Origin: Actinomycetota bacterium
Lineage (GTDB): Bacteria; Actinomycetota; UBA4738; HRBIN12
Assembly: GCA_040881665.1 (NCBI GenBank)
Contig: JBBECT010000004.1
Span: 630,303-694,302, forward strand
Direction: 5' to 3'
DNA length: 64,000 bases
Part shown: positions 1 to 64,000 of the stretch, one piece after another
Layout: every line of letters begins with the position of its first letter
Position numbering within the stretch: position 1 is the stretch's first letter
The notes under the pieces: model-generated
Told to the model about the DNA's origin: nothing
Seen by the model: only the letters and a program-made list of their open reading frames with translations
The model's database searches: none
Position numbers and translations under genes: made by a program

Positions 1-1
1 G

Positions 2-580
2 GGTCTCGGTGGCGACCACACGCACGATGAGGGGGAGGAACCGGCCGAGGAGGGGGTTGACCCGCACGTCTGGCTGGATCCGAGCCTCCTGGGCGACATC
101 GTCTCGACGATCGAGGGGTCGCTCGCCGAGCTCTCACCCGACCGGGCCTCGAACTTCTCCGACAACGCCGAGGCGTTCGATGCCGAGCTCGCCGCCTTGG
201 ACGAAGAGTTCCGGACCGGTCTCGCGACGTGCGAACGACGGCTGCTGGTGACCTCGCACGCCGCGTTCGGCTATCTGGCCCGCGCCTACGATCTCGAGCA
301 GGAAGCGATCTCCGGACTGTCGCCGGAGGCGGAGCCGAGCGCGCAGGAGCTTGCCGACATCACCGACGAGATCCGTGCCGACGGCGTAACGACGGTGTTC
401 ACCGAGACGCTCGTGTCGGCCGCGCTCGCCGAGACCCTCGCGAGCGAGGCCGACGTGGCCACCGCGATCCTGAACCCGCTCGAGGGGCTGAGCCAGGAAC
501 AGGCCGACGCCGGTGCGGACTACCTGTCGGTGATGCGGGAGAACCTCGACGTGATGCGAACGGGGCTAGGCTGCAGGTAG
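2..580 (+). CDS. znuA: Zinc ABC transporter substrate-binding protein, 5'-truncated
   Basis: This is the 3' part (192 codons visible) of a cluster A-I metal-binding lipoprotein that captures Zn2+ (possibly Mn2+) outside the membrane for the ABC transporter encoded directly downstream. The open frame runs in from the window edge. It shows a His/Asp/Glu-rich metal loop (HTHDEGEEPAEE) followed by the family motif DPHVWLDP, whose His is a metal ligand. Further on are SHAAFGYLARAY, with the third His ligand, and TDEIRADGVTTVFTETL, typical of the C-terminal lobe. The stop codon abuts the ATG of the ATPase gene, so the genes are co-transcribed. The acidic His loop favours zinc over manganese. The start and lipobox lie outside the window. 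Confidence 0.93.
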   Translation, partial: GLGGDHTHDEGEEPAEEGVDPHVWLDPSLLGDIVSTIEGSLAELSPDRASNFSDNAEAFDAELAALDEEFRTGLATCERRLLVTSHAAFGYLARAYDLEQEAISGLSPEAEPSAQELADITDEIRADGVTTVFTETLVSAALAETLASEADVATAILNPLEGLSQEQADAGADYLSVMRENLDVMRTGLGCR

Positions 581-1327
581 ATGGCGCCGATCCTCACCGC
601 GGAGCACGTCGGGTTCGCATACGGCGCGACCTCTGTCCTCGACGACGTCTCGGTCGCGATCGAGCCCGGCCAGTTCGTCGCCCTCGTCGGGCCGAACGGG
701 TCGGGGAAGTCGACGCTGCTGCGCATCCTCCTCGGTCTCCAACGGCCCGATCGCGGGAACGTTCGCCTGTTCGACCGTGATCCCGCAGCCCTCGAGGAGC
801 GGTGGCGGATCGGCTACGTGCCCCAGCGACCGTCGCTCGAGTCCGAGCTGCCCGTCACCGTCGAGGAGCTCGTTGCCGCGGGGCGTCTGAGCCGGCGTGG
901 ATGGTGGCGGCGGTTCGGCGCACCCGATCGCGATGCGGTCGAGCACGCCGTCGAGTCGGTGGCGCTCGGTGAGCTTCGAACGCGTCCGATCAAGGAACTG
1001 TCGGGTGGGCAGCGTCAACGGACGTTCATCGCGCGCGCGTTCGCTTCCGATCCCGAGCTGCTCGTGCTCGACGAGCCGATCGCCGGCGTCGACGCGGAGT
1101 CCCAGCGACGGTTCCGGGGATCGATCGCCCACCTCCGGGAGCAGCACGGGTCCGCCGTCCTCCTCGTCTCGCACGAGCTCTCGGCGGTCGCCGACGATGT
1201 CGACCGCGTGATCGTGCTGAAGGGCCGCGTGCTCTTCGATGGGCCGCCGGAACGCCTGATCGCCGAGGGTGTCTCCCTCGGCGTGCACCGCGAGGACCTC
1301 CCGCTCTGGCTCGAGGGGCTGCGTTGA
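581..1327 (+). CDS. znuC: Zinc ABC transporter ATP-binding protein
   Basis: A 248-residue ABC ATPase that powers metal import with the adjacent permease. Visible motifs are Walker A GPNGSGKST (residues 37-45), a Q-loop region at YVPQRPSLES, the signature LSGGQRQR (140-147), Walker B LLVLDEP (160-166) and a switch His in LLVSHEL. The length fits the ZnuC/MntB family. The ATG begins one base after the substrate-binding protein's stop, and the TGA overlaps the permease ATG by one base, giving tight translational coupling. Substrate assignment rests on the His-rich binding protein upstream and the Fur/Zur-type regulator downstream; on its own the ATPase could serve manganese. Confidence 0.94.
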   Translation: MAPILTAEHVGFAYGATSVLDDVSVAIEPGQFVALVGPNGSGKSTLLRILLGLQRPDRGNVRLFDRDPAALEERWRIGYVPQRPSLESELPVTVEELVAAGRLSRRGWWRRFGAPDRDAVEHAVESVALGELRTRPIKELSGGQRQRTFIARAFASDPELLVLDEPIAGVDAESQRRFRGSIAHLREQHGSAVLLVSHELSAVADDVDRVIVLKGRVLFDGPPERLIAEGVSLGVHREDLPLWLEGLR

Positions 1328-2268
1328 TGGCGCTCGGACCGCTGGCGCTCTTGCCGTATCCGTTCGACGCCACGTTCATGGAGCGCGCGCTCGTCGCCGG
1401 CCTCGTCGTGGGCGTGTTCGCGCCGATCATCGGCACGTTCCTCGTGCAGAAGCGGATGGCCTTGATCGGGGACGGGATCGGGCACTTGGCCTTCGCGGGC
1501 GTGGGCGCCGGCTTGCTCGTCGGCGTCTGGCCCCTGTGGGGAGCGCTCGTGCTAGCGGTCGGCGGGGCGATCGCCGTCGAACGGATGCGCGCGCGGAGGA
1601 AGGCGTCCGGTGACCTGGCCCTCGCGTGGATCTTCTACACGGGGATCGCGCTCGGCGTCGTTCTCGTCGGCCTGGCGGGATCGCTCAACGCGAACCTGTT
1701 CTCGTACCTGTTCGGGCAGGTCCTGCTCGTGACGGGATCCGAGCTGGCGCTGATCGTTCCCCTCGGGATCGTCGTGACCGTCGTCGTCCTGGTCCTGCGC
1801 CGTCCACTGCTCGCGGTCGTGACCGACGAGGACTGGGCCCGCGTGGCGGGCCTGCCCGTCGATCTGCTGAACATGATGCTCGCGGTGCTGACCGCCGTGG
1901 CGATCGTCACAGCGATGCGTGTCGTCGGCATCCTGCTCGTCGCCGCGCTGATGGTGCTGCCGGTGGCGAGCGGCCAGCTGCTCGCCCGTTCGTTCCGTGG
2001 AACGATGGCGTGGTCGGTGGGGATCGGCATCGCATCGGTCGTCGGGGGCCTGGCGATCTCGAGACTGTGGGGGTTCGCTCCCGGAGGGACGATCGTCTTG
2101 CTCGCCTCCGCCGTGTTCGCCGTCGTCGCGTTGACGACATCGCGCCGGCCGGACCGTGCGATCAGGGCGATCGGACTCCGGGTGGACGAACCTGCGCCGC
2201 AGCACGGATCGGGACACGACTCCGATGTCTCGGGAGCCCCTGTTCTCGGCGATTCTCAGTCTGACTGA
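1327..2268 (+). CDS. znuB: Zinc ABC transporter permease
   Basis: A 313-residue polytopic membrane protein of the ABC-3 family (ZnuB/MntC type) that forms the channel of the importer. About eight hydrophobic segments are visible, starting at residues 15-35. The family signature GDGIGHLAFAGVGAGLLVG is present near residue 50, as is the conserved membrane segment AMRVVGILLVAALMVLPVA. I chose the ATG that overlaps the ATPase stop codon (TGATG) over the TTG three bases upstream. The polar C-terminal tail (about 35 residues, His- and Asp-rich) is longer than usual. The last codons overlap a perfect palindrome that is probably the operator of the next gene. Confidence 0.93.
   Translation: MALGPLALLPYPFDATFMERALVAGLVVGVFAPIIGTFLVQKRMALIGDGIGHLAFAGVGAGLLVGVWPLWGALVLAVGGAIAVERMRARRKASGDLALAWIFYTGIALGVVLVGLAGSLNANLFSYLFGQVLLVTGSELALIVPLGIVVTVVVLVLRRPLLAVVTDEDWARVAGLPVDLLNMMLAVLTAVAIVTAMRVVGILLVAALMVLPVASGQLLARSFRGTMAWSVGIGIASVVGGLAISRLWGFAPGGTIVLLASAVFAVVALTTSRRPDRAIRAIGLRVDEPAPQHGSGHDSDVSGAPVLGDSQSD
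2256..2268. promoter_or_regulatory. Perfect 6-1-6 palindrome, candidate Fur/Zur operator
   Basis: TCAGTC-T-GACTGA is a perfect inverted repeat with a single central base. It sits across the znuB stop codon and directly abuts the -10 hexamer TACACT (2269-2274) of the regulator gene. A protein bound here would block that promoter, so autoregulation by the Fur-family product is the natural reading. The short, GC-mixed half-sites differ from the AT-rich Zur boxes of model organisms, so binding is inferred only. Confidence 0.5.
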
Positions 2269-2274
2269 TACACT
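2269..2274 (+). promoter_or_regulatory. -10 element TACACT of the Fur-family gene
   Basis: TACACT lies eight bases before the ATG at 2283, which predicts a leaderless or near-leaderless transcript. There is no purine-rich Shine-Dalgarno between it and the start. The same TANNNT arrangement recurs before many genes of this window. Confidence 0.5.
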
Positions 2275-2282
2275 CCCCCGCC

Positions 2283-2720
2283 ATGGCAGCCAGCGACCTC
2301 CACACGATCGTCGGCGCGCGCCTCCGGACTGCGGGTCAGCGGTACACGAGCAAGCGTCGTGTGCTGGTGGAGATCCTCGAGCGCGCTCGTCAGCCGGTGT
2401 CGATCCCCGACATCCTGCGTTCGCGCAGGGGATTGGCGCAGAGTTCGGTGTACCGGAACCTCGCGGCGCTCGAGCAGGCGCACGTCCTGCGCCGAGTCGT
2501 CACGGGCGAGGACTTCGCGCGCTTCGAGCTGTCCGAGGATCTGACCGAGCACCATCACCACCTCGTATGCTCGAACTGCGGCACCGTGCAGGACGTCACG
2601 ATCCCCCAGCGCCTCGAGCGCAGCATGGAACGCGCGCTCGATGAGATCGCCGAGGGAACCGGGTTCACCGCGGTGAGCCATCGGCTCGACCTGATCGGCA
2701 CCTGCAAGGCCTGCGCCTGA
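2283..2720 (+). CDS. zur: Fur-family metalloregulator, probably Zur
   Basis: A 145-residue Fur-family repressor. A winged helix occupies residues 10-80, with recognition helix around AQSSVYRNLAALE (52-64). It is followed by the metal-sensing hinge with the His run HHHH (90-93), the first CxxC (C96, C99 in LVCSNCG) and a second CxxC at the C-terminus (C141, C144 in TCKACA). The two CxxC pairs form the structural zinc site of this family. Its position directly behind znuABC makes zinc sensing (Zur) the best call. Fur, Mur or PerR cannot be excluded from sequence alone. It is likely autoregulated through the palindrome at 2256-2268. Confidence 0.85.
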   Translation: MAASDLHTIVGARLRTAGQRYTSKRRVLVEILERARQPVSIPDILRSRRGLAQSSVYRNLAALEQAHVLRRVVTGEDFARFELSEDLTEHHHHLVCSNCGTVQDVTIPQRLERSMERALDEIAEGTGFTAVSHRLDLIGTCKACA

Positions 2721-2728
2721 CACGCGTT

Positions 2729-2760
2729 CGCCCGCCGGACACGACCGTCGGTGTCGGGCG
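2729..2760. terminator. Imperfect hairpin between convergent genes
   Basis: CGCCC (2729-2733) pairs with GGGCG (2756-2760), and GACAC (2738-2742) pairs with GTGTC (2751-2755), with a four-base bulge on the left and an eight-base loop. It lies between the convergent stops of the regulator and the YcgQ-like gene, so it may terminate both. There is no T tract. Confidence 0.4.
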
Positions 2761-2766
2761 ACGGGT

Positions 2767-3516
2767 CTACGGGGAGAGGTACGCGGGGTTCGGTTCGGTC
2801 GCCGCGGTGATCGACGACTGGTCGACGATCACCTCACGGCCGAGCGGGTAGATCGTTCCGTCGACGGTGACCCACTCGTCGATCTCCCACGTGCCGGGAG
2901 GAACGTTGACGACGCGAACGGAGGCGACCGTTGCGTCCGCCACGCAGCACGAGACGATGAACCGGGTGAGGAGGAACTCGTCCGCGGGCGTACCGGGCTC
3001 CCTGTCGACGAACCCGACGAACGAGACCTGTTCACCTGCTCGCTTCGCGAGCGCCTGCTGACCCTCCTTCGAGGTCTGCGCGCCCGCGACGTCGAGCAGC
3101 GTGAGTGCTCCCTCGCCGATCTCGCTCGCCGACGCGGTGTAACCGGCGGCGGCCGCATCGCCCCGTCGCCCGGCCGCGAACGAGGTCAGCGTGGACGGCG
3201 GCAGTACGAGCGTCACCAAGACCGGGACGAGGAGCAGCCCGAGCATCCATGCCTGCCGCCGACCGAGCGGGGTGGGGTCGCGCTCCCGGGCCGTGAGCAG
3301 TCGCCCGACGGCAGCGACCGTCAACAGCACCGCGCCAACCGGAACCACCCACTCGGTGCGGCTCGACAGGTATTGCGACGAGCGGCCGCTGACGAGCAAG
3401 AACCAGAACGTGCCGGCCCACAGGGTCAGCACGATCCCCGTCGCCACCCGGTACGCGCTCCAGGTCGCATCGGAGGCCGAACGGGGCCGCACACCGTCGC
3501 CCGTCGTGGCGTTCAT
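2767..3516 (-). CDS. YcgQ-like TIGR03943 family membrane protein
   Basis: A 249-residue protein of the TIGR03943 (UPF0703/YcgQ) family, which usually accompanies an ArsP_1/YcgR permease. It has two N-terminal helices (about residues 18-38 and 48-65), a third near 82-100, and a C-terminal soluble domain. That domain holds the typical core VSFVGFVDREPGTPADEFLL followed by SCCVADA. The ATG at 3516 overlaps the permease stop by four bases (ATGA), so the two are translationally coupled. Its function is not established; YcgQ/YcgR pairs are linked to metal homeostasis in some bacteria, which fits the neighbouring zinc uptake genes. A longer in-frame upstream extension overlaps the permease and is not credible. 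Confidence 0.82.
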   Translation of the reverse strand: MNATTGDGVRPRSASDATWSAYRVATGIVLTLWAGTFWFLLVSGRSSQYLSSRTEWVVPVGAVLLTVAAVGRLLTARERDPTPLGRRQAWMLGLLLVPVLVTLVLPPSTLTSFAAGRRGDAAAAGYTASASEIGEGALTLLDVAGAQTSKEGQQALAKRAGEQVSFVGFVDREPGTPADEFLLTRFIVSCCVADATVASVRVVNVPPGTWEIDEWVTVDGTIYPLGREVIVDQSSITAATEPNPAYLSP

Positions 3517-4547
3517 CCGATCAGCACCTGGAGCCAGAGACAGGCGACGAGCACCATCGCGCCGGTCACGATCACGACCATACGCGCGAAGCCACGATTG
3601 AAGATCCCCATGTAGAGCGCCACGAGCTTCATGTCCACCATCGGCCCGAACACGAGGAACGCGAGCTGGGACGAGGGACCGAACTGGACGAACGAGGCGG
3701 CGACGAACGCATCCGATTCCGAACACAGCGAGAGCAGGAACGCCAACCCCATCATCGCCAAGATCCCGAGCACCGGCGCGTCGGCGACCCCGTTCACGAT
3801 CGACTGCGGCACGAACGTCTGCACCGCCGCCGCCAAGGCAGCGCCGACGACGAGGAACTTCGCCATGAACAGGAAGTCACCGCCCAGGTGGCCGAAGAAA
3901 CGCGGCCACCGAGCCTCGACCGGTCGCTCATCGGCTTCTTCGACAGCTTCGTGCGCCGCCAGCGGTCGCAGCAGCTCGTCCTTCGAGCGCGATCCGACGA
4001 CCCAGCCCGCCACGATCGCCACGAGGATCCCGAGCGCCGCGCGGCCGAGCACCATCGTCCACACGACGCTCCGTCCTTGGTAGGCGAAGAACGTGGACGC
4101 GAGCACGACGGGGTTCACGATCGGCGCGGCGAGCATGAAGGTCACCGCGGCGGCGGGGGACAGCCCCTTCATCGCCAGGCGACGCGCGACGGGCACCGAT
4201 CCGCATTCGCACACGGGGAACGCGACCCCGCCCAGAGCCGCCGCCGGGAGCTGCATCGGCTTCGGGAGGCGCGCGAGCCGCTCGAAGGTCGACACCGGCA
4301 CGAACACCTCGATCGTCGCCGACACGAGCGCTCCGAGGAGCACGAAGGGGAGTGCCTCGATCAGCAGTCCGCTGAACACGAGGAAGAAGTTCTGCAGCCA
4401 CGCGACCGAGTCGGGATCGGTGATCCGCAGCAGGACCGCTCCGACAGCGAGCGTCACGAGGACAGGAACCGCCGCCCGCCACGGGTGGGAGCGTTCGGGA
4501 GGGATCGGCAGGGGAGCGTGCGGCGGCGTCCGGACCGTCTGCGCCAT
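3513..4547 (-). CDS. YcgR/ArsP_1-like permease
   Basis: A 344-residue inner-membrane permease of the UPF0718/ArsP_1 family (pfam03773). About eight to ten hydrophobic segments are visible. The diagnostic loop FPVCECGSVPVARRL carries the conserved CxC pair, and a second conserved stretch SLCSESDAFVAAS corresponds to the repeated half. The ATG at 4547 overlaps the stop of the upstream gene by one base (TGATG), and the stop overlaps the YcgQ-like gene. All three minus-strand genes therefore form one operon. Substrate unknown. Related proteins export organoarsenicals or act in metal homeostasis; nothing here points to arsenic. Confidence 0.85.
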   Translation of the reverse strand: MAQTVRTPPHAPLPIPPERSHPWRAAVPVLVTLAVGAVLLRITDPDSVAWLQNFFLVFSGLLIEALPFVLLGALVSATIEVFVPVSTFERLARLPKPMQLPAAALGGVAFPVCECGSVPVARRLAMKGLSPAAAVTFMLAAPIVNPVVLASTFFAYQGRSVVWTMVLGRAALGILVAIVAGWVVGSRSKDELLRPLAAHEAVEEADERPVEARWPRFFGHLGGDFLFMAKFLVVGAALAAAVQTFVPQSIVNGVADAPVLGILAMMGLAFLLSLCSESDAFVAASFVQFGPSSQLAFLVFGPMVDMKLVALYMGIFNRGFARMVVIVTGAMVLVACLWLQVLIG

Positions 4548-5902
4548 CAGCAGAACCTCCCGAACTGGACGGCGAACCCGCCGAACGCGTCGGCGAGCAG
4601 TGCCGTCCCGTCCGGCTGACGTGATCCGAGCATCGCCTGGACCGCCGTGCCCGAGCCCACGCCGGCGGCGACCAGCGCCTCCTGGTCGAGGAACAGACCG
4701 CCCGGTTGCGACCACTCCACGGCAGCGGCCTCGCCCGGCACGGCGTCGTCCGCGGCGCGGATGAGCTGGTCGACCGGGATCGTCGCCCTGCCTCGCACCG
4801 GACCGGTGGCGGAACCGGTTCCTACGACGCTCACCAAGAGCCGATCGCCGCTCGCGGCGCGGGCCCGTTCCACGATCCCTCGCAGTTGGTCATCCATCGC
4901 CGGGATCGAGTCTCGCACGACGGCCCCAAGCACGTCAGGGGTCGCGTCGCCGCCGAAGCCGTCTGCGAGCAGACGCCCGGTCGCCGTCTCCGTCTCCCCG
5001 GGACGCGCGAGGGTGACCTCGTCGCGGTCGCCGACGGCGTACCAGTCGCGACCGACCAACCCGAGATCGGCGGGGTCATCGGCGACGAGGCCGATGCGGG
5101 CGGATCCGGCGAAGGGACCGTCGTACTCGAGATCGTCGGCGAACGTCGCGATCACGCTCAGGGGTGCCTCGGCGCTCCATGCGCGGGCGAGCGCGCCGCC
5201 GCGGTCGTCGTTGCGGAGCCAGGTACCGGTGATCCCATGATCGGCGGGCGTCGCCCCCGTGCCGATCGTCGTGAGCGTGGCTGCCGGGTCCAGCGGCAAA
5301 GATCCCGCATCGCCCTCCAGCGTTCCCGACCCCTCGCGCAGCAGCGAGCGCAGGAACGGCCACGCCCGCGGCTGAGCCTCGAGCTCGGCCGACCCGATCC
5401 CCTTCAACGCCACGACGAGGACGAGCCGGGCTCGTTCGGTCGAGGTGACCGCGATCGGTTCGCCCGGATGCACGCCCGGGAACGCCCAATCGGAACCGAG
5501 CGCCTCCAGCAGCGTCGGGGCCACCGCGTCCAACCCGGCACCGTCGGGGATCGGAGCGTTGGGATGCACTCCCGTTCCCGCGAACACGATCGGGACGCGG
5601 CCCGACGGTGGGTCGTTGGCCGACGGCCACGCGGGGTCCACCCCTCGCTGGCCGCCGCCGTCCCACCCCCAGAGCACCGGCTCGCCGGGAACCGTCAGCA
5701 CGTCCGGGGACCGTTGCTCCCGGTACCCCGCGGCGAGGTCTTCGCGCAACGGGGCCGGGAGCGAACAGAAGGGGACCTCGGAGGAGGCCGCCGCCGGTTC
5801 GTCGCAGCTGCTGCCGATACACGCGATGTCGAGCGCGATCGCCGGCAGGGCGACGACCGCGAGCACGGTGAGCAGGGGGACCAGCCGAGTTCGGTACGTC
5901 AC
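4547..5902 (-). CDS. Degenerate alkaline-phosphatase-superfamily protein, probable pseudoenzyme
   Basis: A 451-residue exported protein that is a divergent relative of the five enzymes on the opposite strand. After a signal anchor it shows the same permuted N-terminal block (VPIVFAGTGV, then VAPTLLEALG, then GEPI), and then ATLTTIGTGATPADHGITG, equivalent to the enzymes' nucleophile region. The first metal-ligand Asp of VWD is replaced (LVVALKG), the P-S/T-x-T nucleophile motif is lost (SLPLDPAAT), and no D-x3-H or DHG ligand motif is recognisable. Catalysis is therefore unlikely. It keeps the Cys near the mature N-terminus (PFCSLP) and a C-terminal Cys. I chose GTG 5902 because TAGCGT lies seven bases upstream; a GTG at 5911 is also in frame. 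It heads an operon with the YcgR/YcgQ-like pair. Role unknown; a binding or regulatory partner of the enzymes is possible. Confidence 0.75.
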   Translation of the reverse strand: MTYRTRLVPLLTVLAVVALPAIALDIACIGSSCDEPAAASSEVPFCSLPAPLREDLAAGYREQRSPDVLTVPGEPVLWGWDGGGQRGVDPAWPSANDPPSGRVPIVFAGTGVHPNAPIPDGAGLDAVAPTLLEALGSDWAFPGVHPGEPIAVTSTERARLVLVVALKGIGSAELEAQPRAWPFLRSLLREGSGTLEGDAGSLPLDPAATLTTIGTGATPADHGITGTWLRNDDRGGALARAWSAEAPLSVIATFADDLEYDGPFAGSARIGLVADDPADLGLVGRDWYAVGDRDEVTLARPGETETATGRLLADGFGGDATPDVLGAVVRDSIPAMDDQLRGIVERARAASGDRLLVSVVGTGSATGPVRGRATIPVDQLIRAADDAVPGEAAAVEWSQPGGLFLDQEALVAAGVGSGTAVQAMLGSRQPDGTALLADAFGGFAVQFGRFC

Positions 5903-5909
5903 TCCGACC

Positions 5910-5915
5910 ACGCTA
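5910..5915 (-). promoter_or_regulatory. -10 element TAGCGT, leaderless
   Basis: On the minus strand TAGCGT is followed by seven bases and then GTG at 5902, the spacing expected for a leaderless mRNA. It would drive the pseudoenzyme-permease-YcgQ operon. Confidence 0.45.
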
Positions 5916-6012
5916 CCGCCCCGGCCCGGGGACGAGGACCGCGCTCTGGTGCACGCCCGTGAGGAATCTGTGCTGAACGGCGAACGTGCCTGCCGGCGGC
6001 GGCGAAGGGTCT

Positions 6013-6020
6013 GATAGGTT
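6013..6020 (+). promoter_or_regulatory. Possible extended -10 for the phosphodiesterase array
   Basis: TGATAGGTT holds a TAGGTT hexamer preceded by TG one base upstream. No good -35 is visible at 17 bases. It lies about 80 bases before the first array gene, in the 196-base gap between divergent genes. This is the only plausible promoter I see for the five-gene array. Confidence 0.25.
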
Positions 6021-6098
6021 GCGATTCTCCTCCCGCGATCCCCTGGTCAACCGTTGGAAAGGCCGTCTCGACGTGCGAAAGGCAACCTGCTCCTCCCG

Positions 6099-7769
6099 AT
6101 GAAACACCGTGCCCGCCTCGCTGCCGCCGTCGCGACCCTGTCCCTCGCTGCCGCCGTGCTCGTCGCCGCGCTCCCGGGATCGCAGGCGGCCGGACAGTCG
6201 GCGACATCCCAGCGTCGGGTCGAGGAGGCCGCCTGCGACGTCCCGCACCAGTACCTGTTGCGAACGTGGCGCGGATGGCGCCCCGATAGGGGTCCGGAGA
6301 TCGCGATGATCCCGATCTACCCGAACTACGTGGGTGCCGGTCTGCCGCACGTCGGTCCGTGGCCCTACGTGCAGGAGGTTCCGATCCTCTGGTACGGCCC
6401 GGGACATGTCCCCCCGACCGGTGAGGTCAAGCGCCCGGTCACCGTCGCGGGCATCGCTCCCACGATGGCCGAGATGCTCGACCAGCCGTTCCAGGCGATC
6501 GACGGCCAGCCACTTCGCGAGGCGCTCGGCCGAAAGGGGGAGCGCGCAGATCCGCCGAAGCTCGTGGTGACGATGATCTGGGACGCGGCGGGCAACAACG
6601 TTTTGAAGGAACATGCCGGCGCCTACCCCTACCTCGAGTCGCTGAAGGACGCGGGCGTCTGGTACTCGAACGCCACGGTCGGGTCGAACCCCACCTCGAC
6701 CGCGCAGATCCACACGACGATCGGCACGGGCGCGTTCCCGCGCAATAGCGGACTCGTCGGTCACCGGCTGCGGATCGGCGAGGAGATCACGACGCCGTGG
6801 TCGCAGGGTCCCGCCTTCATCAACGTTCCGACGTTCGCGGACATCTACGATCGGGCGAACGGCAACGAACCGGTCGTCGGGCTGATGGGAACGGTCTCGA
6901 TCCACGCCGGCTTGATCGGACACGGGTCGATGTGGGGTGGCGGCGACAAGGACATCGTGATGCTGCGCCAGGCCGTCGACGGCGACACGATCGGCGAAGA
7001 GACGTTCCAATGGAACCTGCCGGGGTCGCTGCAGGCGTACTTCGAGTTCCCCGAGTACGCGAACGCCGTCCCCGGCTTCGAGGCCGACGTCGACGAGATG
7101 GACCGTGCCGACGGCAAGCTCGACGGGAACTGGCGGAACAACGAGATCGCGCCCCTCCTGGACGGGTTCGACACGCCCGCGCGCCCGATCTATCAGGAGC
7201 GGGTGCTCGAAGAGCTGATCGAACGCGAGGGCTTCGGGCAGGACGACGTCACCGACCTCTTGTTCGTGAACCACAAGATCATCGACTACATCAGCCACGT
7301 GTGGACGATGAACAGCCCCGAGATGAACGATGCGGTCAAGGCCGAGGATCGAGCCCTCGAGACGCTCGTGACCTTCCTCAACGAGCACGTCGGGAAGGAC
7401 GAATGGGTGCTTGCGCTCACCTCGGACCACGGATCGATCCCCGACCCGAAGATCTCGGGTGCCTTCCAGATCTCGACGACGCCGATCGCGGCGGGGATCA
7501 ACATCGAGTTCGATACCGATGGGGACGAGAACTACATCGTCGAACTCGTCCAGCCGGTCGGGATCTTCATCGACGAAGAGGAACTCCGTCAGAACGGCCA
7601 CACCCTCGCGGAGGTTGCCGAGTACGTGATGGATCTCACGAAGGCCGACGTCGCGGCGGAGGGTGTGAACGTCCCGGCGGGTCAGGCGGACGATCGGGTG
7701 TTCGAGGCCGCCTTCCCGATGGAGTCGATGACCGACGTCCCGTGCCTGCCGGAAGCGCGTCGCGGCTGA
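6099..7769 (+). CDS. Exported phosphodiesterase/AP-superfamily enzyme, array member 1
   Basis: A 556-residue secreted enzyme (signal peptide about 1-31). It is expected to hydrolyse phosphate esters with two metal ions, as in nucleotide pyrophosphatase/phosphodiesterases. NPP-type ligands are all present but in permuted order. LPHVGPW (H84) and the fold's usual C-terminal block (VPILWYGPG, then IAPT, then DGQPL) come first. D162 (MIWD), nucleophile T199 in PTSTAQIH (H205), D396-x3-H400 (DYISH) and D443-H444 (SDHG) follow. Nothing like the HxGPW/VPxxxYGPG/APT block follows SDHG. Cys46 and a Cys eight residues from the C-terminus are conserved in all copies and could form a disulfide joining the termini. 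This is the only copy with Thr as nucleophile. ATG 6099 was chosen because the signal peptide starts there. Substrate unknown. Confidence 0.85.
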   Translation: MKHRARLAAAVATLSLAAAVLVAALPGSQAAGQSATSQRRVEEAACDVPHQYLLRTWRGWRPDRGPEIAMIPIYPNYVGAGLPHVGPWPYVQEVPILWYGPGHVPPTGEVKRPVTVAGIAPTMAEMLDQPFQAIDGQPLREALGRKGERADPPKLVVTMIWDAAGNNVLKEHAGAYPYLESLKDAGVWYSNATVGSNPTSTAQIHTTIGTGAFPRNSGLVGHRLRIGEEITTPWSQGPAFINVPTFADIYDRANGNEPVVGLMGTVSIHAGLIGHGSMWGGGDKDIVMLRQAVDGDTIGEETFQWNLPGSLQAYFEFPEYANAVPGFEADVDEMDRADGKLDGNWRNNEIAPLLDGFDTPARPIYQERVLEELIEREGFGQDDVTDLLFVNHKIIDYISHVWTMNSPEMNDAVKAEDRALETLVTFLNEHVGKDEWVLALTSDHGSIPDPKISGAFQISTTPIAAGINIEFDTDGDENYIVELVQPVGIFIDEEELRQNGHTLAEVAEYVMDLTKADVAAEGVNVPAGQADDRVFEAAFPMESMTDVPCLPEARRG

Positions 7770-9451
7770 GCCGCCGCGGGTCGAGCCTCGTGGCGGCGCT
7801 GGTGCTCCTCGTCGCTGGATCGGCCGCGTGCACCGCCTCGGGATCCGATCCCGATGCGCGCACGGCCCGCGATCGGCCGTCGCCGGATCGGTTCGTGCCT
7901 GCGAGAGACACCGACCGTGCCTGGGGCCTGGCGGCGTGTGAGGTGCTCCCGGCGGTCTGGCTCGAACGGATCGCTCGCGGGTACCGCGCGGACCGCAGCG
8001 GAGAGGTGCAGATCGTTCCTCTGTATCCGAACCAGATCGATCCCGGACTTCCGCACAATGGACCGTGGGACGAGGTGCAGGACGTGCCGTTGTTCCTCTA
8101 CGGCCCCGGCGTGATCCCTGCGGTCGGGCGCGTCGAGCGACCGGTGACGGTGGCCGACGTCGCGCCGACGGTCGGGGCGCTCGCGGACAGTGGCTTCGAG
8201 GCCCCCGACGGCCATGTGCTTCACGAGGCGGCCGACGGCCGCCGGAGTCCGCGACTGGTGGTCGTTCTCGTCTGGGACGCGGTCGGGCGCGGCGTGCTGG
8301 ACCGCCACGCGGATGCGTGGCCGACGCTGGCATCGCTGATCGACGACGGCGCGTGGTACGAGCGGGCGTCGGTCGGTTCGTCGCCGTCGCAGACCGCGCA
8401 GGTGCACGCCACGATCGGGACGGGTGCCTTCCCGCGGACCCACGGGCTGATCGCGCATCGGTTCCGCGTCGACGGCGAGCTGGTCACGCCGTGGGGCGAG
8501 GGAACGGCGTTGCTCGAGGTCCCCACGGTCGGCGACATCCTCGACATCGAGCACGACAACGCGGCCCAGGTCGGGTTCGTCGGCACCCTGATGATCCACC
8601 TCGGGCTCCTCGGCCATGGGAGCGACTTTCCGGGCGGTGACGCCGACCTCGCGGTGCTCCGGGAGCAGGAGGGCGCGCAGACACTCGGTGCCGAGGGCGA
8701 GGAGTGGAACCTGCCGGCGCCGGTCGCGGGCGCGTTCGCCTTCCCGTCCTGGGTCGCGCGCGTCGAGCCCGGTCTGGCGCACGACGTCGACGCGCTCGAT
8801 CGCGCGGACGGTTCCCTCGACGGAACGTGGCGCGGCAACGACATCGCGACCCTGCTCGACGGATTCGACACGCCGGCTCGTGCGCCCTACCAGCAGCGGG
8901 TGATCGAGGCGGTGATCGAGCGGGAGGGGTACGGCGCGGACGAGGTCACGACGGACGTCCTGTGGGTCAACGAGAAGTTCACCGACTACGTGAGTCACGT
9001 GTGGTCGGTCGACAGTCCCGAGATGGCCGACGCCGTCCGTTCGCAGGACGACGCCCTCGCGCGGCTCCTCGCGTTCCTCGATGAGAAGGTCGGGCGTGGG
9101 CGGTGGGCGATCGCGCTCACCGCCGATCACGGATCGGTGCGTCCCCCGCCCTCGACCGGCGGAGCCGTTCTGTCCTCGGTGGCGCTGCAGGCCACGCTCG
9201 AGCGCCGGTTCGGCGAGGGTGTCGTCGAGCTCGTGCAGGACACCCAGCTCTTCTTGGACACCGATCGCCTGGAACGCGACGGGGACACGGCCGCGGACGT
9301 CGCCCGGACGGTCCTGGCGCTCACCGCCGGGGAGCTCGCCCCCCCCGACGCCGATCTGGACGCCGATCTTCGGAACGCTCCTGCCTTCGAGGCGGCGTTC
9401 CCTTCGGGAGCGCTCGAGGCGATGCCCTGCATCAGCGAGGCCGCCGCATGA
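7742..9451 (+). CDS. Exported phosphodiesterase/AP-superfamily enzyme, array member 2
   Basis: A 569-residue paralogue of member 1 with the same permuted motif order: H105 (LPHNGPW), VPLFLYGPG, VAPT and DGHVL, then D179 (LVWD), nucleophile S216 in PSQTAQVH, D-x3-H in DYVSH, and ADHG. It is the most divergent active-looking copy: the MWGGGDKD motif of its siblings is FPGGDAD here. Its N-terminus looks like a lipoprotein signal (VLLVAGSAAC, Cys30), unlike the others. The GTG at 7742 gives a complete signal peptide and overlaps the preceding gene by 28 bases; GTG 7790 is an alternative. The stop overlaps member 3 by four bases. Same inferred chemistry; substrate unknown. Confidence 0.83.
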   Translation: MPAGSASRLSRRGSSLVAALVLLVAGSAACTASGSDPDARTARDRPSPDRFVPARDTDRAWGLAACEVLPAVWLERIARGYRADRSGEVQIVPLYPNQIDPGLPHNGPWDEVQDVPLFLYGPGVIPAVGRVERPVTVADVAPTVGALADSGFEAPDGHVLHEAADGRRSPRLVVVLVWDAVGRGVLDRHADAWPTLASLIDDGAWYERASVGSSPSQTAQVHATIGTGAFPRTHGLIAHRFRVDGELVTPWGEGTALLEVPTVGDILDIEHDNAAQVGFVGTLMIHLGLLGHGSDFPGGDADLAVLREQEGAQTLGAEGEEWNLPAPVAGAFAFPSWVARVEPGLAHDVDALDRADGSLDGTWRGNDIATLLDGFDTPARAPYQQRVIEAVIEREGYGADEVTTDVLWVNEKFTDYVSHVWSVDSPEMADAVRSQDDALARLLAFLDEKVGRGRWAIALTADHGSVRPPPSTGGAVLSSVALQATLERRFGEGVVELVQDTQLFLDTDRLERDGDTAADVARTVLALTAGELAPPDADLDADLRNAPAFEAAFPSGALEAMPCISEAAA

Positions 9452-11118
9452 GGACTAGGGGTGCGCGACCGCTCGTCATGGCCGGGGCGATCGCCCTCGT
9501 CTCGGCCGTTGCCGGCCTCGCTGTTCGACCGGCAGCGGGAGCCGAGGCGTTCGACCACGGGGCGGCGCGACGGCGGGCGATCCGATCTGCGTGCGCGCTT
9601 GCACCCGAGCAGCTCCGCCGGATCGAGGACGGGATCCGCGCCGATCGCAGCGGCGAGATCCAGGTCGTCCCCGCGGAGCCCGACTACCTCGACGGCGGAC
9701 TGATGCACGCCGGACCCTGGGACTACCTCCAAGAGGTGCCCGTGCTCTGGTACGGACCGGGCTTCGTCCGTGACGCGGGCCGGGTCGACCGACGGGTCAC
9801 GGTCGCCGATATCGCGCCGACGCAGGCCGCGTTGCTCGGTTTCGACGGCTTCGATGCCCCCGACGGCAGCACGATGACCGAGGCGCTGCCCTTCGACGCC
9901 GGGGAGGACCCACCCAAGCTCCTCGTCACCCTCGTCTGGGACGCCGCGGGGCGGAACGTGCTGACCCGTTGGCCGGACAGCTGGCCGACGCTCGCGGGGC
10001 TGGTCGAAGACGGCACCTGGTACGAGCGCGCGGAGGTGGGGTCCTCACCTTCGAATACGCCACCGATCCACGCCTCGATCGGGACGGGCGCGTTCCCCGA
10101 CCACCACGGCATCGTCGACGTCTTCATGCGCGTCGGCGACGGCCCGCTGATCCAACCGATGAACCTCGGTCCGGGCAACCTCCTCGAGCCCACGCTCGCG
10201 GACGTCTACGATCGGGCGTTGGGCAACGAACCGGTGGTCGGCGCGGTCGCCACCTTGTCGGGCCACCTGGGATTCCTCGGGCACGGATCGATGTGGGGTG
10301 GCGGCGACAAGGACGTCGCGGTCACGAGGGAACTGATCGATGCCGCGGTCGGTGGGTCGGAGGGTCCGCAGTGGAACCTCGCGCCCTCCATGGCGCGCTG
10401 GTACCGGTTCCCTGCCTACGTCCTCGACGTCGGGGGCTACGGGGCCGACGTCGATGCGGTCGATCGCTCCGACGGCGAGTTCGATCGAGCGTGGCACGGC
10501 GATCCCTTCACGCAGCTGAACGCAGGGTTCGATTCTCCTGCGCGCATCCCGTACCAGACCCGCGTGATCCAGCAGGTGCTGCGGCGCGAGGGGTTCGGCC
10601 GGGACCGGGTCCCGGATCTGCTGTTCCTCAACTACAAGGCCATGGACCGGGTGGGTCACCTGTTCTCCGTAGATTCACCACAGATGCGGGAGACCTTGGA
10701 GGCGCAGGACGAGTATCTTCGCGTGCTGATCGACGAACTCGATCGAACGGTCGGCGAAGGGGACTGGGCGATGGTGATCACCGCGGATCATGGGCACCAG
10801 TTCGATCCGGAGGTCAGCGGGGCGTTCCGGATCTCGATCTCCACGACCCAGGATCTGTTGGAAGAACGGTTCGACGACGGGGACGATGTGAAGCTGTTCG
10901 ACAAGGTCAAGCCGACGCAGGTGTGGCTCGACGAATCGGAGCTGCAGCGCAACGGGCATCCGCTGCTCGAGCTCAACGATGCGCTGTTGTCGCTGACCCA
11001 GGCGCAGACCGCCGCGTCCCCCGAGCTCGTCCACGACCCCGACGCGCTCGCGCTCGCCGCCGCGTTCCCGACGGATCTGCTCGACGAGCTCCCCTGCGCC
11101 CCCGAGGGCGACGCGTGA
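9448..11118 (+). CDS. Exported phosphodiesterase/AP-superfamily enzyme, array member 3
   Basis: A 556-residue paralogue. Signal peptide about 1-32 (cleavage near AGAEA). The mature N-terminal Cys49 is followed by the permuted block: GIRADRSGEIQVVP, H87 (MHAGPW), VPVLWYGPG, ADIAPT and APDG. The nucleophile half follows: D165 (LVWD), S202 in PSNTPPIH with H208, MWGGGDKD, NYKAMDRVGH supplying D-x3-H, and ADHGHQ. The segment RADRSGE..VVP followed by HxGPW and VPxxxYGPG closely resembles the C-terminal end of classical PafA-type phosphatases, which is the clearest sign of permutation. Start ATG overlaps member 2 (ATGA); stop overlaps member 4 (GTGA). Confidence 0.85.
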   Translation: MRTRGARPLVMAGAIALVSAVAGLAVRPAAGAEAFDHGAARRRAIRSACALAPEQLRRIEDGIRADRSGEIQVVPAEPDYLDGGLMHAGPWDYLQEVPVLWYGPGFVRDAGRVDRRVTVADIAPTQAALLGFDGFDAPDGSTMTEALPFDAGEDPPKLLVTLVWDAAGRNVLTRWPDSWPTLAGLVEDGTWYERAEVGSSPSNTPPIHASIGTGAFPDHHGIVDVFMRVGDGPLIQPMNLGPGNLLEPTLADVYDRALGNEPVVGAVATLSGHLGFLGHGSMWGGGDKDVAVTRELIDAAVGGSEGPQWNLAPSMARWYRFPAYVLDVGGYGADVDAVDRSDGEFDRAWHGDPFTQLNAGFDSPARIPYQTRVIQQVLRREGFGRDRVPDLLFLNYKAMDRVGHLFSVDSPQMRETLEAQDEYLRVLIDELDRTVGEGDWAMVITADHGHQFDPEVSGAFRISISTTQDLLEERFDDGDDVKLFDKVKPTQVWLDESELQRNGHPLLELNDALLSLTQAQTAASPELVHDPDALALAAAFPTDLLDELPCAPEGDA

Positions 11119-12770
11119 GCGCGCGCCGTCTGCGTGCGGGCGCACGTCGCATCGTGCTGCCGTCGGTGGTGGTGGCCAGCCTCGTGACCGGTCTCGCCGT
11201 CGCCGCAGGGGGCGGCGCGTCCGCCGCGCAGGACGGGTTCGACGAGATCGCGTGCTCGCTGCCGCACGAGCAACTCGTGCGCGTCTACAACGGAACGCAC
11301 CCGACGCGCTCGGGCGACGTGATCGTCGTTCCGGACGAGCCGAATTTCCTGGGGTCGAACTTCCCGCACTCGGGTCCGTGGGACTACCTGCAGGAGGTTC
11401 CGATCTTCTGGTACGGCCCCGGCCACGTCCCGCCGGTCGGAGAGATCCCGGGGCGGGTGACCGTTGCCGACCTCGCACCGACCTTCGGTGAGCTCGTCGG
11501 GTACCCCTTCGATGCTCCCGACGGGACGCCGCTGCCCGAGATCGTCAAGGGCGCCCGCGGTACCGAGGCTCCTCGCCTGATCGTCACCCTCGTCTGGGAC
11601 GGCGGCGGTCGATCGGTGCTCGAGCGATGGCCGGACGAATGGCCCTACCTGAAGTCGTTGCTGCCCCAGGGCGCCTGGTATCGCAACGGGGAGGTCGGCT
11701 CATCTCCGTCGATCACACCCGCGACCCACGCGACGATGGGCACGGGCGCGTTCCCTCGGCTGACCGGACAGGTCGACAGCGAATTCCGGCTCGCCGACGG
11801 ACTGGCCCGCAGCGGACAGCTCGGTCCGGCGTTCCTGCAGGAGCCGACCTTCGCCGACCTCTACGATCGTGCGCTGGACAACGAGCCGATCGTCGGCATC
11901 GTCGCGAGCGTCACCTGGCATCTGAACATGATGAGCCACGGCGCGATGTGGGGTGGCGGCGACAAGGACATCGCGATCCTGCGCACGACCGAGGGCGACG
12001 AGGGCGCCGAGGGGACCGCCTGGAACCTCCAGGGGAAGAACCGTCCCTTCTACGATCTGCCCGCGTACGCGAACGATGTGCCCCCCGTCACCGCCTACAC
12101 CGAAGCGCTCGACCGGCAGGACGGCAAGCTCGACGGCAAGTGGCGGCAGGACTCGATCGAACAGCTGCACGAGGGCTTCGACACGCCCGCGCGCGTTCCG
12201 TACCAGACCGCGGTGGTCGAGCAGCTCCTCCAGAAGGAGGACTTCGGCTCGGATGAGGTCACCGACCTGCTGTACCTGAACTACAAGATCATCGATCACA
12301 TCGGGCATGTGTACAGCGCGAGCAGCCTCGAGATGAAGGACACGATCCGCTGGCAGGACGACGGCTTGCGCGAGCTCGTTCGGATCCTCGACCGGGAGGT
12401 CGGCAAGCGGAAGTGGCTCTTCGTCCTCACCTCCGACCACGGCCATCAGTTCGACACCGAGGAGACCGGCGCCTTCGGTGTCGCGCCCGGTGCGCTCGAA
12501 GCGGACCTCAACGTGGAGTTCGACGACGGGGACGACACCCCTGCGGTGCTGAAGGTCCGAACGAGCCAGGTGTACATGAACCGGGATGAGGTTGCGGACG
12601 CCGACGCGACGATCGACGACGTCGCACGGTTCACCGGCGCGTACACGAAGGAACAGGCCGCTCCCGATCTCAGCGCCGTCCCCGCGAGCGAGCGCTCCGA
12701 CCGGGTGTTCGACGCCGTGTTCCCGATGGAGACCCTCGACGACCTCGCCTGCCTGAAGGAGAACCGATGA
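11115..12770 (+). CDS. Exported phosphodiesterase/AP-superfamily enzyme, array member 4
   Basis: A 551-residue paralogue starting at a GTG that overlaps the previous stop. Signal peptide about 1-38 (cleavage near ASAAQ). Conserved residues are Cys47, H85 (FPHSGPW), VPIFWYGPG (95-103), ADLAPT and APDG, then D162 (LVWD), S199 in PSITPATH (H205), MWGGGDKD, NYKIIDHIGH (D-x3-H) and SDHGHQ. The N-terminal stretch NGTHPTRSGDVIVVPDEP closely matches the sequence that precedes the last metal-ligand His in unpermuted family members. It is followed with a four-base overlap by member 5. Inferred: zinc-dependent phosphate-ester hydrolase acting outside the membrane; substrate unknown. Confidence 0.85.
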   Translation: MSARRLRAGARRIVLPSVVVASLVTGLAVAAGGGASAAQDGFDEIACSLPHEQLVRVYNGTHPTRSGDVIVVPDEPNFLGSNFPHSGPWDYLQEVPIFWYGPGHVPPVGEIPGRVTVADLAPTFGELVGYPFDAPDGTPLPEIVKGARGTEAPRLIVTLVWDGGGRSVLERWPDEWPYLKSLLPQGAWYRNGEVGSSPSITPATHATMGTGAFPRLTGQVDSEFRLADGLARSGQLGPAFLQEPTFADLYDRALDNEPIVGIVASVTWHLNMMSHGAMWGGGDKDIAILRTTEGDEGAEGTAWNLQGKNRPFYDLPAYANDVPPVTAYTEALDRQDGKLDGKWRQDSIEQLHEGFDTPARVPYQTAVVEQLLQKEDFGSDEVTDLLYLNYKIIDHIGHVYSASSLEMKDTIRWQDDGLRELVRILDREVGKRKWLFVLTSDHGHQFDTEETGAFGVAPGALEADLNVEFDDGDDTPAVLKVRTSQVYMNRDEVADADATIDDVARFTGAYTKEQAAPDLSAVPASERSDRVFDAVFPMETLDDLACLKENR

Positions 12771-14437
12771 GTCCCCACCTCCCTCGGCGCCACCGGCGCC
12801 TCGTCCTGCTCGTGGTGACGGCGTCCGTGGCGCTCGCCGGCGTGCTTCCGTCGATCGCGGCAGAGAGTCAGGACGCGTTGTCGGATCGGCTGTGCTCGAC
12901 GGTCGACCCCGAGCTGCTGCGCCGCGTGCGCGACGGTGTCGACCTGGCACGCAGCGGGCAGGTGCAGTTCATCGCCGAGGAGCCGAACTTCGTCGACGGC
13001 GGTCTGACGCACGCGGGGCCGTGGGGTTACGTGCAGGATGTGCCGCTGTTCCTGTACGGATCGGACTACTTCAAGCCCGGGACCTACGAGCAACGGACCA
13101 CACTCGCCGACATCGCCCCGACCCAGGCGGAGCTGCTGGACTTCCCGGCCTTCCGGGCGCCCGACGGCCGGGCTCTGACCGAGGCGATGCAACCGAACGA
13201 CCGTCGCCCGATGCCGAAGCTGGTCGTCACGCTCGTCTGGGACTCGGCGGGGATGGATGTCTTGAGCGAGTGGCCGAAGTCCTGGCCCTACCTGAAGTCG
13301 TTGCGCAAGGACGGAGCGTGGTTCACGAACACGATCGCCGGCGCTTCCCCGTCGAACACTCCCGTGAGTCACGCCACGATCGGCACGGGAGCGCTCCCTT
13401 CACGGCACGGGTTCACCGACGAGTTCATCTTCCTGAACGACAAGCTGCAGAAGCCGAACGAGAACGGTCCCGGGTTCTTGATGGAGCCGACCTTCGCCGA
13501 CATGTACGACGCGTCGAACGGCAACGAGCCGATCGTCGGCGTGATCGCCACCCTCTCGGCGCACGTGATGATGATGGGTCACGGGAACATGTGGGGCGGG
13601 GGCGACAAGGACCTCGCCGTTACCCGGGAGAAGGAGGACGCCGAAACCGGCGGTGCCGAGAGCGTCACCTGGGGGATGACGACCGACATGGCCCCCTTCT
13701 ACAGGTTGCCGCAGTACGTCAACGGACTCGGCCCGATCACGCCGTTCAACGAGGAGCTCGATCGCGCGGACGGCAAGGACGACGGGAAATGGCGCCAGAA
13801 CGATATCGCGCAGTACGCGAACGGCTTCGACACCCCTGCGCGCACGCCGTACCAGACCCAGCTCGTGAAGGAAGTGGTCACGGAGGAAGGGTTCGGCAAG
13901 GACGATGTCACCGATCTGCTGTTCCTGAACTACAAGGCGATCGACACGATCGGCCATCGGTTCAGCGCGAACGGCATCGAGATGTCGGACGCCGTGAAGA
14001 CCCAGGATGACGATCTGAAGCAGCTCGTGTCGTTCCTGGACGCGGAGGTGGGGAAGGACCGATGGGCGATGGTCCTCACGTCCGATCACGGGACGAACCA
14101 GGACCCCGCGAAGACCGGTGCGTTCCAGATCTCGATCGACCAGCTCGAGACCCTGGTGATCGAGGAGTTCGACGATGACGACGACGTCCCGGTGATGCTG
14201 CGGATGCGGCCGACGCAGGTCTGGCTCGACGTGGCCGAGCTCGAGCAGAACGGGCACACGATCGAGGAGGTGGCCGCGCGCATCGATGCATTGACCCAGG
14301 CAGAAACGGTGAAGCCGACCTTGGCGCCCGCGCCGGAACCGGGCGAACGAGTGTTCTCGGCCGCCTTCCCGTCGTCTATCCTGTTCGAGCTTCCGTGCCT
14401 GCCCGGCGCGCGCGGGGGAGCGGAACCGGGCGACTGA
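12767..14437 (+). CDS. Exported phosphodiesterase/AP-superfamily enzyme, array member 5
   Basis: A 556-residue paralogue and the last of the array. Signal peptide about 1-32. Key residues are Cys43, H82 (THAGPW), VPLFLYGSD (the usual GPG is GSD here), ADIAPT, D159 (LVWD), S196 in PSNTPVSH with H202, MWGGGDKD, NYKAIDTIGH (D-x3-H) and SDHGTN. A 67-base gap separates it from the GT-C/MFS fusion gene, with no obvious terminator, so the fusion gene may be part of the same transcript. Like the others it ends with a conserved Cys (LPCLPG) near the C-terminus. Confidence 0.85.
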   Translation: MSPHLPRRHRRLVLLVVTASVALAGVLPSIAAESQDALSDRLCSTVDPELLRRVRDGVDLARSGQVQFIAEEPNFVDGGLTHAGPWGYVQDVPLFLYGSDYFKPGTYEQRTTLADIAPTQAELLDFPAFRAPDGRALTEAMQPNDRRPMPKLVVTLVWDSAGMDVLSEWPKSWPYLKSLRKDGAWFTNTIAGASPSNTPVSHATIGTGALPSRHGFTDEFIFLNDKLQKPNENGPGFLMEPTFADMYDASNGNEPIVGVIATLSAHVMMMGHGNMWGGGDKDLAVTREKEDAETGGAESVTWGMTTDMAPFYRLPQYVNGLGPITPFNEELDRADGKDDGKWRQNDIAQYANGFDTPARTPYQTQLVKEVVTEEGFGKDDVTDLLFLNYKAIDTIGHRFSANGIEMSDAVKTQDDDLKQLVSFLDAEVGKDRWAMVLTSDHGTNQDPAKTGAFQISIDQLETLVIEEFDDDDDVPVMLRMRPTQVWLDVAELEQNGHTIEEVAARIDALTQAETVKPTLAPAPEPGERVFSAAFPSSILFELPCLPGARGGAEPGD

Positions 14438-14504
14438 CCAGGCGCAACGCACGACCAGAGGGCGCACCAGTGGCCCACGGCTCGAGGGGAAGGGACGCAC
14501 CAGC

Positions 14505-17500
14505 ATGGCGTTGACGAAGGACGCCCCAGCGCAGCGCGATGCCGCCGCGGTCGCCGGAACGGGCCCCGGACGGATCTGGAGCGCCCCGTGGGTGCTGATC
14601 GCGCTGACCGCGGTCCTGCTGACCTTCCTCGCGTGGGGCTTCATCGACGATCCGACGATCAGCGCCCCGACCCGCGATCCGGCCTGGTACACGTGGCGCG
14701 CGAACGTGGTCTTCGAGGACGAGCCGGTCAGGATCGTCGAGGAGTGGGGCCCCTTCAGCGCCTTCTCCGGCGGCTACCGCGTGACGGTTCCGATGTTCGG
14801 CGCGCTGATGCGCGGCGTGGGCGGCGTCGAGACCTTCCAGTTCAGCGGCATCCTGATGATCGGTATCCCGGTGCTCGCCGGCTTGGCGATGGGCGCGTTC
14901 GGCTATCGAACCAAGAAAGATCCTGCCCTGATCCTGCTGACGTTGTTGGCGGCGGCCGGGTTGTTCCTCACGACGCCGTACGTCGGTTACCTCGACAACA
15001 TCTTCGTACTGTTCGTCCTCGCGTCGATCCTCGCGTTCGTCCCGAGCGCGCAGACGTCCTGGGGGGCCCGAGCCGCGTGCTTCCTGCTCGGGATCCTCGC
15101 CGCCTTCACGCACCCGACGACGTGCGTGCTATTCGGGTTGTCGTTGCTCGCGGTGTTCGGGTGGCGTGTGCTGACGGCTCGGTTCCGATTCGGCGACGCT
15201 CTTCGCCGGCACGGTCCTGCGCTGATGTCCGTCGGGTTCGGGATGGTCGTCGGGCTCGCGATGTGGGTCGTCGGCATATGGGGGAAGCCGGCGTCGCTCG
15301 TCGAGGCGGCGCTCCCACCGCCCTACGAGGGGACCTTCTTCAACGATCGGCAGCTCGACTGGATCCTCAGCATGAAGCCGCTCGTCACGTTCACGCTCGC
15401 GACGATCGCGGTCGTCGCCACGATCGCGATCTCACGACGACGTCGCGAACCGGCCGACACCTACAGCGTCACCTCGATCTGGTTCCTGCTTCCGTACGCC
15501 GCGATCCTCGCCACGCCGCTCAACGCTCAGGCGACCGGGGACGAGAACGGCTTGCCGCTCTACCGGTTCTTCAACGCCACGACCGCGATCATGGTCTTGG
15601 CGGGTCTCGGGGCGTGGTTGTCGATCCGGTGGCTCTCCGGTCGCCCGGGGACTCAGAAGACGCTCGGCGTCCTCGCCTCGTCCGTGATCGTGGCTGCCCT
15701 CGGCTGGGTGTTCGTGAGCGGCTGGCAGACGTGGATCAAGCCGGACAACCAGTGGATCAGCCAGGAGACGCGTGTGGCGCTCTCGTCGGCCAACGAGATC
15801 GCGGAACGCGTGGACGATGTGCCCCTCGCGATCATCGGGAACTACGCGACCGAGCCGCAATCCTACGGATGGGGCAAGACGTTCACGAACGTGTTCCGCA
15901 CGACGCTGCCGGGAGAGGACGCCGAGCGGGTCGGAACCTACTGGGGCACGCTCGACAACTTCATCGCCGGCGAACCGACGAACTTCGAGAAGGACCGTGT
16001 GCCGACCGTCACGAACGACGAGCGGACGATGTCGGAGGGCTACCTCGCCCACCTGACCGCGGTGGCGGAGGAGCAAGGGGCCCCGCCCGTCGTCTTCGTC
16101 GTACGCGAGTTCTCGCTCGGGGAGAACAAGGAGCTGTTCCCCGAGGATGAGTCGTGTCTCGACGAGGGCACGGTGCCGCGGGAGGAGATCGTTCCGCTCG
16201 GGTGTGACATCGGCATCGTGTCCGTCGACGGTGTCACGACGACACCTTCCGACGAGGTGCTCGAGGCCGCTCGGCAGGCCGAGGTCGCGCAGCAGGCCGA
16301 GTTCGACGACCACGAGGGCCCGTTCGGGAACCCCGGTCACCTGCTCCAGGTCCTGCTCGCGCTGTTCCTCGTGTTCGTGCTTCCGGGTCTGCTCGCGGCT
16401 CGGTTCTTCGAGCTCGAGGGGTTCTTCACGAAGTTCAGTCTCGTGCCGGCGATCTCGGTGATGCTGACCCTGCTCACGGCGATCGTCGTCGCCGCGGTGT
16501 GGCGCGGACCGTTCGATGCCGCGCACGGATGGACCGCCGTGATCCTCGCGTCGGCGATCGGCGGCGCCCTCACCCTGTGGCGCGTCGGGATCATGAAGCC
16601 GTTCCAGGCGATAGCTCGATTCTTCAACGGGATGTTCGGCCTGTTCTCCGAGCGCGACTTCGCCACGCTGATGGGTGTCCAGTTCTTGATCCAGGCCGCC
16701 GACGGGGTGCTCCGAGGCACGATCGGCAAGTCGATCGGGTTCGGCGGTGAGGAGGGCTTCGACGTCACCACGGTGCCGTCGCCTCGCTACCTGCTCGCGG
16801 TCGTGCTCGCGCTCTACCTGCCCTACACGATCATCAGCCCATTCATCGGCGTGTTCATCGACCGCTTCGAACGCCGGCGGGTGCTCACCGTGTCGGCCGC
16901 CGCGACTGCGGTGCTCGCCGTCGTGATCGCGGCGCCGGTGTTGCTCTCGATCGGGGACGAGTCCTCGGAGGGCAAGGTCGGCGTCACGATCGCGTTGATC
17001 GTGGCGGTGCTGATCATCCAGGCCTGCGTGCGCATCATGCTCGCGGTGAAATCGGCCGCCTTGCCCGGGGTGCTTTCGGGCAGGGACCTGCTGCAGGGCA
17101 ACGGTCTGTCCCAGGCCGGTGGAGCGTTCTTCCAGATCGTCGGGATCGCGTTCGGTCTCGGAGCGAGCGCGTTCCTGCCGTCGTGGATCCTGATCGTGAT
17201 CGGTTCCGGCATCCTCGCGATCTCCGTGCTCGTCGCCCGGCAGATCCGGCGGATGGAGGTCACGAAGCACACGGCGACCTTCCGCGAAGAGGCCAAGCGT
17301 GTCGTCTCGGACATGATCGACGGACTGAAAGAAGTGGCGGCGCGCAAGCCGGCGGCGATCGGACTCGCCTCGTTCCAGATGTTGCGCTACCAGTTCTGGG
17401 GTTTCACGCTCTTCGTGTTCGCGCTCTACGCGTCCGAGCTGGCCAAGGGTGAGGACGCGAGCCTCGTCTCCCTCGCGCTGACCGGCGTCGGAGGGCTCCT

Positions 17501-17972
17501 TGGCGGCGTGCTCGGGATGATCCTCGCGCAGAAGTACAAGGACAAGATCCCGCCGATCCGGTTGCTGCTGTCGGCGATGTTCCTCCTCGGTGCCGGAGCC
17601 TTGGTGTTCGGGGGCTTCCTCGAGCTGTGGAGCTTCGGCTTGATGCTGTTCTGCGGGTTCCTCGGATTCTTCGTCGGGAAGATCTCCGCGGACACGATCG
17701 TTCAGCAGTCGATGCCCGACGACTTCCGCGGCCGCGCGTTCGCGCTGTTCGACATCGCCTACAACCTCGGATTCGTGATCCCGGCACTGATCCTGTTCTT
17801 CCTCTACGACGACTCCCGCGTCGCGGCGATCCTCGTCGGATCGGGCGCGGTCTTCCTCGTGCTGACGGCCCTCGTCGCGCGGTGGGCGGGGAAGCACTCG
17901 TCGGAGTTCCAGACGCAGGACGATCTGCACGACGTGGAACACGGAGCCGTGACCCAAGAGCCGACCGGCTGA
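14505..17972 (+). CDS. GT-C-like membrane protein fused to an MFS transporter
   Basis: A 1155-residue polytopic protein with two unlike halves. Residues about 28-400 hold roughly ten helices with a GT-C flavour, including an Asp in the first outer loop (RDPAWYTWRAN, D58) as in lipid-linked sugar transferases. Residues about 410-605 form an extracytoplasmic domain. Three helices follow (about 610-690). From about 705 the protein is a major facilitator: motif A-like FIDRFERRRVL near 780-790, SGRDLLQGNGLSQAGG near 865, and a helix set to about 1135. I read it as glycosyltransferase plus lipid or sugar transporter in one chain. The start has GAAGGGA upstream. Whether it forms part of a surface-glycolipid or phosphodiester pathway with the five preceding enzymes is inference. 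Confidence 0.75.
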   Translation: MALTKDAPAQRDAAAVAGTGPGRIWSAPWVLIALTAVLLTFLAWGFIDDPTISAPTRDPAWYTWRANVVFEDEPVRIVEEWGPFSAFSGGYRVTVPMFGALMRGVGGVETFQFSGILMIGIPVLAGLAMGAFGYRTKKDPALILLTLLAAAGLFLTTPYVGYLDNIFVLFVLASILAFVPSAQTSWGARAACFLLGILAAFTHPTTCVLFGLSLLAVFGWRVLTARFRFGDALRRHGPALMSVGFGMVVGLAMWVVGIWGKPASLVEAALPPPYEGTFFNDRQLDWILSMKPLVTFTLATIAVVATIAISRRRREPADTYSVTSIWFLLPYAAILATPLNAQATGDENGLPLYRFFNATTAIMVLAGLGAWLSIRWLSGRPGTQKTLGVLASSVIVAALGWVFVSGWQTWIKPDNQWISQETRVALSSANEIAERVDDVPLAIIGNYATEPQSYGWGKTFTNVFRTTLPGEDAERVGTYWGTLDNFIAGEPTNFEKDRVPTVTNDERTMSEGYLAHLTAVAEEQGAPPVVFVVREFSLGENKELFPEDESCLDEGTVPREEIVPLGCDIGIVSVDGVTTTPSDEVLEAARQAEVAQQAEFDDHEGPFGNPGHLLQVLLALFLVFVLPGLLAARFFELEGFFTKFSLVPAISVMLTLLTAIVVAAVWRGPFDAAHGWTAVILASAIGGALTLWRVGIMKPFQAIARFFNGMFGLFSERDFATLMGVQFLIQAADGVLRGTIGKSIGFGGEEGFDVTTVPSPRYLLAVVLALYLPYTIISPFIGVFIDRFERRRVLTVSAAATAVLAVVIAAPVLLSIGDESSEGKVGVTIALIVAVLIIQACVRIMLAVKSAALPGVLSGRDLLQGNGLSQAGGAFFQIVGIAFGLGASAFLPSWILIVIGSGILAISVLVARQIRRMEVTKHTATFREEAKRVVSDMIDGLKEVAARKPAAIGLASFQMLRYQFWGFTLFVFALYASELAKGEDASLVSLALTGVGGLLGGVLGMILAQKYKDKIPPIRLLLSAMFLLGAGALVFGGFLELWSFGLMLFCGFLGFFVGKISADTIVQQSMPDDFRGRAFALFDIAYNLGFVIPALILFFLYDDSRVAAILVGSGAVFLVLTALVARWAGKHSSEFQTQDDLHDVEHGAVTQEPTG

Positions 17973-17991
17973 CGATCGGTCAGGGCCGGTC
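17963..17991. terminator. Bidirectional hairpin overlapping two convergent stops
   Basis: GACCGG-CTGAC (17963-17973) pairs with GTCAG (17979-17983) and CCGGTC (17986-17991), leaving a five-base loop and a two-base bulge. It contains the stop codons of both the fusion gene and the convergent small gene. Confidence 0.5.
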
Positions 17992-18264
17992 GATCGTCTC
18001 CTCGAACTCGGGGAAATAGCGGGCGATCACCCGGACGTCGAACCGCGGGAGGATCGATCCCTTCGATTCACGCTCGAGCAGGAACGCGAAGCACGCGTGG
18101 ACGAAGGCCTCGGGGGACGCGTACCCCGAGCCGAGCCGGGCGAGGTCGCCCGGGTCGAGCGTGACCTCGTGCGCGGAGAACGAGCGATCCGCGTCGGTCA
18201 CCGTCACGTCGAATCGATACGCGGGTGGCGGTCCGTTCACCAGGGCCACGTCGATCGTTGCCAC
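17980..18264 (-). CDS. Conserved small protein, unknown function
   Basis: A 94-residue soluble protein with no signal or membrane segment. GTG 18264 is supported by a strong Shine-Dalgarno (GAGGAGG) seven bases upstream. It starts ATIDVALVNGPPPAYRFDVTV and ends in an acidic tail (FPEFEETIDRP). A strand-rich first half and the helix PEAFVHACFAFLLERES are visible. It lies 11 bases downstream of the alpha/beta hydrolase gene and is likely co-transcribed with it. I do not recognise the family. A much longer in-frame ORF overlaps the hydrolase on the same strand and is a shadow. Confidence 0.7.
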   Translation of the reverse strand: MATIDVALVNGPPPAYRFDVTVTDADRSFSAHEVTLDPGDLARLGSGYASPEAFVHACFAFLLERESKGSILPRFDVRVIARYFPEFEETIDRP

Positions 18265-18275
18265 CCTGCGCCTCC

Positions 18276-19223
18276 TCAGAGCTTCCGGTCCTCGAGCCAG
18301 TCTTCGACCGCGGTCAGCCAGCGCTCGGGGGCTTCGAGCTGAGGAACGTGCCCGCAGTCGTTGAGGATCCGCAGCGACCAGTCGGGATGGTCGAGCCAGG
18401 CGCGCTCGGCCGAGGCGGCGGGGACGAACCGGTCGTCGCGCCCGTGGACGACGAGCACCGGGCAGGCGATATCGTCGAGCGCCGCCCGGAACCGGCGTCG
18501 CCGGTCGTAGAGCCGCTGGATCGATCTCGCCGCGTCCAGGAACGCCGCCGGCGCCCCCGGGTCGCGGCGGTGCACTTCCGCGACCTCGATCTGCGCTTGC
18601 ACGATGTCCTCGGGGATGCGTTCCGGGTCGTTCGTCGTCAATCGGAACCCGAGCCGTACCAGCTGCTCGGAGCTCATCCCCTCGAAGCGCTGCTTCATCA
18701 TCCACGCCCCCGTTCCCCGCCCGCGGTAGGCCAGGAACGCACCCGCCACCACCGGCGACGGGAGCGCGGTCCACAGTGGCGGCCAGATCGAGGAGGTCGC
18801 TATCACGCCGGCGACCGAGCCCGGCTCGAACGCGGCCTGGAGCAGGGCGATGCCACCACCCATCGAGTTCCCGGCGAGCAGCAGCTCACCGGTCCCGACC
18901 TCGGCGAGGAACGCGGACAAGAGCCTGCGGTTCTCCGGGAGGCTCGCGCCGCGGTCGCCGCGCGGTGTCCGGCCGAACCCCGCCAGGTCGACGGCGATCG
19001 TTCGTCCCCAGCTCGACAGGTCCGGAGCCACGCGCAGCCAGTTCACGTGTGAGCCGCCGAGGCCGTGGACGAGGACGAACGTGCGCTGATCGGGCCCGTC
19101 CCAGACGGCGTAGTGGACCGGCACACCGAGGTCACGGATCCGTTCGCTCGCACCCGCTGCGGTCGCGGGACCGGGCGCCGGATCCGATGCGGCGGCGGTG
19201 TTCCGAGACGACGGGAGCGCCAT
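18276..19223 (-). CDS. Alpha/beta-fold hydrolase
   Basis: A 315-residue serine hydrolase. The oxyanion-hole motif is VLVHGLGGSH, the nucleophile elbow GNSMGGG (Ser120), the acid lies in VVHGRDDRFVP and the catalytic His in NDCGHVPQLEAPE. A cap-domain insertion follows the elbow (about residues 145-225). This arrangement is typical of esterases, C-C bond hydrolases and epoxide hydrolases; the substrate cannot be told. The ATG lies six bases after a TACCCT -10 element, so the mRNA is probably leaderless. It is followed by a small unknown gene in the same operon. Confidence 0.88.
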   Translation of the reverse strand: MALPSSRNTAAASDPAPGPATAAGASERIRDLGVPVHYAVWDGPDQRTFVLVHGLGGSHVNWLRVAPDLSSWGRTIAVDLAGFGRTPRGDRGASLPENRRLLSAFLAEVGTGELLLAGNSMGGGIALLQAAFEPGSVAGVIATSSIWPPLWTALPSPVVAGAFLAYRGRGTGAWMMKQRFEGMSSEQLVRLGFRLTTNDPERIPEDIVQAQIEVAEVHRRDPGAPAAFLDAARSIQRLYDRRRRFRAALDDIACPVLVVHGRDDRFVPAASAERAWLDHPDWSLRILNDCGHVPQLEAPERWLTAVEDWLEDRKL

Positions 19224-19229
19224 GTGCCA

Positions 19230-19235
19230 AGGGTA
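19230..19235 (-). promoter_or_regulatory. -10 element TACCCT, leaderless
   Basis: TACCCT on the minus strand, six bases before the hydrolase ATG at 19223. Confidence 0.45.
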
Positions 19236-19295
19236 CCCGTAGCGCGATGAACACCACGGCCGACCTCCGACTGTTCGTGAGCGAAGCGGTGCGTG

Positions 19296-20288
19296 TCAAC
19301 GATCCAGGGCGTGGACGTAGCGCAACTGCTTGACCGGGTCGAACGCGCGCTCGTCGGCGATGCAGGCGAAGAACATCGCGGTCACGACGAGGACGAAGAA
19401 CGGCGTCGTGAACAGCTGCCCCGCCGCGACGCCGACGGCGAGGACGAGGTCCGGGTCCGACGGTGAGGCGTCGGTGAACAGTCCTGCCACGGTGCGGATG
19501 CCGAAGTTCACCACGATCGCCAGGAACGACGCGACGAGGATCGCCCCCACGACCTGCCACAGGCGTCCCTCGGTGAGCAGCCACGAGCGCCCGATCGCGA
19601 TCCGCCCGCGGCGTCCCTCGGCGATCAGGAGGAGCTCGGCGAACGCGAGGCGGGTCGAGAAGAACACCAGGAGTGGGATCCCGAGAACGGTGCCCACCCA
19701 ATAGCCGACCCGTTCGCTCGCGAGGGCCCCGGCGAGCAGGCTGGCCGCGAGCACGATCGCGCCCACCGCCAGATAGACGATCGCGACCAGCAGCGAGATC
19801 CACAGCATCGATCTCCATCGAAACAGGCCCTGGCGAAGCATCGCGGAGAACGAAAGCTTCTCTCCCAGGTACGCGCCCACCGCGATCCGGGTCAGGACGA
19901 CCAGGTAGGCGGGCCACAGGAACAGCTGGCTCACGACCTTCAGCGCCAGCAACCACGCGGGCCCGTCGTCGAACACCAGCGGGAGGAACGATTGGGCCGT
20001 CCCCACGACGTTGCCGGTGATCCTCACGTCCGCGAACAACGAGGTGGTGATCGTGACCGGGGCCACGAGGAGGAGGGTCAGGCCCGCGAAGGGGACGATC
20101 CGACGGGCGTAGGTGCGAACCCCCCATTCGACCGCGGAACCCACACTCAGCGGTGGTCCCGGCAGCGAAGGTTCGGGCGGGGCGGGAGGCGGTGGGGGTG
20201 CGCCGGCCGGGCCCGGGCGTGGGCCGGACGGGGGAGGCTCGACGGCCGACGGGCCGGGAACATCAGCGGGCGGCCCGTGGTTAACCAT
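19296..20288 (-). CDS. Multi-pass membrane protein with proline-rich N-terminus
   Basis: A 330-residue protein. Residues 1-50 are a disordered Pro/Gly-rich stretch, then about six hydrophobic helices follow with long amphipathic connections. The pattern resembles membrane proteins of the glycerophosphoryl diester phosphodiesterase membrane-domain / DUF7847-like type: a VEWGVRTYARRIVPF entry helix, and conserved SWLLTEGRLWQVVGA before the last helices. No catalytic motif is visible. ATG 20288 lies four bases after the expected transcription start from TAGCGT. It diverges from the sigma factor gene across a shared 220-base regulatory region. Confidence 0.7.
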   Translation of the reverse strand: MVNHGPPADVPGPSAVEPPPSGPRPGPAGAPPPPPAPPEPSLPGPPLSVGSAVEWGVRTYARRIVPFAGLTLLLVAPVTITTSLFADVRITGNVVGTAQSFLPLVFDDGPAWLLALKVVSQLFLWPAYLVVLTRIAVGAYLGEKLSFSAMLRQGLFRWRSMLWISLLVAIVYLAVGAIVLAASLLAGALASERVGYWVGTVLGIPLLVFFSTRLAFAELLLIAEGRRGRIAIGRSWLLTEGRLWQVVGAILVASFLAIVVNFGIRTVAGLFTDASPSDPDLVLAVGVAAGQLFTTPFFVLVVTAMFFACIADERAFDPVKQLRYVHALDR

Positions 20289-20299
20289 GACGGGCAGCG

Positions 20300-20305
20300 A
20301 CGCTA
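20300..20305 (-). promoter_or_regulatory. -10 element TAGCGT for the membrane-protein gene
   Basis: TAGCGT on the minus strand, 11 bases upstream of ATG 20288. Confidence 0.4.
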
Positions 20306-20346
20306 CCGGTGACCTTTGGTCTTCACAAGACCGCCACTTGCCCGGC

Positions 20347-20375
20347 TTTACAAACATCGGTCGCGTGCGTACGAT
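20347..20375 (+). promoter_or_regulatory. Sigma-70-type promoter of the sigma factor gene
   Basis: TTTACA (20347-20352), a 17-base spacer, and TACGAT (20370-20375) form a good consensus promoter. Transcription would start near 20382 and give a leader of about 130 bases. It is the clearest -35/-10 pair in the window. Confidence 0.6.
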
Positions 20376-20510
20376 GCCAACAGGTGGGCGTACCGATGCC
20401 CCCGTTCAGCACGCGCTCAGCCGGTCTGGGCACCTGACAACGCGAGATCCCGAAGACCACCGATGCCGACTCCCGCGCGGCCCGGGGCTTCGAGGAAAGG
20501 GAGTGAGATC

Positions 20511-21443
<933 letters not shown>

Positions 21444-21464
21444 CCACGCACCCTCAGCAGCACC

Positions 21465-21491
21465 GAACGGCCGCCCTCCGGGCGGCCGTTC
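21465..21491 (+). terminator. Strong 12-bp hairpin after the sigma factor gene
   Basis: Twelve perfect base pairs (21465-21476 with 21480-21491) close a three-base loop, 21 bases after the stop codon. The tail is TGCGTTCC, so termination would be hairpin-driven. Confidence 0.65.
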
Positions 21492-21632
21492 TGCGTTCCG
21501 ACCGCCGTTCCCGCTCCTGAACGGCATTCAGGGCGCGCTGGGGCACAACGGTTCAGGCAGGGGGCGCGACCTCCGATACCCGTAGGAGGTCCGGGTGGCA
21601 GCCTGCCGCCCAGCGGAGGCGTGGCGGGTTCG

Positions 21633-23510
21633 ATGCATGAGAACGAGCTCCAGCGACTGCTCGGCTTCCTGCTGGGCGACGTTCCCTTGCACGACGACGA
21701 CCTCGAGGGAGCCGATGCGGACACGCTGCGCGAGCGTCTGAACGACGCCCGGCGTCAGCTCGAGGAGATGCGCACGCTGTACCGCAACGTGGTGGAGCAG
21801 CTCCCCGCGTTCCTCTACATCGACTCGCCGGAGGCGGACGGCCCCACCTACTACGCCAGTCCCAAGATCGAGGAGATCCTCGGGATCACCGCGCAGCAAT
21901 ACATCAACTTCTCCGAGATCTGGGACGACATGATCCACCCCGACGACCGCCAGCGAGCGATCGACGACTACAACTCCTACGCCAAGTACGGGTATCCCGA
22001 CCGTGGCGACTTCCGCTACATCCGGCCCGACGGCAGCGTCGTCTGGGTCCACGACCGCTCGAGCAAGATCCTCGACGAGGCCGGCAACCCGATCCTCGTC
22101 CAGGGAGTGATGTTCGACATCACCCAGCAGAAGGAGGCCGAGCTGGCGGTCCAGCACATGGCGTATCACGACACCCTCACGGGCCTGCCGAACCGACGCA
22201 TGTTCGAGCAGCACCTGGAACTCGCCCTCGCGCGTGCCCGTCGCGACGATCACGGCGTGGCCGTGCTGTTCTGCGACCTCGACCAGTTCAAGCTCGTCAA
22301 CGACAGCCTCGGGCATGCCGTCGGCGATGATCTGTTGAAGCAGGTTGCCGCGCGGCTCCGGGACGCGACACGCGACACGGACCTGATCGCCCGGCAGGGT
22401 GGAGACGAGTTCCTCGTCCTCGTCGGTGACGTCGAGCGGGGTGAGGACGGCAGCGACGCCGCGACACGGGTCGGGCAGGGCGTGGCCGACCGCATCGCGG
22501 AGGAGTTCCGACGTCCCTTCAAGGTCGGCGGGGTCGAGATGATCTCGACGCCGAGCATCGGGATCAGTCTGTTCCCCGACGACGCCCGCGACGGCCAGGA
22601 ACTGATGCGCAACGCGGACGCGGCGATGTACGTGCACAAGCGCTCGGGAGGAACCGGACGTTCCGCGGTGCACTCGGGCAGTTCGAACGCGATGGAACAG
22701 CTCTCGTCGTTGACGCGCCTGCGCAAGGCCGTCGAGGACCAGCATTGGGAGCTGCACTACCAGCCGATCGTGGACCTGGGCTCCGGCGAGATGCTCGCCG
22801 CGGAGGCGCTGCTGCGGTGGCGTGATCCGGCGGGTGGGATCACGCGTCCGGGAGAGTTCATCCCCCTCGCCGAGGAGACGGGGCTGATCCAGAGCATCGG
22901 GGACTGGGTGCTCGGTGAGGTCTGCCGGCAGATGCGCGAGTGGCACGATGCCGGGATCGACCTGGACGTCAGCGTGAACGTCTCCCCGCTACAGCTGTCG
23001 CGATCGGGCATCGTGGACGAGATCTCCTCGCATCTGGACGTGCACCACCTGCCGCACGAGGCGATGATCGTGGAGCTCACCGAGTCGACGGCGATGGCCG
23101 ATCCCGAGCAGATCCAGAAGCTGTTGTGGGAACTCCGCGGGCGGGGCGTTCGCATCGCGATCGACGACTTCGGCACCGGCGCCTCGTCCCTCGCCCGCCT
23201 GCGACACCTGCCGGTCGAGATCCTGAAGATCGATCGGTCGTTCGTGGCCGACACGGTCCTGGATGAGGACGCCGCATCGATGGTCGGAGCGATCGTCGAG
23301 CTGTCGCGCACGCTGGGGATGGTTCCGCTCGCGGAGGCTGTCGAAACGGAAGAGCAGCGAGGGATCGTCGAGCGGCTCGGCTGCTCCCTCGCGCAGGGCT
23401 ACCTGTTCTGCCGCCCGATCCCCGCCGTCGACCTCGTCGCAGACATCCGCGAGGGCCGCCTACGCCTCGCGATGAAGGGCGCGCAGAGCGCCGACGTCGG
23501 TCGCGGCTAG
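21633..23510 (+). CDS. PAS-GGDEF-EAL cyclic-di-GMP signalling protein
   Basis: A 625-residue cytoplasmic protein that may both make and degrade c-di-GMP. A short N-terminal helical part (1-45) is followed by a PAS domain (about 45-175, core FLYIDSPEADGPTYYASPKI, ending in FDITQQKEAE). The diguanylate cyclase domain has an intact active-site loop RQGGDEF (about 253-259), and the EAL domain has EALLRW (about 391-396), NVSPLQLS, IDDFGTG and AEAVETEEQ. Both catalytic signatures look complete. ATG 21633 was chosen; GTG 21621 is an in-frame alternative, closer to GGAGG. There is no membrane segment, so any signal must be cytoplasmic. Confidence 0.92.
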   Translation: MHENELQRLLGFLLGDVPLHDDDLEGADADTLRERLNDARRQLEEMRTLYRNVVEQLPAFLYIDSPEADGPTYYASPKIEEILGITAQQYINFSEIWDDMIHPDDRQRAIDDYNSYAKYGYPDRGDFRYIRPDGSVVWVHDRSSKILDEAGNPILVQGVMFDITQQKEAELAVQHMAYHDTLTGLPNRRMFEQHLELALARARRDDHGVAVLFCDLDQFKLVNDSLGHAVGDDLLKQVAARLRDATRDTDLIARQGGDEFLVLVGDVERGEDGSDAATRVGQGVADRIAEEFRRPFKVGGVEMISTPSIGISLFPDDARDGQELMRNADAAMYVHKRSGGTGRSAVHSGSSNAMEQLSSLTRLRKAVEDQHWELHYQPIVDLGSGEMLAAEALLRWRDPAGGITRPGEFIPLAEETGLIQSIGDWVLGEVCRQMREWHDAGIDLDVSVNVSPLQLSRSGIVDEISSHLDVHHLPHEAMIVELTESTAMADPEQIQKLLWELRGRGVRIAIDDFGTGASSLARLRHLPVEILKIDRSFVADTVLDEDAASMVGAIVELSRTLGMVPLAEAVETEEQRGIVERLGCSLAQGYLFCRPIPAVDLVADIREGRLRLAMKGAQSADVGRG

Positions 23511-23562
23511 CACGCTCAGGCCAGATCGATCTGTTCTCTCCGTGAGGTGTGGGTAAGTCTCT

Positions 23563-24333
23563 CTAGGGCGACCGCCGTGGCGATCGGGACTCGGCGTCGG
23601 ACCTGGCGGTGGCGACGGCTGCTTCGAGACCGGTGCGCACGCGGGCCGTGAATACCTCGAGGGCGTCCTGGTCCGCGGGGCCGCCCGACGGGCGGATCGG
23701 CTCGCCCACGGCGAGCGTGACCGGGGGCCGCACGGGGCGGGAGAACCGGAGCCGTCCTCGCGGCCAACGTGCCTGCGTTCCCCAGATGCCCACCGGAAGC
23801 ACCGGCGCACCGGCGGCGAGAGCGATCCGCGCGATGCCGGTCCGGATCCGCTGGAGGTCACCCTCCGGCTCGGGGTTCACATGGCCCTCGGGGAAGATGC
23901 CGGCCAGCGCGCCGGCATGAACGGTGCGGATCGCTTCGTCGAGGGCGTGCTCGTCGCGCTGCCGACGTCGGATCGGGATCTGCCGGGTCTTGCGCAAGCA
24001 CCAGCCGACGATCCTCGGACGGAAGAACTCGACCGCCGACAGGAACCGCACGATCCGGCCCCGACCGTACGGAGCGAGACAGACCACCGGTCCGTCGAGC
24101 ATGCTCACGTGGTTCGCAGCGACGATGCCGGCGCCGGTCGCGGGGATCCGTTCGGCGCCGAGGATCCGGAGACGGAAGACCAGTCGCGTCAGAGGTGCGA
24201 CCATGAGCCACCCGAGACGCCACCACCCGTCGATCTCGTTCCCGACCGGGGCCGGGCGTGTTCCGGGACCCGGACCCTTCGGACCGGAAGTCGAGCCCAT
24301 GGCCTTAGGGCCGTCGTCGTGCTGATCGCTCAC
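23563..24333 (-). CDS. 1-acyl-glycerol-3-phosphate acyltransferase-like protein
   Basis: A 256-residue PlsC-family acyltransferase that transfers acyl chains to lysophospholipid-type acceptors at the inner membrane. The HX4D catalytic motif is in ANHVSMLDGPVV, the arginine block is near RFLSAVEFFR, and the substrate-binding motif is IFPEGHVNPE. A hydrophobic stretch (GWLMVAPLTRLVF) precedes the catalytic domain. GTG 24333 lies six bases after TAGCAT, consistent with a leaderless mRNA; ATG 24300 is an alternative. It is transcribed divergently from the M20 peptidase gene with only 33 bases between start codons. Confidence 0.88.
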   Translation of the reverse strand: MSDQHDDGPKAMGSTSGPKGPGPGTRPAPVGNEIDGWWRLGWLMVAPLTRLVFRLRILGAERIPATGAGIVAANHVSMLDGPVVCLAPYGRGRIVRFLSAVEFFRPRIVGWCLRKTRQIPIRRRQRDEHALDEAIRTVHAGALAGIFPEGHVNPEPEGDLQRIRTGIARIALAAGAPVLPVGIWGTQARWPRGRLRFSRPVRPPVTLAVGEPIRPSGGPADQDALEVFTARVRTGLEAAVATARSDAESRSPRRSP

Positions 24334-24339
24334 GTTCCG

Positions 24340-24345
24340 ATGCTA
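24340..24345 (-). promoter_or_regulatory. -10 element TAGCAT, leaderless acyltransferase promoter
   Basis: TAGCAT on the minus strand, six bases from GTG 24333. It is eight bases away from the -10 of the divergent gene. Confidence 0.5.
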
Positions 24346-24353
24346 CCCGCACC

Positions 24354-24359
24354 TATACT
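24354..24359 (+). promoter_or_regulatory. -10 element TATACT, leaderless M20 peptidase promoter
   Basis: TATACT matches the -10 consensus in five of six positions and is seven bases before GTG 24367. Confidence 0.6.
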
Positions 24360-24366
24360 CGCCCTC

Positions 24367-25539
24367 GTGGTGGACATCCCTGCGCTGCTGGAGTTCGCGG
24401 AGGGTCGACGTGACGTGTTCGCGGCCGATCTGCGCTCGATGGTCGACGTTGATTGCGGGTCGTACACGCCCGACGGCGTCAACGCGATCGCGGATGTGTG
24501 CGAGCGACGGTTCGCGAACGACGGTTGGATCGTGGAGCGCCGGTCGCACCAGCCCGACGACGAGGAGCCGCGCCTCGGTGACCTGGTGATCGGCACGCTC
24601 TCAGGTGCAGGTGGACCGCGTGTGTTGTTGACCGGACATACGGACACGGTCTTCGACGAGGGAACGGTCGCTCGGCGGCCGTACCGGGCCGAGGGAGACA
24701 TCGCGTTCGGGCCGGGAACCTCCGACATGAAGGGCGGACTCCTCGCCGGGTTCGAGGCAGTCGAGGCTCTACAGCACATCGGGTTCGATCGGTTCTCCTC
24801 GATCACCTACGTGTGCAACCCGGACGAGGAGATCGGGTCTCCCTTCTCGGGCCCGGCGATCCGGGAGCTGGCCGGGTCGGCAGACGTCGCGTTCGTCCTC
24901 GAGTGCGCACGGGCGAGTGGGGATCTCGTGTCCTCACGCAAGGGCGTGACCGACTACTCGATCGAGTTCGTCGGACGAGCCGCGCACGCGGGCGTCGAAC
25001 CGGAGAAGGGGGCCAGTGCCGTCCTCGCCGCCGCTCACGCGACCGTCGCCCTGCACGAGCTCAACGCGCGGTGGCCCGGCGTGACGGTGAACGTTGGCGT
25101 GTCGCGCGGCGGCTCTCGCTCGAACGTCGTTGCCGAACGGAGCGAGCTGCACGTGGATCTGCGCGCGCCCGACGAGGCATCGATGCGCGATGCAGAGGCG
25201 CAGATCGGGGAGATCTCCCGCGAGGCCGCCGTCCCCGGCGTCGAGGTGCTCCTCCACGAGCACGGATGGCACCGGCCGATGGAGAGATCCGGGCGAAGCG
25301 CGACGCTCGCCGATCTCGCGGTCCTGACGGCCAAGGAGCTCGGTCTCGACATCACCGACGTCGCGACCGGCGGAGCCTCCGACGCGAACACGACGAGTGC
25401 GATGGGGGTTCCGACGCTCGACGGTCTGGGACCGGTGGGCGGCGACGCGCACGCGGAAGGTGAGTGGCTCGACCTGGCGAGCGTTCCGACCCGGATCGCG
25501 CTGCTGGCGGCGCTGATCGCCCGCGCGGGGGAGGTCTAG
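24367..25539 (+). CDS. M20-family metallopeptidase
   Basis: A 390-residue zinc-dependent exopeptidase or carboxypeptidase (CPG2/ArgE type). Metal and catalytic residues are visible in order: LLTGHTDTVFDEG (His ligand and Asp), FGPGTSDMKGG (bridging Asp), NPDEEIGS (catalytic Glu and Glu ligand) and the C-terminal GGDAHAEGEW (His ligand). The dimerisation or lid domain lies between about residues 190 and 300. The leaderless promoter fixes GTG 24367 (an adjacent GTG at 24370 is equivalent). The histidine kinase gene begins three bases after the stop, so the two are co-transcribed. Confidence 0.9.
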   Translation: MVDIPALLEFAEGRRDVFAADLRSMVDVDCGSYTPDGVNAIADVCERRFANDGWIVERRSHQPDDEEPRLGDLVIGTLSGAGGPRVLLTGHTDTVFDEGTVARRPYRAEGDIAFGPGTSDMKGGLLAGFEAVEALQHIGFDRFSSITYVCNPDEEIGSPFSGPAIRELAGSADVAFVLECARASGDLVSSRKGVTDYSIEFVGRAAHAGVEPEKGASAVLAAAHATVALHELNARWPGVTVNVGVSRGGSRSNVVAERSELHVDLRAPDEASMRDAEAQIGEISREAAVPGVEVLLHEHGWHRPMERSGRSATLADLAVLTAKELGLDITDVATGGASDANTTSAMGVPTLDGLGPVGGDAHAEGEWLDLASVPTRIALLAALIARAGEV

Positions 25540-25542
25540 CCG

Positions 25543-26706
25543 ATGCACGGTGCCGGCGGAGGCCCTGGCGACGGTGGACCGGAGCCCGACCGGTTCTGGG
25601 ACGGTCTCGAGAGCGCGGAGGCGTATCGCTCGCTCGCCGAGGGCGTCCCCGCGATCCTCTACATCGATGCGGCCGACGAGCTGAGCACGAACCTGTATAC
25701 GAGTCCGCAGCTCGAGCCGCTGCTGGGCTATTCGACCGAAGAGTGGGTCAGCCGCCCGCAGATGTTCGTGGAGCTGTTGCACCCCGACGACCGCGAGCGC
25801 GTGGTCCGCGAGAACGAGGAGAGCAACCGCACCGGCGAGTTCACGACCGAGTACCGGCTGCTCGCGAGCGACGGGCGCATCGTCTGGTTCCGCGACGAGG
25901 CGGCGCTGGTGCGCGACGCCGCCGGACGTCCGCGGTTCTGGCGAGGTGTGATGCAGGACATCACCGAGCGCAAGCGCAACGAGGACAAGCTTCGCCGGAG
26001 CCTGGAGATCCTGCGGCGCACGATGGACCAGCGGCGCGAACTGATGCATCGCGTCGAGGAGGCCCAGGAACAGGAACGACGCAGGATCGCCGCCGACATC
26101 CACGACGACCCGATCCAGGTGATGAGTGCCGCGGACATGCGGATCCAGGCCTTGCTCGAGCAGGTCGGCGGCGTGGACGAGGGCCAGGTGCGTACCGCGC
26201 TCGAGGAGGTCCACGAGGCCGTCGCCCAGTCGATCGAACGCCTGCGGCATCTGCTGTTCGAGCTGCGACCGCCTTCGCTCGACAAGCAGGGGCTCGCCGC
26301 GGCACTCGAGATCTACCTGGACTACGTCGGCCGCGAGGCGGGGTTCGCTTCGGCCGTGCGCAGCTCGCTCGAGGGTGAGCCGCCGTCGGACGCCGCGTCG
26401 ATCCTGTTCCGCATCGCGCAGGAGGCCGTTGCGAACGTTCGCAAGCACGCTCGCGCCACGACGGTGGCGGTGCGGCTCGAGCCGCAGGACGACGGCGTCT
26501 TGCTCCGGATCACCGACGACGGCATCGGGTTCGATCCGACCGCTCTCGAGGATCCGGCGCCGGGACACCTCGGGATGTCGGCGATGCCGGAGCGTGCCGA
26601 GCTCGCCGGCGGCTGGTGCCGCGTCGAAAGCACCCCGGGGACGGGAACGACGGTGGAATGCTGGATCCCCGTCGAACCCACGGCCGGGGCTCGCTCCACC
26701 GCCTGA
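25543..26706 (+). CDS. PAS-domain sensor histidine kinase, NarL-type
   Basis: A 387-residue soluble kinase. A PAS domain (about 20-145) contains GVPAILYIDAADELSTNLY, very like the PAS of the GGDEF-EAL protein at 21633. A coiled coil leads into HisKA_3, with the phospho-acceptor His in RRRIAADIHDDPIQ (about residue 186). The ATPase domain shows NVRKHA (N box), DDGIGFD (G1) and STPGTGTTVE (G2). No response regulator gene is adjacent; the NarL-type regulator at 52013 is 26 kb away and has its own kinase. With no membrane helices it must sense an internal cue. It overlaps no neighbour but is three bases from the M20 gene. Confidence 0.9.
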   Translation: MHGAGGGPGDGGPEPDRFWDGLESAEAYRSLAEGVPAILYIDAADELSTNLYTSPQLEPLLGYSTEEWVSRPQMFVELLHPDDRERVVRENEESNRTGEFTTEYRLLASDGRIVWFRDEAALVRDAAGRPRFWRGVMQDITERKRNEDKLRRSLEILRRTMDQRRELMHRVEEAQEQERRRIAADIHDDPIQVMSAADMRIQALLEQVGGVDEGQVRTALEEVHEAVAQSIERLRHLLFELRPPSLDKQGLAAALEIYLDYVGREAGFASAVRSSLEGEPPSDAASILFRIAQEAVANVRKHARATTVAVRLEPQDDGVLLRITDDGIGFDPTALEDPAPGHLGMSAMPERAELAGGWCRVESTPGTGTTVECWIPVEPTAGARSTA

Positions 26707-26734
26707 CCGGCGGCCGCGCGTGGGCGCGAACCGG

Positions 26735-26740
26735 TAGCCT
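26735..26740 (+). promoter_or_regulatory. -10 element TAGCCT, leaderless
   Basis: TAGCCT is seven bases before ATG 26748 of the MOSC gene. Confidence 0.45.
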
Positions 26741-26747
26741 TGCCCAG

Positions 26748-27518
26748 ATGGTCACCGTCGCCCGCCTTTCGACCTCGCCCGTGAAGTCGCTCGGGCTCTC
26801 CCATCCCGAACAGATCCGGGTAGATACGTTCGGCGTGGCCGAGAACCGGCGGTTCATCCCCCTGTCCGAGCGGCGCGCCCTCTTCGACGCGAAGCGGCAC
26901 GGCAAGGTGATGCTGATCGGCTCCGAAACCGATGCCGAGGGAACGCGCCTCGCGTTGCGGTTCCCCGACGGCACCGAGGTGGCGGACGTGGTGCAGCTGC
27001 AGGGCAACCCGTTCCCGATCGACATGTGGGGTCGCACGCTTGTGGTGCGGCTCGTCGGCGGTCCGTTCGCCCAGGCACTCAGCGAGTTCGTCGGCGAGCC
27101 CGTGTTGCTGAGCCGCACCGAGCGACCCGGCGACGGGAACGACGAGATGCCGGTCTCGCTGGTCTCGACGGCGTCGGTGGAGGAGCTCGGGCGGCAGGGC
27201 GGCCGGAACGGATCGATCGGGGCGGGACGGCTGCGGATGCTCCTGGAACTGGAGGGCACGCAGCCACACGAAGAGGATTCCTGGCTCGGAAGGAAAGTGC
27301 GCGTCGGCGAGACCCTGATCCATGTGGCGCGACACTGCGCCCGTTGCGTAATCACCACGATGAACGACCGGACGGGCGAGGCGGACTTCCCGACCCTGAA
27401 GGTGATCGCCGCCTACCGTGGGGCCGACGATGGCGATCTCCACATGGGGATGTACGCCTCGGTCCTGCAGCCGGGAATGATCCGTGTTGGCGATCGGGTC
27501 GAGGTTCTCGCGGTCTGA
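26748..27518 (+). CDS. MOSC-domain protein
   Basis: A 256-residue protein with an N-terminal MOSC beta-barrel (RLSTSPVKSLGLSHPEQI, then NRRFIPL) and a C-terminal MOSC domain. The conserved cysteine motif HCARCVITTMND (about residues 192-203) is the likely molybdenum-cofactor or sulfur-handling site, as in MOSC reductases of the mARC/YcbX type. No ferredoxin domain is fused. A leaderless promoter supports ATG 26748. Longer upstream in-frame sequence overlaps the kinase gene and is rejected. The electron partner and substrate are unknown; N-hydroxylated compounds are known substrates for relatives. Confidence 0.85.
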   Translation: MVTVARLSTSPVKSLGLSHPEQIRVDTFGVAENRRFIPLSERRALFDAKRHGKVMLIGSETDAEGTRLALRFPDGTEVADVVQLQGNPFPIDMWGRTLVVRLVGGPFAQALSEFVGEPVLLSRTERPGDGNDEMPVSLVSTASVEELGRQGGRNGSIGAGRLRMLLELEGTQPHEEDSWLGRKVRVGETLIHVARHCARCVITTMNDRTGEADFPTLKVIAAYRGADDGDLHMGMYASVLQPGMIRVGDRVEVLAV

Positions 27519-27581
27519 GTGTGGTGGGTCCGGAGGGACCCGCGGGGATTCGCGCGTGCCGAAACAGGGAATAGCCCCTGC

Positions 27582-29747
27582 ATGGCAACGCACGGGCAGG
27601 GCTCCGAACCAGGAGTATCGGACAACTGGGTTCTCGACGCGGATCGCGCGCCCTCCCGCCGACGGTTCTTCGCACGTCGCAGAGAGGGTGGGCCGCCGGG
27701 CCGACGTCGCAAGGTCTGGATCTGGATCGTCGCGTTGATCGGCCTCCCGCTGGTGCTGGGGGTCGCGACGTTCGGGGCCCTCTACGCGCGCACCCGCGTC
27801 CCCGATCTGCCACCGCTCGCCGAGGACACCGTGCTGTTCGACCGCCGGGGCAAGCCGCTCGCCACGCTCGCAGGCGAAGAGGATCGCGAGATCATCGCCT
27901 TCCGCAAGATGCCGCGCTCCCTTCGTCAGGCCGTGATCGCGACCGAGGACGCGGAGTTCTACGACCACCCGGGGGTCGACGTCAGCTCAACCGTCCGCGC
28001 CGCGCTCGCGAACATCCGTTCCGGAGAGTTGGAACAGGGGGGTTCGACGATCACGCAGCAGCTCGTGAAGAACCTCTACACGGGTGCCGACAGGACGATC
28101 TCCCGGAAGGTCGACGAAGCGCTGATCGCGATCAAGCTCGAGCAGCAGCTCTCGAAGGACGAGATCCTGCAGAAGTACCTGAACACCGTGTACTTCGGAC
28201 AGGGTGCGTACGGTGTTCAGGCCGCCGCCCGGACCTACTTCGATCGCGACGCGAAGCAGCTCACGGTGCAGCAGTCGGCCGCCCTGGCCGGGCTGCTGGC
28301 GGCGCCCACGCATTGGGATCCACTCGAGCATCCTGAACAGGCGGCGGAGCGTCGTTCCTTCGTTCTCCACCGGATGGCCGACGAGGGCTACCTGTCACCG
28401 CTGCGTGCGCGATCGCTCGCGCGCAAGGACCTGCAGGTCGTCGAGCGGCAGGACTCGTGGACCGACGGGGGAAGTGCCTACTTCGTCGAGCACACGCGTC
28501 GCTGGCTCGAGGATCGCTACGGTTCCGAGCGCACGTACGCGGGCGGACTCGAGGTCACCACCACGCTCGACACAGAGTGGCAGCGCGTCGCCGAGCAGGC
28601 CGTCGATCAACAGCTGTCGGCCCGGAGCGGTCCCCAGGCTGCCCTCGTCGCGATCGATCCGGCAACCGGCGAGATCCGCGCGATGGTGGGCGGCCGCGAC
28701 TTCGACCGGACGAAGTTCAATCTGGCATCTCAGGCTGCACGTCAACCGGGGAGCGCGTTCAAGACGTTCGGCCTCGTCGCCGCGATCGAGGCGGGGATCT
28801 CGCCGCTCGAGCGGTTCGCGGGTCCGCCGAGCATCCAGATCCGTGACGAGCCGTGTAGCAGTTCGGGGGACCCGTGGGAGGTCGAGAACTATGCGGATGC
28901 GTCGGCAGGAACGACCGACCTGTTCGGCGCGACCGCCAACTCCGTCAACACGATCTTCGCGCAGGTCGTAGCCCGGACGGGTCCGACAGCGGTGGCGCAG
29001 GTGGCCGAGCGGATGGGGATCCGTTCTCCACTCGACGAGGTGTGCCCGATCGTCCTCGGCTCCGAAGAGGTCACCCCGCTCGAGATGACGTCCGCATACG
29101 CGACCCTGGCAGCCAACGGCGTGCACCGTACGCCGACCCCGGTGCACGAGGTGGCGACGCGCGAAGGAGGGGTCGAGAGCGGCGCCTCGGAGGGAACGCA
29201 GGCGGTGGGCGAGGCCGAAGCCGCCGTCGTGACCCACGCCTTGGAAGGCGTCGTGACTTCGGGCACGGGCACCGCCGCCAGTCTCGAGGACCGACCGGTC
29301 GCAGGGAAGACCGGTACAGCGCAGGAGTACACGAACGCGTGGTTCTGTGGCTACGTTCCCCAGCTCGCCGCGTGCGTGTGGGTCGGCTACCCGGAGGGGA
29401 ACCGTCCGATGGACGGGGTCACCGGGGGTTCGATCCCCGCCGAGATCTGGCACACGTTCATGACCGAAGCGACGCGGGGGATGGAGGTGGTGGCCTTCCC
29501 GAAGGTCGATCTGTCGATCTTCCGTCCGGAACCTTCGTCCACTCCCGCGGACCGAGGTGCAAGCGATGCGAGCCCGAGCCCGACCACGACCGTGGTTCCG
29601 AGCCCGGACGCGACGCCGACCCAGCCCGCGCAGCCCTCGCCGACGCCCACCGATGACGGCGACGATCCGGGCGGTGGTGGCGGTCCCGGTGGATCCCCCA
29701 GCCCGAGTCCGACCGCAACCGTGACGCCTGAGGCGGCCGACGCCTGA
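27582..29747 (+). CDS. Class A penicillin-binding protein
   Basis: A 721-residue bifunctional peptidoglycan synthase. A basic cytoplasmic N-terminus leads to one membrane anchor (about 47-68). The GT51 glycosyltransferase domain has ATEDAEFYDHPG (catalytic Glu) and GGSTITQQLVKN. The transpeptidase domain has SxxK in PGSAFKTF (about 391-394), SxN in ANSVN and KTG in GKTGTAQEY. Family boundary motifs such as YLNTVYFGQGAYG are intact. The C-terminus is a low-complexity Ser/Pro/Thr/Gly tail of about 80 residues. The second PBP of the window (46743) has the same layout with a different tail. ATG 27582 is the first plausible start. Confidence 0.93.
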   Translation: MATHGQGSEPGVSDNWVLDADRAPSRRRFFARRREGGPPGRRRKVWIWIVALIGLPLVLGVATFGALYARTRVPDLPPLAEDTVLFDRRGKPLATLAGEEDREIIAFRKMPRSLRQAVIATEDAEFYDHPGVDVSSTVRAALANIRSGELEQGGSTITQQLVKNLYTGADRTISRKVDEALIAIKLEQQLSKDEILQKYLNTVYFGQGAYGVQAAARTYFDRDAKQLTVQQSAALAGLLAAPTHWDPLEHPEQAAERRSFVLHRMADEGYLSPLRARSLARKDLQVVERQDSWTDGGSAYFVEHTRRWLEDRYGSERTYAGGLEVTTTLDTEWQRVAEQAVDQQLSARSGPQAALVAIDPATGEIRAMVGGRDFDRTKFNLASQAARQPGSAFKTFGLVAAIEAGISPLERFAGPPSIQIRDEPCSSSGDPWEVENYADASAGTTDLFGATANSVNTIFAQVVARTGPTAVAQVAERMGIRSPLDEVCPIVLGSEEVTPLEMTSAYATLAANGVHRTPTPVHEVATREGGVESGASEGTQAVGEAEAAVVTHALEGVVTSGTGTAASLEDRPVAGKTGTAQEYTNAWFCGYVPQLAACVWVGYPEGNRPMDGVTGGSIPAEIWHTFMTEATRGMEVVAFPKVDLSIFRPEPSSTPADRGASDASPSPTTTVVPSPDATPTQPAQPSPTPTDDGDDPGGGGGPGGSPSPSPTATVTPEAADA

Positions 29748-30015
29748 CCCGGGTTGAGGATCTGCCGCGACGATGCGGTACAGGATCCGTGATCGACGGC
29801 CGTACTTCGCGACGGAACGATGCATGTCAAAGGGCGACGCCCCTTTCCGCCAGCTCGCGGCCGTGGGTTCCGGTCGGGCCGTCGCGCGTCGGAAACGGGT
29901 ACGCTAGCGACCTCGGACACTCGTCCGAGGATCTGCGGCGCGCGACCCCATCGCCGATGCATCGGCATCGGCCCTCTCGCATCTCGGATCGTTGGCATGG
30001 GGAACGGGAGGAACC
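29748..30015 (+). promoter_or_regulatory. Leader region with -10 element and stable hairpin
   Basis: No convincing gene is present. TACGCT (29900-29905) looks like a -10 element. It is followed by a hairpin of eight perfect pairs, CCTCGGAC (29911-29918) with GTCCGAGG (29923-29930), in the start of a roughly 105-base leader. A Shine-Dalgarno GGGAGG sits just before the zinc-finger gene. The hairpin could regulate translation or stabilise the mRNA. Confidence 0.4.
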
Positions 30016-30216
30016 ATGGCCGGACACAACAACCGAGGCGGTGCGCAGGTCGGAGCACCGAATCGCGGACGTGAGGCGTCGTCGAGGGCCGCAGCCGGTC
30101 GTGTGTGTTCCGCTCTCGGATGCTCGACGATCCTGTCCACCTACAACTCGTCGGAGACGTGCGGCATCCATGCCGAGCCGACGTTCCGGCCTCTGCTTCC
30201 GCCGAAGTCTCGCTGA
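30016..30216 (+). CDS. Small C4H-type zinc-finger protein
   Basis: A 66-residue protein. The core is RVCSALGCSTILSTYN followed by SSETCGIHAEP, giving a C-x4-C...C-x2-H set that could bind one zinc. I know similar short actinobacterial proteins with a CxxxxC, L-S-x-Y-N and C-x2-H pattern, often predicted as nucleic-acid binders, but I cannot give a name. The N-terminal 28 residues are basic and probably disordered. ATG 30016 has GGGAGG four bases upstream. Nothing adjacent suggests a partner; its own long leader with a hairpin suggests post-transcriptional control. Confidence 0.6.
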   Translation: MAGHNNRGGAQVGAPNRGREASSRAAAGRVCSALGCSTILSTYNSSETCGIHAEPTFRPLLPPKSR

Positions 30217-30347
30217 ACGAGACCTCATCGAGTACGTGGGTTCCGCCTCTCCTGAACCCAACCGCGCCGGAAGAGCACGTGGGGATCCCGCTGCGAGTCG
30301 AAGTCACGCTCGCAGACGAACCAAGCCTCTCTCGATCCGAACCAGGA

Positions 30348-30353
30348 TAGGAT
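30348..30353 (+). promoter_or_regulatory. -10 element TAGGAT for the methyltransferase gene
   Basis: TAGGAT ends ten bases before ATG 30364, giving a leader of at most a few bases. Confidence 0.4.
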
Positions 30354-30363
30354 CCTTGCCGTC

Positions 30364-31110
30364 ATGGTTTCGCGGCGCCTGGAACGTCATGAGGATGCCT
30401 ACGGGGCCGCGATGCTCGCGCACCACGAGGGAAGCCCTGCCTTCGAGGTCGTCGAGAGAGACGACGGGTCCGTCCACCCGGGAGCAGGGCCGGACTTCTA
30501 CTTCGCTCCCTTCCGGCTGTGGCGACCCGACGAACGTCACGCGATGCGCTTCGTTCGGGGACACACGCTCGACATCGGGTGCGGCGCGGGACGCGTCCTC
30601 CTGCATCTTCAGGATCGACCGGGGATCACGGCATCTGGGTTCGACATCTCCCCGCTCGCAGTCAAGGTCGCGACGCTTCGCGGTGCGAGGTCGGTCCGGA
30701 TCGGATCGATCGGGGATCTCGATGCAGATCCTGGCTCATTCGAAACCCTTCTTCTCCTAGGCGGTAACTTCGGCATGCTGGGCAGCAGGTCGGGGGCCGA
30801 GCGACTCCTACGGCGTATCTCACGTGCGCTGTCCGATGGAGGTCGTCTCATCGCTTCGGCGCGTGATGCGCGCGCTACCGCGAGCCCGGCGGATCTTGGA
30901 TACATGCGAAGGAACCGCAGTCGGGGGCGGATGCCGGGCCAGTTCCGCATCCGGGTCAGATACCTGGACCGTTGTACGCCTTGGTTCGATCAGCTCACCT
31001 GCTCGCGGGAGGAGGTGAGACAGCTGCTCGCTGGATCGGGGCTCGGACTCGTGAAGTTCATCCCCGGTCCCGATGGTCGATTCACGATCGTCTGCGAAAA
31101 GGATGCATGA
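30364..31110 (+). CDS. Class I SAM-dependent methyltransferase
   Basis: A 248-residue cytoplasmic enzyme that transfers a methyl group from S-adenosylmethionine to an unknown substrate. Motif I is TLDIGCGAGRVLLHL (about 68-82), the acidic post-I residue is in SGFDISPLAV, and motif IV is in TLLLLGGNFGMLGS. Its codon use is less GC-biased than the neighbours'. Partial, decayed copies of this gene (31351-31398) and of the nearby tRNA-Sec suggest this stretch was duplicated or inserted. Function cannot be inferred further. Confidence 0.82.
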   Translation: MVSRRLERHEDAYGAAMLAHHEGSPAFEVVERDDGSVHPGAGPDFYFAPFRLWRPDERHAMRFVRGHTLDIGCGAGRVLLHLQDRPGITASGFDISPLAVKVATLRGARSVRIGSIGDLDADPGSFETLLLLGGNFGMLGSRSGAERLLRRISRALSDGGRLIASARDARATASPADLGYMRRNRSRGRMPGQFRIRVRYLDRCTPWFDQLTCSREEVRQLLAGSGLGLVKFIPGPDGRFTIVCEKDA

Positions 31111-31350
31111 ACGAGACCAGGGGTTGACCCAATCGCCATCAGCGAGACGCGTCGTCGCATCACCCAGCGATCCTTCAGAAGGCCGGGGGCTTACCAGGAA
31201 CCCTTAAGGCCAGTCGGGGATCGCCTCGGACCGCCTCCAGCTGTTGAAGCCAGCGCTACTTCGTGATCACGGTGTGGAGTTCGCGGAACGTCCGCCGCGG
31301 CGTTATGCCTTCAGGTAGCATCGGCGCGACGTTGTTGGCGAACCAAGTAC
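31111..31350. other. Non-coding stretch with tRNA-Sec-like remnant
   Basis: No credible ORF. It contains the decayed 5'-half copy of tRNA-Sec at 31181-31212 and no other recognisable gene. Confidence 0.5.
31181..31212 (-). repeat. Decayed copy of the tRNA-Sec 5' half
   Basis: ACCAGGAACCCT (31193-31204) is identical to 31598-31609 inside tRNA-Sec. The flanks also align (GAAGGCCGGGGG against GAAGACCGGGGG). Similarity runs from the anticodon arm to near the 5' end. The copy cannot fold a full D stem and lacks the variable and T arms. Confidence 0.6.
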
Positions 31351-31398
31351 CTTCAGGCGCGGGAGGGGATCACCGCTTCCGGGACCGACATCTCCCCG
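31351..31398 (+). pseudogene. Fragment of a second methyltransferase gene
   Basis: This 48-base stretch matches 30607-30654 inside the methyltransferase gene at 38 positions and keeps its frame: LQ..-GITASG-DISP is shared. Similarity fades on both sides, so only the motif I-post I region survives. Substitutions are scattered, which means the duplication is old. Confidence 0.6.
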
Positions 31399-31420
31399 AC
31401 AAGTGCTTCGGCGAGCGCAG

Positions 31421-31444
31421 CCCCGGCGGGAGACTTCGCCGGGG
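31421..31444. other. Hairpin in intergenic region
   Basis: CCCCGGCG (31421-31428) pairs perfectly with CGCCGGGG (31437-31444) across an eight-base loop. It lies between the methyltransferase fragment and the selC terminator. Function unknown. Confidence 0.3.
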
Positions 31445-31478
31445 AATCGCCACTGGCCCTTGATCCGCCCGGGCAGGA

Positions 31479-31502
31479 GTGGAGTCCCGCGCGGGACTCC
31501 AC
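31479..31502 (-). terminator. Perfect 24-base palindrome, terminator of tRNA-Sec
   Basis: Twelve perfect pairs without a spacer: 31479-31490 pairs with 31491-31502. It lies 24 bases downstream of the 3' end of the minus-strand tRNA, the right place for a terminator. Being symmetrical it could also act on the plus strand. Confidence 0.55.
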
Positions 31503-31526
31503 ATCCTCATATTCGATTTCTCCCCG

Positions 31527-31618
31527 CGGAGGCGGACGGGAATCGAACCCGCCGGGGAGCTTTCGCCCCCTCACCGGTTTTGAAGACCGGGGGGCCCACC
31601 AGGAACCCTGACGCCTCC
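31527..31618 (-). tRNA. selC: tRNA-Sec (anticodon TCA)
   Basis: A 92-base selenocysteine tRNA. The acceptor GGAGGCG pairs with CGCCTCC. A six-pair D stem (GGGTTC with GGGCCC) closes a short CTGGT loop, as is characteristic of tRNA-Sec. The anticodon stem CCGGT/ACCGG encloses CTTCAAA with anticodon TCA at 31581-31583. A long variable arm (GGGGGC-GAAA-GCTCCC) and T loop TTCGATT follow. No CCA is encoded. Its presence implies that the organism decodes UGA as selenocysteine; selA, selB and selD are not in the window. Confidence 0.93.
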
Positions 31619-31711
31619 GCGGGCAGACTACCCGCCGGCCGTCGAGCCTCGTTCGCGCGTGGCCGCGTACCATGAGTGGCGCTCGGTCCGAGTCCGGGCG
31701 CCTTCGCATCG

Positions 31712-32536
31712 ATGATCCCCTATAGGACGTTCCCGGAGATCGACCTAGGCCCGTTCTCGATCAAGACGTTCGGGCTGTTCGTCGGCGTGGGCATCGCGGT
31801 CGGGGTCTGGGTCTTCCTCCGGTTCGCTCGGCGCAAGGGCCTCGACACCGAGGCGCTGACCTCGCTCGCCTGGCGCGTGGTCGTGTTCGCGCTGATCGGC
31901 TCGCGGCTGCTGTTCGTCCTCACGCACCTGGATCAGTTCACCGACGATCCGCTCTCGGTGTTCGCGGTCTGGGAGGGAGGCCTGCAGTTCTCCGGCGGGT
32001 TCCTTGCCGCGCTCGTCGTGATCTGGCTGTGGCTCCGCAAGCATCCCGAGGTGCAGGCGCTGGTTCTCACCGACGGGATGGTGCTCGGTCTCGTCCCGGG
32101 GCTGATGCTGGGCCGCTGCGGCTGCTATGCCGTGGGGGAGCACTTCGGGGGCGAGACGTCGTTCTTCCTCGGCACGGAGTACCGAGGCGGCGAGACTCGA
32201 GAGGGGCCGATCGTCCCCGGCACGACGATCCACAACACCGCGCTCTACGAGATCCTGTTGCTGATTCCCCTATTGATCCTGCTGTGGCAGATGAACAAGC
32301 GCGGGGTGAAAGAGGGCTGGATCACGGCGACGTTCCTGGTCTGGTACGGGACGCAGCGGTTCCTGACCGACTTCCTGCGCGCCTACGACAAGACGGTGCT
32401 CGGACTGACCGGCGCGCAGTACATGTGCGTCGGGCTGGTCGCGGTCGGTGTCGGCTTGATGGTCAACCTTCGGCGCAAGGGCCGCGACGAGTCCGTGACC
32501 CCGGACCCCGTCGACCCGAGCGCCGCCACGGTCTGA
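31712..32536 (+). CDS. lgt: Prolipoprotein diacylglyceryl transferase
   Basis: A 274-residue membrane enzyme that transfers diacylglycerol from phosphatidylglycerol to the lipobox Cys of prelipoproteins. It begins IPYRTFPEIDLGPFSIKTFG, matching the family N-terminus. The Lgt signature region GRCGCYAVGEHFGGETS (about 131-147) has the conserved Arg and Glu. Seven hydrophobic segments are visible, ending with WYGTQRFLTDFLR, the second conserved Arg stretch. ATG 31712 gives the canonical start; GTG 31676 would add 12 residues. TACCAT at 31668-31673 may be its -10. Lipoprotein substrates in this window include the PotD-like protein. Confidence 0.9.
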   Translation: MIPYRTFPEIDLGPFSIKTFGLFVGVGIAVGVWVFLRFARRKGLDTEALTSLAWRVVVFALIGSRLLFVLTHLDQFTDDPLSVFAVWEGGLQFSGGFLAALVVIWLWLRKHPEVQALVLTDGMVLGLVPGLMLGRCGCYAVGEHFGGETSFFLGTEYRGGETREGPIVPGTTIHNTALYEILLLIPLLILLWQMNKRGVKEGWITATFLVWYGTQRFLTDFLRAYDKTVLGLTGAQYMCVGLVAVGVGLMVNLRRKGRDESVTPDPVDPSAATV

Positions 32537-32539
32537 CGC

Positions 32540-33295
32540 TCAGGCCGGGGAGGGGAGCGCGTCGTCGCGGCGGTGCGCCTTCCGCGCGAGGAACGGGCGG
32601 CTGACCGCGACCTGGATCCCGGGCGAGTGATGCACGAGCGGGTCCCCGTCGGGTGAGGGCAGACCGGCGACGGTGACGAGGTCGTCGCGGAGCTCGAGGA
32701 CCTTGGCGCTGCGCAGTCGCCACGAAGGATGATCGGCCAGCGCGTACGAGAGCCCGAGCGGCGACAAGGTGTACAGGCGGAACCGTGCGGTGAGGAACCG
32801 GTCGAGGTCGCTCTCGACGATCCGGTCGCCCAGCTCGACGTCGACGATCGTCTGCGCGCCGACAGGTCCCGGCCACCGACGCCGCGACTCGTACCGGACG
32901 CGATGCGGCTCGCGGTGCACGTCCATCTTCGCCCACATGTACGGCAGGCGGTAGCCGACGCGCGCCGACAGCACGGCCGCGAGCCGCGAGGCCTCCAGAG
33001 AGAAGAACCAGATCCCGCGTTCACCCTCGGGACCGACGACGTAGGTGCGCACGTTCGTCTCGGGGAACGTCGAGAGCCACGGCAGCGCACCGAACCGTGG
33101 CGCCTTGACCACCATCGTGAAGGGAACGAGCGAGACCCACGCCGAGCCGTCGAACGTGTCCACCTCGAGTCCCTCGGGTAGCAGCGCCTGGACGATCTCC
33201 GGCTCGTAAGGCCAGTGGAGGAACGTCAGCCGGTTCCACTCCATCTCCATGACGGGACGCCGCACAGGGATGGGCTCGGGTGTCCGATAGGCCAT
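32540..33295 (-). CDS. DUF2071 (YqjF-like) family protein
   Basis: A 251-residue soluble protein of the DUF2071/YqjF family. Conserved stretches are EWNRLTFLHWPYEP, VQALLPEGLEVDTFDG, ETNVRTYVVG and GIWFFSLEASR. Family function is unknown; the fold resembles acetoacetate decarboxylase. ATG 33295 lies six bases after TAGACT, so the mRNA is probably leaderless. It converges with lgt, with only three bases between stops. Confidence 0.85.
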   Translation of the reverse strand: MAYRTPEPIPVRRPVMEMEWNRLTFLHWPYEPEIVQALLPEGLEVDTFDGSAWVSLVPFTMVVKAPRFGALPWLSTFPETNVRTYVVGPEGERGIWFFSLEASRLAAVLSARVGYRLPYMWAKMDVHREPHRVRYESRRRWPGPVGAQTIVDVELGDRIVESDLDRFLTARFRLYTLSPLGLSYALADHPSWRLRSAKVLELRDDLVTVAGLPSPDGDPLVHHSPGIQVAVSRPFLARKAHRRDDALPSPA

Positions 33296-33301
33296 GGGGG
33301 C

Positions 33302-33307
33302 AGTCTA
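33302..33307 (-). promoter_or_regulatory. -10 element TAGACT, leaderless
   Basis: TAGACT on the minus strand, six bases before ATG 33295. Confidence 0.5.
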
Positions 33308-33380
33308 GGGGGGTGGGTCCGAGGGGTGAACGGCGAGGTCGCGGGGGGTGAACCTGCACGGGTTCGTCGCCGATACCCCC

Positions 33381-33386
33381 TACCAT
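33381..33386 (+). promoter_or_regulatory. -10 element TACCAT, leaderless
   Basis: TACCAT is seven bases before ATG 33394, which favours that start over the in-frame ATGs at 33385 and 33391. Confidence 0.4.
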
Positions 33387-33393
33387 GGGAATG

Positions 33394-34197
33394 ATGGAGG
33401 CGGCGTTCTTCGATCTCGACAAGACGATCATCTCCACGTCCAGCTCGCTCGCGCTGTCGCGACCGATGTACCGGGCGGGGATGGTCTCTCGCTCCGCGCT
33501 CGTGCGCGGGGCGTACGCCCAGCTGGCCTACCTGCTCGTCGGCGCCGACGAGAAGAAGGTCGACAAGCTGAAGGACAGCCTGCTCGCGATGACCCGCGGG
33601 TGGAACCGGGCCGAGGTGGAGCGCCTCGTGCACGACGTGATCATCGACGTGATCGACCCGTTCGTGTACATGGAGGCCCTCGACCTGATGGAGCTCCACC
33701 GCGCGCAGGGCCGCAAGATCTACATCGTCTCCAGCTCGCCGGAAGAGATCGTCCGTCCACTCGCGCGTCACTTCGGCGTCACCGGCGTGATCGCGACCCG
33801 GGCCGAGGTCGGTGAGGACGGTACCTACACCGGCGAGCTCGCTTTCTACTCCTACGGGGCGAGCAAGGGCGAGGCGATCCGAGAGTTGGCCGAGAGCACG
33901 GGGCTCGATCTCGAGGGCTCGTACGCCTACTCCGACTCCAGCACCGACATCCCGATGCTCGAAGCGGTCGGCAATCCGGTCGCGGTCAACCCCGATCGCG
34001 AGCTGCGTCGCACCGCCGAGGCGAGGGGCTGGAAGATCCGCGACTTCCGCCGTCCGGTCCGCCTGCGGACGCGGATCGCGTCGCGCGTTCCCCGGCCGAA
34101 CCCGCCGATCGCCGCCGTCGTCGGCGTTGCCGCCGTTGCCGCGATCCTCGGCTGGGTCGTGCTGCGACAGCGGCTCACGTCCCGCCGCACCGCCTGA
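33394..34197 (+). CDS. HAD-IB family phosphatase with C-terminal anchor
   Basis: A 267-residue HAD-superfamily hydrolase, subfamily IB (SerB-like). Motif I is FFDLDKTI at the very N-terminus (nucleophile and acid Asp), motif II IVSSSPEEI, and motifs III-IV lie around YSDSSTDIPMLEAVG. The helical cap lies between about residues 15 and 95. A hydrophobic C-terminal segment (PIAAVVGVAAVAAILGWVVL) anchors it to the membrane with the enzyme in the cytoplasm. Relatives include lysophosphatidic-acid phosphatase-like and phosphoserine-phosphatase-like proteins. The start at 33394 follows the -10 element and removes two N-terminal residues not found in the family. Confidence 0.85.
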   Translation: MEAAFFDLDKTIISTSSSLALSRPMYRAGMVSRSALVRGAYAQLAYLLVGADEKKVDKLKDSLLAMTRGWNRAEVERLVHDVIIDVIDPFVYMEALDLMELHRAQGRKIYIVSSSPEEIVRPLARHFGVTGVIATRAEVGEDGTYTGELAFYSYGASKGEAIRELAESTGLDLEGSYAYSDSSTDIPMLEAVGNPVAVNPDRELRRTAEARGWKIRDFRRPVRLRTRIASRVPRPNPPIAAVVGVAAVAAILGWVVLRQRLTSRRTA

Positions 34198-34255
34198 CGG
34201 CGTCGCGGCCTGTTCACCCACGCGCGTACGCGTTCGCGCCCTCGGGCAGACGGGT

Positions 34256-34261
34256 GTATAA
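34256..34261 (+). promoter_or_regulatory. -10 element TATAAC for the candidate RNA
   Basis: TATAAC (extended TGTATAAC) is a near-consensus -10 in a region without a downstream start codon. Expected transcription start is about 34268. The -35 at 34233-34238 (TTCGCG) is weak. Confidence 0.45.
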
Positions 34262-34266
34262 CGGGA

Positions 34267-34439
34267 TCAGGCCGTGAAAGCGGTCAGCGAAGGGAGCAGA
34301 AACCCACGCGCGTCCTGCCGCGGGAGGCATGCTCGGGTTCCCGGAGGACCTCGGTCTGGCCGGCGCCCGAGCAAGTGCAGATAAGCGCATGATCGCTGCT
34401 CCCTTCGCGCACGTCGGGGCTCGTCCACGTGCGTGGACG
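34267..34439 (+). ncRNA. Candidate structured RNA, unassigned family
   Basis: The gap between convergent genes holds a strong fold. A perfect 13-pair outer stem (34287-34299 with 34396-34408) encloses a hairpin at 34314-34327, a 7-pair stem GCTCGGG/CCCGAGC (34331-34337 with 34366-34372), and GATAAGCGCATGATCGC-type single-stranded sequence on the 3' side. A terminator-like 8-pair hairpin follows (34422-34429 with 34432-34439). A good -10 lies upstream on the plus strand. No reading frame explains the pairing. I tested by eye for SRP RNA, 6C RNA, c-di-AMP, TPP, FMN and cobalamin riboswitches and found no full match; part of the stem (GCGAAGGGAGC) resembles the 3' end of TPP riboswitches, but the rest is missing. 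Strand is inferred from the promoter. Confidence 0.45.
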
Positions 34440-34446
34440 TCAGGGC

Positions 34447-35751
34447 TCAGCCGTTCTCCGTCGGGTCCACGTCGTCGTGCCATTCGAAGTGGTTCCCGTC
34501 CGGCGTGATCCACCGGCCACCCCACGTGAATCCCCACTTCTCCATGATGCGGACGAGCGCCGTGGGCTGGTGCGGTGTGGTTCCGAACTCGTTCCCCGCG
34601 AGGTTGAGGTCGACGGCAACCCCCCAGGAGTGATGCGAGATCGCGGAGTTGGCGACGTTGAGCATGAACTTGGGCACGAAGCATCCGTGCTCGGTGCGGA
34701 TCAGATCCTGGAGACCGCGACGTTGCAGTTCCTCGAGCACGCCGATCAGCTGGGGGAACACGTCCTCATGGCACTGGATGTTGCCGACGATCGGCAGGCG
34801 ACGCTGCTCGATGTGTTCCTTCGACCATCGGCCGTCGATGTCGAGAGACCCGGGCGCACCGGGAAGTGGGCGCGCCGCGAACTCCCCGAACTCGAGCTTG
34901 AACATGACCGGTGGCAACACCGCGTCTCCGTGGCGCGGGTAGAGGGTGTCGCCGAACTCCCTGACGAGCAGAGCGGCCGAGGATCCGACCACGGGACGGA
35001 TCGCGCGCTCGATCGTCGGCACGGAGGGGGAGCCCTTCGGGTCCAGCAGCGCGTACCGCTCCTGGATCGCGCCGATCCGCATGCCCACGTCCTCGGCGAC
35101 CATCAGCTCGGTCGCACCGACGAGATCGTCGGGGAGCACCGCGGCGATCCGGACGGGGATCTGACCGGTCGAACTCGGTCCCGTGTGCTCCTCGTACGGG
35201 CGCATCTCGATCGTTCCGCCCACCCCGATCCCGCGGACACGCGCGCTGCTCTCGCTGATCACGCCCTCACCCGCCTCCAGACGCGCGACGACCGGTTTGT
35301 ACGCGACCGGGAGGAACGCCCCGAAGTCGGCGGGGTCGACCGCGCTCGCCTCGAGCGGGATGTCGAAGGGCGCACGCGGGTCGTCAACGAGCTTCCCGTC
35401 GGCGTCGAACGAACGGGCCATCCAGGTGGTGTCGCTGCGGACCACGGCGACGGCGTCGATGCGGCGGATGTCGCGCACGCCGGTTTCGAACCCACCGGGC
35501 AGGCCCCCCGAGGTCCAGGCGAAGAACAACGACGCCGGCAAGGGAGAGGTCTTCGTCGCGCGCTTGGGGGCCGCCGGAACCGTGATCCCCGGGTGCGTGT
35601 CGCTCTCCGGCGAGGTGACCGCCCGAGAGGAGGGGTCATCCGGCGCTGTTCCGGTGCTCTGCACAGCGAGCGAACCCGTGGCTCCGACGACGAGTCCGGC
35701 CACACCGGCGGCTGCGACGATCGTCCACAGGCGGGATCGACGACCGGTCAT
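34447..35751 (-). CDS. Membrane-anchored M15-family peptidase
   Basis: A 434-residue exported protein with an N-terminal anchor (about 7-28). A long middle part of unknown structure (30-300) precedes a C-terminal D-Ala-D-Ala carboxypeptidase / L,D-endopeptidase domain of the M15 (VanY/CwlK) type. Zinc and catalytic motifs are SHHSWGVAVDLNL (His and Asp ligands) and the terminal HFEWHDD (last His ligand). It probably trims or cuts peptidoglycan peptides outside the membrane. The ATG overlaps the anti-sigma gene stop by four bases (ATGA), so the enzyme is produced with the ECF regulatory pair and is a likely target of that regulon. Confidence 0.85.
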   Translation of the reverse strand: MTGRRSRLWTIVAAAGVAGLVVGATGSLAVQSTGTAPDDPSSRAVTSPESDTHPGITVPAAPKRATKTSPLPASLFFAWTSGGLPGGFETGVRDIRRIDAVAVVRSDTTWMARSFDADGKLVDDPRAPFDIPLEASAVDPADFGAFLPVAYKPVVARLEAGEGVISESSARVRGIGVGGTIEMRPYEEHTGPSSTGQIPVRIAAVLPDDLVGATELMVAEDVGMRIGAIQERYALLDPKGSPSVPTIERAIRPVVGSSAALLVREFGDTLYPRHGDAVLPPVMFKLEFGEFAARPLPGAPGSLDIDGRWSKEHIEQRRLPIVGNIQCHEDVFPQLIGVLEELQRRGLQDLIRTEHGCFVPKFMLNVANSAISHHSWGVAVDLNLAGNEFGTTPHQPTALVRIMEKWGFTWGGRWITPDGNHFEWHDDVDPTENG

Positions 35752-37664
35752 GCGATCGGTCCCGGCTCGAACGCCTCGGCCAGCCCGACGAGCCTGGGCA
35801 GCGGCTCGTCCGGCGCGGACACCGAGTAGCGATACCCGTCGCGCACCCACTCGACGAGGTCGAGCGAGGCCGTGTAGCGGCCGGGCAGGGAACTCACCCG
35901 CTGCGCGTCGAGCAGTGCGGGGGGCAGGGTTCCTCCACGTTCGATCGTGACGTCGATCGGGGGACCGGTCAGCGCGTCGTCGGGGCGATAGAAGAAGGTG
36001 GCACCGGTCCCGGTCCGTGCCGCGCCGGTGACGCGGTAGCCGCCGGGCAACGCGTCGAGGGGGAGCACCGCCGGCGTGCCACCGAGTTCGTCGAGGGCCC
36101 GTTCGGGACGCAGCCTCGTCAGCTCGAGCCAGTCCTGCGGGACGGGCCGCCCGCTCACGCCCAGCGCCGTGGCGGCGCGCAACAGCCGTTCGCGAGGCAG
36201 GTTCGTCTCGAGCACGAGGTCTCCCTCGTCGGTGTGCACCGCGAGACGGCGCCCGATCGGATCCGAGCCGGGCTCGAAGTAGCCAACGCCGGCGCCCTCC
36301 ATCTCGACGAGCTCGGCCTCAACGGCGTCGACTCCGCCGAAGAGGTCGGGACCGTTCCAGTCCTGCGTGTGGGCGACGGTCAGCCAGGAGAGCCCACGGG
36401 AGTAGGCGACGACGAGCTGACGGCCATCGCCGGTCGGCCCCGCGGGTGCGGTCGCCGCGCGGTAGGGCTCCGGCTCGAGCCCGGCCGCCTCGGCCACGTC
36501 GTCGACGCCGACGCGCAGCAGGCCGCCGAGCTCGTCGGTCGCGACCGGCTGCGCGCGCTCGCTCGAGCGGTCGCCGCGCGGCTCGACGTCGAAGCGGGTG
36601 GGGTCGACCTCGGTACCCACCGACCGAAGCGCGAGGATGAGGATCGCCTCGTTGGGCCGGTCGTTCGCGACCCCCGCGCGCTGCGCCCAGATCTCGCGGT
36701 CGGATCCGCGCGAGGGGAACACCTCGATCCGCACGGGGAACCACCCCGTCCGGTCGAGCCAGATCCGCACCCGGTCGGCCGGGTAGAAGGGCCGCCAGCG
36801 GAACGCTCCCGTGGCCTCACGGAAGGCGAACAGCGGCTCGGCGCGCTCGAAGGGTACCTCGACGAGCACGGCGTCGCGGCCCTCGACGGTTCCGCTCCGC
36901 AGGACCCGGAGCCCCTCCGTCCCTCCCAGGGCGTTGACCGGCAGCACGATGTCGGACGGGAGCGTCGATGCGGTCGAGAACGGCGGACGGTCGGTGACGA
37001 CGGTCGTGACGTCCTCGCACTCGGGGAACCCGCTCGCGCAGTCGTAGGTGGACGTGATCGACGCATCGGGCGTTCCGACGTAGGTGAGATCGTTCGGTGG
37101 GATCTGCGCGTCCGTCAGGAGGCCCGGCCTGGTCGTCTCGTCGACCTCGAGGCGGAACCGATCCGGCGCGATCAGCCAGGTACGAAGTCCGAAGGTCCGT
37201 ACCTGGGGCGACGCGGCCCGGTCGACCTGAACGACGCGGTACCGGGCACGGAGCTGCTCGAGTCGTGCCGCGCGTGCGAGGACCTCGGTCCGGACGTCGA
37301 GTGCGGCTGCCGCGGGCTGTCCTCCACCCTCGCGGGGAAGGGGACCGCCGACGACGAGGCTGCCGGCGATCAGACCGATCACGAGCGCCGCCGCGATCGC
37401 CGGAAGGAGCCGCGCGCGCGGAGCCGAAGGCCGCCGCGGGACCTCGGTGGTGGTGATCCGTTCCATGATCGGATCGACGAGATCGGGAACCGGCTCGACC
37501 GCGTGGATCCGCATCGCCGAACGCAACCGCTCGGCGCGGGTCGCGAACGCCTGGCACTTCCCGCAGGCCGCGAGATGCCGCTCGAGGTCGTCGATCTCGG
37601 GGACGGGCAGGTGCTCGCCGTCCATCCGCTCGGAGAGCGCGGTCTGCGCGCGGTCACACCGCAC
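35748..37664 (-). CDS. Anti-sigma factor with zinc finger and RseB/MucB-like extracellular domain
   Basis: A 638-residue transmembrane anti-sigma factor. The N-terminal zinc-binding anti-sigma motif is H-x3-C-x2-C in RHLAACGKCQ (about 29-38). One membrane helix follows (about 83-106: AIAAALVIGLIAGSLVVGG). The large outside part starts with a MucB/RseB- or LolA-like domain (about 125-330) and continues with a second region of unknown type. The extracytoplasmic domains probably sense envelope stress. GTG 37664 overlaps the sigma gene by 11 bases and has GGAG six bases upstream. It is unusually large for an anti-sigma factor. Its extra 300 residues may receive the signal. Confidence 0.82.
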   Translation of the reverse strand: MRCDRAQTALSERMDGEHLPVPEIDDLERHLAACGKCQAFATRAERLRSAMRIHAVEPVPDLVDPIMERITTTEVPRRPSAPRARLLPAIAAALVIGLIAGSLVVGGPLPREGGGQPAAAALDVRTEVLARAARLEQLRARYRVVQVDRAASPQVRTFGLRTWLIAPDRFRLEVDETTRPGLLTDAQIPPNDLTYVGTPDASITSTYDCASGFPECEDVTTVVTDRPPFSTASTLPSDIVLPVNALGGTEGLRVLRSGTVEGRDAVLVEVPFERAEPLFAFREATGAFRWRPFYPADRVRIWLDRTGWFPVRIEVFPSRGSDREIWAQRAGVANDRPNEAILILALRSVGTEVDPTRFDVEPRGDRSSERAQPVATDELGGLLRVGVDDVAEAAGLEPEPYRAATAPAGPTGDGRQLVVAYSRGLSWLTVAHTQDWNGPDLFGGVDAVEAELVEMEGAGVGYFEPGSDPIGRRLAVHTDEGDLVLETNLPRERLLRAATALGVSGRPVPQDWLELTRLRPERALDELGGTPAVLPLDALPGGYRVTGAARTGTGATFFYRPDDALTGPPIDVTIERGGTLPPALLDAQRVSSLPGRYTASLDLVEWVRDGYRYSVSAPDEPLPRLVGLAEAFEPGPIA

Positions 37665-38220
37665 CGGTGTCTCCTTCGTCGGGTTCGTCCAGGGTCAGCG
37701 CCTCGCACATCGCCTTGCGCGCGCGGTGCATCCTGCTCTTCACGGTTCCCACGCGCACCTGCAACACGTCGGCGGTCTCGCGGTAGCTGAGCCCGTAGAC
37801 CTCGATCAGCAGGAACGGCTCGCGGTGCTCCTCAGAGACCGCGTCGAGCGCCGTCTGCAGCTCGACCCGCGCGGCAGCGTCGCCGGTGGCGACCGGCGCC
37901 GAGCCGGAGACCGACGCGGGGTCGGGATCCAGCAGGTCACGCTCGGCGCGCTGGCTGCGTGCGCGCAGCGCGTCCATCGAGCAGTTGCGGCAGATCCGCA
38001 GCAACCAGCTCGAGAAGCGGCAGTCGCCGCGGAACGAGGAGAGGAAGCGGAACGCCCGCAGGTAGGTCTCCTGCGTCACGTCCTCGGCCATCGGCCGTTC
38101 GCGGGTCAGGTGCAGGGCGAACCGGTAGACCTCGGCCTGGCTGGCGCGCACGAGCTCCTCGAACGCGCCGAGGTCACCCTCGCGGGCACGGTCGAGCACT
38201 CGTGGGTCGGGATCTCGCAC
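37654..38220 (-). CDS. ECF RNA polymerase sigma factor
   Basis: A 188-residue extracytoplasmic-function sigma factor. Region 2 contains EVYRFALHLTRERPMAEDVTQETYLRAF and FSSWLLRICRN. Region 4 has PFLLIEVYGLSYRETADV and VGTVKSRMHRARKAM. It should direct transcription of the anti-sigma and M15 genes downstream. GTG 38220 has AAAGGTGA eight bases upstream; in-frame GTGs at 38232 and 38250 are possible, the last being close to TAGGCT. Sigma and anti-sigma genes overlap, as usual for such pairs. Confidence 0.88.
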   Translation of the reverse strand: MRDPDPRVLDRAREGDLGAFEELVRASQAEVYRFALHLTRERPMAEDVTQETYLRAFRFLSSFRGDCRFSSWLLRICRNCSMDALRARSQRAERDLLDPDPASVSGSAPVATGDAAARVELQTALDAVSEEHREPFLLIEVYGLSYRETADVLQVRVGTVKSRMHRARKAMCEALTLDEPDEGDTGAV

Positions 38221-38254
38221 GGGGGACGTCACCTTTGGCCGGTCGTGCACGCCA

Positions 38255-38260
38255 AGCCTA
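38255..38260 (-). promoter_or_regulatory. -10 element TAGGCT of the ECF operon
   Basis: TAGGCT on the minus strand, 4 bases before GTG 38250 and 34 before GTG 38220. The tandem repeat at 38276-38302 covers its -35 region and upstream. Confidence 0.4.
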
Positions 38261-38275
38261 GTGGGGCTCGCTCTC

Positions 38276-38302
38276 CATGAGTACCTGCATGAGTACCTGC
38301 AT
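38276..38302. repeat. Tandem 12-base repeat upstream of the ECF sigma gene
   Basis: Two perfect copies of CATGAGTACCTG (38276-38287, 38288-38299) plus CAT. They overlap the -35 zone of the ECF promoter. A direct repeat spaced by about one helical turn is a typical binding arrangement for an activator or cooperative regulator. Confidence 0.6.
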
Positions 38303-38389
38303 CGGCATCGAACGAACGACCCTTCGTGCCTCGGAAAGGTTCCCACAGGGGTGCCGGCGATGACCGTCCCGCCCGGGGGACCAGGCTGC

Positions 38390-38671
38390 TCAGCGCTGGT
38401 GGCGCCGGGATGCGGGGTGTTCGAGCAGGTCGGCGAGCCGTTCTGCGCGCACGAGCGCCTCGTCGGCGCGGCCCTGGTGGACCGCCCCGGTGATCGCCAG
38501 GAGCTCGGTTTCGACGCGCGGGTCGACCGAGCCGTCGTCTCCGGCAGCCTTCCGGACCGCCGGATCGAGCCGGCGGACCGTGCGCTCGAGCCTGGCCAGG
38601 GCCTCGGAGAGGGCGGCGCCCGCGCGCCCGCGCCGCTGCAGCCACTCGTCGATGCGTACGACCTGACCCAT
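38390..38671 (-). CDS. Small helical protein, unknown function
   Basis: A 93-residue charged protein (MGQVVRIDEWLQRRGR start) with two long predicted helices and no Cys, signal or membrane segment. ATG 38671 lies seven bases after TACGAT, the leaderless arrangement seen elsewhere here, and codon use has the strong third-position GC of neighbouring genes, so I take it as real. I do not recognise a family. Confidence 0.55.
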   Translation of the reverse strand: MGQVVRIDEWLQRRGRAGAALSEALARLERTVRRLDPAVRKAAGDDGSVDPRVETELLAITGAVHQGRADEALVRAERLADLLEHPASRRHQR

Positions 38672-38678
38672 GAGCCGA

Positions 38679-38684
38679 ATCGTA
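38679..38684 (-). promoter_or_regulatory. -10 element TACGAT, leaderless
   Basis: TACGAT on the minus strand, seven bases before ATG 38671. Confidence 0.45.
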
Positions 38685-38778
38685 GACCGCCTCTGTGACA
38701 CGCCCGTGCAGGCCGGACGGAACCGGGGCGGGGCCCGGTGGGTCGTTCCTGCGAGCCGTCGTCCGAGGAGGCACCGTC

Positions 38779-39639
38779 GTGCGTGGACCCGTCCGAGACA
38801 CTGTTCGAGCAGCGGTCCGCGCCGCCGTCGCGGCGGCCGTCGCGGGAGCCGTCCTGGCACACGCGGGGCCGGCGGTCGCCGGAGGCTCGTTGCTCGAGAC
38901 CGGATCGACCTCGCACGCGGTGGGAGAGACCGTCACCGCCCGGGCGGAGTTCTGCCGACGCGGGCAGTACCACGGCACGCTCGCCGACGGACCGTTCTTC
39001 ACCTACCTCGTCCCCGAGGACGCTCGATCGGGTCGTGACCCCTCACCCGACGCGATCGCCGTGGGGGAGCTCGTGATCTCCGAGGGCGGGGAGTGCACCC
39101 ACATCGCGCAGACGACCTTCACGGTTCCGGACGTGGCGGCCGGCTGGTACGCGATCGACTACTGCAACGACCCGTGCACGATCGACGGGATCTACGAGGT
39201 GGTGCACGCCACCGGGTTCTGGATCGCCGACACGCCGGCGCAGGCCGCGATCCTGATGCGGGTGGATCGGCTGCGCACCCAGGTCGACAGCCTGCGGCTC
39301 CGGGCTCGGCGCAACCGTCAGGCGGCGGTCGAGCTGAGCGCCACCCGGCGCGAGCTCACCGACGTGCGTTCGCGACTCGAGGAGGCGCAGTCCGAAGCGA
39401 CCTTCGTCGAGCAGCAACTCTCCGATGTCCGACGTCGCAACATCGAGCTGCGATCCAAGCTCGACGGGTCCCTCGTCGCTCCGAACGGCCTCGCCTCGGG
39501 CCTCGCGATCGCGCTCGTGGTGTTGCTCGTGGTCGCGCTCGTCCTGCTCGTGCGCCGTCGCGGCGGGAGGAGCGGGTCGGACGGTCACGACAGAGAATCG
39601 GCCGGTTCGGGGATGGTTCCGTCGCCTCGTTCGGGCTAG
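38779..39639 (+). CDS. Exported coiled-coil protein with C-terminal anchor
   Basis: A 286-residue protein. An N-terminal signal peptide (about 1-35, ending AGPAVAGG) leads to an extracytoplasmic beta-rich domain with four Cys (FCRRGQ, ECTHIAQ, DYCNDPCTID). Next come a coiled coil (about 165-235, rich in R/E/L/Q) and a C-terminal membrane helix (ASGLAIALVVLLVVALVLLV) with a basic cytoplasmic tail. The topology is a surface domain on a stalk. GTG 38779 has GAGGAGG seven bases upstream. Role unknown. It precedes the Tad cluster but a terminator hairpin separates them. Confidence 0.72.
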   Translation: MRGPVRDTVRAAVRAAVAAAVAGAVLAHAGPAVAGGSLLETGSTSHAVGETVTARAEFCRRGQYHGTLADGPFFTYLVPEDARSGRDPSPDAIAVGELVISEGGECTHIAQTTFTVPDVAAGWYAIDYCNDPCTIDGIYEVVHATGFWIADTPAQAAILMRVDRLRTQVDSLRLRARRNRQAAVELSATRRELTDVRSRLEEAQSEATFVEQQLSDVRRRNIELRSKLDGSLVAPNGLASGLAIALVVLLVVALVLLVRRRGGRSGSDGHDRESAGSGMVPSPRSG

Positions 39640-39650
39640 CGTTCTCCCCG

Positions 39651-39669
39651 CGCCGGGTTCGGCCCGGCG
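39651..39669 (+). terminator. Hairpin with pyrimidine-rich tail
   Basis: CGCCGGG (39651-39657) and CCCGGCG (39663-39669) form seven pairs around TTCGG, followed by TTCCTCTCC. It ends the coiled-coil protein gene. Confidence 0.55.
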
Positions 39670-39724
39670 TTCCTCTCCCGACGAGTGGTACGCGCACGTC
39701 CGCCGTGCGCCGTGAGGGGGAGGC

Positions 39725-40801
39725 ATGGACGAGGTCGCACGGGTCGTGCTTGCGGTCGAGACGCACGACGTCGCCGAACAGGTGATGCACTACCTCGATC
39801 GCACCGGAAGAGCGCGGGTCGTCGCGACCGCGACGGACGAACGACAGCTCGAAGACGCTCTGCGCCAAACCGATCCCGACGCGGTCGTCGCGTCCCCCTC
39901 GCTCGCGCGCAAGGGGACGGGCGCCGGTCCTCCGGTGTTCGCGCTCGACACGCGCGAATCGGTTGCGTCGCTGCGCGCGGCGATCCGCGCGGGTGCGGCC
40001 GGCTATTTCCTGTGGCCCGACGAGCGGGACGGTCTCGCGGGCGCGACCGCCCGGTTGCGGTCGACGGGCGGCAACGAGGGCTCGCGCGCGACGGTCCTGG
40101 CGGTGCACGGGCCGCGTGGTGGCGCCGGTGCGACGTTCCTGGCGACCCACCTCGCTGCGGCGTACGCGCGGGCCGGCAGCGACTGCGTCCTCGTCGACGC
40201 GGATCCGCTGTTCGCCGACGTGACGACGGCCCTCGGCGTTCCCGACGACCCACCGCCGCGGACGATCGCCGACCTGCTGCCGATCGTGGACGAGCTCACG
40301 CCCGAGCACGTGGGGGAGGCGCTGTGGCGTCACGACGCGGGGTTCCGGGCGTTGCTGGCGCCCGACATCGAGACGGCGCTGCGGATCGCTCCTCGCGAGC
40401 TCCGGGCGATCGCCTGGTCGGCGGCGCACACGGGCGAAGTGGTCGTGCTCCACCTGTCGCGCGAGCTGGGTGAGACGGCACGCGCCGCGCTCGAGCACGC
40501 GGATCGCGTGCTGCTGACGATCTCGCTCGACGTGCTCTCGTTCCGTGCGGGCCGACGCGCGATCCAGGCGCTCGACGAGCTCGGCTTCCACGGACGGTGC
40601 GACGTGGTGGTCAACCGTGCCCGGCGCGGCGACCTCACGCCCGCCGACGTCGAGCGCGCGTTCGGCTGCGCTCCCCTGGCGGTGCTGCCCGCCGACCCCG
40701 CCGTGCCCGGCCTGCAGGATCGCGGCGAGCTGCTGCCCGCCCGGACACGTCTGTCCCGGGCCCTCGACGGGCTCGTGGCCACGATGATCGAGGATCGATG
40801 A
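39725..40801 (+). CDS. CpaE-like protein with degenerate ATPase motif
   Basis: A 358-residue protein of the CpaE/TadZ type, which places Tad pilus machinery at the cell pole. Residues 1-115 form a receiver-like domain lacking a clear phospho-acceptor site. Residues about 122-350 are MinD/ParA-like. The deviant Walker A reads GPRGGAGAT (129-137), where both lysines of the usual KGGxGKT are replaced (Arg131, Ala136). VLVDADPLFADV matches Walker A', so nucleotide may bind but hydrolysis is doubtful. A strong purine-rich Shine-Dalgarno (GGGGGAGG) precedes the ATG. It leads the Tad cluster, with the GH26-like gene between it and tadA. Confidence 0.8.
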   Translation: MDEVARVVLAVETHDVAEQVMHYLDRTGRARVVATATDERQLEDALRQTDPDAVVASPSLARKGTGAGPPVFALDTRESVASLRAAIRAGAAGYFLWPDERDGLAGATARLRSTGGNEGSRATVLAVHGPRGGAGATFLATHLAAAYARAGSDCVLVDADPLFADVTTALGVPDDPPPRTIADLLPIVDELTPEHVGEALWRHDAGFRALLAPDIETALRIAPRELRAIAWSAAHTGEVVVLHLSRELGETARAALEHADRVLLTISLDVLSFRAGRRAIQALDELGFHGRCDVVVNRARRGDLTPADVERAFGCAPLAVLPADPAVPGLQDRGELLPARTRLSRALDGLVATMIEDR

Positions 40802-40890
40802 AACAGAGGTGCAGGTCAGAGCCCTTCATGTGCCGAACACCCAGGGCCGCATCCGCCGAAGGTCCGATGCGGGATGTCCCCCGGGCGCAG

Positions 40891-40896
40891 TAGTCT
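40891..40896 (+). promoter_or_regulatory. -10 element TAGTCT, leaderless
   Basis: TAGTCT is six bases before ATG 40903. Confidence 0.5.
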
Positions 40897-40902
40897 GCCC
40901 GG

Positions 40903-41922
40903 ATGCGCCCCCGTGCTCTGCTCGCCGCCATCTTGTCCCTCGCCCTGCTCGCCGCAGCGCTGTTGCTGCCCACGAGCGCGGGTGCCGGCGTCGTCGAGCC
41001 GCACGTGATGTTCGGGACGAACTCGAAGCGCTCGGACGTGGACGACATCAAGGGGAGCATCCTCAAGAGCGAACAGCAGCTCGGACGCACCTTGGCGGCC
41101 GTCCGGATCTACGACAACTGGGACACGAAGTTCCCCAAGGGGATCCACAAGTGGATGCGCGACGGCGGCCGCACGATGTACCTGTCGGTCAAGTCCGAGA
41201 AGGAGAACGGTGTCGACGTTCCGTGGCGTCAGGTGGCCGACGCACCGAACGGCTCGGAGATCCACCTGAACATCGTCCGATGGGCCCGCAAGATCCGCAA
41301 CTTCGGCGACGTGGTACACGTCACGTTCAACCACGAGCCCGAGACCCGCCACAACGACCACCTCGGGGACCAGGACGACTACATCGATGCGTGGCGCCGG
41401 TGGGTGAAGGTGTTCCGCAACCAGAACGCGGACGACAACGTCGTGTTCACCTGGATCATGACCGACCACGCCTTCCGCGTGCCGCAGACCGACAACCGGT
41501 TCGCGAAGAAGTGGTACCCCGGGAACAAGTGGGTGGAGGAGATCGGCGCCGACGTCTACAACTGGCACGAGTGCCGCCCCGAAGAGGACATTCCCTGGCG
41601 CACCCCCCAGCACGTCGCTGAAGGCTTGCGGTTGTTCGGTCTGCAGCACCCGAACATCCCGATCTCGATGCCGGAGTTCGCCACCGTCGAGGACCCGGCC
41701 ACCCCCGGGCGCAAGGCGCAGTGGATCCGCGACTTCGAGGACATGCTGCAGACGCCCGAGTGGAGTCAGCTCACCACCGCGATCTACTTCAACCGCAAGG
41801 GAACGGCCTACCCGACGTGCGACTGGTCGTTCGATTCGTCGCCGAGCTCCCTCACCGCGATCACCGAGCTGGCCAACGACCCGTTCTTCGGCCGCTCGGA
41901 GAGCATCAACTACCCGGGCTGA
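40903..41922 (+). CDS. Secreted GH26-like glycoside hydrolase
   Basis: A 339-residue exported enzyme. Signal peptide about 1-28 (cleavage near SAGAG). The catalytic barrel resembles family GH26 (beta-mannanase and relatives). The general acid lies in VTFNHEPE (Glu145), the nucleophile in SMPEFAT (Glu258), and aromatic residues WNWHE-like in VYNWHECRP are in keeping. Substrate unknown; a polysaccharide of the cell surface or of the surroundings is likely. It has its own leaderless promoter, so it is an insert in the Tad cluster rather than part of the operon. Confidence 0.78.
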   Translation: MRPRALLAAILSLALLAAALLLPTSAGAGVVEPHVMFGTNSKRSDVDDIKGSILKSEQQLGRTLAAVRIYDNWDTKFPKGIHKWMRDGGRTMYLSVKSEKENGVDVPWRQVADAPNGSEIHLNIVRWARKIRNFGDVVHVTFNHEPETRHNDHLGDQDDYIDAWRRWVKVFRNQNADDNVVFTWIMTDHAFRVPQTDNRFAKKWYPGNKWVEEIGADVYNWHECRPEEDIPWRTPQHVAEGLRLFGLQHPNIPISMPEFATVEDPATPGRKAQWIRDFEDMLQTPEWSQLTTAIYFNRKGTAYPTCDWSFDSSPSSLTAITELANDPFFGRSESINYPG

Positions 41923-42057
41923 ACCGCGATCACGCGGACGCTCGGAGCAGCACGCCGAGATGGTCGCGCATCACGCGTTCGAGTTCTTCCGCGCGAATGG
42001 GGCTCGAACGATCTGATCCATCCCCCGAGCGCCGTCGCGAATCGGTCACCTTGGTGA
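41923..42057. other. Intergenic, nothing recognised
   Basis: No credible gene, repeat or hairpin stands out between the GH26-like gene and the tad promoter. Confidence 0.4.
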
Positions 42058-42087
42058 TTGTCCGCCGGCGGGCCGGGCCGGTAGCGT
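42058..42087 (+). promoter_or_regulatory. Promoter of the tadA operon
   Basis: TTGTCC (42058-42063), 18-base spacer, TAGCGT (42082-42087). The leader would be about 113 bases and ends in GAGGAGGGG before GTG 42207. Confidence 0.45.
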
Positions 42088-42206
42088 TCCGCCTGCGAAC
42101 GGATCGTGCAGCGGCGACCCGTTCCGCTTCCCTCCCTCTCGCTTCCCCGTTCGATCTACTCGTGGACGGCCCGCACGATCGCGGGGTGGATGAGGAGGGG
42201 TTCTGA

Positions 42207-43469
42207 GTGGCGCAGCGCCTGGTCGATGTTCGACGCGACCTGCACGGCTTGTTGCTCGAGCGCATCGACGTCGGGCAGCTCGAGCACCTGTCGCGCGCCG
42301 AGCGACGGCTGACGGTGCGGGAGCAGGCGCTCACGATCCTGCGCGGCGCCGGACACATCCTTCCGCACCGGGAACTGACCCGGGTCGTCAACGAGGTCTC
42401 CGACGAAGTCGTCGGGTTCGGTCCGATCGAGGCGCTGCTGCGCGATCCGGACGTGACCGAGGTCATGGTCAACGGGCCCAACGACGTCTACGTGGAGCGG
42501 AAGGGGCGGCTCGAGAGGGCGCCGGATGGACTATTCGAGGGGGAGGAGTCCGTCCTGCACCTGATCGAACGCATCGTGGGACCCCTGGGCGTCCGGGTCG
42601 ACGAATCGTCGCCGTGGGCTGACGCGCGACTGCCGGACGGCAGCCGGGTTCATGCGATCGTGCCGCCTCTTTCGCTCCGCGGTCCGTGTGTGACCGTTCG
42701 GAAGTTCACAGCCGTTCCACTCGAGGCCGATGAGCTCGTTCGCATGGGAGCGATGGGACCGCGGATGCTCGCGTTCCTTTCCGCCTGCGTGCGGGGACGG
42801 ATGAACGTCATCGTATCCGGAGGGACGAGTTCCGGGAAGACGACCCTGCTCGGCGTGCTCTCGTCGTTCATCCCGGACGACGAGCGGCTGATCACGATCG
42901 AGGACGCCGCCGAGCTGCGCCTCGCGCAGCCTCACGTCGTCGCGCTGGAAGCTCGGTCGGCGAACGTCGAGGGCAAGGGCGCCGTGACGATCCGGGATCT
43001 CGTTCGCAACGCGCTTCGGATGCGTCCGGATCGGATCGTCGTCGGCGAGGTCCGGGGTGGCGAAGCGCTCGACATGCTGCAGGCGATGAACACCGGACAC
43101 GAGGGTTCCCTGTCAACCGCGCACGCGAATTCTCCGCGTCACCTGCTCTGGCGCCTCGAGACGATGGCGATGATGTCCGACGTAGACCTGCCGGTCGCGC
43201 ATATCCGGGCGCAGGTGGCGTCGGCGATCGACGTCATCGTCCACCTCGCCCGGCTTCGGGACGGGCGCAGAGTGGTGCTTCGGGTCGCCTGTGTCGAGGG
43301 ACTGGTCGACGGCGAGCCGGACCTGTGCGAGCTGTTCTCGTTCGAGCCGCGACGCGGTCCGCGCGGAGGGTTCGTCGCCACGGGAGCGGTTCCCACCCTC
43401 TCGCGGACCCTGCTCGAGCGTGGGCAGACCGTCGACGGGTGGATGTTCGGGGCGGGGGTCGACGCGTGA
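42207..43469 (+). CDS. tadA: Tad/Flp pilus assembly ATPase
   Basis: A 420-residue secretion ATPase of the CpaF/TadA family that powers pilin assembly and perhaps retraction at the inner membrane. An N-terminal helical part (1-90) precedes the family motif [17 protein letters not shown]. Walker A is [12 protein letters not shown] (about 207-218), Asp box EDAAELRL, and Walker B and His box in [36 protein letters not shown] split over about residues 270-310. GTG 42207 has GAGGAGGGG nearby. It overlaps tadB by four bases. Confidence 0.92.
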
Positions 43470-44320
43470 TCGCTGCTGCCGGCGCCGCGGTGCTCGCCGG
43501 GTCGTCGGTGCTGTGCATCCGGGCGGCGTTCCGCGCCGGCGAGCGAGCGCGTCTCATCGATCGCGCCCATGCCGGCCGGTCGGTCGGCGTCCGTGAAGGA
43601 GCCGTTCCCGGATCGGTCATGAGCGTAGTGCGGGATCGCGCCGACACGTGGGCGCCTGCGCTGTCGTGCCTCCTCGGCCTCGCCGTCGGGGTGGTGCTCG
43701 CCGGGGTGCCGGGGGCGATCGTGGGTGCCGGTGGGGGCCTCGCGTTCACGGTCGCCCTCCGGCACCGGCGAACCGCTCGGAACCGGTCGCGGCTCGAGGA
43801 ACAGCTCGTGGACGGTGTCGTTGCCCTCACCGCAGGGCTGCGGGCCGGGATGTCGGTCCCCCAGTCGCTCGAGTACGCGGCCGACGAGTGCGACGCCCCG
43901 CTCGGGCCGAGTTTGCGTGCCGTCGTCGATCGCGCATCGATGGGCGAGCCGTTCGGGACCGCGCTCGCGGCATGGGGCCGCGAGCACGGCGGTGGGGACG
44001 CGCGATTGGTCGTCGGCGTCCTCGGGATGCACCGGCGTTCGGGTGGGGACCTCCCCGGCGTCCTCGATCGTCTGGCCGCCACGCTCCGCGATCGTCGCGC
44101 GGCCGCTCGGGAGCTGCGGTCCCTCACCGCGCAGGCGAGGATGTCGGGTGCGATCCTCGGGCTGCTCCCGATCGGTTTCTTCGGGTTCCTCGCCCTCACG
44201 GCGCCCGACGACCTGTCGGTGGCGCTGGCTGCTCCCGCAGGCCGCGCCGCGATCGCGGTCGGGTTCGTCCTTCAGGGGGCCGCGTTCGTCTGGATCCGGC
44301 GACTGCTGCGGGTGGCCTGA
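43466..44320 (+). CDS. tadB: Tad pilus inner-membrane platform protein TadB
   Basis: A 284-residue type II secretion F-family protein. It has an N-terminal helix, a pair near residues 65-95, the conserved cytoplasmic T2SSF domain (QLVDGVVALTAGLRAGMSVPQSLEYA, and VVGVLGMHRRSGGDLPGVLDRLA) and two C-terminal helices. It forms the assembly platform with TadC. The GTG overlaps the tadA stop (GTGA), and the stop overlaps the tadC ATG by one base. Confidence 0.88.
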   Translation: MIAAAGAAVLAGSSVLCIRAAFRAGERARLIDRAHAGRSVGVREGAVPGSVMSVVRDRADTWAPALSCLLGLAVGVVLAGVPGAIVGAGGGLAFTVALRHRRTARNRSRLEEQLVDGVVALTAGLRAGMSVPQSLEYAADECDAPLGPSLRAVVDRASMGEPFGTALAAWGREHGGGDARLVVGVLGMHRRSGGDLPGVLDRLAATLRDRRAAARELRSLTAQARMSGAILGLLPIGFFGFLALTAPDDLSVALAAPAGRAAIAVGFVLQGAAFVWIRRLLRVA

Positions 44321-45183
44321 TGGGGATCGTGATCGTCGCCGCATCGATGCTGGCCGTGATCGCCGGCGTGTCGCTCGCCGCGGCGCTGATGACCGCACGC
44401 GAGCCGGCGATCCTCGCACGAGCGATCGGCTCCCCGGCCGAGGCGACGGCATCGCTCGAGCCCGCGCCTCGTCTGGACCCGGTCGGCCTGCTGCGACGGC
44501 TCGGAGACGCTCCCGGCGCGGCGTTCCTGCGGGTCTCGCCGGGTCTCCAGCGGTCGCTCGACCTCCTCGGTGAGGCGATCGATCCCGCGCTGATCCGCGG
44601 AGCGCGCGTCGCGGGCCTGGTTGCCGGCGTGGTCCTGATGATCGGAACGGGCGATCCGTTGCTCGGCGCCTCGGTGGCCATCCTCGGGGTGGCCGCTCCG
44701 CCGCTCGTCGTTGCCCGCATCGCGCGCTCGCGTATCCGAAGGATCGACCTCGAGGTTCCACAGTTGCTCGACCTCCTGGCCGCCGCCTCGCATGCCGGGC
44801 TGGCAGGGCCGCTCGCCCTCCGTCGTGCGGTGGACGCGATCGAGGGCCCGCTGGCGGACGAGCTGCAGCGGGTGCTCCGGGGGGTCGAGCTCGGCGGCCG
44901 TTGGCGCGACGAGCTCGCGTCGCTCGCGGCGCACACGGGGCTGCCGGACCTCCAGCGCGCCGTGGCTGCTCTGACCCGCACCGAACGGTTGGGGGCCTCG
45001 CTGGCCGATGCGGTTACCGACCTCGCTGCCCGCGTACGCGAGTCCCGGCGTGCGGAGACAACGCAGCGAGCTCGCACCGCACCCGTGAAGATGCTGTTCC
45101 CGCTCGTGTTCCTGGTCCTGCCTGCGTTCCTCCTCCTCACCGTGGTGCCCGTGCTCTTCAGCACGGTGCGTTCTATCGGCTGA
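44320..45183 (+). CDS. tadC: Tad pilus inner-membrane platform protein TadC
   Basis: A 287-residue T2SSF-family partner of TadB. An N-terminal helix (1-24), a membrane pair (about 90-130), the cytoplasmic domain DLEVPQLLDLLAAASHAGLAGP with EGPLADELQRVLRGVELGG, and a C-terminal helix pair (PVKMLFPLVFLVLPAFLLLTVVP) are visible. ATG 44320 overlaps the tadB TGA. The pilin gene starts 19 bases downstream. Confidence 0.88.
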   Translation: MGIVIVAASMLAVIAGVSLAAALMTAREPAILARAIGSPAEATASLEPAPRLDPVGLLRRLGDAPGAAFLRVSPGLQRSLDLLGEAIDPALIRGARVAGLVAGVVLMIGTGDPLLGASVAILGVAAPPLVVARIARSRIRRIDLEVPQLLDLLAAASHAGLAGPLALRRAVDAIEGPLADELQRVLRGVELGGRWRDELASLAAHTGLPDLQRAVAALTRTERLGASLADAVTDLAARVRESRRAETTQRARTAPVKMLFPLVFLVLPAFLLLTVVPVLFSTVRSIG

Positions 45184-45201
45184 CTAGAAGGAGGGATCCG
45201 C

Positions 45202-45420
45202 ATGCTCGCAGCGTTCGTGATCGCCGTGCTCGCTCGTCTCCATACGCTCGTGGTGCCGCGCGAGGTGGGCGGAGAAGATGGGCAGACCACCGCTGAGTAC
45301 GCGCTGGTGATCCTGGCGGCCGCCGCGGTCGCCGTCGTGTTGATCGTGTGGGCGCGCTCGTCGGGCAAGCTGCCAGCGTTCTTCGACGGCATCATCGATC
45401 AGGTGGCGGGGAGTGCCTGA
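45202..45420 (+). CDS. Flp-type pilin, DUF4244-like
   Basis: A 72-residue prepilin. The G-x4-EY cleavage motif is GQTTAEY (Gly27 to Tyr33), followed by the hydrophobic spine ALVILAAAAVAVVLIVWA. A prepilin peptidase would cut after Gly27; no tadV/cpaA gene lies in the window. The leader is long and itself hydrophobic (LAAFVIAVLARL), as is usual in actinobacterial DUF4244 pilins. It overlaps the TadE-like gene by eight bases. Confidence 0.85.
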   Translation: MLAAFVIAVLARLHTLVVPREVGGEDGQTTAEYALVILAAAAVAVVLIVWARSSGKLPAFFDGIIDQVAGSA

Positions 45421-45808
45421 CCGCCACATCCGCCGGGGGCGCGAGCGCGGGTCGGCCACGGTCGAGTTCGCGCTCGTGCTCCCGATCGTCCTGGCGATGG
45501 TGCTCGCCCTCGCACAGATCGGCCTCCTCGCGCGCGATCGCCTCACGCTGGAGTACGCCGCGAGGGCGGGGGCGCGCGAAGCAGCGGTCTCGGTCGACGA
45601 AGCGAGTGTTCGCGCGGCCGTCGACGGGGCCGCTCCGGACCTCGGAACGAGCGTTTCGATGACGATCCGACGGCCCGGATCGGTGGGTGATCCCGTAACG
45701 GTCGACATCACCACCGATCGAGCGATCCTGGTTCCGCTCGTGGGGTGGCTCTTCCCTTCGTCGGTCGCCATGACGGCGAGCGCGACGATGCGTCAGGAGG
45801 TTCCGTGA
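45413..45808 (+). CDS. TadE-like pseudopilin
   Basis: A 131-residue TadE-family protein. The pseudopilin motif GSATVEF (G-x4-EF) leads into the hydrophobic segment ALVLPIVLAMVLALAQIGLLA and the conserved YAARAGAREAA. It is a minor pilus component or assembly factor. The GTG start overlaps the pilin gene; the stop overlaps the next gene (GTGA). Confidence 0.85.
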   Translation: MPDRHIRRGRERGSATVEFALVLPIVLAMVLALAQIGLLARDRLTLEYAARAGAREAAVSVDEASVRAAVDGAAPDLGTSVSMTIRRPGSVGDPVTVDITTDRAILVPLVGWLFPSSVAMTASATMRQEVP

Positions 45809-46194
45809 GCGCGAACGGCGAGCGCGGCTCGGTGACGGTCGTCGTTGCCGCGATCCTCACCGGCGTGCTCGTCCTCGGCCTCGGGGCCGCTGACCTCGCC
45901 CGCGTGCTCGCCACCGCCGGCCGAGCGCGCACCGCGGCGGACGCGTCGGCGCTCGCGGCCGCCCAGGAGCTCGTGTTCCCGAGCGGACCGGCCCCCGGCG
46001 AGATCGCGGCGACCTATGCCAACCACAACGGTGCGGGCCTCGACGCCTGTTCGTGCGAGCCGGGATCGGCCGAGGTCACGGTGCGAGTGTGGGTCCCGGT
46101 GGGCCCCCTCCTGTTGTTCGGCGACGACCGGGTCGTGCATCGAACGGCCCGGGCGGAAGTAGTGCTTCCGCCCCCTGAGGAGGTCGTTCCCTGA
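45805..46194 (+). CDS. TadE/TadG-like (Rv3654c-type) protein
   Basis: A 129-residue exported protein of the actinobacterial Tad neighbourhood: GERGSVTVVVAAILTGVLVLGLGAADLARV at about 5-34 (in two shorter conserved pieces), then GRARTAADASALAAAQELV, typical of Flp/TadG-like proteins. The N-terminal part resembles a pseudopilin but the EF/EY residue is absent. It is the last gene of the tad operon. Confidence 0.82.
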   Translation: MSANGERGSVTVVVAAILTGVLVLGLGAADLARVLATAGRARTAADASALAAAQELVFPSGPAPGEIAATYANHNGAGLDACSCEPGSAEVTVRVWVPVGPLLLFGDDRVVHRTARAEVVLPPPEEVVP

Positions 46195-46241
46195 GGGCGC
46201 ATATCGGGCGGACGGCGGACGCGCGAGTCACCGATCGCGCG

Positions 46242-46247
46242 TACAAT
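46242..46247 (+). promoter_or_regulatory. -10 element TACAAT
   Basis: TACAAT ends ten bases before ATG 46258 and differs from TATAAT at one base. Confidence 0.45.
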
Positions 46248-46257
46248 CGCCCCCACG

Positions 46258-46656
46258 ATGGGCACGAAGAGATGGAGCCCGAAGCGCACCGGCAACGCCC
46301 GCCCCCTGGGCGTCGTCGACTACACGTTGGCCAAGCGCGCCCTGCTGCGCGACGCGGCGCGCGGGCTGCTGGGGCTCACCGACCTGACCGACGCCCACCC
46401 CGAGCTGATCCGGGCGGCCAAGCACGTCGGCGAACCGACACGTCACGACTGTCCCGTGTGCGGCAAGGAGAAGCTCGTCCTGCTCGCTTACGTCTACGGC
46501 GACGATCTCAAGCACAACAACGGACGCGTCTGGAGCCTGCAGACCGCGCTGCGCATGGCGGCGGCGCACGTCGGCTCGTGCTGCTACGTGGTCGAGGTCT
46601 GCAAGAACTGCCGCTGGAACCATCTCTCCGAGGCCTACACGGCTTCTGTCGGCTGA
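46258..46656 (+). CDS. DUF5318 family zinc-ribbon protein
   Basis: A 132-residue soluble protein of the actinobacterial DUF5318 family. Two Cys pairs, CPVCG (about 65-69) and CKNC (about 115-118), probably bind one zinc. A VVDYTLAKRALLRDAARG helix lies at the N-terminus. Function unknown. It is found in actinobacteria close to penicillin-binding proteins, as here. Confidence 0.85.
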   Translation: MGTKRWSPKRTGNARPLGVVDYTLAKRALLRDAARGLLGLTDLTDAHPELIRAAKHVGEPTRHDCPVCGKEKLVLLAYVYGDDLKHNNGRVWSLQTALRMAAAHVGSCCYVVEVCKNCRWNHLSEAYTASVG

Positions 46657-46730
46657 CCTCGATCGTCCCCCCGCCACCGGAACGCCACACCCGTGTTCCC
46701 AGGATGCGACCCGTCCTCGCAGGTCGCCGG

Positions 46731-46736
46731 TAGGAT
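46731..46736 (+). promoter_or_regulatory. -10 element TAGGAT, leaderless
   Basis: TAGGAT is six bases before GTG 46743. Confidence 0.5.
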
Positions 46737-46742
46737 GGGTGC

Positions 46743-48974
46743 GTGGCAGCGGAGACCCCAGTTTCCCGCGCGCCCTCGCGCAAGGGCAAGCACGCCGCCC
46801 CCCGGACCTCGCGGAAGACCAAGACCGCTCGCAAGCGTGGGTTCTTCCGCCGGTTCTGGTGGGTGTTCGTCGCCGTTCCCCTCGCCGGCGTGCTCTCGGT
46901 GGCCGGGGCCCTCTGGTACACCTACGGCCAGATCCAGCTCCCCGAGGCTCCGCCGCCCCTGCAGACCTCCTATGTCCGTTACGACGACGGCACGCTGCTG
47001 ACGACCCTGCACGACGAGCAGAACCGGACGATCGTCGGGTTCGGGCAGATGCCGCAGGCGCTGCGTGAGGCGGTCATCGCGACCGAGGACCAGGACTTCT
47101 ACGAACACTCGGGGTTCGATCCGATCGGGATCGCTCGCGCGGCCTGGCGGGACATCGTGCTGCGCGAGGCGGCCCAGGGCGCATCGACGATCACCCAGCA
47201 GCTCGTGAAGAACGTGTACGCCGGCACCTACGTCCAGAAGGGCGACCGGCGCGTCTACCGGATCCCCGAGCGCACGCCGCAGCAGAAGGTCCGCGAGGTG
47301 CTGCTCGCGATCAAGCTCGAGCAGGAGATGGACAAGGACGAGATCCTCGCGACGTACCTGAACACGATCTATTTCGGCAACGGCGCGTACGGGGTCGAGG
47401 CCGCCGCGCAGACCTACTGGAACACCTCCGTGAGCCGCCTCGGGATCCTCGAGTCGGCCCAGCTCGCGGGGATGATCGCGAGCCCCGAACGGTTCGATCC
47501 TATCGACCACCCGAACGATTCGGCGGTCCGGCGCGACTACGTGCTCGACCGCATGGCCGCCGAGGGCTACCTGACCGAGGCGCGCGCCGCGCAGCTCCAG
47601 AACAAGGAGCTGCGGATCAACCAGTCTCGCCGCGCCGCGTATCCGCGCCCGTGGTTCGTCGACTACGTGAAGCACTACCTGGAGTCCGAGGCGGGGATCG
47701 ACGGCTTCGGCGGGGGCTACGAGATCACCACGACCCTCGACCAAAGCATGCAGGAGGCCGCGGAGGATGCGATCGCCGACAACCTGCCCGACGATCGCGA
47801 CCCGCAGGCCGCGCTCGTGGCGATCGAGCCCTCGACCGGCGCGGTGAAGGCGTTCGTCGGCGGCCGCACCTACGAGGAGTTCAAGACCGGGCCCGCGCCG
47901 GGTCTCGGCGGGTTCGCCCGCTCCCCGGGCTCGACGTTCAAGTCGGTGGTGCTCGCGGCCGCGCTCGACGAGAGGATCTCCCTGAACTCGACCTGGTCGG
48001 GTCCCTCCACGATCACGATCCCCGATGAGGAGTGCTACACGGACGGCGGCCCGTGGCAGCCTTCGAACGCAGGCGACAGCACGGCGGGAACGTTCTCCCT
48101 GGCGACCGCGACGAAATACTCGGTCAACACCGTGTTCGCGCAGGTCGGTCTCGAGGTCGGCCTCGACAAAGTCGCCCAGATGGCGAACGACCTCGGGATC
48201 CGTTGGTCGAAGATCGGCCAGGAGTGCTCGCTCAGCCTGGGCGCGCTCGACATCACGCCGCTGGAGATGACGAGCGTGTACGCGACGCTGGCCGCGCGCG
48301 GCGTCTACCGGACGCCGACTCCCGTCGCGCAGGTTGCCGATCCCGGCGGCAAGACCTTGTGGGGTGGCAAGCAGGCCGCGGAGAAGGAGCGCCTCGACGG
48401 GGAGCGGGTGCTCTCTGGCAACGACGCGGCGCTCGTCTCCTACGCCCTCGAGGGCGTGGTCGAGGACGGCACGGGAACCGCAGCGGCGTTGGTCGATCGC
48501 CCGGTCGCCGGCAAGACCGGCACGGGACAGGACTACAAGAACGCTTGGTTCTGCGGCTACACGCCCCAGCTCGCCGCGTGCGTGTGGGTCGGCTACCCCA
48601 AGACCGAGGAGCCGTTGCTGAACGTCGAGGGATACGCGCAGGTCTACGGCGGCACGATCCCCGCGAACATCTGGCAGGACTTCATGACCGAGGCGACGGA
48701 CGGGATGCCGGTGCGCGCGTTCCCGGAGCCGGACTTCGGCGGTTATGGCGAGCCGGACACCGATCCCATCGTCCCCGAGCCCACCGAAGATCCGGAGCCC
48801 ACCGAAGAGCCCGAGCCCACGGAGGAACCCGAACCGACCGAGGAGCCCGAGCCCACGGAGGAGCCCGAGCCCACGGAGGAGCCGACCGAGGAACCCACGG
48901 ACGAGGAACAACGCCTAGCGCTCGTCCCGGGGTGGTTCGTCCTCCCGGAGTCCTGGACCCCGTTCGCCGCGTGA
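46743..48974 (+). CDS. Class A penicillin-binding protein, PonA type
   Basis: A 743-residue bifunctional peptidoglycan glycosyltransferase/transpeptidase. A Lys/Arg-rich N-terminus precedes one membrane helix (about 41-62). The GT51 domain has ATEDQDFYEHSG and GASTITQQLVKN. The transpeptidase domain has SxxK in PGSTFKSV (about 396), SxN in YSVNT and KTG in GKTGTGQDY. The C-terminal tail is made of repeated EPTEEP units. The leaderless promoter supports GTG 46743. It overlaps the GNAT gene by four bases. The actinobacterial pairing with DUF5318 matches its neighbours. It is the second class A PBP in this window. Confidence 0.94.
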   Translation: MAAETPVSRAPSRKGKHAAPRTSRKTKTARKRGFFRRFWWVFVAVPLAGVLSVAGALWYTYGQIQLPEAPPPLQTSYVRYDDGTLLTTLHDEQNRTIVGFGQMPQALREAVIATEDQDFYEHSGFDPIGIARAAWRDIVLREAAQGASTITQQLVKNVYAGTYVQKGDRRVYRIPERTPQQKVREVLLAIKLEQEMDKDEILATYLNTIYFGNGAYGVEAAAQTYWNTSVSRLGILESAQLAGMIASPERFDPIDHPNDSAVRRDYVLDRMAAEGYLTEARAAQLQNKELRINQSRRAAYPRPWFVDYVKHYLESEAGIDGFGGGYEITTTLDQSMQEAAEDAIADNLPDDRDPQAALVAIEPSTGAVKAFVGGRTYEEFKTGPAPGLGGFARSPGSTFKSVVLAAALDERISLNSTWSGPSTITIPDEECYTDGGPWQPSNAGDSTAGTFSLATATKYSVNTVFAQVGLEVGLDKVAQMANDLGIRWSKIGQECSLSLGALDITPLEMTSVYATLAARGVYRTPTPVAQVADPGGKTLWGGKQAAEKERLDGERVLSGNDAALVSYALEGVVEDGTGTAAALVDRPVAGKTGTGQDYKNAWFCGYTPQLAACVWVGYPKTEEPLLNVEGYAQVYGGTIPANIWQDFMTEATDGMPVRAFPEPDFGGYGEPDTDPIVPEPTEDPEPTEEPEPTEEPEPTEEPEPTEEPEPTEEPTEEPTDEEQRLALVPGWFVLPESWTPFAA
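48777..48909 (+). repeat. EPTEEP-coding repeat in PBP tail
   Basis: Imperfect 18-base repeats encode successive EPTEEP/EPTEDP units in the periplasm-facing tail. Synonymous changes between copies show that the peptide is selected rather than the DNA. It could reach into the wall or bind cations. Confidence 0.75.
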
Positions 48975-49366
48975 CGATCGTCTATGAATGGCGCGGCGCG
49001 TTCGACAGCCCCGAGGTCGACGTGCTCCACGCGGAGGGGTTCGAGCACCCGATCCTGAACTACGACTGGAGAGGCCAGGTCGAGCGCCACAGCCTCGGGT
49101 GGGTGTGCGCCCGCGACGGCGACGATCTGGTCGGCTGGGTGAACGTGGCCTGGGACGGCGCGACCCATGCCTTCGTGCTCGACACGCTCGTCACCGCACG
49201 GGCGCGACGACAGGGCGTCGGCACCCGTCTCGTCGATGCCACCGTCCCCGAAGCGCGCGCCGCCGGTTGCGAATGGCTCCACGTCGACTTCGAAGACCAC
49301 CTTCGCTCGTTCTACTTCGAGGCGTGCAGCTTCACGCCAACTAACGCTGGGCTGATCGCCCTGTAG
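48971..49366 (+). CDS. GNAT family N-acetyltransferase
   Basis: A 131-residue acetyltransferase. Motif A (acetyl-CoA binding) is ARARRQGVGTRLVDA (about 77-91); motif B is the helix and strand EWLHVDFEDHLRSFYFEACSF in pieces. The GTG overlaps the PBP stop (GTGA), so it is translationally coupled to it. Acceptor unknown. Its 3' end overlaps the convergent broken TPR-like gene by 26 bases. Confidence 0.82.
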   Translation: MTIVYEWRGAFDSPEVDVLHAEGFEHPILNYDWRGQVERHSLGWVCARDGDDLVGWVNVAWDGATHAFVLDTLVTARARRQGVGTRLVDATVPEARAAGCEWLHVDFEDHLRSFYFEACSFTPTNAGLIAL

Positions 49367-49749
49367 CGTCGGAGAGTGCCTCGAGATCCTCGGTGATCGT
49401 GATCGGTGCATCCATTCGTCCGGTAAAGCAGTCGTGGAACGATTCCTCAACCGGGTCGGGGTCGCCGGGAGTCAGGAGCCAATCGAACGCCTCACCGAGG
49501 ACTGATTGCGCCTCCTGAACCCTGCCCGCCTCGGCGTAGGGTCGCGCCAGCGCCTTGCGACACGTAACCCGACGCCGGTGACTTGTCGATCGCCAGCTCA
49601 AGGAGAGTGAAGGCATCGTCGGGCTGGAGTTCCCCTATTTGGTCATGCGCGACGTACGTGAGGTGCAAGGCTGCCGCGCCGACCTCACTGGTTTCCTCGA
49701 CGACCGGACTTAGGAGATCTACGGCTTCGCGGATCGCCGTCTCCGTCAT
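49341..49749 (-). pseudogene. Frameshifted TPR-like gene
   Basis: Two overlapping frames make one protein. The first (from ATG 49749) reads MTETAIREAVDLLSPVVEE and DDAFTLLELAIDKSPASGYV. The other frame continues RKALARPYAEAGRVQEAQSV to the stop at 49341. The switch is a single-base shift near 49550-49570. Joined, it gives about 135 residues of helix-turn-helix repeats resembling TPR. It may be a true frameshift mutation, a sequencing error or a programmed shift; no slippery heptamer stands out. Codon use is less GC-biased than neighbouring genes. Confidence 0.6.
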
Positions 49750-49789
49750 GTCTTCTGTGCCCTGTGTCCTCCATGAGTCCGAGAACGGG

Positions 49790-51934
49790 CTAGACCGCGA
49801 CTTCGCGAGCGCCGGCGCGATGCAGGGGCAGAGTGGCGAGGATCGTCGTTCCCTTGCCGGGGGTGGAGTGCACCATGAAGGTGCCGTTCGCGAGCTCGAC
49901 GCGTTCGCGCATCGAGGCGAGTCCGACCCGGCCCTGGCGCAGGTAGTCGCGGGCCTTGGCCGCGTCGAACCCGATGCCGTCGTCGACGACCTCGAGCCGG
50001 AGTTGGCCGGCGTCGGCCTCGATCTGCACCGCGAGCTTCGACGCTCCCGCGTGCTTGCCGGCGTTCGACAGGGCCTCCTGCACGATCCGGTAGGCGAGCG
50101 TCTCGAGGTCGGTCGGGACCTCGGCCTGCACGTTGCCGTTGAAGACCGTCTCGACGTCCTGCTCGTCGCCGAACCTCGAGAGGGTCTCGCGGATCGCCGG
50201 GACCAGGCCGCGCTCCTCCAGCAGCGGGGGCCGCAACCCGGACATCAGACGCCGGAGGTTGTCCGCCTCCTCCGACAGCTCCACGCGGACCTTCATCAGG
50301 ATGTCGACGCCGTCCTCGAACTCCCCGGCCTTGATCATCAGCAGCGCCGCCTCGAGCGACAGCGATGCGGCCGACACACCCTGCACCGGGCCGTCGTGCA
50401 GATCGCGGGCGATCCGGTTGCGCTCGGACTCGATCGCTGTGTTCGTTCGACGCATGATGCGCGTGCGGTCCTCGTCCCGGTCCTGCAGGAACTGGAACAG
50501 CGAGCGGATCGTCTGGTCGGCAACCCGCGCCGCGGTCACGTCGCGCACCAGCAGCAGGCGCACCGGCGGGTCGCTCGGGATCTCGGACACACGCGCCTCC
50601 AGGTACAGGGGCTGGCCCTCCCGTTGGAGCAGACCCTGGCCGGTCACGAGCAGCTGGGTGAAGGAGTCGTCTGCGCCGTCGACGGCCGCTGCGACGGCCG
50701 TCCACGGCTGGCCCTCGATCACGTCGCGGGGCAGCTTCACCATGCGGCAGAACGCGTCGTTGCAGCGCAGGATCGCGTCGCGCCCGTCGAGCTCGACGAT
50801 ACCGTCCACCGCGGCCTCGAACACCAGTCGCAGGTGTTCCTCGGAGGTTCGCAGGGTTTCGTTCGCCTCGCGCACGCGTTCGAGCGCGAGGTCGGTCTCG
50901 GCGAGCGCCGCCTCCTTCTGTTCGAGCGCGGTGCTCGCCTCGCGCCGCGCCCGGGTGCTCCGCACCTGGTTCACGAGGATCCGCAGAGCGATCGCCGCGG
51001 CGAGCAGCCCGATCAGCACTCGCGTCTGCGTGGCGTCGACCTGGTTGTCGAGCGCAGCGACGGTGACGCTCGCGAGCGCCGCGCACGCGGCGGCGACCGC
51101 GATCGAGGTCAGCAGCGGACGGCCCCACCGTGCGGAGACGCCGGCGTGCGGCCCTCCGCTCTGGGGGAGGAACGCGACGAGCCCGCCGAGCACCAGCCCG
51201 CCGAGGGCGAAGGCGAGCGGCACCCCCGCCTCACTCGCGACGTGGGTGCCGTCGACCCACCGGTCGCCGAGGAACAGGGTGGCTCCCGCGAGCAGCACGA
51301 ACACCGTGGCCATCCCGATGTGGGCCGGACTCGGGACCCACAGCGCGAGGGCTCCGTACCCGGTGAACACGGCCGCCGCAGAGATCGCGAACACGGCCGC
51401 GGAGAGCGTCGTCGCGGTGTTCGCGTCCGCGGGAACGATCTGCAGGTAGGCGATGCACGCGAGGGCGGCGGTGATGAGCGCCACGTCCGTCACGATCTCC
51501 CGGCGGTCCGTGTGTTCGAAGTGCGCCCGGTACTCGTCGCGCAGCGGCAGCAGGAACAGTCCGGCGATCACGAGGAACCCGATGTCCCACGTGCTCGGGG
51601 CGAAGTCCGGTGTCGGGGTCTGGATCTCGATGATGAAGAAGACGGCCCCCACGATCGCGACCGAGAACACCGCGAGGGCGAGCGGACCCGCGGCTCGCCA
51701 CTGGCCCTCGGACCCGCGGCTGCGGGAGATGATCCCGGCACCGACCAGGCCGCACAGGATCGTCAGCGCGTCCCAGGTGACCGCGAGCGATCGTGGGGTC
51801 TGTGGAACGACCGACGGCAGGATCAGCAGTGCCGCGACCGCGATGCCGAGCGCGGCCACCGCCGGGAGCGCACGGGGACGAGGGGTGACGGAAGACATCT
51901 GCGCGTTCGATGATGTGCCGTACGAGGCATTCAT
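49790..51934 (-). CDS. Membrane sensor histidine kinase, NarL/DegS type
   Basis: A 714-residue kinase. About eight to nine N-terminal helices (20-300) form a membrane sensor. A coiled coil and a PAS domain follow (about 345-470, VFEAAVDGIVELDGRDAILRCN), then HisKA_3 with the phospho-acceptor in RNRIARDLHDGPVQG (His513). The ATPase domain has EALSNAGKHAGAS (N box), DDGIGFD and STPGKGTT. ATG 51934 is used; a GTG three bases upstream is equivalent. It follows the response regulator in an operon with a 78-base spacer containing an inverted repeat. Confidence 0.92.
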   Translation of the reverse strand: MNASYGTSSNAQMSSVTPRPRALPAVAALGIAVAALLILPSVVPQTPRSLAVTWDALTILCGLVGAGIISRSRGSEGQWRAAGPLALAVFSVAIVGAVFFIIEIQTPTPDFAPSTWDIGFLVIAGLFLLPLRDEYRAHFEHTDRREIVTDVALITAALACIAYLQIVPADANTATTLSAAVFAISAAAVFTGYGALALWVPSPAHIGMATVFVLLAGATLFLGDRWVDGTHVASEAGVPLAFALGGLVLGGLVAFLPQSGGPHAGVSARWGRPLLTSIAVAAACAALASVTVAALDNQVDATQTRVLIGLLAAAIALRILVNQVRSTRARREASTALEQKEAALAETDLALERVREANETLRTSEEHLRLVFEAAVDGIVELDGRDAILRCNDAFCRMVKLPRDVIEGQPWTAVAAAVDGADDSFTQLLVTGQGLLQREGQPLYLEARVSEIPSDPPVRLLLVRDVTAARVADQTIRSLFQFLQDRDEDRTRIMRRTNTAIESERNRIARDLHDGPVQGVSAASLSLEAALLMIKAGEFEDGVDILMKVRVELSEEADNLRRLMSGLRPPLLEERGLVPAIRETLSRFGDEQDVETVFNGNVQAEVPTDLETLAYRIVQEALSNAGKHAGASKLAVQIEADAGQLRLEVVDDGIGFDAAKARDYLRQGRVGLASMRERVELANGTFMVHSTPGKGTTILATLPLHRAGAREVAV

Positions 51935-51965
51935 CACATCACCTGTCCGGGCCGTCCCGGCTGAC

Positions 51966-51987
51966 TCGTCCGACCTAGGCCGGACGA
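51966..51987. promoter_or_regulatory. Inverted repeat between regulator and kinase genes
   Basis: TCGTCCG (51966-51972) and CGGACGA (51981-51987) are perfect arms around ACCTAGGC. In RNA this is a hairpin 31-53 bases before the kinase start; in DNA it could be an operator. It may set the regulator-to-kinase ratio. Confidence 0.4.
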
Positions 51988-52012
51988 ACCACCGAACCGG
52001 CGCCGCCCTCGG

Positions 52013-52651
52013 TCACTCGATCAGGCGACGGCGAAGCGCCTCGGCCACGGCGGCCGTACGGTCGGATGCACCCAGCTTCTCGAAGATGTGCTCGAGGTGG
52101 GTCTTGACCGTGTCCGGGGAGATGTAGAGGCGCTCGGCGATATCCCGGTTCGTGTGCCCGAACGCGAGCAGTTGGAGGACCTCGATCTCCCTGGCCGTCA
52201 GGGTCTCGGCGCGCCGGTCGCGCTCCTTGGCCTGTGAGAGCTCCTCCGCGAGGGCGACCACGAGTTGCGGATCGATCACCATGTTGCCGCCGGCCACGAG
52301 CCGAACCGTCTGGATCAGGTGTTCCGCGTCGCGCGCCTTGAGGACGTACCCTCGTGCGCCCGAGCGGACTGCCTCGACGACGAACTGCCGATCGTCGTAG
52401 GCGGTCAGCATGATCACGCCGACGGTGGGGAACTGTTCCCGGATCAAGCGGGCGGCCTCGAGGCCGTCCATCTCCGGCATCCGGATGTCGACGAGGGCGA
52501 TGTCGGGGGTGCTCTCACCGATGAGGGTGAGCAGCTCCTTGCCGTTCGCCGCCTCACCGACGACCTCGATCCCGTCCGCGAGCTCCAAGTACCGCCGGAG
52601 TCCCTGCCGCACGAGCGAGTGGTCGTCCGCGATGGCTACCTTGATCGTCAC
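52013..52651 (-). CDS. NarL/FixJ-type response regulator
   Basis: A 212-residue regulator. Receiver domain 1-120 has the acidic pair ADDH near residue 9, phospho-acceptor Asp55 (ALVDIRMPEMDG), and conserved Thr/Lys at MLTAYDD and YVLKARD. The LuxR-type helix-turn-helix lies at about 148-205 (LTAREIEVLQLLAFGHTN, then VKTHLEHIFEKL). GTG 52651 follows GGGAGGG. It is transcribed with the histidine kinase downstream, its likely partner. Confidence 0.93.
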   Translation of the reverse strand: MTIKVAIADDHSLVRQGLRRYLELADGIEVVGEAANGKELLTLIGESTPDIALVDIRMPEMDGLEAARLIREQFPTVGVIMLTAYDDRQFVVEAVRSGARGYVLKARDAEHLIQTVRLVAGGNMVIDPQLVVALAEELSQAKERDRRAETLTAREIEVLQLLAFGHTNRDIAERLYISPDTVKTHLEHIFEKLGASDRTAAVAEALRRRLIE

Positions 52652-52673
52652 CCGTCCCTCCCTACCTGGTCGG

Positions 52674-52700
52674 CCCCCGGTGGGGGTGCTCTCAATCCTA
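52674..52700 (-). promoter_or_regulatory. Promoter and leader hairpin of the two-component operon
   Basis: TAGGAT (52700-52695 on the minus strand) is followed by a leader that contains a CCCCC-ACC-GGGGG hairpin (52674-52686) before the Shine-Dalgarno. Confidence 0.4.
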
Positions 52701-52718
52701 ATTGGTCGGCACCCCGGG

Positions 52719-52975
52719 TCAGAAGATGTAGTACCAGTTCACGAAAAGCAAGGTCAGTGTGCCGAGGCCCGCGGCGGACACCGCCACCAGGCCGGATCGG
52801 CCGATCGCGTGCTTGGCGACCAGATCGGCCTCGACCCAGAACAGGGGGAACAGCACGAGCGCGAAGCGGGGCAGCGACATCAACGGCCGTCCGCGTACGC
52901 ATACGTCAGGGGGACCAGGAGGCCGAGCCACACGTACACAACGTAGGTCGGTCGGAGGACGCGGACGGCCCACGT
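52719..52975 (-). pseudogene. C-terminal remnant of a PIG-V-like mannosyltransferase
   Basis: Two frames together encode about 85 residues typical of the end of a PIG-V/GPI-mannosyltransferase-II-like membrane protein. TYVVYVWLGLLVPLTYAYADG lies in one frame and RPLMSLPRFALVLFPLFWV, ending NWYYIF, in another. They are joined by a single-base shift near 52885. The catalytic N-terminal part is missing: immediately upstream is the stop codon of the GT87-like gene. It is a decayed remnant. Confidence 0.6.
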
Positions 52976-54388
52976 TCACGCCGGAGCGCTCAGCGGGGCC
53001 GCGGTTCCGAGAACGGCCGGATCGGGCTGCTCCGCGGGGAGCCGCTCGGTCGGGCGCCGCACCCAGCGGGCCACGCACCAGACGAGCACGCCGGCGCGGA
53101 GCAGCACCGCGAGCTGGAACCACCCGATCGTGAACGCGTCGACCCATCCGTCGATCCCCGGGTCGGTCTGGCCGAAGAACGCGAAGCGGGTCACGAACAC
53201 GGCGACGTCGGCGACCGAGAAGGCGGCGAAGGCGCGAAGGTCCGGCAGCACGAGCGCGAACCACGGCAGCAGCCACAAACCGTACTGGGGCGAATAGACC
53301 TTGTTCGTAAGCAGGAACACCACGAGGAGCGCGAACCCGAACGTCCAGCGCGGGAAGTCCGGTTGGCGCCGCGCCTTGGCGCGCCACACCAGCACCGAGA
53401 CGACGACGAACAGCAGCAACGAGAGCGCGTTGACCGCCGACACGCGTTCGCATAACCCGGCCGCTCCGGGGATCCGCTCGCAGCCGATGTACCAGAGGCT
53501 GTCCCAGTCGGGGGGACGTCGCGAGTTGAAGCGGAAGAACTCCCACCACCCGGAGGTCGCGAGCAGCATGAACGGCAGGTTCACCGCGAGCCAGGTTCCC
53601 GCCGTCGCCCACGCGAGCTTCGTTCCTCCGACCGGGCGCCGGTCACGGAAGCGTCCCACCACGAACGGGATCGCCACCAGCGCCGGGTAGGCCTTCATCG
53701 CCGCGCCCAGTCCGAGCATCGTGCCCGACCACCCGTCCCGCCGTTCGATGTAGGCGAGCGTGCCGAGCGTGGCGAACGCGACCGCGAGCAGGTCCCAGTT
53801 CACGAACCCGTAGATCAGCAGGGTCGGCGACAGGGCGAAGAACAAGGCGCGCCGGCCACCCACGAGCAGGTAGAGCGCCACGGCGATCGCGACCGCCGCG
53901 AGGGCCAGTATCGCGGCGTTCCAATAGAAGAACCCGGCGTAGCTGCGCGACGAGGCTGCTCCCTCGAGAGCGGGGCCGGTCGAGGGAGCGAGCCACGCCG
54001 CCACGCGCATCGCATACATCGATCCGACCGGATACTCGTCGCACGCCGTCTCGCGAACCACACACGGGTCGAGGTACGGCAGGCGACTCCCGGTGACGAG
54101 CTGTTCGGTCCCCAGGAGCGCGACGATGTCGGAGTAGCACAGGCGTGTGTACTGGCGGCCGTCGCTCCAGACGCCGTCGGCGCAGGGCTCCTTCGCGGCG
54201 GCGCCGATCGCGAGGGTGGCGCAGAGGCACGCGAGCACCAGTCCGAGCCCGATCCCGTGGCGAGCGGGGCCTGTCTGGGCGCGTGGGTGGCCGGACGCGG
54301 GCTCGGGATCGTCGGGGTCGGGGTCGGACTGCGGGCCGGGTTCGTTCCCGTGAGGGTCGCGCGCGTCGTCGGGAGGGGAGGGTCGCAT
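52976..54388 (-). CDS. GT87-like polyprenol-linked mannosyltransferase
   Basis: A 470-residue polytopic membrane protein of the GT-C superfamily, GT87/DUF2029 type. An acidic, Pro-rich cytoplasmic N-terminus (1-42) is followed by about ten helices. The first outer loop carries aspartates (YSDIVALLG), and the family motif NKVYSPQYGLWLLPW lies near residue 345, with FFYWNAAILAL and GLGAAMKAYPAL in the middle. It should transfer a sugar from a polyprenyl phosphate donor on the outer face of the membrane. The promoter is leaderless (GATAAT eight bases before ATG 54388). A decayed mannosyltransferase remnant lies directly downstream. Confidence 0.75.
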   Translation of the reverse strand: MRPSPPDDARDPHGNEPGPQSDPDPDDPEPASGHPRAQTGPARHGIGLGLVLACLCATLAIGAAAKEPCADGVWSDGRQYTRLCYSDIVALLGTEQLVTGSRLPYLDPCVVRETACDEYPVGSMYAMRVAAWLAPSTGPALEGAASSRSYAGFFYWNAAILALAAVAIAVALYLLVGGRRALFFALSPTLLIYGFVNWDLLAVAFATLGTLAYIERRDGWSGTMLGLGAAMKAYPALVAIPFVVGRFRDRRPVGGTKLAWATAGTWLAVNLPFMLLATSGWWEFFRFNSRRPPDWDSLWYIGCERIPGAAGLCERVSAVNALSLLLFVVVSVLVWRAKARRQPDFPRWTFGFALLVVFLLTNKVYSPQYGLWLLPWFALVLPDLRAFAAFSVADVAVFVTRFAFFGQTDPGIDGWVDAFTIGWFQLAVLLRAGVLVWCVARWVRRPTERLPAEQPDPAVLGTAAPLSAPA

Positions 54389-54396
54389 GTCGCGCG

Positions 54397-54402
54397 ATTA
54401 TC
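54397..54402 (-). promoter_or_regulatory. -10 element GATAAT, leaderless
   Basis: GATAAT on the minus strand, eight bases before ATG 54388. Confidence 0.45.
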
Positions 54403-54441
54403 CCCCGCCGCCGAAGCGGGGATCGCCGGAGGGAGACGGGT

Positions 54442-54813
54442 CTACGGGTTCTCGGGGATCTGCTGGACGTTCCAGCCGTTCCCGTCGGGATCGCTGAAGA
54501 ACACGAACAAGCCCCAGGGGAACTCCTGGACCTCGCTCACCTCGACCCCTCCCTCGACGAGAGCTGCGCGCGCGGCGCCGACGTCGTCGACGACGAGCTG
54601 GAGGCCCTGTGCCGATCCCGGCTGCGCGTCGGTGAGGCCGCGCAAGATCGAGATCGAGCAGGCCGACCCGGGCGGGGTCAGCTGGACGAAGCGGATCTCG
54701 TCGTTGACGGTGACGTCGTTGTCCTCGAGGAACCCCACGCGCCGCGTGTAGAACTCCTTCGCCCGGTCGACGTCGGAGACGGGCACGTTCACCAGTTCGA
54801 GTCGCAGATCCAT
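54442..54813 (-). CDS. VOC-superfamily (glyoxalase-like) protein
   Basis: A 123-residue vicinal-oxygen-chelate protein with the two beta-alpha-beta-beta-beta repeats: VPVSDVDRAKEFYTRRVGF in the first and GLQLVVDDVGAARAALVEGG with FFSDPDGNGWNVQQ in the second. The C-terminal Glu/His-type metal site is incomplete (WNVQQ), so it may not be a glyoxalase. ATG 54813 is seven bases after TAGGCT (leaderless). Substrate unknown. Confidence 0.82.
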   Translation of the reverse strand: MDLRLELVNVPVSDVDRAKEFYTRRVGFLEDNDVTVNDEIRFVQLTPPGSACSISILRGLTDAQPGSAQGLQLVVDDVGAARAALVEGGVEVSEVQEFPWGLFVFFSDPDGNGWNVQQIPENP

Positions 54814-54820
54814 GGTCGCG

Positions 54821-54826
54821 AGCCTA
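54821..54826 (-). promoter_or_regulatory. -10 element TAGGCT, leaderless
   Basis: TAGGCT on the minus strand, seven bases before ATG 54813. Confidence 0.5.
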
Positions 54827-54867
54827 CGCCGCAGCTCCGACGGTCGCAGCGAGCGCCGTGGAAGGTT

Positions 54868-54887
54868 CGAGCGAACACTCGTAGAGT
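54868..54887 (+). promoter_or_regulatory. -10 element TAGAGT with inverted repeat before the MerR gene
   Basis: TAGAGT (54882-54887) is preceded by CGAG-6-CTCG (54868-54881), an inverted repeat where a MerR-type regulator would bind between -35 and -10. Autoregulation is possible. A five-codon ORF starting at ATG 54896 overlaps the regulator's GTG. Confidence 0.4.
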
Positions 54888-54909
54888 GACTGGTCATGAG
54901 GTCTCGGCC

Positions 54910-55692
54910 GTGAGGTACCGCGTGGAACAGCTGGCCGCGGCCTGCGAGGTATCCGTGGACACGGTGCGGTACTACCAGTCGCGCGGGCTGCTCCCGCCGC
55001 CGGAGCGCGAGGGGCGAGTGGCGTGGTACGGCCCCGAGCACGCCGACCGGATCCGGCAGGTTCGGTGGCTGCAGAAGAAGGGCCTGACGCTCGCCGCGAT
55101 CCGGCGCGTCGTGACCGGCGAGCTCGGGCCGGCCGACGCCGACCTCGCCGCCGCGGTCGCCGTCGCGCGCGACGCGGGGGGCGTGAGCGAGAGCGACGAC
55201 GACGCCGAGCTGCTCGATCTCGAGGCGTTCTCCGCTCGCAGTGGGGTACCGGCGTCGCTGATCCAGGCGGTGGAACGCGAGGGGATCCGGTTCGGGCGCA
55301 CGGTCGGCGGCGAGCCCCGGTACACCACGGCCGACATCGAGATGGTGCGTACCGCGCTCAAGCTGCTCGAGTTCGGGCTCCCGCTCGGAGACCTGCTCGC
55401 CCTCGCACGGAGCGCCGACGACGCGATGCGCGGGCTCGCCGAGCGCGCGGTCGAGCTGTTCGACGAGAGCGTACGCAAGCCGATCCGCGACACGGCCTCG
55501 TCCGACGATGCGGCGGCCGAGCACCTGGTCGAGGCGTTCCGCTCGCTGCTGCCCGCCGTAACCGAACTCGTCGCGCGACATTTCCGCCGGGTGCTGCTCG
55601 AGACCGCGCTCGCACACATCGAGAAGGTCGGCGACGCCGCCGAGGTCGAGGCGACCCGCGCCGAGTCGCTGCGATTGGAACGCTCCCCGTGA
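54910..55692 (+). CDS. MerR-family regulator with two tandem MerR folds
   Basis: A 260-residue regulator. Residues 1-70 are a standard MerR winged helix (RVEQLAAACEVSVDTVRYYQ, then GLLPPPEREGRVAWYGPEH, with LQKKGLTLAAIRRV). Residues about 96-165 repeat the same pattern in divergent form (DLEAFSARSGVPASLIQAVE, RFGRTVGGEPRYTTADIEMV, LLEFGLPLGDLLAL). A helical C-terminus follows. No Cys pair for metal binding is present. GTG 54910 starts the MerR fold precisely. The stop overlaps menG by four bases, so it may control menaquinone genes or simply share their promoter. Confidence 0.82.
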   Translation: MRYRVEQLAAACEVSVDTVRYYQSRGLLPPPEREGRVAWYGPEHADRIRQVRWLQKKGLTLAAIRRVVTGELGPADADLAAAVAVARDAGGVSESDDDAELLDLEAFSARSGVPASLIQAVEREGIRFGRTVGGEPRYTTADIEMVRTALKLLEFGLPLGDLLALARSADDAMRGLAERAVELFDESVRKPIRDTASSDDAAAEHLVEAFRSLLPAVTELVARHFRRVLLETALAHIEKVGDAAEVEATRAESLRLERSP

Positions 55693-56390
55693 GCTCCCCG
55701 CTGCCCGGTGGCAAGCTGCCGGAGGGAACGGACAAGGCGCGGCGCGTCCGTGGCATGTTCGACACGATCGCCGGGCGGTACGACCTCGTGAACCGGGTGA
55801 TGACGTTCGGGATGGACGTGGGGTGGCGCCGCCGGGCGATCCGCGATCTGCGGCTGCCGGGTGGCGCTCTCGTTGCCGACCTGGCATGCGGCACGGGGGA
55901 CCTGTGCCGCGAGCTCGACACCGCCGGGTACCGGGCGGTGGGATTCGATTTCTCGTTCGGCATGCTCGCCGAGGCACGGACCAGGGTTCCGTTGGTGCAG
56001 GCCGACGCGCTCGCCCTTCCGCTCGCAGACGGACGGATCGACGGGGTCACGTGCGGCTTCGCACTGCGTAACGTCGTCTCGCTCGAGACGCTGTTCGCCG
56101 AGCTCGCCCGCGTCGTGCGTCCCGGCGGGAGGATCGCGCTGCTCGACGCGTCCGTTCCCGACAACCCCGCGTTACGGATCGGCCACGGCGTCTATTTCAA
56201 CCGGGTCGTTCCCCTCGTGGGAGGGCTGCTGTCCGATCGCGAGGCGTATCGCTACCTGCCACGTTCCCTCGCCTACCTCCCACCGGGCCCGGACCTGGTC
56301 ACGATGCTCGGAGTCGCGGGGTTCGACGACGCAGTGCGGACACAGCTCGGCGGAGGCGCGGCGCAGCTGCTCACCGGAACCCGGCGTTGA
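55689..56390 (+). CDS. menG: Demethylmenaquinone methyltransferase
   Basis: A 233-residue UbiE/MenG/COQ5-type SAM methyltransferase that performs the last step of menaquinone synthesis, the C-methylation of demethylmenaquinone. The family signature is MFDTIAGRYDLVNRVMTFG with GMDVGWRRRAI. SAM motif I is VADLACGTGDLCREL; the second signature is FALRNVVSLETLFAELARVV, with RPGGRIALLD. The GTG overlaps the MerR gene, and the stop overlaps the menF start (TTGA). The men genes upstream in the pathway (menD, menA) lie at the right end of this window. Confidence 0.92.
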   Translation: MSSPLPGGKLPEGTDKARRVRGMFDTIAGRYDLVNRVMTFGMDVGWRRRAIRDLRLPGGALVADLACGTGDLCRELDTAGYRAVGFDFSFGMLAEARTRVPLVQADALALPLADGRIDGVTCGFALRNVVSLETLFAELARVVRPGGRIALLDASVPDNPALRIGHGVYFNRVVPLVGGLLSDREAYRYLPRSLAYLPPGPDLVTMLGVAGFDDAVRTQLGGGAAQLLTGTRR

Positions 56391-57622
56391 GCTCTGTCGT
56401 GCCCCGTTCCGAGCGCCTGGGGCCCGCGTTCGACCTCTTGGGCGCTTACCGACCCGATGGGTTCTTCCTGGAACGGGCCGGGGTCGGGCTCTGCACGTGG
56501 GGCGCGGTGGACCGTGTCGCGGCCGACGGCGGAGCCCGTCGCACGACTCGGCTCGCCGACGCCGTGGCCGACCGGCTCGCCGCGATCGGGGAGGTCCCCG
56601 ACGGGCCGGGTCCGGTGGCCGTCGGGGCCTTGCCGTTCGCACCGGACGTCCCCGCGCACCTGACCGTCGCGTCGCACGTGGTGTCGCGCGGCGACGACGG
56701 GGTGGCCTCGCGCCTCGATCTCGCCGACAAGGACGATGCAGTCTCGTCGGATCGATGGGTCGGCCGGGCGTTCCCTCACGAGGCGTTCTCCGCCCCGCAC
56801 GTGACGGCCGTTCCCGAGCCGAGCGTGTACGCGTCCATGATCGCCCGCGCGGTCGAACGGATCGGTGATCGGGCGCTGGACAAGGTCGTCCTCGCTCGCA
56901 CGTTGACGGTCGATGCGAACCGTGAGCTCGATCCCCGGCAGCTCCTCCAGCGCGCGCGGTCGGTCGATCCCGAGTGCTACGCGTTCGCCGCCCCGGTCGC
57001 CGGCGGTGCGATTCTCGTCGGCGCCTCGCCCGAACTGCTCGTGCGCAAGGACGGACCGATCGTGTCACTGAACCCGCTGGCCGGTTCCGCCCCGCGCGCG
57101 GGGGATCCGGCAGCCGACCGGCGCAACGCGGACGGGTTGCTCGCCTCGGACAAGGAACGAGAGGAACACGGGATCGTCGTGCGCTCGCTCGCCGCCGCCC
57201 TCGCGCCTCTGTGCGACGACCTCGACGTGCCCGACGAGCCGGAGCTGCTCGCCACCGCGAACGTCTGGCACCTCTCGACGCGGATCGGAGGACGGGTGCG
57301 CTCGGACGTGGACAGCGTGCTCCGTCTCGTCGACGCGATCCATCCGACGGCAGCGGTCGGGGGCGAGCCGACACCCGCCGCGCTCGCGACGATCACCGAG
57401 CTCGAGCCGTTCGATCGCGGCTGCTACGCAGGCCCGATCGGCTGGGTCGACGCGGCGGGCGACGGCGCGTGGGCGATCGCGCTCCGCTGCGCCGAGCTGT
57501 CGGGGTCGACCGCTCGGTTGTTCGCCGGGGCCGGTATCGTGGCAGGCTCCGATCCCATCCAGGAGGTCGAGGAGACCGAGCGGAAGTTCCGCGCCCTGCT
57601 CGATGCTCTCCGATGGGGATAG
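56387..57622 (+). CDS. menF: Isochorismate synthase
   Basis: A 411-residue chorismate-utilising enzyme that makes isochorismate, the first committed step of menaquinone synthesis. The catalytic domain shows KVVLARTLTVDANRELDP, FAAPVAGGAILVGASPELLVRK, the metal and substrate motif LNPLAGSAPRAGDP, NVWHLSTRIGG, IHPTAAVGGEPT, and the C-terminal AGAGIVAGSDPIQEVEETE. The start is TTG 56387, overlapping menG; GTG 56399 is a possible later start. Salicylate or anthranilate synthase is less likely because of the men context. Confidence 0.92.
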   Translation: MSSVVPRSERLGPAFDLLGAYRPDGFFLERAGVGLCTWGAVDRVAADGGARRTTRLADAVADRLAAIGEVPDGPGPVAVGALPFAPDVPAHLTVASHVVSRGDDGVASRLDLADKDDAVSSDRWVGRAFPHEAFSAPHVTAVPEPSVYASMIARAVERIGDRALDKVVLARTLTVDANRELDPRQLLQRARSVDPECYAFAAPVAGGAILVGASPELLVRKDGPIVSLNPLAGSAPRAGDPAADRRNADGLLASDKEREEHGIVVRSLAAALAPLCDDLDVPDEPELLATANVWHLSTRIGGRVRSDVDSVLRLVDAIHPTAAVGGEPTPAALATITELEPFDRGCYAGPIGWVDAAGDGAWAIALRCAELSGSTARLFAGAGIVAGSDPIQEVEETERKFRALLDALRWG

Positions 57623-57632
57623 GTGAGCGACG

Positions 57633-58853
57633 TCACGACTGCACGACGGGGACGAAGAGGTCGTTCCACGTCTCCTGTTGTTCCGCGTCGAGCACGCGAT
57701 AGCCGTGCAGTCGGGAATACATCTCGTCGGTCGGGAACACGAGCGGGTCTCTCGCCACGTCTTCCATCCCTTCCCGGATCAACACGTCCTGCGCCTCGGG
57801 CACGGGGGGAACCGTCTGCACCCAGGCCGTGATCTGCGCGGCGACCTCCGGTTGGTACAGGAAATCGATGAACGTCATCGCGTCGAGCGGCGATCGAGCG
57901 CCGACGGGGATCATCAGGCTGTCGGTCCACAGGAGCCCGCCTTCCTCCGGCACGACGAACTCGAGTTCCGGGTAGCCGGAGTTCTGCGAGATCAGCACGT
58001 CGGGGGCCCAGGCCATGGTGAGCGCGACGTCACCGCTCTGCAGGGCGCCGATGTAACCCTGGCCGAAGTATTGGCGCACGATCCCGGCATCGCGCTGGTC
58101 GATCAACCGGTTGGCGGCCTCCGTCCAGTCGGCTTCTGTGGAGGTCTCAGGGTCGACCCCGATGCTGAGGAGCGTGAGGTTGGGAAGGTCCTCGGTGTCG
58201 CCGAACATGCCGACCTTCCCGGCGAACGCCGGGTCGAACAGATCGTTCAAGCTCGTGATCTCCCGTCCCGTCAGCTCCGGGTTGTAGCCGATCCCCGTGA
58301 TCCCCGACTGATACGGGATGCTGAACCGATTGCCGGGATCGTAGGAACGTTCCGTGTAGCTCGGCGCCGCGTATCTGTAGAAGTTCGTCAACGCGTCCTG
58401 GTCGAGCTCGAGCGCGTAGTCCAGCGCCATCATCAACGGCAGCCACCGCGGGTAGCCCATCGTGATCAGGTCGTAGCCGGGGTCGTCGCCGGCAGCGAGG
58501 AGCGGCTCGATCTTCGCGAAGAAGCTCGCGTAGTCGTTGATCACGGTGTCGTAGATGACCTCGCTCCCGGTCTTCTCCTGGAAGTCGTCCAGCGTCGGGT
58601 AGGTGACCTCCCCGCCGACGCGCTCCTGATCCATGTACAGCGGCCAGTTCGCCCATCGGAACGATCCGGTCTCGCGCTGCGCCGCCCAGTCGAACCCGCC
58701 GCCGGAGCCGGTCGCGCTGGGCGCGGGGGTGTCGTCGTTGCCGCATGCCGCGAGGATCTGCGCGAGCGTGATCCCGGCGAGTCCTCTACCCGCAGTTCGG
58801 AACAGATCCCGTCGGGAAAGGCCGTTGCGCGTGGTGCCCTGCTCGTTATCCAT
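57633..58853 (-). CDS. PotD-like polyamine-type substrate-binding lipoprotein, Tat-exported
   Basis: A 406-residue periplasmic-type binding protein of the spermidine/putrescine family. The N-terminus combines a twin-arginine motif SRRDLF (13-18) with lipobox LAAC (34-37), so it is folded before export and lipid-anchored through Cys37. The body carries WANWPLYMD, FQEKTGSEVIYDTVINDY and QYFGQGYIGALQSGDVALTMAW, typical of PotD. It is the last gene of the operon beginning at 62075, 23 bases after the XRE-cupin gene. No ABC ATPase or permease is present here. It may work with a transporter encoded elsewhere. Confidence 0.85.
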   Translation of the reverse strand: MDNEQGTTRNGLSRRDLFRTAGRGLAGITLAQILAACGNDDTPAPSATGSGGGFDWAAQRETGSFRWANWPLYMDQERVGGEVTYPTLDDFQEKTGSEVIYDTVINDYASFFAKIEPLLAAGDDPGYDLITMGYPRWLPLMMALDYALELDQDALTNFYRYAAPSYTERSYDPGNRFSIPYQSGITGIGYNPELTGREITSLNDLFDPAFAGKVGMFGDTEDLPNLTLLSIGVDPETSTEADWTEAANRLIDQRDAGIVRQYFGQGYIGALQSGDVALTMAWAPDVLISQNSGYPELEFVVPEEGGLLWTDSLMIPVGARSPLDAMTFIDFLYQPEVAAQITAWVQTVPPVPEAQDVLIREGMEDVARDPLVFPTDEMYSRLHGYRVLDAEQQETWNDLFVPVVQS

Positions 58854-58876
58854 CCTGCACCCCTCTCTCTGCGCCG

Positions 58877-59455
58877 CTAAAGAGACGCCGGCGTGATGAT
58901 CCACAGTACGGTTGCCGATGCGCTCGTCGATGGGTTCTCCCAGGTATGTGGTTCCTTCGGGTCGAGGAGGAAGACGTCGCCGGCTCGGAGCCGCTCGGTG
59001 GTCCCCCCGATCGTGAGGCTGAGCGATCCGCGGAGCACGTAGATCAACTCCGCGTCGGCGTCGAAGGCGTGCGGTTCGTCGCCGCTGCGGCCTCGTGGCT
59101 CGATCTGCGATTCCAGCACCTGAAGACGCCGCTCCCATCGCGGAGTGAGAACGACGTCCTGGATCCCGAAGCCGCCGAAATTGGCGGCCTCTCGCTCCGC
59201 CTTGCGCAGCAGGTTGGTACGCGGTTCGTCGAACAACGATCCGATGCGAACGCCGAGGATCGAACACAGCCGGAGCAGGGTGGGCACCGAGGCGTTCGTC
59301 TCGTCTCGCTCGAGCAAGCTGATGAATCCGTTCGACAGTCCGGCGGCGCCGGCCAGCACCGCGATCGTCATCCCTCGTGCCTGGCGCGCGGCACGGAGCT
59401 TCGTGCCGATCCGCGGCTCGGCATGTTCCTCGGCAGGGCGCTCGGTGTCGACCAT
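58877..59455 (-). CDS. XRE-family regulator with cupin domain
   Basis: A 192-residue regulator of the PuuR/SutR layout. An XRE helix-turn-helix (about 16-75: IGTKLRAARQARGMTIAVLA and SNGFISLLERDETNASVPT) is joined to a C-terminal cupin (about 105-185, with HAFDADAELIYVLRGSLSL and FLLDPKEPHTWENPS). The cupin probably binds a small metabolite. ATG 59455 overlaps the VOC gene stop by one base. Neighbouring PotD-like and decarboxylase genes suggest a polyamine- or amino-acid-derived effector. Confidence 0.88.
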   Translation of the reverse strand: MVDTERPAEEHAEPRIGTKLRAARQARGMTIAVLAGAAGLSNGFISLLERDETNASVPTLLRLCSILGVRIGSLFDEPRTNLLRKAEREAANFGGFGIQDVVLTPRWERRLQVLESQIEPRGRSGDEPHAFDADAELIYVLRGSLSLTIGGTTERLRAGDVFLLDPKEPHTWENPSTSASATVLWIITPASL

Positions 59456-59925
59456 CAGGCGCCCCGCGGTCGTTGCACGAGTTCGATCCAGGTGCCGTCG
59501 GGATCGACCGCGTAGAGGACCCGCACCCCGTTCCAGTCGCCTTCTTCGGTGAGGGTGACCGGTCCGCTCCGCGTCTCGATCCCTGCCGAAGCGCACCGAG
59601 CGTGCACGGCCTCGATGTCGTCGACACCGATGCCGATATGGGTGGCTCCCGGCTCCCACAGCGGTCCTCGTCTCGTCCGACCGGTCGGGTGGTCGAAGCG
59701 GATCAGTTCCAGCACCTGGTTCCTGCCCAGATCGCATTCCGCCCACTCGAGGTGCGCCCCCTCGGCGCCCATTATCTCCCCGATCTCGGGCTCGTCGGCG
59801 ACGCCTCGCCCGAGGAGTGCGAGCCCGAGGACATCGCGATAGAAGGCGATCGAGGCGTCGAGGTCGGTCGTGGTGACCGACACGTGATCCAGGGAACGCG
59901 CGCGATGGGTAACGGTGTCGCTCAT
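59455..59925 (-). CDS. VOC-superfamily dioxygenase/lyase-like protein
   Basis: A 156-residue vicinal-oxygen-chelate protein. The first module has SLDHVSVTTTDLDASIAFYRDV with metal-ligand candidate His16; the second has THIGIGVDDIEAVHARC (His) and VYAVDPDGTWIELVQ in the form VLYAVDPDGTWIELVQR (Glu). These H/H/E positions are compatible with a metal-dependent enzyme. ATG 59925 overlaps the SDR stop (ATGA). Together with the SDR and the PLP enzyme it suggests a small catabolic route. Confidence 0.85.
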   Translation of the reverse strand: MSDTVTHRARSLDHVSVTTTDLDASIAFYRDVLGLALLGRGVADEPEIGEIMGAEGAHLEWAECDLGRNQVLELIRFDHPTGRTRRGPLWEPGATHIGIGVDDIEAVHARCASAGIETRSGPVTLTEEGDWNGVRVLYAVDPDGTWIELVQRPRGA

Positions 59926-60665
59926 TGCGCGAGATACCCCCCGTCGACGTAGAGCTCGGCGCCCGTGATGAACGAGGCCTCGTCCGACGCGAGGAACAGG
60001 ACCGCGTTCGAGACTTCCTCCGGCGCGCCCGCCCTTCCCATGGGGGTCATGCCGATGTCGTGCTCGTGGATCTCGTCGTCGAGGGCGTCGGTCATCGGAG
60101 TCCGGATGAACCCCGGGCAGATCGTGTTCACGCGGATCCCGTCCCCGACGTAGGACAGGGCCGCCGACTTCGTCATCTGACGGACGGCTCCCTTCGTCGC
60201 CTGGTACGCGATGTACTCCTCGGCTCCGACCACACCGAGCGTCGAGGAGATGTTCACGATCGCCCCGCCCCCGGCGCGTCGCATCGCGGGGACCGCGTGC
60301 TTCATCCCGAGGAAAACGCCGGTCTGATTGACGCCGAGCACACGATGCCAGTCCTCCTCGGGCTCGTCGACCGCCCCGCCCTCGCTGATGATCCCTGCGT
60401 TGTTCACCAGTACGTCGAGTTTGCCGAACCGCTCCTCGGCGGTGGCGATCGCTCGTTCCCACGACGCCGCGTCGGTGACGTCGAGATGGAGATGCTCGGC
60501 CTCGCCGTGGTGGCGAACGCTCGTGGCCGTGTCGGCGGCGCCTGCCTCGTCGATGTCTCCGACGACGACGTGCGCGCCCTCCTCGGCGAACCGGTGTGCA
60601 TGCGCGTGCCCCATCCCTCCGCCGGCGCCGGAGATCAGGGCGACCTTCCCGTCCAGGCGACCCAT
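59922..60665 (-). CDS. Short-chain dehydrogenase/reductase
   Basis: A 247-residue classical SDR. The cofactor motif is GAGGGMGH (13-20), GDIDEAG suggests NAD(H) preference, then NNAGI, catalytic Ser in NISSTLG and Tyr-x3-Lys in YQATK (about 153-157), followed by PGFIRTPMTD. The C-terminus YVDGGYLAQ is typical. The gene starts directly after the PLP enzyme stop (no gap). Substrate unknown. Confidence 0.9.
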   Translation of the reverse strand: MGRLDGKVALISGAGGGMGHAHAHRFAEEGAHVVVGDIDEAGAADTATSVRHHGEAEHLHLDVTDAASWERAIATAEERFGKLDVLVNNAGIISEGGAVDEPEEDWHRVLGVNQTGVFLGMKHAVPAMRRAGGGAIVNISSTLGVVGAEEYIAYQATKGAVRQMTKSAALSYVGDGIRVNTICPGFIRTPMTDALDDEIHEHDIGMTPMGRAGAPEEVSNAVLFLASDEASFITGAELYVDGGYLAQ

Positions 60666-62075
60666 CTATCCCTCCTCGTTCATCCGAGCGGGGATCACGT
60701 CGCGCGCGAACACGTCATCGATCGTCTCGGCGCGCTTCACGACCTCCGCCTCGTCGCCGTGCACCAGAACGGTGGCCGGTCGGGGGAGTGCGTTGAAGTT
60801 CGACGCACTGGCGTCCTGGTACGCCCCGGTGTCCAGGAAGGCGAGCACGTCCCCGTCCTCCAGCTCTGGGAGCGGCTCCTGCGGGACCATCAGATCGAAC
60901 CCGCAGCTCATGCCCACGATGTCGGCGGGGCCGACGGGATCGTCGTCCGCCCTGTTCGCGACCACGACCGGCCAGCGGTTGTGTTCGATCATCGAGTCGG
61001 GCAGGAACATCTCCGTCGTGTCGGTCTCGACCCACCGCCAGGGAACCGGCTCCGACTCGCGTTTGCTGTTGGCCACGCGTGCCAGGTGGATCCCGGTGTC
61101 CGCGTGGAGGCTGCGCCCGGGTTCGATCTCGAGGGCGAGTCCATCGGCGGCCAGATCGTGGGCGGCCAAAGCTTCGCGGAGGGTGCTCGTCACGATCCGC
61201 GCGTAGTCCTCGATCGGCGGCGCTTCGAGATCCCGACCGGCAAGACGCTCGATCAGTCGGCCGGTGGGATCGCGCGGTGCGGCGTAGCCTCCGCCGAGGT
61301 CCAGCTCGCGTGGCATCCATCCGCCCCATGCCTTGGAGAGCTCGGCGAGGAGGTCGACCACGCCCACGATGACCTCTCGCCAGACCTCGAGCTCGCGGCG
61401 ATGGCGTGGCACATGCACGTGGATGCCGGAGAGATCGACGACGTCGGAGGCGAGCGCTCGTGGTCCGAGTTCGAGCGCGTCCGCGGTCGGGATCCCCGCC
61501 TTGTAGACGCGGATCGCCTCGGCGGTGGAGAGCGCCCCGTCGACGAAGTCCGTGGGCTGCTCCAACGTCGGGAACGCGGGCCGCACACGCAGGCGTACGG
61601 TGCCGCGTCGGCCGAGGCGCCGGGCGGCGTCCTCGACGAGGGCGAGTTCGCGAGTCGCGTCGAGCGTGATCCGCGCTCCGGCGCCGACGGCCGCCTCGAT
61701 CAGCTCCGGCGACTTCACCGATCCGTTGACCGACAGGAGAGCGGGGTCGACCCCGGTCGAGAGCGCCGCGGTGAGCTCGGCCATCCCGAACGTGTCGCAA
61801 CCGAGCCCTTCGGACGAGAGCACTCGACGCACCGCGAGGACGAAGTTCGCCTTGAGTGAGGGGAGCACGTGCACGGGCCCTTCGCTCCAGCGATCGGCGA
61901 ACGCTCGCGTGAAGCGACGAGCGTTACGCCGGAGCTGATCCTCCGAGACGACGTAGAGAGGGGTTCCGAACCGCCGCGCGAGGTCGACCGTGCTGCGGTC
62001 CTCGATGAACAGCACGCCGTCCCGAACGCTGAGGGCGTCGTCGATCTTGCGGGTCGTGGCGGTGCCCGGTGCCAT
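60666..62075 (-). CDS. PLP-dependent decarboxylase, diaminopimelate/ornithine type
   Basis: A 469-residue fold-type III PLP enzyme related to LysA and similar decarboxylases. The Schiff-base Lys is in LPSLKANFVLAV (Lys75); the PLP-phosphate region is LDLGGGYAAPRD, followed by LEIEPGRSLHADTG (Arg/Glu) and the C-terminal MSCGFDLMVPQE and LAFLDTGAYQDASASNFN. It differs from LysA at many sites (the usual YAxKAN is LPSLKAN), so the substrate is probably not diaminopimelate. It is the first gene of the five-gene operon. Its start, ATG 62075, is six bases after TAGAAA, a poor -10. Confidence 0.85.
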   Translation of the reverse strand: MAPGTATTRKIDDALSVRDGVLFIEDRSTVDLARRFGTPLYVVSEDQLRRNARRFTRAFADRWSEGPVHVLPSLKANFVLAVRRVLSSEGLGCDTFGMAELTAALSTGVDPALLSVNGSVKSPELIEAAVGAGARITLDATRELALVEDAARRLGRRGTVRLRVRPAFPTLEQPTDFVDGALSTAEAIRVYKAGIPTADALELGPRALASDVVDLSGIHVHVPRHRRELEVWREVIVGVVDLLAELSKAWGGWMPRELDLGGGYAAPRDPTGRLIERLAGRDLEAPPIEDYARIVTSTLREALAAHDLAADGLALEIEPGRSLHADTGIHLARVANSKRESEPVPWRWVETDTTEMFLPDSMIEHNRWPVVVANRADDDPVGPADIVGMSCGFDLMVPQEPLPELEDGDVLAFLDTGAYQDASASNFNALPRPATVLVHGDEAEVVKRAETIDDVFARDVIPARMNEEG

Positions 62076-62103
62076 CGAGTGTTTCTACACCACAAATATG
62101 GAT

Positions 62104-63852
62104 TCAGTCCAGCAAACTCGCCTGCGCCGCCGCTTGTATCTCTGCATGACGTCGGACGTTGTTCTCTCGATCGACGGCCACTTCGACCACCTGAACGCCG
62201 CCTTGCGTGCCTGCGCGCCGGAGCACGGTGGCGAACTCGAGCCCCCGAGACACCGATCCGCGTGTCACGCCGACGGCGGCGCAGATCGCGCCGAGGTCGA
62301 GGCCGTGCGGCGTGGTGAACAGGCGCTCGTGTTCGGGGAGCGTGGCTTGGTCGAGGAACGAGAAGATCATGCCGCCGTCGTTGTTCGGCACGACGATCAC
62401 GACGTTCAGATCCTCCCGACGTCCGCTCCATGTGAGGGCTCCGAGGTCGTAGACGAAGGACAGATCGCCGCAGAGCGCGTACGTCGTCGTATCCGGCTCC
62501 GTCGCGGCGACCCCGAGGACGGTTGACACGAAGCCGTCGATCCCGCTCGCTCCTCGGTTCGCGAGCACGCGAAGGCCGTCGCGGGGAGCTGCGTACGCGT
62601 CGAGGTCGCGGATCGGCATGCTCGACGCCGCGACGAGCGTTCCCGAGGGGATCGACGCGGCCAGATCGCGCGCGATCCTTCCTTCGAACGGTTCGTCCCA
62701 TCCGTCGAGAAGCTCGTCGACCGTGGTTCGGACCGCCGCGTCGGCCCGTCGCCACTCCTCCAGCCAGGCAGGGTCGCTGGGGACGGTCGGGATCCGTTCG
62801 AGCAGCTGCCCGCTGTGGGGTGCGCGGGCGGCGGCGCGGCCGAGTGGATCGGGGTCGAGGTGCCCGCGCGGAACGACGACGAGCTCGGTCGCCTCGGCGG
62901 CCAGCGATCGCGCCGCACGTGTGAGCGGGGTCGCGCCGATCTGGAGGACGACCTCGGGAGGATGAGCCGCGACCCAGCGTTCCGCGCCGAGGAGCAGCGT
63001 CCCGGCGGTCAGCGCCACCCACGGGAGCCGTGCGCCGGAGGTCGGCTCGGCGATCACCGGCCATTCGAGCCGGCGTGCGAGCTCGATGTCGTCCTCGGTT
63101 GAGCCCTCGGACCCCTCGGTGCCGAGCAGCACGACGCCCCGCCGGGCGCCGAGGATCACCTCGGCGGCGCGATCGGCACCGTCGGCGTCGGCGTCGGCGT
63201 CGGTTTCGGCCTCGGCTACGGACCCGCTTGGCGCGGCGCGACCGACGGGACGCGGTCCCCGATCCTCGACCTCGACCGGTGTCTCGGTCGGCGTCAGTCG
63301 TTCCCGGAACGGCAGGTTGGCGTGGACGGGCCCGGGCGGAGCGCGCAAGGCCTCGCGGGCAAGCACCGCTCCGGCCTGGCGGAAGTCGGCGCCGAGGTCC
63401 GGTGTCGGGAGCGGGGTCGCGATCTCGGCGCGCACGTACGAGCCGTAGAGGTGTTCCTGGACGATCGTCTGGTTCGCACCCGAACCCTGCAACGATGGAG
63501 GGCGGTCGGCCGTGAGGACCACCAGCGGGGTTCGCGACTGCGACGCCTCGACGACCGCCGGGAGGAACTCCGCGGCCGCCGTTCCGCTGGTGCACGCGAC
63601 GGCGACGAGCGCGCCGGTTGCCTTCGCGATGCCGAGCGCGAAGAAGGCCGACGAGCGCTCGTCGAGATGGACATGGACGGTCAGCTCCGGACGGCGCGCG
63701 AGGGCGAGTGCGATCGGGGTCGAGCGCGAACCCGGTGACAGGCACGCGTGCCGCATCCCCCCGCGGACCAGCTCGTCTACGAGCAGCGATGTGCAGGCGA
63801 GGGCGATGTCGCCTTCGAGCTCACCGCCGATCAGATCGTCCGGGCCGTGCAT
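62104..63852 (-). CDS. menD: 2-succinyl-5-enolpyruvyl-6-hydroxy-3-cyclohexene-1-carboxylate synthase
   Basis: A 582-residue thiamine-diphosphate enzyme that condenses isochorismate with 2-oxoglutarate in menaquinone synthesis. The N-terminal motif LSPGSRSTPIALAL is diagnostic for MenD, with VHVHLDERSSAFFALGIAKA and VACTSGTAAAEFLPAV. The C-terminal ThDP/Mg site is CGDLSFVYDLGAL and VVIVVPNNDGGMIFSFL. ATG 63852 gives the family N-terminus; TTG 63870 would add six residues. It begins one base after the menA stop. A linker at about residues 215-226 carries an Ala/Asp repeat (ETDADADADGAD) due to a hexanucleotide repeat. Confidence 0.93.
   Translation of the reverse strand: MHGPDDLIGGELEGDIALACTSLLVDELVRGGMRHACLSPGSRSTPIALALARRPELTVHVHLDERSSAFFALGIAKATGALVAVACTSGTAAAEFLPAVVEASQSRTPLVVLTADRPPSLQGSGANQTIVQEHLYGSYVRAEIATPLPTPDLGADFRQAGAVLAREALRAPPGPVHANLPFRERLTPTETPVEVEDRGPRPVGRAAPSGSVAEAETDADADADGADRAAEVILGARRGVVLLGTEGSEGSTEDDIELARRLEWPVIAEPTSGARLPWVALTAGTLLLGAERWVAAHPPEVVLQIGATPLTRAARSLAAEATELVVVPRGHLDPDPLGRAAARAPHSGQLLERIPTVPSDPAWLEEWRRADAAVRTTVDELLDGWDEPFEGRIARDLAASIPSGTLVAASSMPIRDLDAYAAPRDGLRVLANRGASGIDGFVSTVLGVAATEPDTTTYALCGDLSFVYDLGALTWSGRREDLNVVIVVPNNDGGMIFSFLDQATLPEHERLFTTPHGLDLGAICAAVGVTRGSVSRGLEFATVLRRAGTQGGVQVVEVAVDRENNVRRHAEIQAAAQASLLD
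63178..63210. repeat. Hexanucleotide repeat inside menD
   Basis: GTCGGC repeats about four times (63181-63204), coding an Asp-Ala run in the linker between MenD domains. The unit is a multiple of three, so copy-number changes keep the frame. Confidence 0.6.
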
Positions 63853-63853
63853 C

Positions 63854-64000
63854 TCACACCGTCCGTTCAAGGAATAGGCCCAGCGCGAGCGCGACGCCGA
63901 AGGCCGCGTGCAGCGCGGCGGTTCCGGTCAGGACGGGGACGAGGTCCCTTCCGGAGGCGGTTCCGACGCGTTCCATCGGACGGATCGCGAGCGGCCACGA
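63854..64000 (-). CDS. menA: 1,4-dihydroxy-2-naphthoate polyprenyltransferase, C-terminal end
   Basis: The last 48 codons of a UbiA-family prenyltransferase running in from the right edge. RPMERVGTASGRDLVPVLTG and TAALHAAFGVALALGLFLE match the end of MenA: the conserved loop before the last helix, then the helix. MenA attaches the polyprenyl chain to 1,4-dihydroxy-2-naphthoate in the membrane. It is one base from the menD ATG, so the two are co-transcribed. Confidence 0.82.
   Translation of the reverse strand, partial: SWPLAIRPMERVGTASGRDLVPVLTGTAALHAAFGVALALGLFLERTV

Follow-up and report, generated by a model that had tools for sequence, protein, structure and literature searches.

A tandem array of putative exported hydrolases with a circularly permuted alkaline phosphatase fold in Actinomycetota

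The array and its neighborhood

The window, our name for the whole stretch of 64,000 nucleotides that we analyzed, comes from a genome of 2.46 Mb in seven contigs; its close matches, where named, are metagenome-assembled Actinomycetota. Between 6099 and 14437, it holds five tandem open reading frames (P1 to P5), all on the plus strand, their ends overlapping by a few bases. The array proteins are 44 to 48% identical to P3. Each consists of a leading segment, the N-block, which corresponds to the C-terminal block of canonical members of the alkaline phosphatase (AP) superfamily, and a core, which corresponds to the canonical N-terminal and middle parts. A sixth paralogue, P0006, overlooked in the preliminary description of this DNA, is transcribed divergently from the array. 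The features are as follows; signal sequences were judged by eye.

4547..5911, minus strand: P0006, sixth paralogue; permuted order, all metal ligands and the nucleophile lost or deleted
6099..7769, plus strand: P1, putative exported circularly permuted PafA-like enzyme, 556 residues; Sec-type signal
6228..6527, plus strand: P1 N-block, former canonical C-terminal block with metal ligand His84, located by the N-block profile
6552..7760, plus strand: P1 core, equivalent to the canonical N-terminal and middle parts; D162, T201, D396, H400, D443, H444
7742..9451 (approximately), plus strand: P2, putative permuted enzyme with a lipobox-like signal (GSAAC); GTG start at 7742 assumed
7931..8233, plus strand: P2 N-block, His105; PafA profile positions 460-543
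8246..9445, plus strand: P2 core, located by the core profile
9448..11118, plus strand: P3, putative permuted enzyme, 556 residues; structure predicted for residues 40-556
9586..9888, plus strand: P3 N-block, His87; matches PafA residues 437-532
9910..11112, plus strand: P3 core; D165, T204, D400, H404, D447, H448, with C550 at its end
11115..12770, plus strand: P4, putative permuted enzyme, 551 residues
11247..11549, plus strand: P4 N-block, His85; weak match to the C-terminal end of the Pfam Sulfatase profile (E 0.12)
11568..12767, plus strand: P4 core, located by the core profile
12767..14437, plus strand: P5, putative permuted enzyme, 556 residues; top PafA-model score among the five
12890..13192, plus strand: P5 N-block, His82; PafA profile positions 458-549 at 12905-13177
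13211..14413, plus strand: P5 core, located by the core profile

Motifs vary a little from one protein to the next, with GIAPT and MIWD in P1, LYGPG in P2 and LYGSD in P5. A seventh permuted paralogue, also overlooked earlier, lies on another contig of the same genome (C7:182160-183680; L005/L054). It has an apparent N-terminal membrane anchor and is without the pair of terminal cysteines described below.

P0006 has a cysteine near its N-block and another as its last residue. Its orthologues occupy the same place in relatives, at 40 to 47% identity. Since it is conserved in this way and complete copies end in cysteine, we take P0006 for a probable functional pseudoenzyme rather than a pseudogene. 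The shared ending of the complete orthologues reads FAVxFxRYC. One of them comes from family f4 (L118), in which the searches turned up no strong match to the active form.

A zinc-uptake cluster occupies 197-4715 of the window, encoding ZnuA (which starts before the window), an ABC ATPase, an ABC-3 permease and a FUR-family regulator, and within the same interval lie DUF1980 and ArsP_1 permease genes that adjoin the enzymes. On the far side of the array (14505-17972) is a membrane protein of 1155 residues with a C-terminal MFS domain, found beside the array in relatives too; no Pfam family matches its N-terminal half. Six relatives keep most of this order: zinc uptake, DUF1980/ArsP_1, the pseudoenzyme (in those that have it), at least one permuted enzyme and the MFS protein. 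The number of permuted-enzyme copies ranges from one to five across the loci compared. A plasmid search gave weak partial matches at most.

The locus might form a module for zinc homeostasis, with the permuted enzymes serving as scavengers that depend on zinc or coming under Zur control, an idea compatible with permutation. The adjoining genes and their conserved order speak for it. Against it, no Zur-like box was found in the window with a single 15-base pattern allowing two mismatches, there is no AT-rich palindrome between 5911 and 6099, and the permuted enzymes of family f5 occur without those genes in the one locus compared (L163). The zinc link of the locus is suggestive; the module itself we regard as possible but doubtful.

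A rotated order of segments

The preliminary description held that the terminal block of the AP fold sits at the N-terminus of all five proteins, ahead of the first metal-ligand Asp, and that no second copy follows the SDHG motif. Both statements stand. The N-block profile finds a single match in each of the five, at residues 42-164 (E values of roughly 1e-48 to 1e-53), and the core profile follows directly; the best stray match after SDHG has E 0.54.

Separate searches with the two profiles agree with library models (phmmer, Pfam and NCBIfam) on the rotated order. Compared by phmmer with PafA (5tj3), P3 residues 156-223 match PafA 18-87 and residues 382-451 match 276-345, while residues 53-146, at the front of P3, match PafA 437-532. 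The NCBIfam PafA model tells the same tale: its stretches appear in the order of about 460-550, 30-108 and 288-440 in P1, P2, P3, P5 and the seventh paralogue (in P1, positions 465-550 match at 6264-6518), as they do in many relatives; in P4 the middle stretch alone passed E 1e-3. Pfam PF01663 matches every core (E 1e-20 to 1e-30) and ends at profile position 225-285 of 342. Residues 100-149 of P2, ahead of its core, match the end of the Pfam Sulfatase profile (252-300/301).

The most direct evidence comes from hhalign, with which a 56-row alignment of the family was compared with six PafA-like proteins of canonical order, from Acidobacteria and one planctomycete. In native order there are two out-of-order matches: one, with a score of 282, pairs query 115-480 with template 2-416, and the other, with a score of 134 (E 1e-16), pairs query 9-111 with template 433-533. 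Once the columns are rotated to start at residue 155, a single collinear match covers 468 columns, with a score of 405 (E 5e-53). Of 18 cut points scanned, residue 155, where the old N-terminus lies, gives the highest score. A phmmer search of the PDB with rotated P3 did not raise the score because phmmer sums local pieces.

In canonical relatives from Acidobacteria, Planctomycetes and Chloroflexi (L041-L047), the N-block profile matches behind the core; in Actinomycetota it comes before the core, in 98 distinct permuted N-blocks that include a few proteins of a second family, class B, described below. Between the block and core models lie just 4 to 11 residues, so that the old C- and N-termini are fused by a short linker; the new termini fall at one place and no block is duplicated, as befits a circular permutant. 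Circular permutation of the AP fold is supported by this direct sequence evidence, and permutation with the bimetal site kept, as first proposed, is the best reading of it, the activity being putative.

The active site and the predicted fold

The ligands survive the rearrangement. In P3 numbering, H87, D165, H208, D400, H404, D447 and H448 are invariant in all 56 rows of the alignment, and Thr204 is present in 55, with Ser in its place in one. All positions of the superfamily's bimetal ligand set and its Thr/Ser nucleophile are accounted for, in the relatives as in the five array proteins, which bears out the earlier statement that no metal ligand is missing. What differs is their order. The canonical sequence of first Asp, nucleophile, Asp/His, Asp-His and last His is broken in that the last His comes first.

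AlphaFold2, given P3 residues 40-556 and the 56-row alignment and no templates, returned a model of native P3 with pLDDT 95.8 and pTM 0.95, in which the N-block is as confident as the remainder. The top Foldseek matches in the PDB are PafA (5tj3) and PhoK (3q3q/5xwk), with probability 1.00 and E 4e-10. The in-order TM score is 0.50 to 0.55, a low value that is expected because Foldseek aligns in order and a fifth of the chain has changed its place.

The substrate is another matter. PafA residues N100, K162 and R164, named in the PafA mutant entry 5too, align with V, T269 and S271 and are not conserved as N, K and R. Lys397 is conserved in 56 of 56 rows and His273 in 52 of 56. Scores against NF042991 run from 92 to 122 bits, far below its equivalog cut-off of 650. 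Site conservation and the changed residues together suggest an active two-metal hydrolase with altered substrate preference. With N100, K162 and R164 not kept, and Lys397 and His273 kept, the substrate is probably something other than a generic phosphomonoester. Our best guess, to which we give even chances from the absent residues and the background on PafA, would be a phosphodiester or another phosphorus or sulfur ester.

New termini and other readings

By alignment, the chain has been broken between the helix that follows SDHG and the RSGDI strand. Both new ends carry a cysteine in 44 of the 56 members, 43 of which have exactly two cysteines in the aligned region, and both cysteines are absent in 10 of the 12 members without the full pair; these co-occurrence counts come from related sequences, and kinship limits their statistics. 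In P1 the pair is Cys46/Cys549, and in P3 it is Cys49/Cys550. In most members, a disulfide probably links the cysteine just before the N-block to the one at the very end of the chain, and would staple the new termini together in the oxidizing exterior.

Could the N-block be something else? One thought is that a C-terminal fragment of an AP enzyme was fused on as an additional, independent domain that lies outside the active site, as the contiguity of the block and its short linker to the core would allow. The proteins, however, have no further copy of the block that could complete the fold. His87 is invariant, the uniformly high pLDDT and the pTM of the model describe one compact predicted fold with the block inside it, and rotation yields a collinear full-length match. 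On the strength of the AlphaFold fold, the conservation of His87 and the hhalign rotation, we rejected the independent domain, the outcome that the preliminary description had named as fatal to its proposal, and consider it extremely improbable. A domain-swapped oligomer would accept the permutation as real and have each N-block complete the site of a partner subunit. Several paralogues in one tandem array would suit such an arrangement, but the linker of 4 to 11 residues, a monomer predicted with a pTM of 0.95 and the existence of single-gene loci make it very unlikely.

Unequal recombination in tandem arrays is a textbook route to permutation. The array of five genes overlapping by a few bases is just such a setting, and it also invites the suspicion that each N-block is nothing other than the tail of the canonical gene before it, misassigned at the boundary. 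Yet every N-block lies behind a stop codon, a start codon and a signal (by eye), in the same reading frame as its core, and the same order recurs in single-copy loci, in the paralogue on the other contig and in the divergent paralogue at 4547-5911. The single-copy permuted loci of relatives and the divergent paralogue rule out this misreading, whose chance of being right we put close to nil.

We return, then, to circular permutation, and to how such a protein would be built. The old C-terminal segment (about residues 49-147 of P3, with the last metal His and the GPG, DIAPT and DGxxL motifs) would now head the chain, with a short linker joining it to the old N-terminal strand that bears the first metal Asp. 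In the high-confidence prediction, the chain refolds into an ordinary single AP domain, its bimetal site built from both chain ends. By analogy with family chemistry, Thr204 would be the nucleophile that attacks phosphorus or sulfur, and two metals, presumably zinc, would bind the leaving and attacking oxygens. We are confident that the array enzymes are exported two-metal hydrolases of the PafA/PhoK branch of the superfamily and natural circular permutants whose N-block completes the site, a picture that takes in the disulfide staple and, at its own strength, the substrate guess.

Distribution and origins

About 35 of the 397 Actinomycetota genomes sampled have strong matches to the family (E < 1e-40); they belong to the order of the window's genome and to one other family, f5. 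One scan of genome contigs turned up no permuted forms outside Actinomycetota. Weaker matches led to the second permuted family, class B, whose NPP-like proteins of about 500 residues come from six other Actinomycetota families (L099-L104, L107-L110). The termini of class B lie elsewhere than those of the window family, and its Pfam matches are also rotated. Rotation lifts its hhalign score from 118 to 157; a predicted model has a pTM of 0.88, with NPP enzymes as the nearest structures.

Four further proteins, of 1181 to 1389 residues, are double, running C-block, core, C-block, core, with an inner pair that reads as canonical and an outer pair that is class-B-like:

L139:822-4649, double-AP protein
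L140:1574-5116, double-AP protein
L141:1716-5744, double-AP protein
L142:1328-5494, double-AP protein

In a tree of cores only, built with few canonical rows and from divergent sequences, the window family groups with PafA-like proteins of canonical order. The outer cores of the double proteins fall next to class B, and their inner cores next to a canonical protein. A single origin of all permuted classes was tried and rejected (single clade, AU p=0.001). Two origins of permutation are likely, not proven. Taking these strands together, we think there is a good chance that the AP fold was permuted at least twice independently in Actinomycetota, from a PafA-like ancestor (the window family, with its disulfide staple and changed substrate site) and an NPP-like one (class B); the double proteins may be living relatives of the duplication intermediate.

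Significance and relation to known enzymes

Work on catalytic promiscuity and enzyme evolution uses the AP superfamily as a model system. A complete bimetal site in a natural permutant would mean that the AP fold tolerates relocated termini, the site still being assembled from both ends. Two events in one phylum and a nested double protein, if true, would provide real sequences on which to study the duplication-and-truncation route. There is a practical warning too: profile models that depend on segment order overlook the N-block, so that permuted proteins seem to be without the last metal ligand.

No natural circular permutation in AP-superfamily enzymes, including arylsulfatases, NPPs and the AP-like fold, emerged from open-licence PMC papers, which is consistent with the original claim that no family with this order had been described. 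One study (PMC3779223) explains outliers in two superfamilies by circular permutation, AP not among them, and describes an insertion for the AP-like superfamily. An engineered, circularly permuted E. coli alkaline phosphatase was made by Kojima, Ayabe and Ueda in 2005, with high specific activity according to its title, as cited in PMC2395249, PMC3281007 and PMC8513176. It belongs to the same superfamily but is artificial and derived from PhoA, whereas the window family is natural and PafA-like. Natural permutation of a hydrolase does have a precedent in AlgX, AlgJ and PatB1, circularly permuted SGNH hydrolases with reordered catalytic residues (PMC9487903), although their fold and chemistry are unrelated to those of AP.

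Nearer to home, the NPP family lacks the Lys/Arg pair of PafA. NPP enzymes (PDB 2gsn/7mw8, ENPPs) belong to the same superfamily, and PF01663 matches the window-family cores, but NPPs keep the canonical order and are less similar to the window family; their permuted counterparts are class B. PhoK/SPAP of Sphingomonas (PDB 3q3q, 5xwk), the second-best fold match and a member of the same superfamily branch, is canonical in order where the window family is permuted. The closest known relative is PafA of the Elizabethkingia type (PDB 5tj3/5too, NF042991), the best match in both sequence and structure. It shares with the window family its fold, bimetal ligands, Thr nucleophile, GHG region and similar length; the window family differs in its rotated segments, its terminal cysteine pair, the presence of Lys397 and His273 and the absence of N100, K162 and R164.

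Follow-up and report, generated by a model that had tools for sequence, protein, structure and literature searches.

A tandem array of PafA/PhoK-like alkaline-phosphatase-superfamily proteins with an apparently circularly permuted chain in an Actinomycetota genome

Organization of the array and its neighbourhood

The window, i.e. the whole 64,000-nucleotide stretch of DNA that was analysed, carries five related genes in tandem on the forward strand (6099–14437), each of which overlaps the next (Table 1). The products of genes 1 to 4 share 42–48% identity with that of gene 5 (alignment A1). Pfam PF01663 scored above its cut-off in all five proteins, covering the core only, while the NCBIfam PafA model (NF042991) matched them in three scattered stretches. 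Assignment to the PafA equivalog was rejected, as the five proteins scored 92–122 bits against a cut-off of 650. Class I sulfatases were likewise rejected, as the nucleophile site of the window proteins reads P-[ST]-x-T-x3-H and not the formylglycine motif C/S-x-P-x-R. A hydrophobic signal-like stretch opens each gene, and the five products are likely exported or secreted.

Table 1. Coordinates of the array genes, their key residues and the neighbouring features
Feature	Position	Strand	Remarks
znuA (partial), ABC ATPase, ABC-3 permease, FUR-family regulator	2..2720	+	
DUF1980 protein and ArsP_1 (PF03773) permease	2767..4550	-	Kept adjoining the degenerate homologue
Degenerate, divergent permuted homologue (P0005)	4547..5911	-	Just upstream of the array; catalytic residues lost
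Array gene 1 (P0001)	6099..7769	+	Cys pair C46/C549; ligands H84, D162, D396, H400, D443, H444; nucleophile T201; K393
Gene 1 His block (PafA C-terminus equivalent)	6234..6527	+	Alignment A2
Array gene 2 (P0007)	7742..9451	+	GTG start within the end of gene 1; Cys pair C66/C563; H105, T218, K412
Gene 2 His block	7937..8233	+	
Array gene 3 (P0006)	9448..11118	+	Overlaps the gene 2 stop; Cys pair C49/C550; H87, T204, K397
Gene 3 His block	9592..9888	+	
Array gene 4 (P0003)	11115..12770	+	GTG start overlapping the gene 3 stop; Cys pair C47/C546; H85, T201, K391
Gene 4 His block	11253..11546	+	
Array gene 5 (P0004)	12767..14437	+	Overlaps the gene 4 stop; predicted structure m8763d817570c
Gene 5 His block, residues 43-141	12893..13189	+	Matches PafA chain positions 432-533
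Gene 5 C43 codon	12893..12895	+	Cysteine at the new N-terminus
Gene 5 H82	13010..13012	+	Equivalent to PafA H486, the last metal ligand; now near the N-terminus
Gene 5 catalytic core	13241..14089	+	D159, T198, K390 (new invariant Lys), D393, H397, D440, H441
Gene 5 C544 codon	14396..14398	+	Cysteine at the new C-terminus
1155-aa membrane protein, C-terminal MFS_1	14505..17972	+	Also follows the array in family f1 relatives

The ligand motifs of all five proteins occur in the order His block (HxGPW...ADIAPT...DG), first ligand Asp, nucleophile Thr, D-x3-H and SDHG/ADHG. An earlier reading made from the DNA letters alone (the sequence-only reading) had placed the His block ahead of the first ligand Asp and the nucleophile motif, and this could be confirmed in every array protein. 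The block motifs that it listed for all five were generally present, except that gene 5 reads VPLFLYGSD in place of WYGPG. Its count of five permuted proteins was correct for the array; a sixth full-length copy lies elsewhere in the genome, and a seventh, degenerate homologue lies upstream.

The sixth copy (protein P0008; locus L006, G000:C7:182130-183686) has hydrophobic segments near its N-terminus and contains an RRRLL stretch; it lacks the terminal Cys pair and contains internal cysteines. Its clade, whose members carry two to five internal cysteines, is found in most relatives.

The upstream homologue P0005 still has both terminal cysteines, along with two more in its N-terminal part, and it stays beside the array in several relatives, adjoining the permease and DUF1980 genes. 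ABC genes of the znu type also recur beside the array in relatives (family f1). The region 2–4550 is likely a zinc-homeostasis locus, and the metal of the bimetal site is probably zinc. The linkage could plausibly reflect zinc supply for the metal site of the array enzymes. A scan for promoters and terminators yielded no informative signal, and inverted repeats upstream of the array revealed no convincing regulator site. In the downstream membrane protein, the C-terminal MFS_1 half is fused to another multi-spanning half.

Sequence evidence for circular permutation

The permuted proteins were represented by 60 non-redundant relatives, used for profile and alignment, and compared with 41 standard-order relatives. 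PafA residue numbers correspond to the chain position plus 11, which was checked via H486 and the 5too sequence (T79S/N100A/K162A/R164A mutant).

A phmmer search of gene 5 against PDB chains matched PafA (5tj3) in three pieces in rotated order: residues 142–217, 359–444 and 43–141 of P0004 aligned with chain positions 10–87, 260–345 and 432–533, respectively. The 60-member profile was split in the same way, with positions 142–500 matching PafA residues 26–426 (chain 15–415; E 3e-33, 118 bits) and positions 41–137 matching residues 447–545 (chain 436–534; E 1.6e-13, 53 bits). PhoK was likewise matched in two swapped pieces (136–491 to 33–415; 45–138 to 452–552). Searching with the halves separately had been proposed in the sequence-only reading; the N-terminal block alone found the C-terminus of PafA at the E-value given above and that of PhoK at 6.7e-7, which excludes a chance likeness.

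When the five window proteins were rotated at about residue 150, their best single-domain score against a 41-member standard-order profile rose from 69–79 to 108–138 bits. P0008 showed no gain in the rotation test, which is a point against the proposed reading. The segment lengths were also conserved. The tail after DHG has a median of 107 residues, compared to 105 for the spacer between DHG and the His block in standard-order proteins, and the new linker joining the old ends has 9 residues; a single cut, between about PafA 426 and 447, followed by a single join is therefore enough to account for the order. As had been stated for the array proteins, none of the 60 relatives contains a further His block after DHG.

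The swapped two-piece matches, the rotation test, the segment lengths, the single predicted fold and the ligand conservation together bear out the proposed circular permutation, and the five array proteins are almost certainly circularly permuted PafA/PhoK-like chains of the alkaline phosphatase superfamily.

Predicted structure

An AlphaFold2 model of 524 residues of gene 5, built with the 60-sequence alignment, displayed a single compact fold (pLDDT 94.7, pTM 0.94), in which the His block was confidently placed (mostly pLDDT 93–99). A single fold is part of what the sequence-only reading had named as support from structure prediction. In an order-respecting structure alignment, PafA was the top match (Z 27.6, 363 residues), with model residues 113–515 aligned to PafA 24–450, followed by PhoK (Z 25.3) and then by NPPs at about 17 over the core. 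Model residues 1–112 and the PafA C-terminus remained unmatched, because a method that respects chain order must omit the rotated part of each chain. Judging from the model, the common alpha/beta fold of the superfamily appears to be present, and fold and bimetal site would be built from both halves of the chain with H82 beside the metals.

Behaviour of the N-terminal block as an independent domain, which would have spoken against the permutation, was not observed. Folded alone, the block adopted no recognisable fold. A PDB search with this model returned no match, and the lack of a recognisable PafA fragment is a point against the proposed reading. Such a result is as expected if the strands of the block need the core sheet, and it neither proves nor disproves the origin of the block.

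Active site and comparison with known enzymes

The six metal-ligand positions (D38, D305, H309, D352, H353 and H486 in PafA numbering) were invariant in the 60 permuted and 41 standard sequences, in agreement with the earlier statement that all metal ligands are kept. All 60 permuted proteins thus carry the superfamily's bimetal site, composed of three Asp and three His residues, and the nucleophile, Thr in 58 and Ser in 2, is of the Thr/Ser/Cys type of the superfamily. The His block is N-terminal in 60/60, so the usual superfamily order, with the last ligand His after DHG, is absent; this makes the family a permuted variant of the superfamily and concerns order, not chemistry.

PafA (PDB 5tj3; NF042991) is the closest known enzyme by sequence and fold, sharing the six metal ligands and the Thr nucleophile at about 20% identity. 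However, its substrate-binding residues are not preserved in the permuted chain. Of the residues that contact phosphate in PafA, N100 is Asn in 40/41 standard proteins and in none of the permuted ones (0/60). With an insertion nearby that makes the exact residue equivalence uncertain, Lys at K162, also a phosphate contact, was found in 41/41 against 0/60, and Arg at R164 in 40/41 against 11/60. Conversely, position 302, three residues before D305, is Lys in all 60 permuted proteins and Ser in 39/41 standard ones, and this invariant Lys, together with the terminal Cys pair described below, is an addition relative to PafA.

In SPAP, the combination of Thr89, Asn110, Lys171 and Arg173 forms the signature of the PafA/PhoK class, and Lys171, Arg173 and Tyr301 obstruct what in NPPs is the diester R' site (PMC3145672). 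The array family resembles PhoK/SPAP (PDB 3q3q, 5xwi) in its bimetal site and keeps the equivalent of Thr89, but the signature as a whole is lost with its Asn, its Lys and most of its Arg residues. The Thr nucleophile is shared with NPPs and type I phosphodiesterases (PF01663), as is the absence of the Lys and Arg which in SPAP obstruct the diester pocket; unlike NPPs, the array proteins are permuted, and the Asn common to NPP and SPAP (Asn111/Asn110) is not conserved. The loss of the signature Asn, Lys and Arg suggests a wider pocket and a substrate other than that of PafA. As far as residue conservation indicates, the permuted proteins are likely two-metal phosphoesterases with a rebuilt pocket. 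The preserved activity proposed in the sequence-only reading is likely, possibly with a different substrate.

The nearest standard-order relatives found were PafA-like proteins of Acidobacteriota and Massilia (within L057-L103). They consist of the same segments at the same lengths, but differ in their core1-core2-His-block order, retain Asn, Lys and Arg, and lack the terminal Cys pair.

Cysteines at the new termini

Cysteine was present at both new termini in 47 of the 60 permuted proteins and at neither in 13, and none had only one. In the 47, one Cys lies 8–10 residues before the His block and the other within the last 16 residues; 46 of them have no other Cys in the mature chain, the exception (L038) having an additional one close to its end. 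The proteins lacking the pair, 13 in all, comprise the P0008-like clade (12 rows, including L025, which is shortened by its contig) and L039. Among the standard-order proteins, only 3/41 carry a Cys within the 40 residues that precede the His block. The first Cys aligns with about PafA 443, and the last, C544, is model residue 512, adjoining model residue 515, which aligns with PafA 450; both cysteines therefore map to the cut. Their paired-or-absent pattern, and their being the sole cysteines in 46/47, imply a disulfide across the cut. A bond between the new termini that closes the cut would be the simplest reading.

Proposed model and alternative explanations

Taken together, the array proteins are very probably exported two-metal phosphoester hydrolases of the PafA/PhoK branch, circularly permuted, with a rebuilt pocket and a cut that is probably closed by a disulfide. 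The ancestral chain would have been opened at about PafA 426–447, and a short linker would connect the old C-terminus (about 545) to the old N-terminus (about 26). The metal-ligand His that once lay in the C-terminal part would then be supplied from about residue 82, giving a bimetal site drawn from both halves, while the terminal disulfide would hold the cut closed in the array members. The Thr nucleophile would attack a phosphoester, the substrate being something other than small monoesters, perhaps phosphodiesters.

The proteins could instead be non-catalytic binding proteins, for example for metals, as the degenerate neighbour seems to be. This is unlikely, since the ligand positions are fully conserved and the nucleophile remains Thr/Ser over 60 sequences, which implies catalysis; the linkage to zinc-uptake genes, the retention of the degenerate paralogue beside the array and the loss of N100, K162 and mostly R164 would nevertheless suit a binding function. 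Another arrangement, in which the block completes the site of a neighbouring subunit, either in a domain-swapped oligomer or by exchange between tandem paralogues, could draw on five co-encoded paralogues with overlapping genes and on a short linker that could permit swapping, and the monomer prediction is compatible with it. It is considered quite improbable given the very confident single-chain prediction, the existence of genomes with one detected copy (e.g. G003) and the terminal Cys pair, which fits intramolecular closure. That the block is an independent accessory domain merely resembling the superfamily C-terminus, on a truncated core without the last ligand, might be proposed because a linker separates block and core and PF01663 aligns to the core only. 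The specific matches to the PafA and PhoK C-termini, the block His conserved in 60/60, the high confidence of the block within the whole chain and its failure to fold recognisably alone render this highly improbable. That standard-order genes look permuted because of misassembly, a frameshift or faulty gene calling among tandem, overlapping genes can practically be dismissed, as the identical order occurs in 60 diverse relatives from independent assemblies, including long contigs and solitary loci, and each window gene starts with its own signal-like stretch.

The alkaline phosphatase superfamily is heavily studied and serves as a model of how enzymes evolve and of enzyme promiscuity. The sequence-only reading knew of no described family with such an order, and none was found in the open-licence literature, nor was any description of a natural circular permutation in this superfamily. 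If the circular permutation with an intact bimetal site is real, it shows what chain connectivity the fold tolerates, and disulfide closure of the permuted termini would offer protein engineers a natural example to copy. Because order-dependent profile methods break these proteins up or score them too low, annotations of the family probably go no further than partial type I phosphodiesterase. The family is multicopy in little-known Actinomycetota, mostly known from metagenomes, and may contribute to organic phosphorus turnover.

Distribution and history of the permuted family

A scan of 84,980 species by two short peptide patterns, which is not exhaustive, detected permuted members only in Actinomycetota or unclassified bacterial genomes. 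Standard-order proteins occurred in Acidobacteriota, Oxalobacteraceae, Bacteroidota, Planctomycetota and others. Within the order or class of the source genome (families f1–f3), permuted members were present in all 19 genomes searched, some being cut by contig ends, and many were found in family f5 elsewhere in the phylum. Standard-order PF01663 members co-occur in genomes with permuted ones. A quick tree constructed after computational un-permutation separated the 60 permuted from the 41 standard sequences on one branch (SH-aLRT 98) with one change, which is consistent with a single old permutation event.

The permutation may go back to a duplication in which start and stop came to lie at new points. 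Among the fetched loci, no intermediate was found in which one PafA-like domain is flanked on either side by a His block. An ORF of about 1,170 aa with the order His-like block, core, His block, core was observed in two genomes of the second carrier family (L154:4086-7619 in G027:C27, and L163 in G101:C6), where it is kept at 60% identity. It contains two AP-type, NPP-like domains, and its first His-like block is weak by profile and clear by motif. This architecture may represent a type of duplication related to the origin of permutations. On balance, we favour a history in which an old natural permutation was followed by disulfide re-closure, and then by rebuilding of the pocket with the new invariant Lys and tandem expansion, with the two-domain protein possibly displaying the precursor duplication.

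Families f4, which belongs to the class of the source genome, and f13 were without full-length permuted members, and each of the eight f4 genomes had at most one degenerate permuted homologue. Partial matches spanning the His-block/core junction were observed in these two families (G025:C123:3381-4178 and G085:C284:4713-5222), and they suggest a wider distribution for the degenerate permuted paralogue than for the enzymes.
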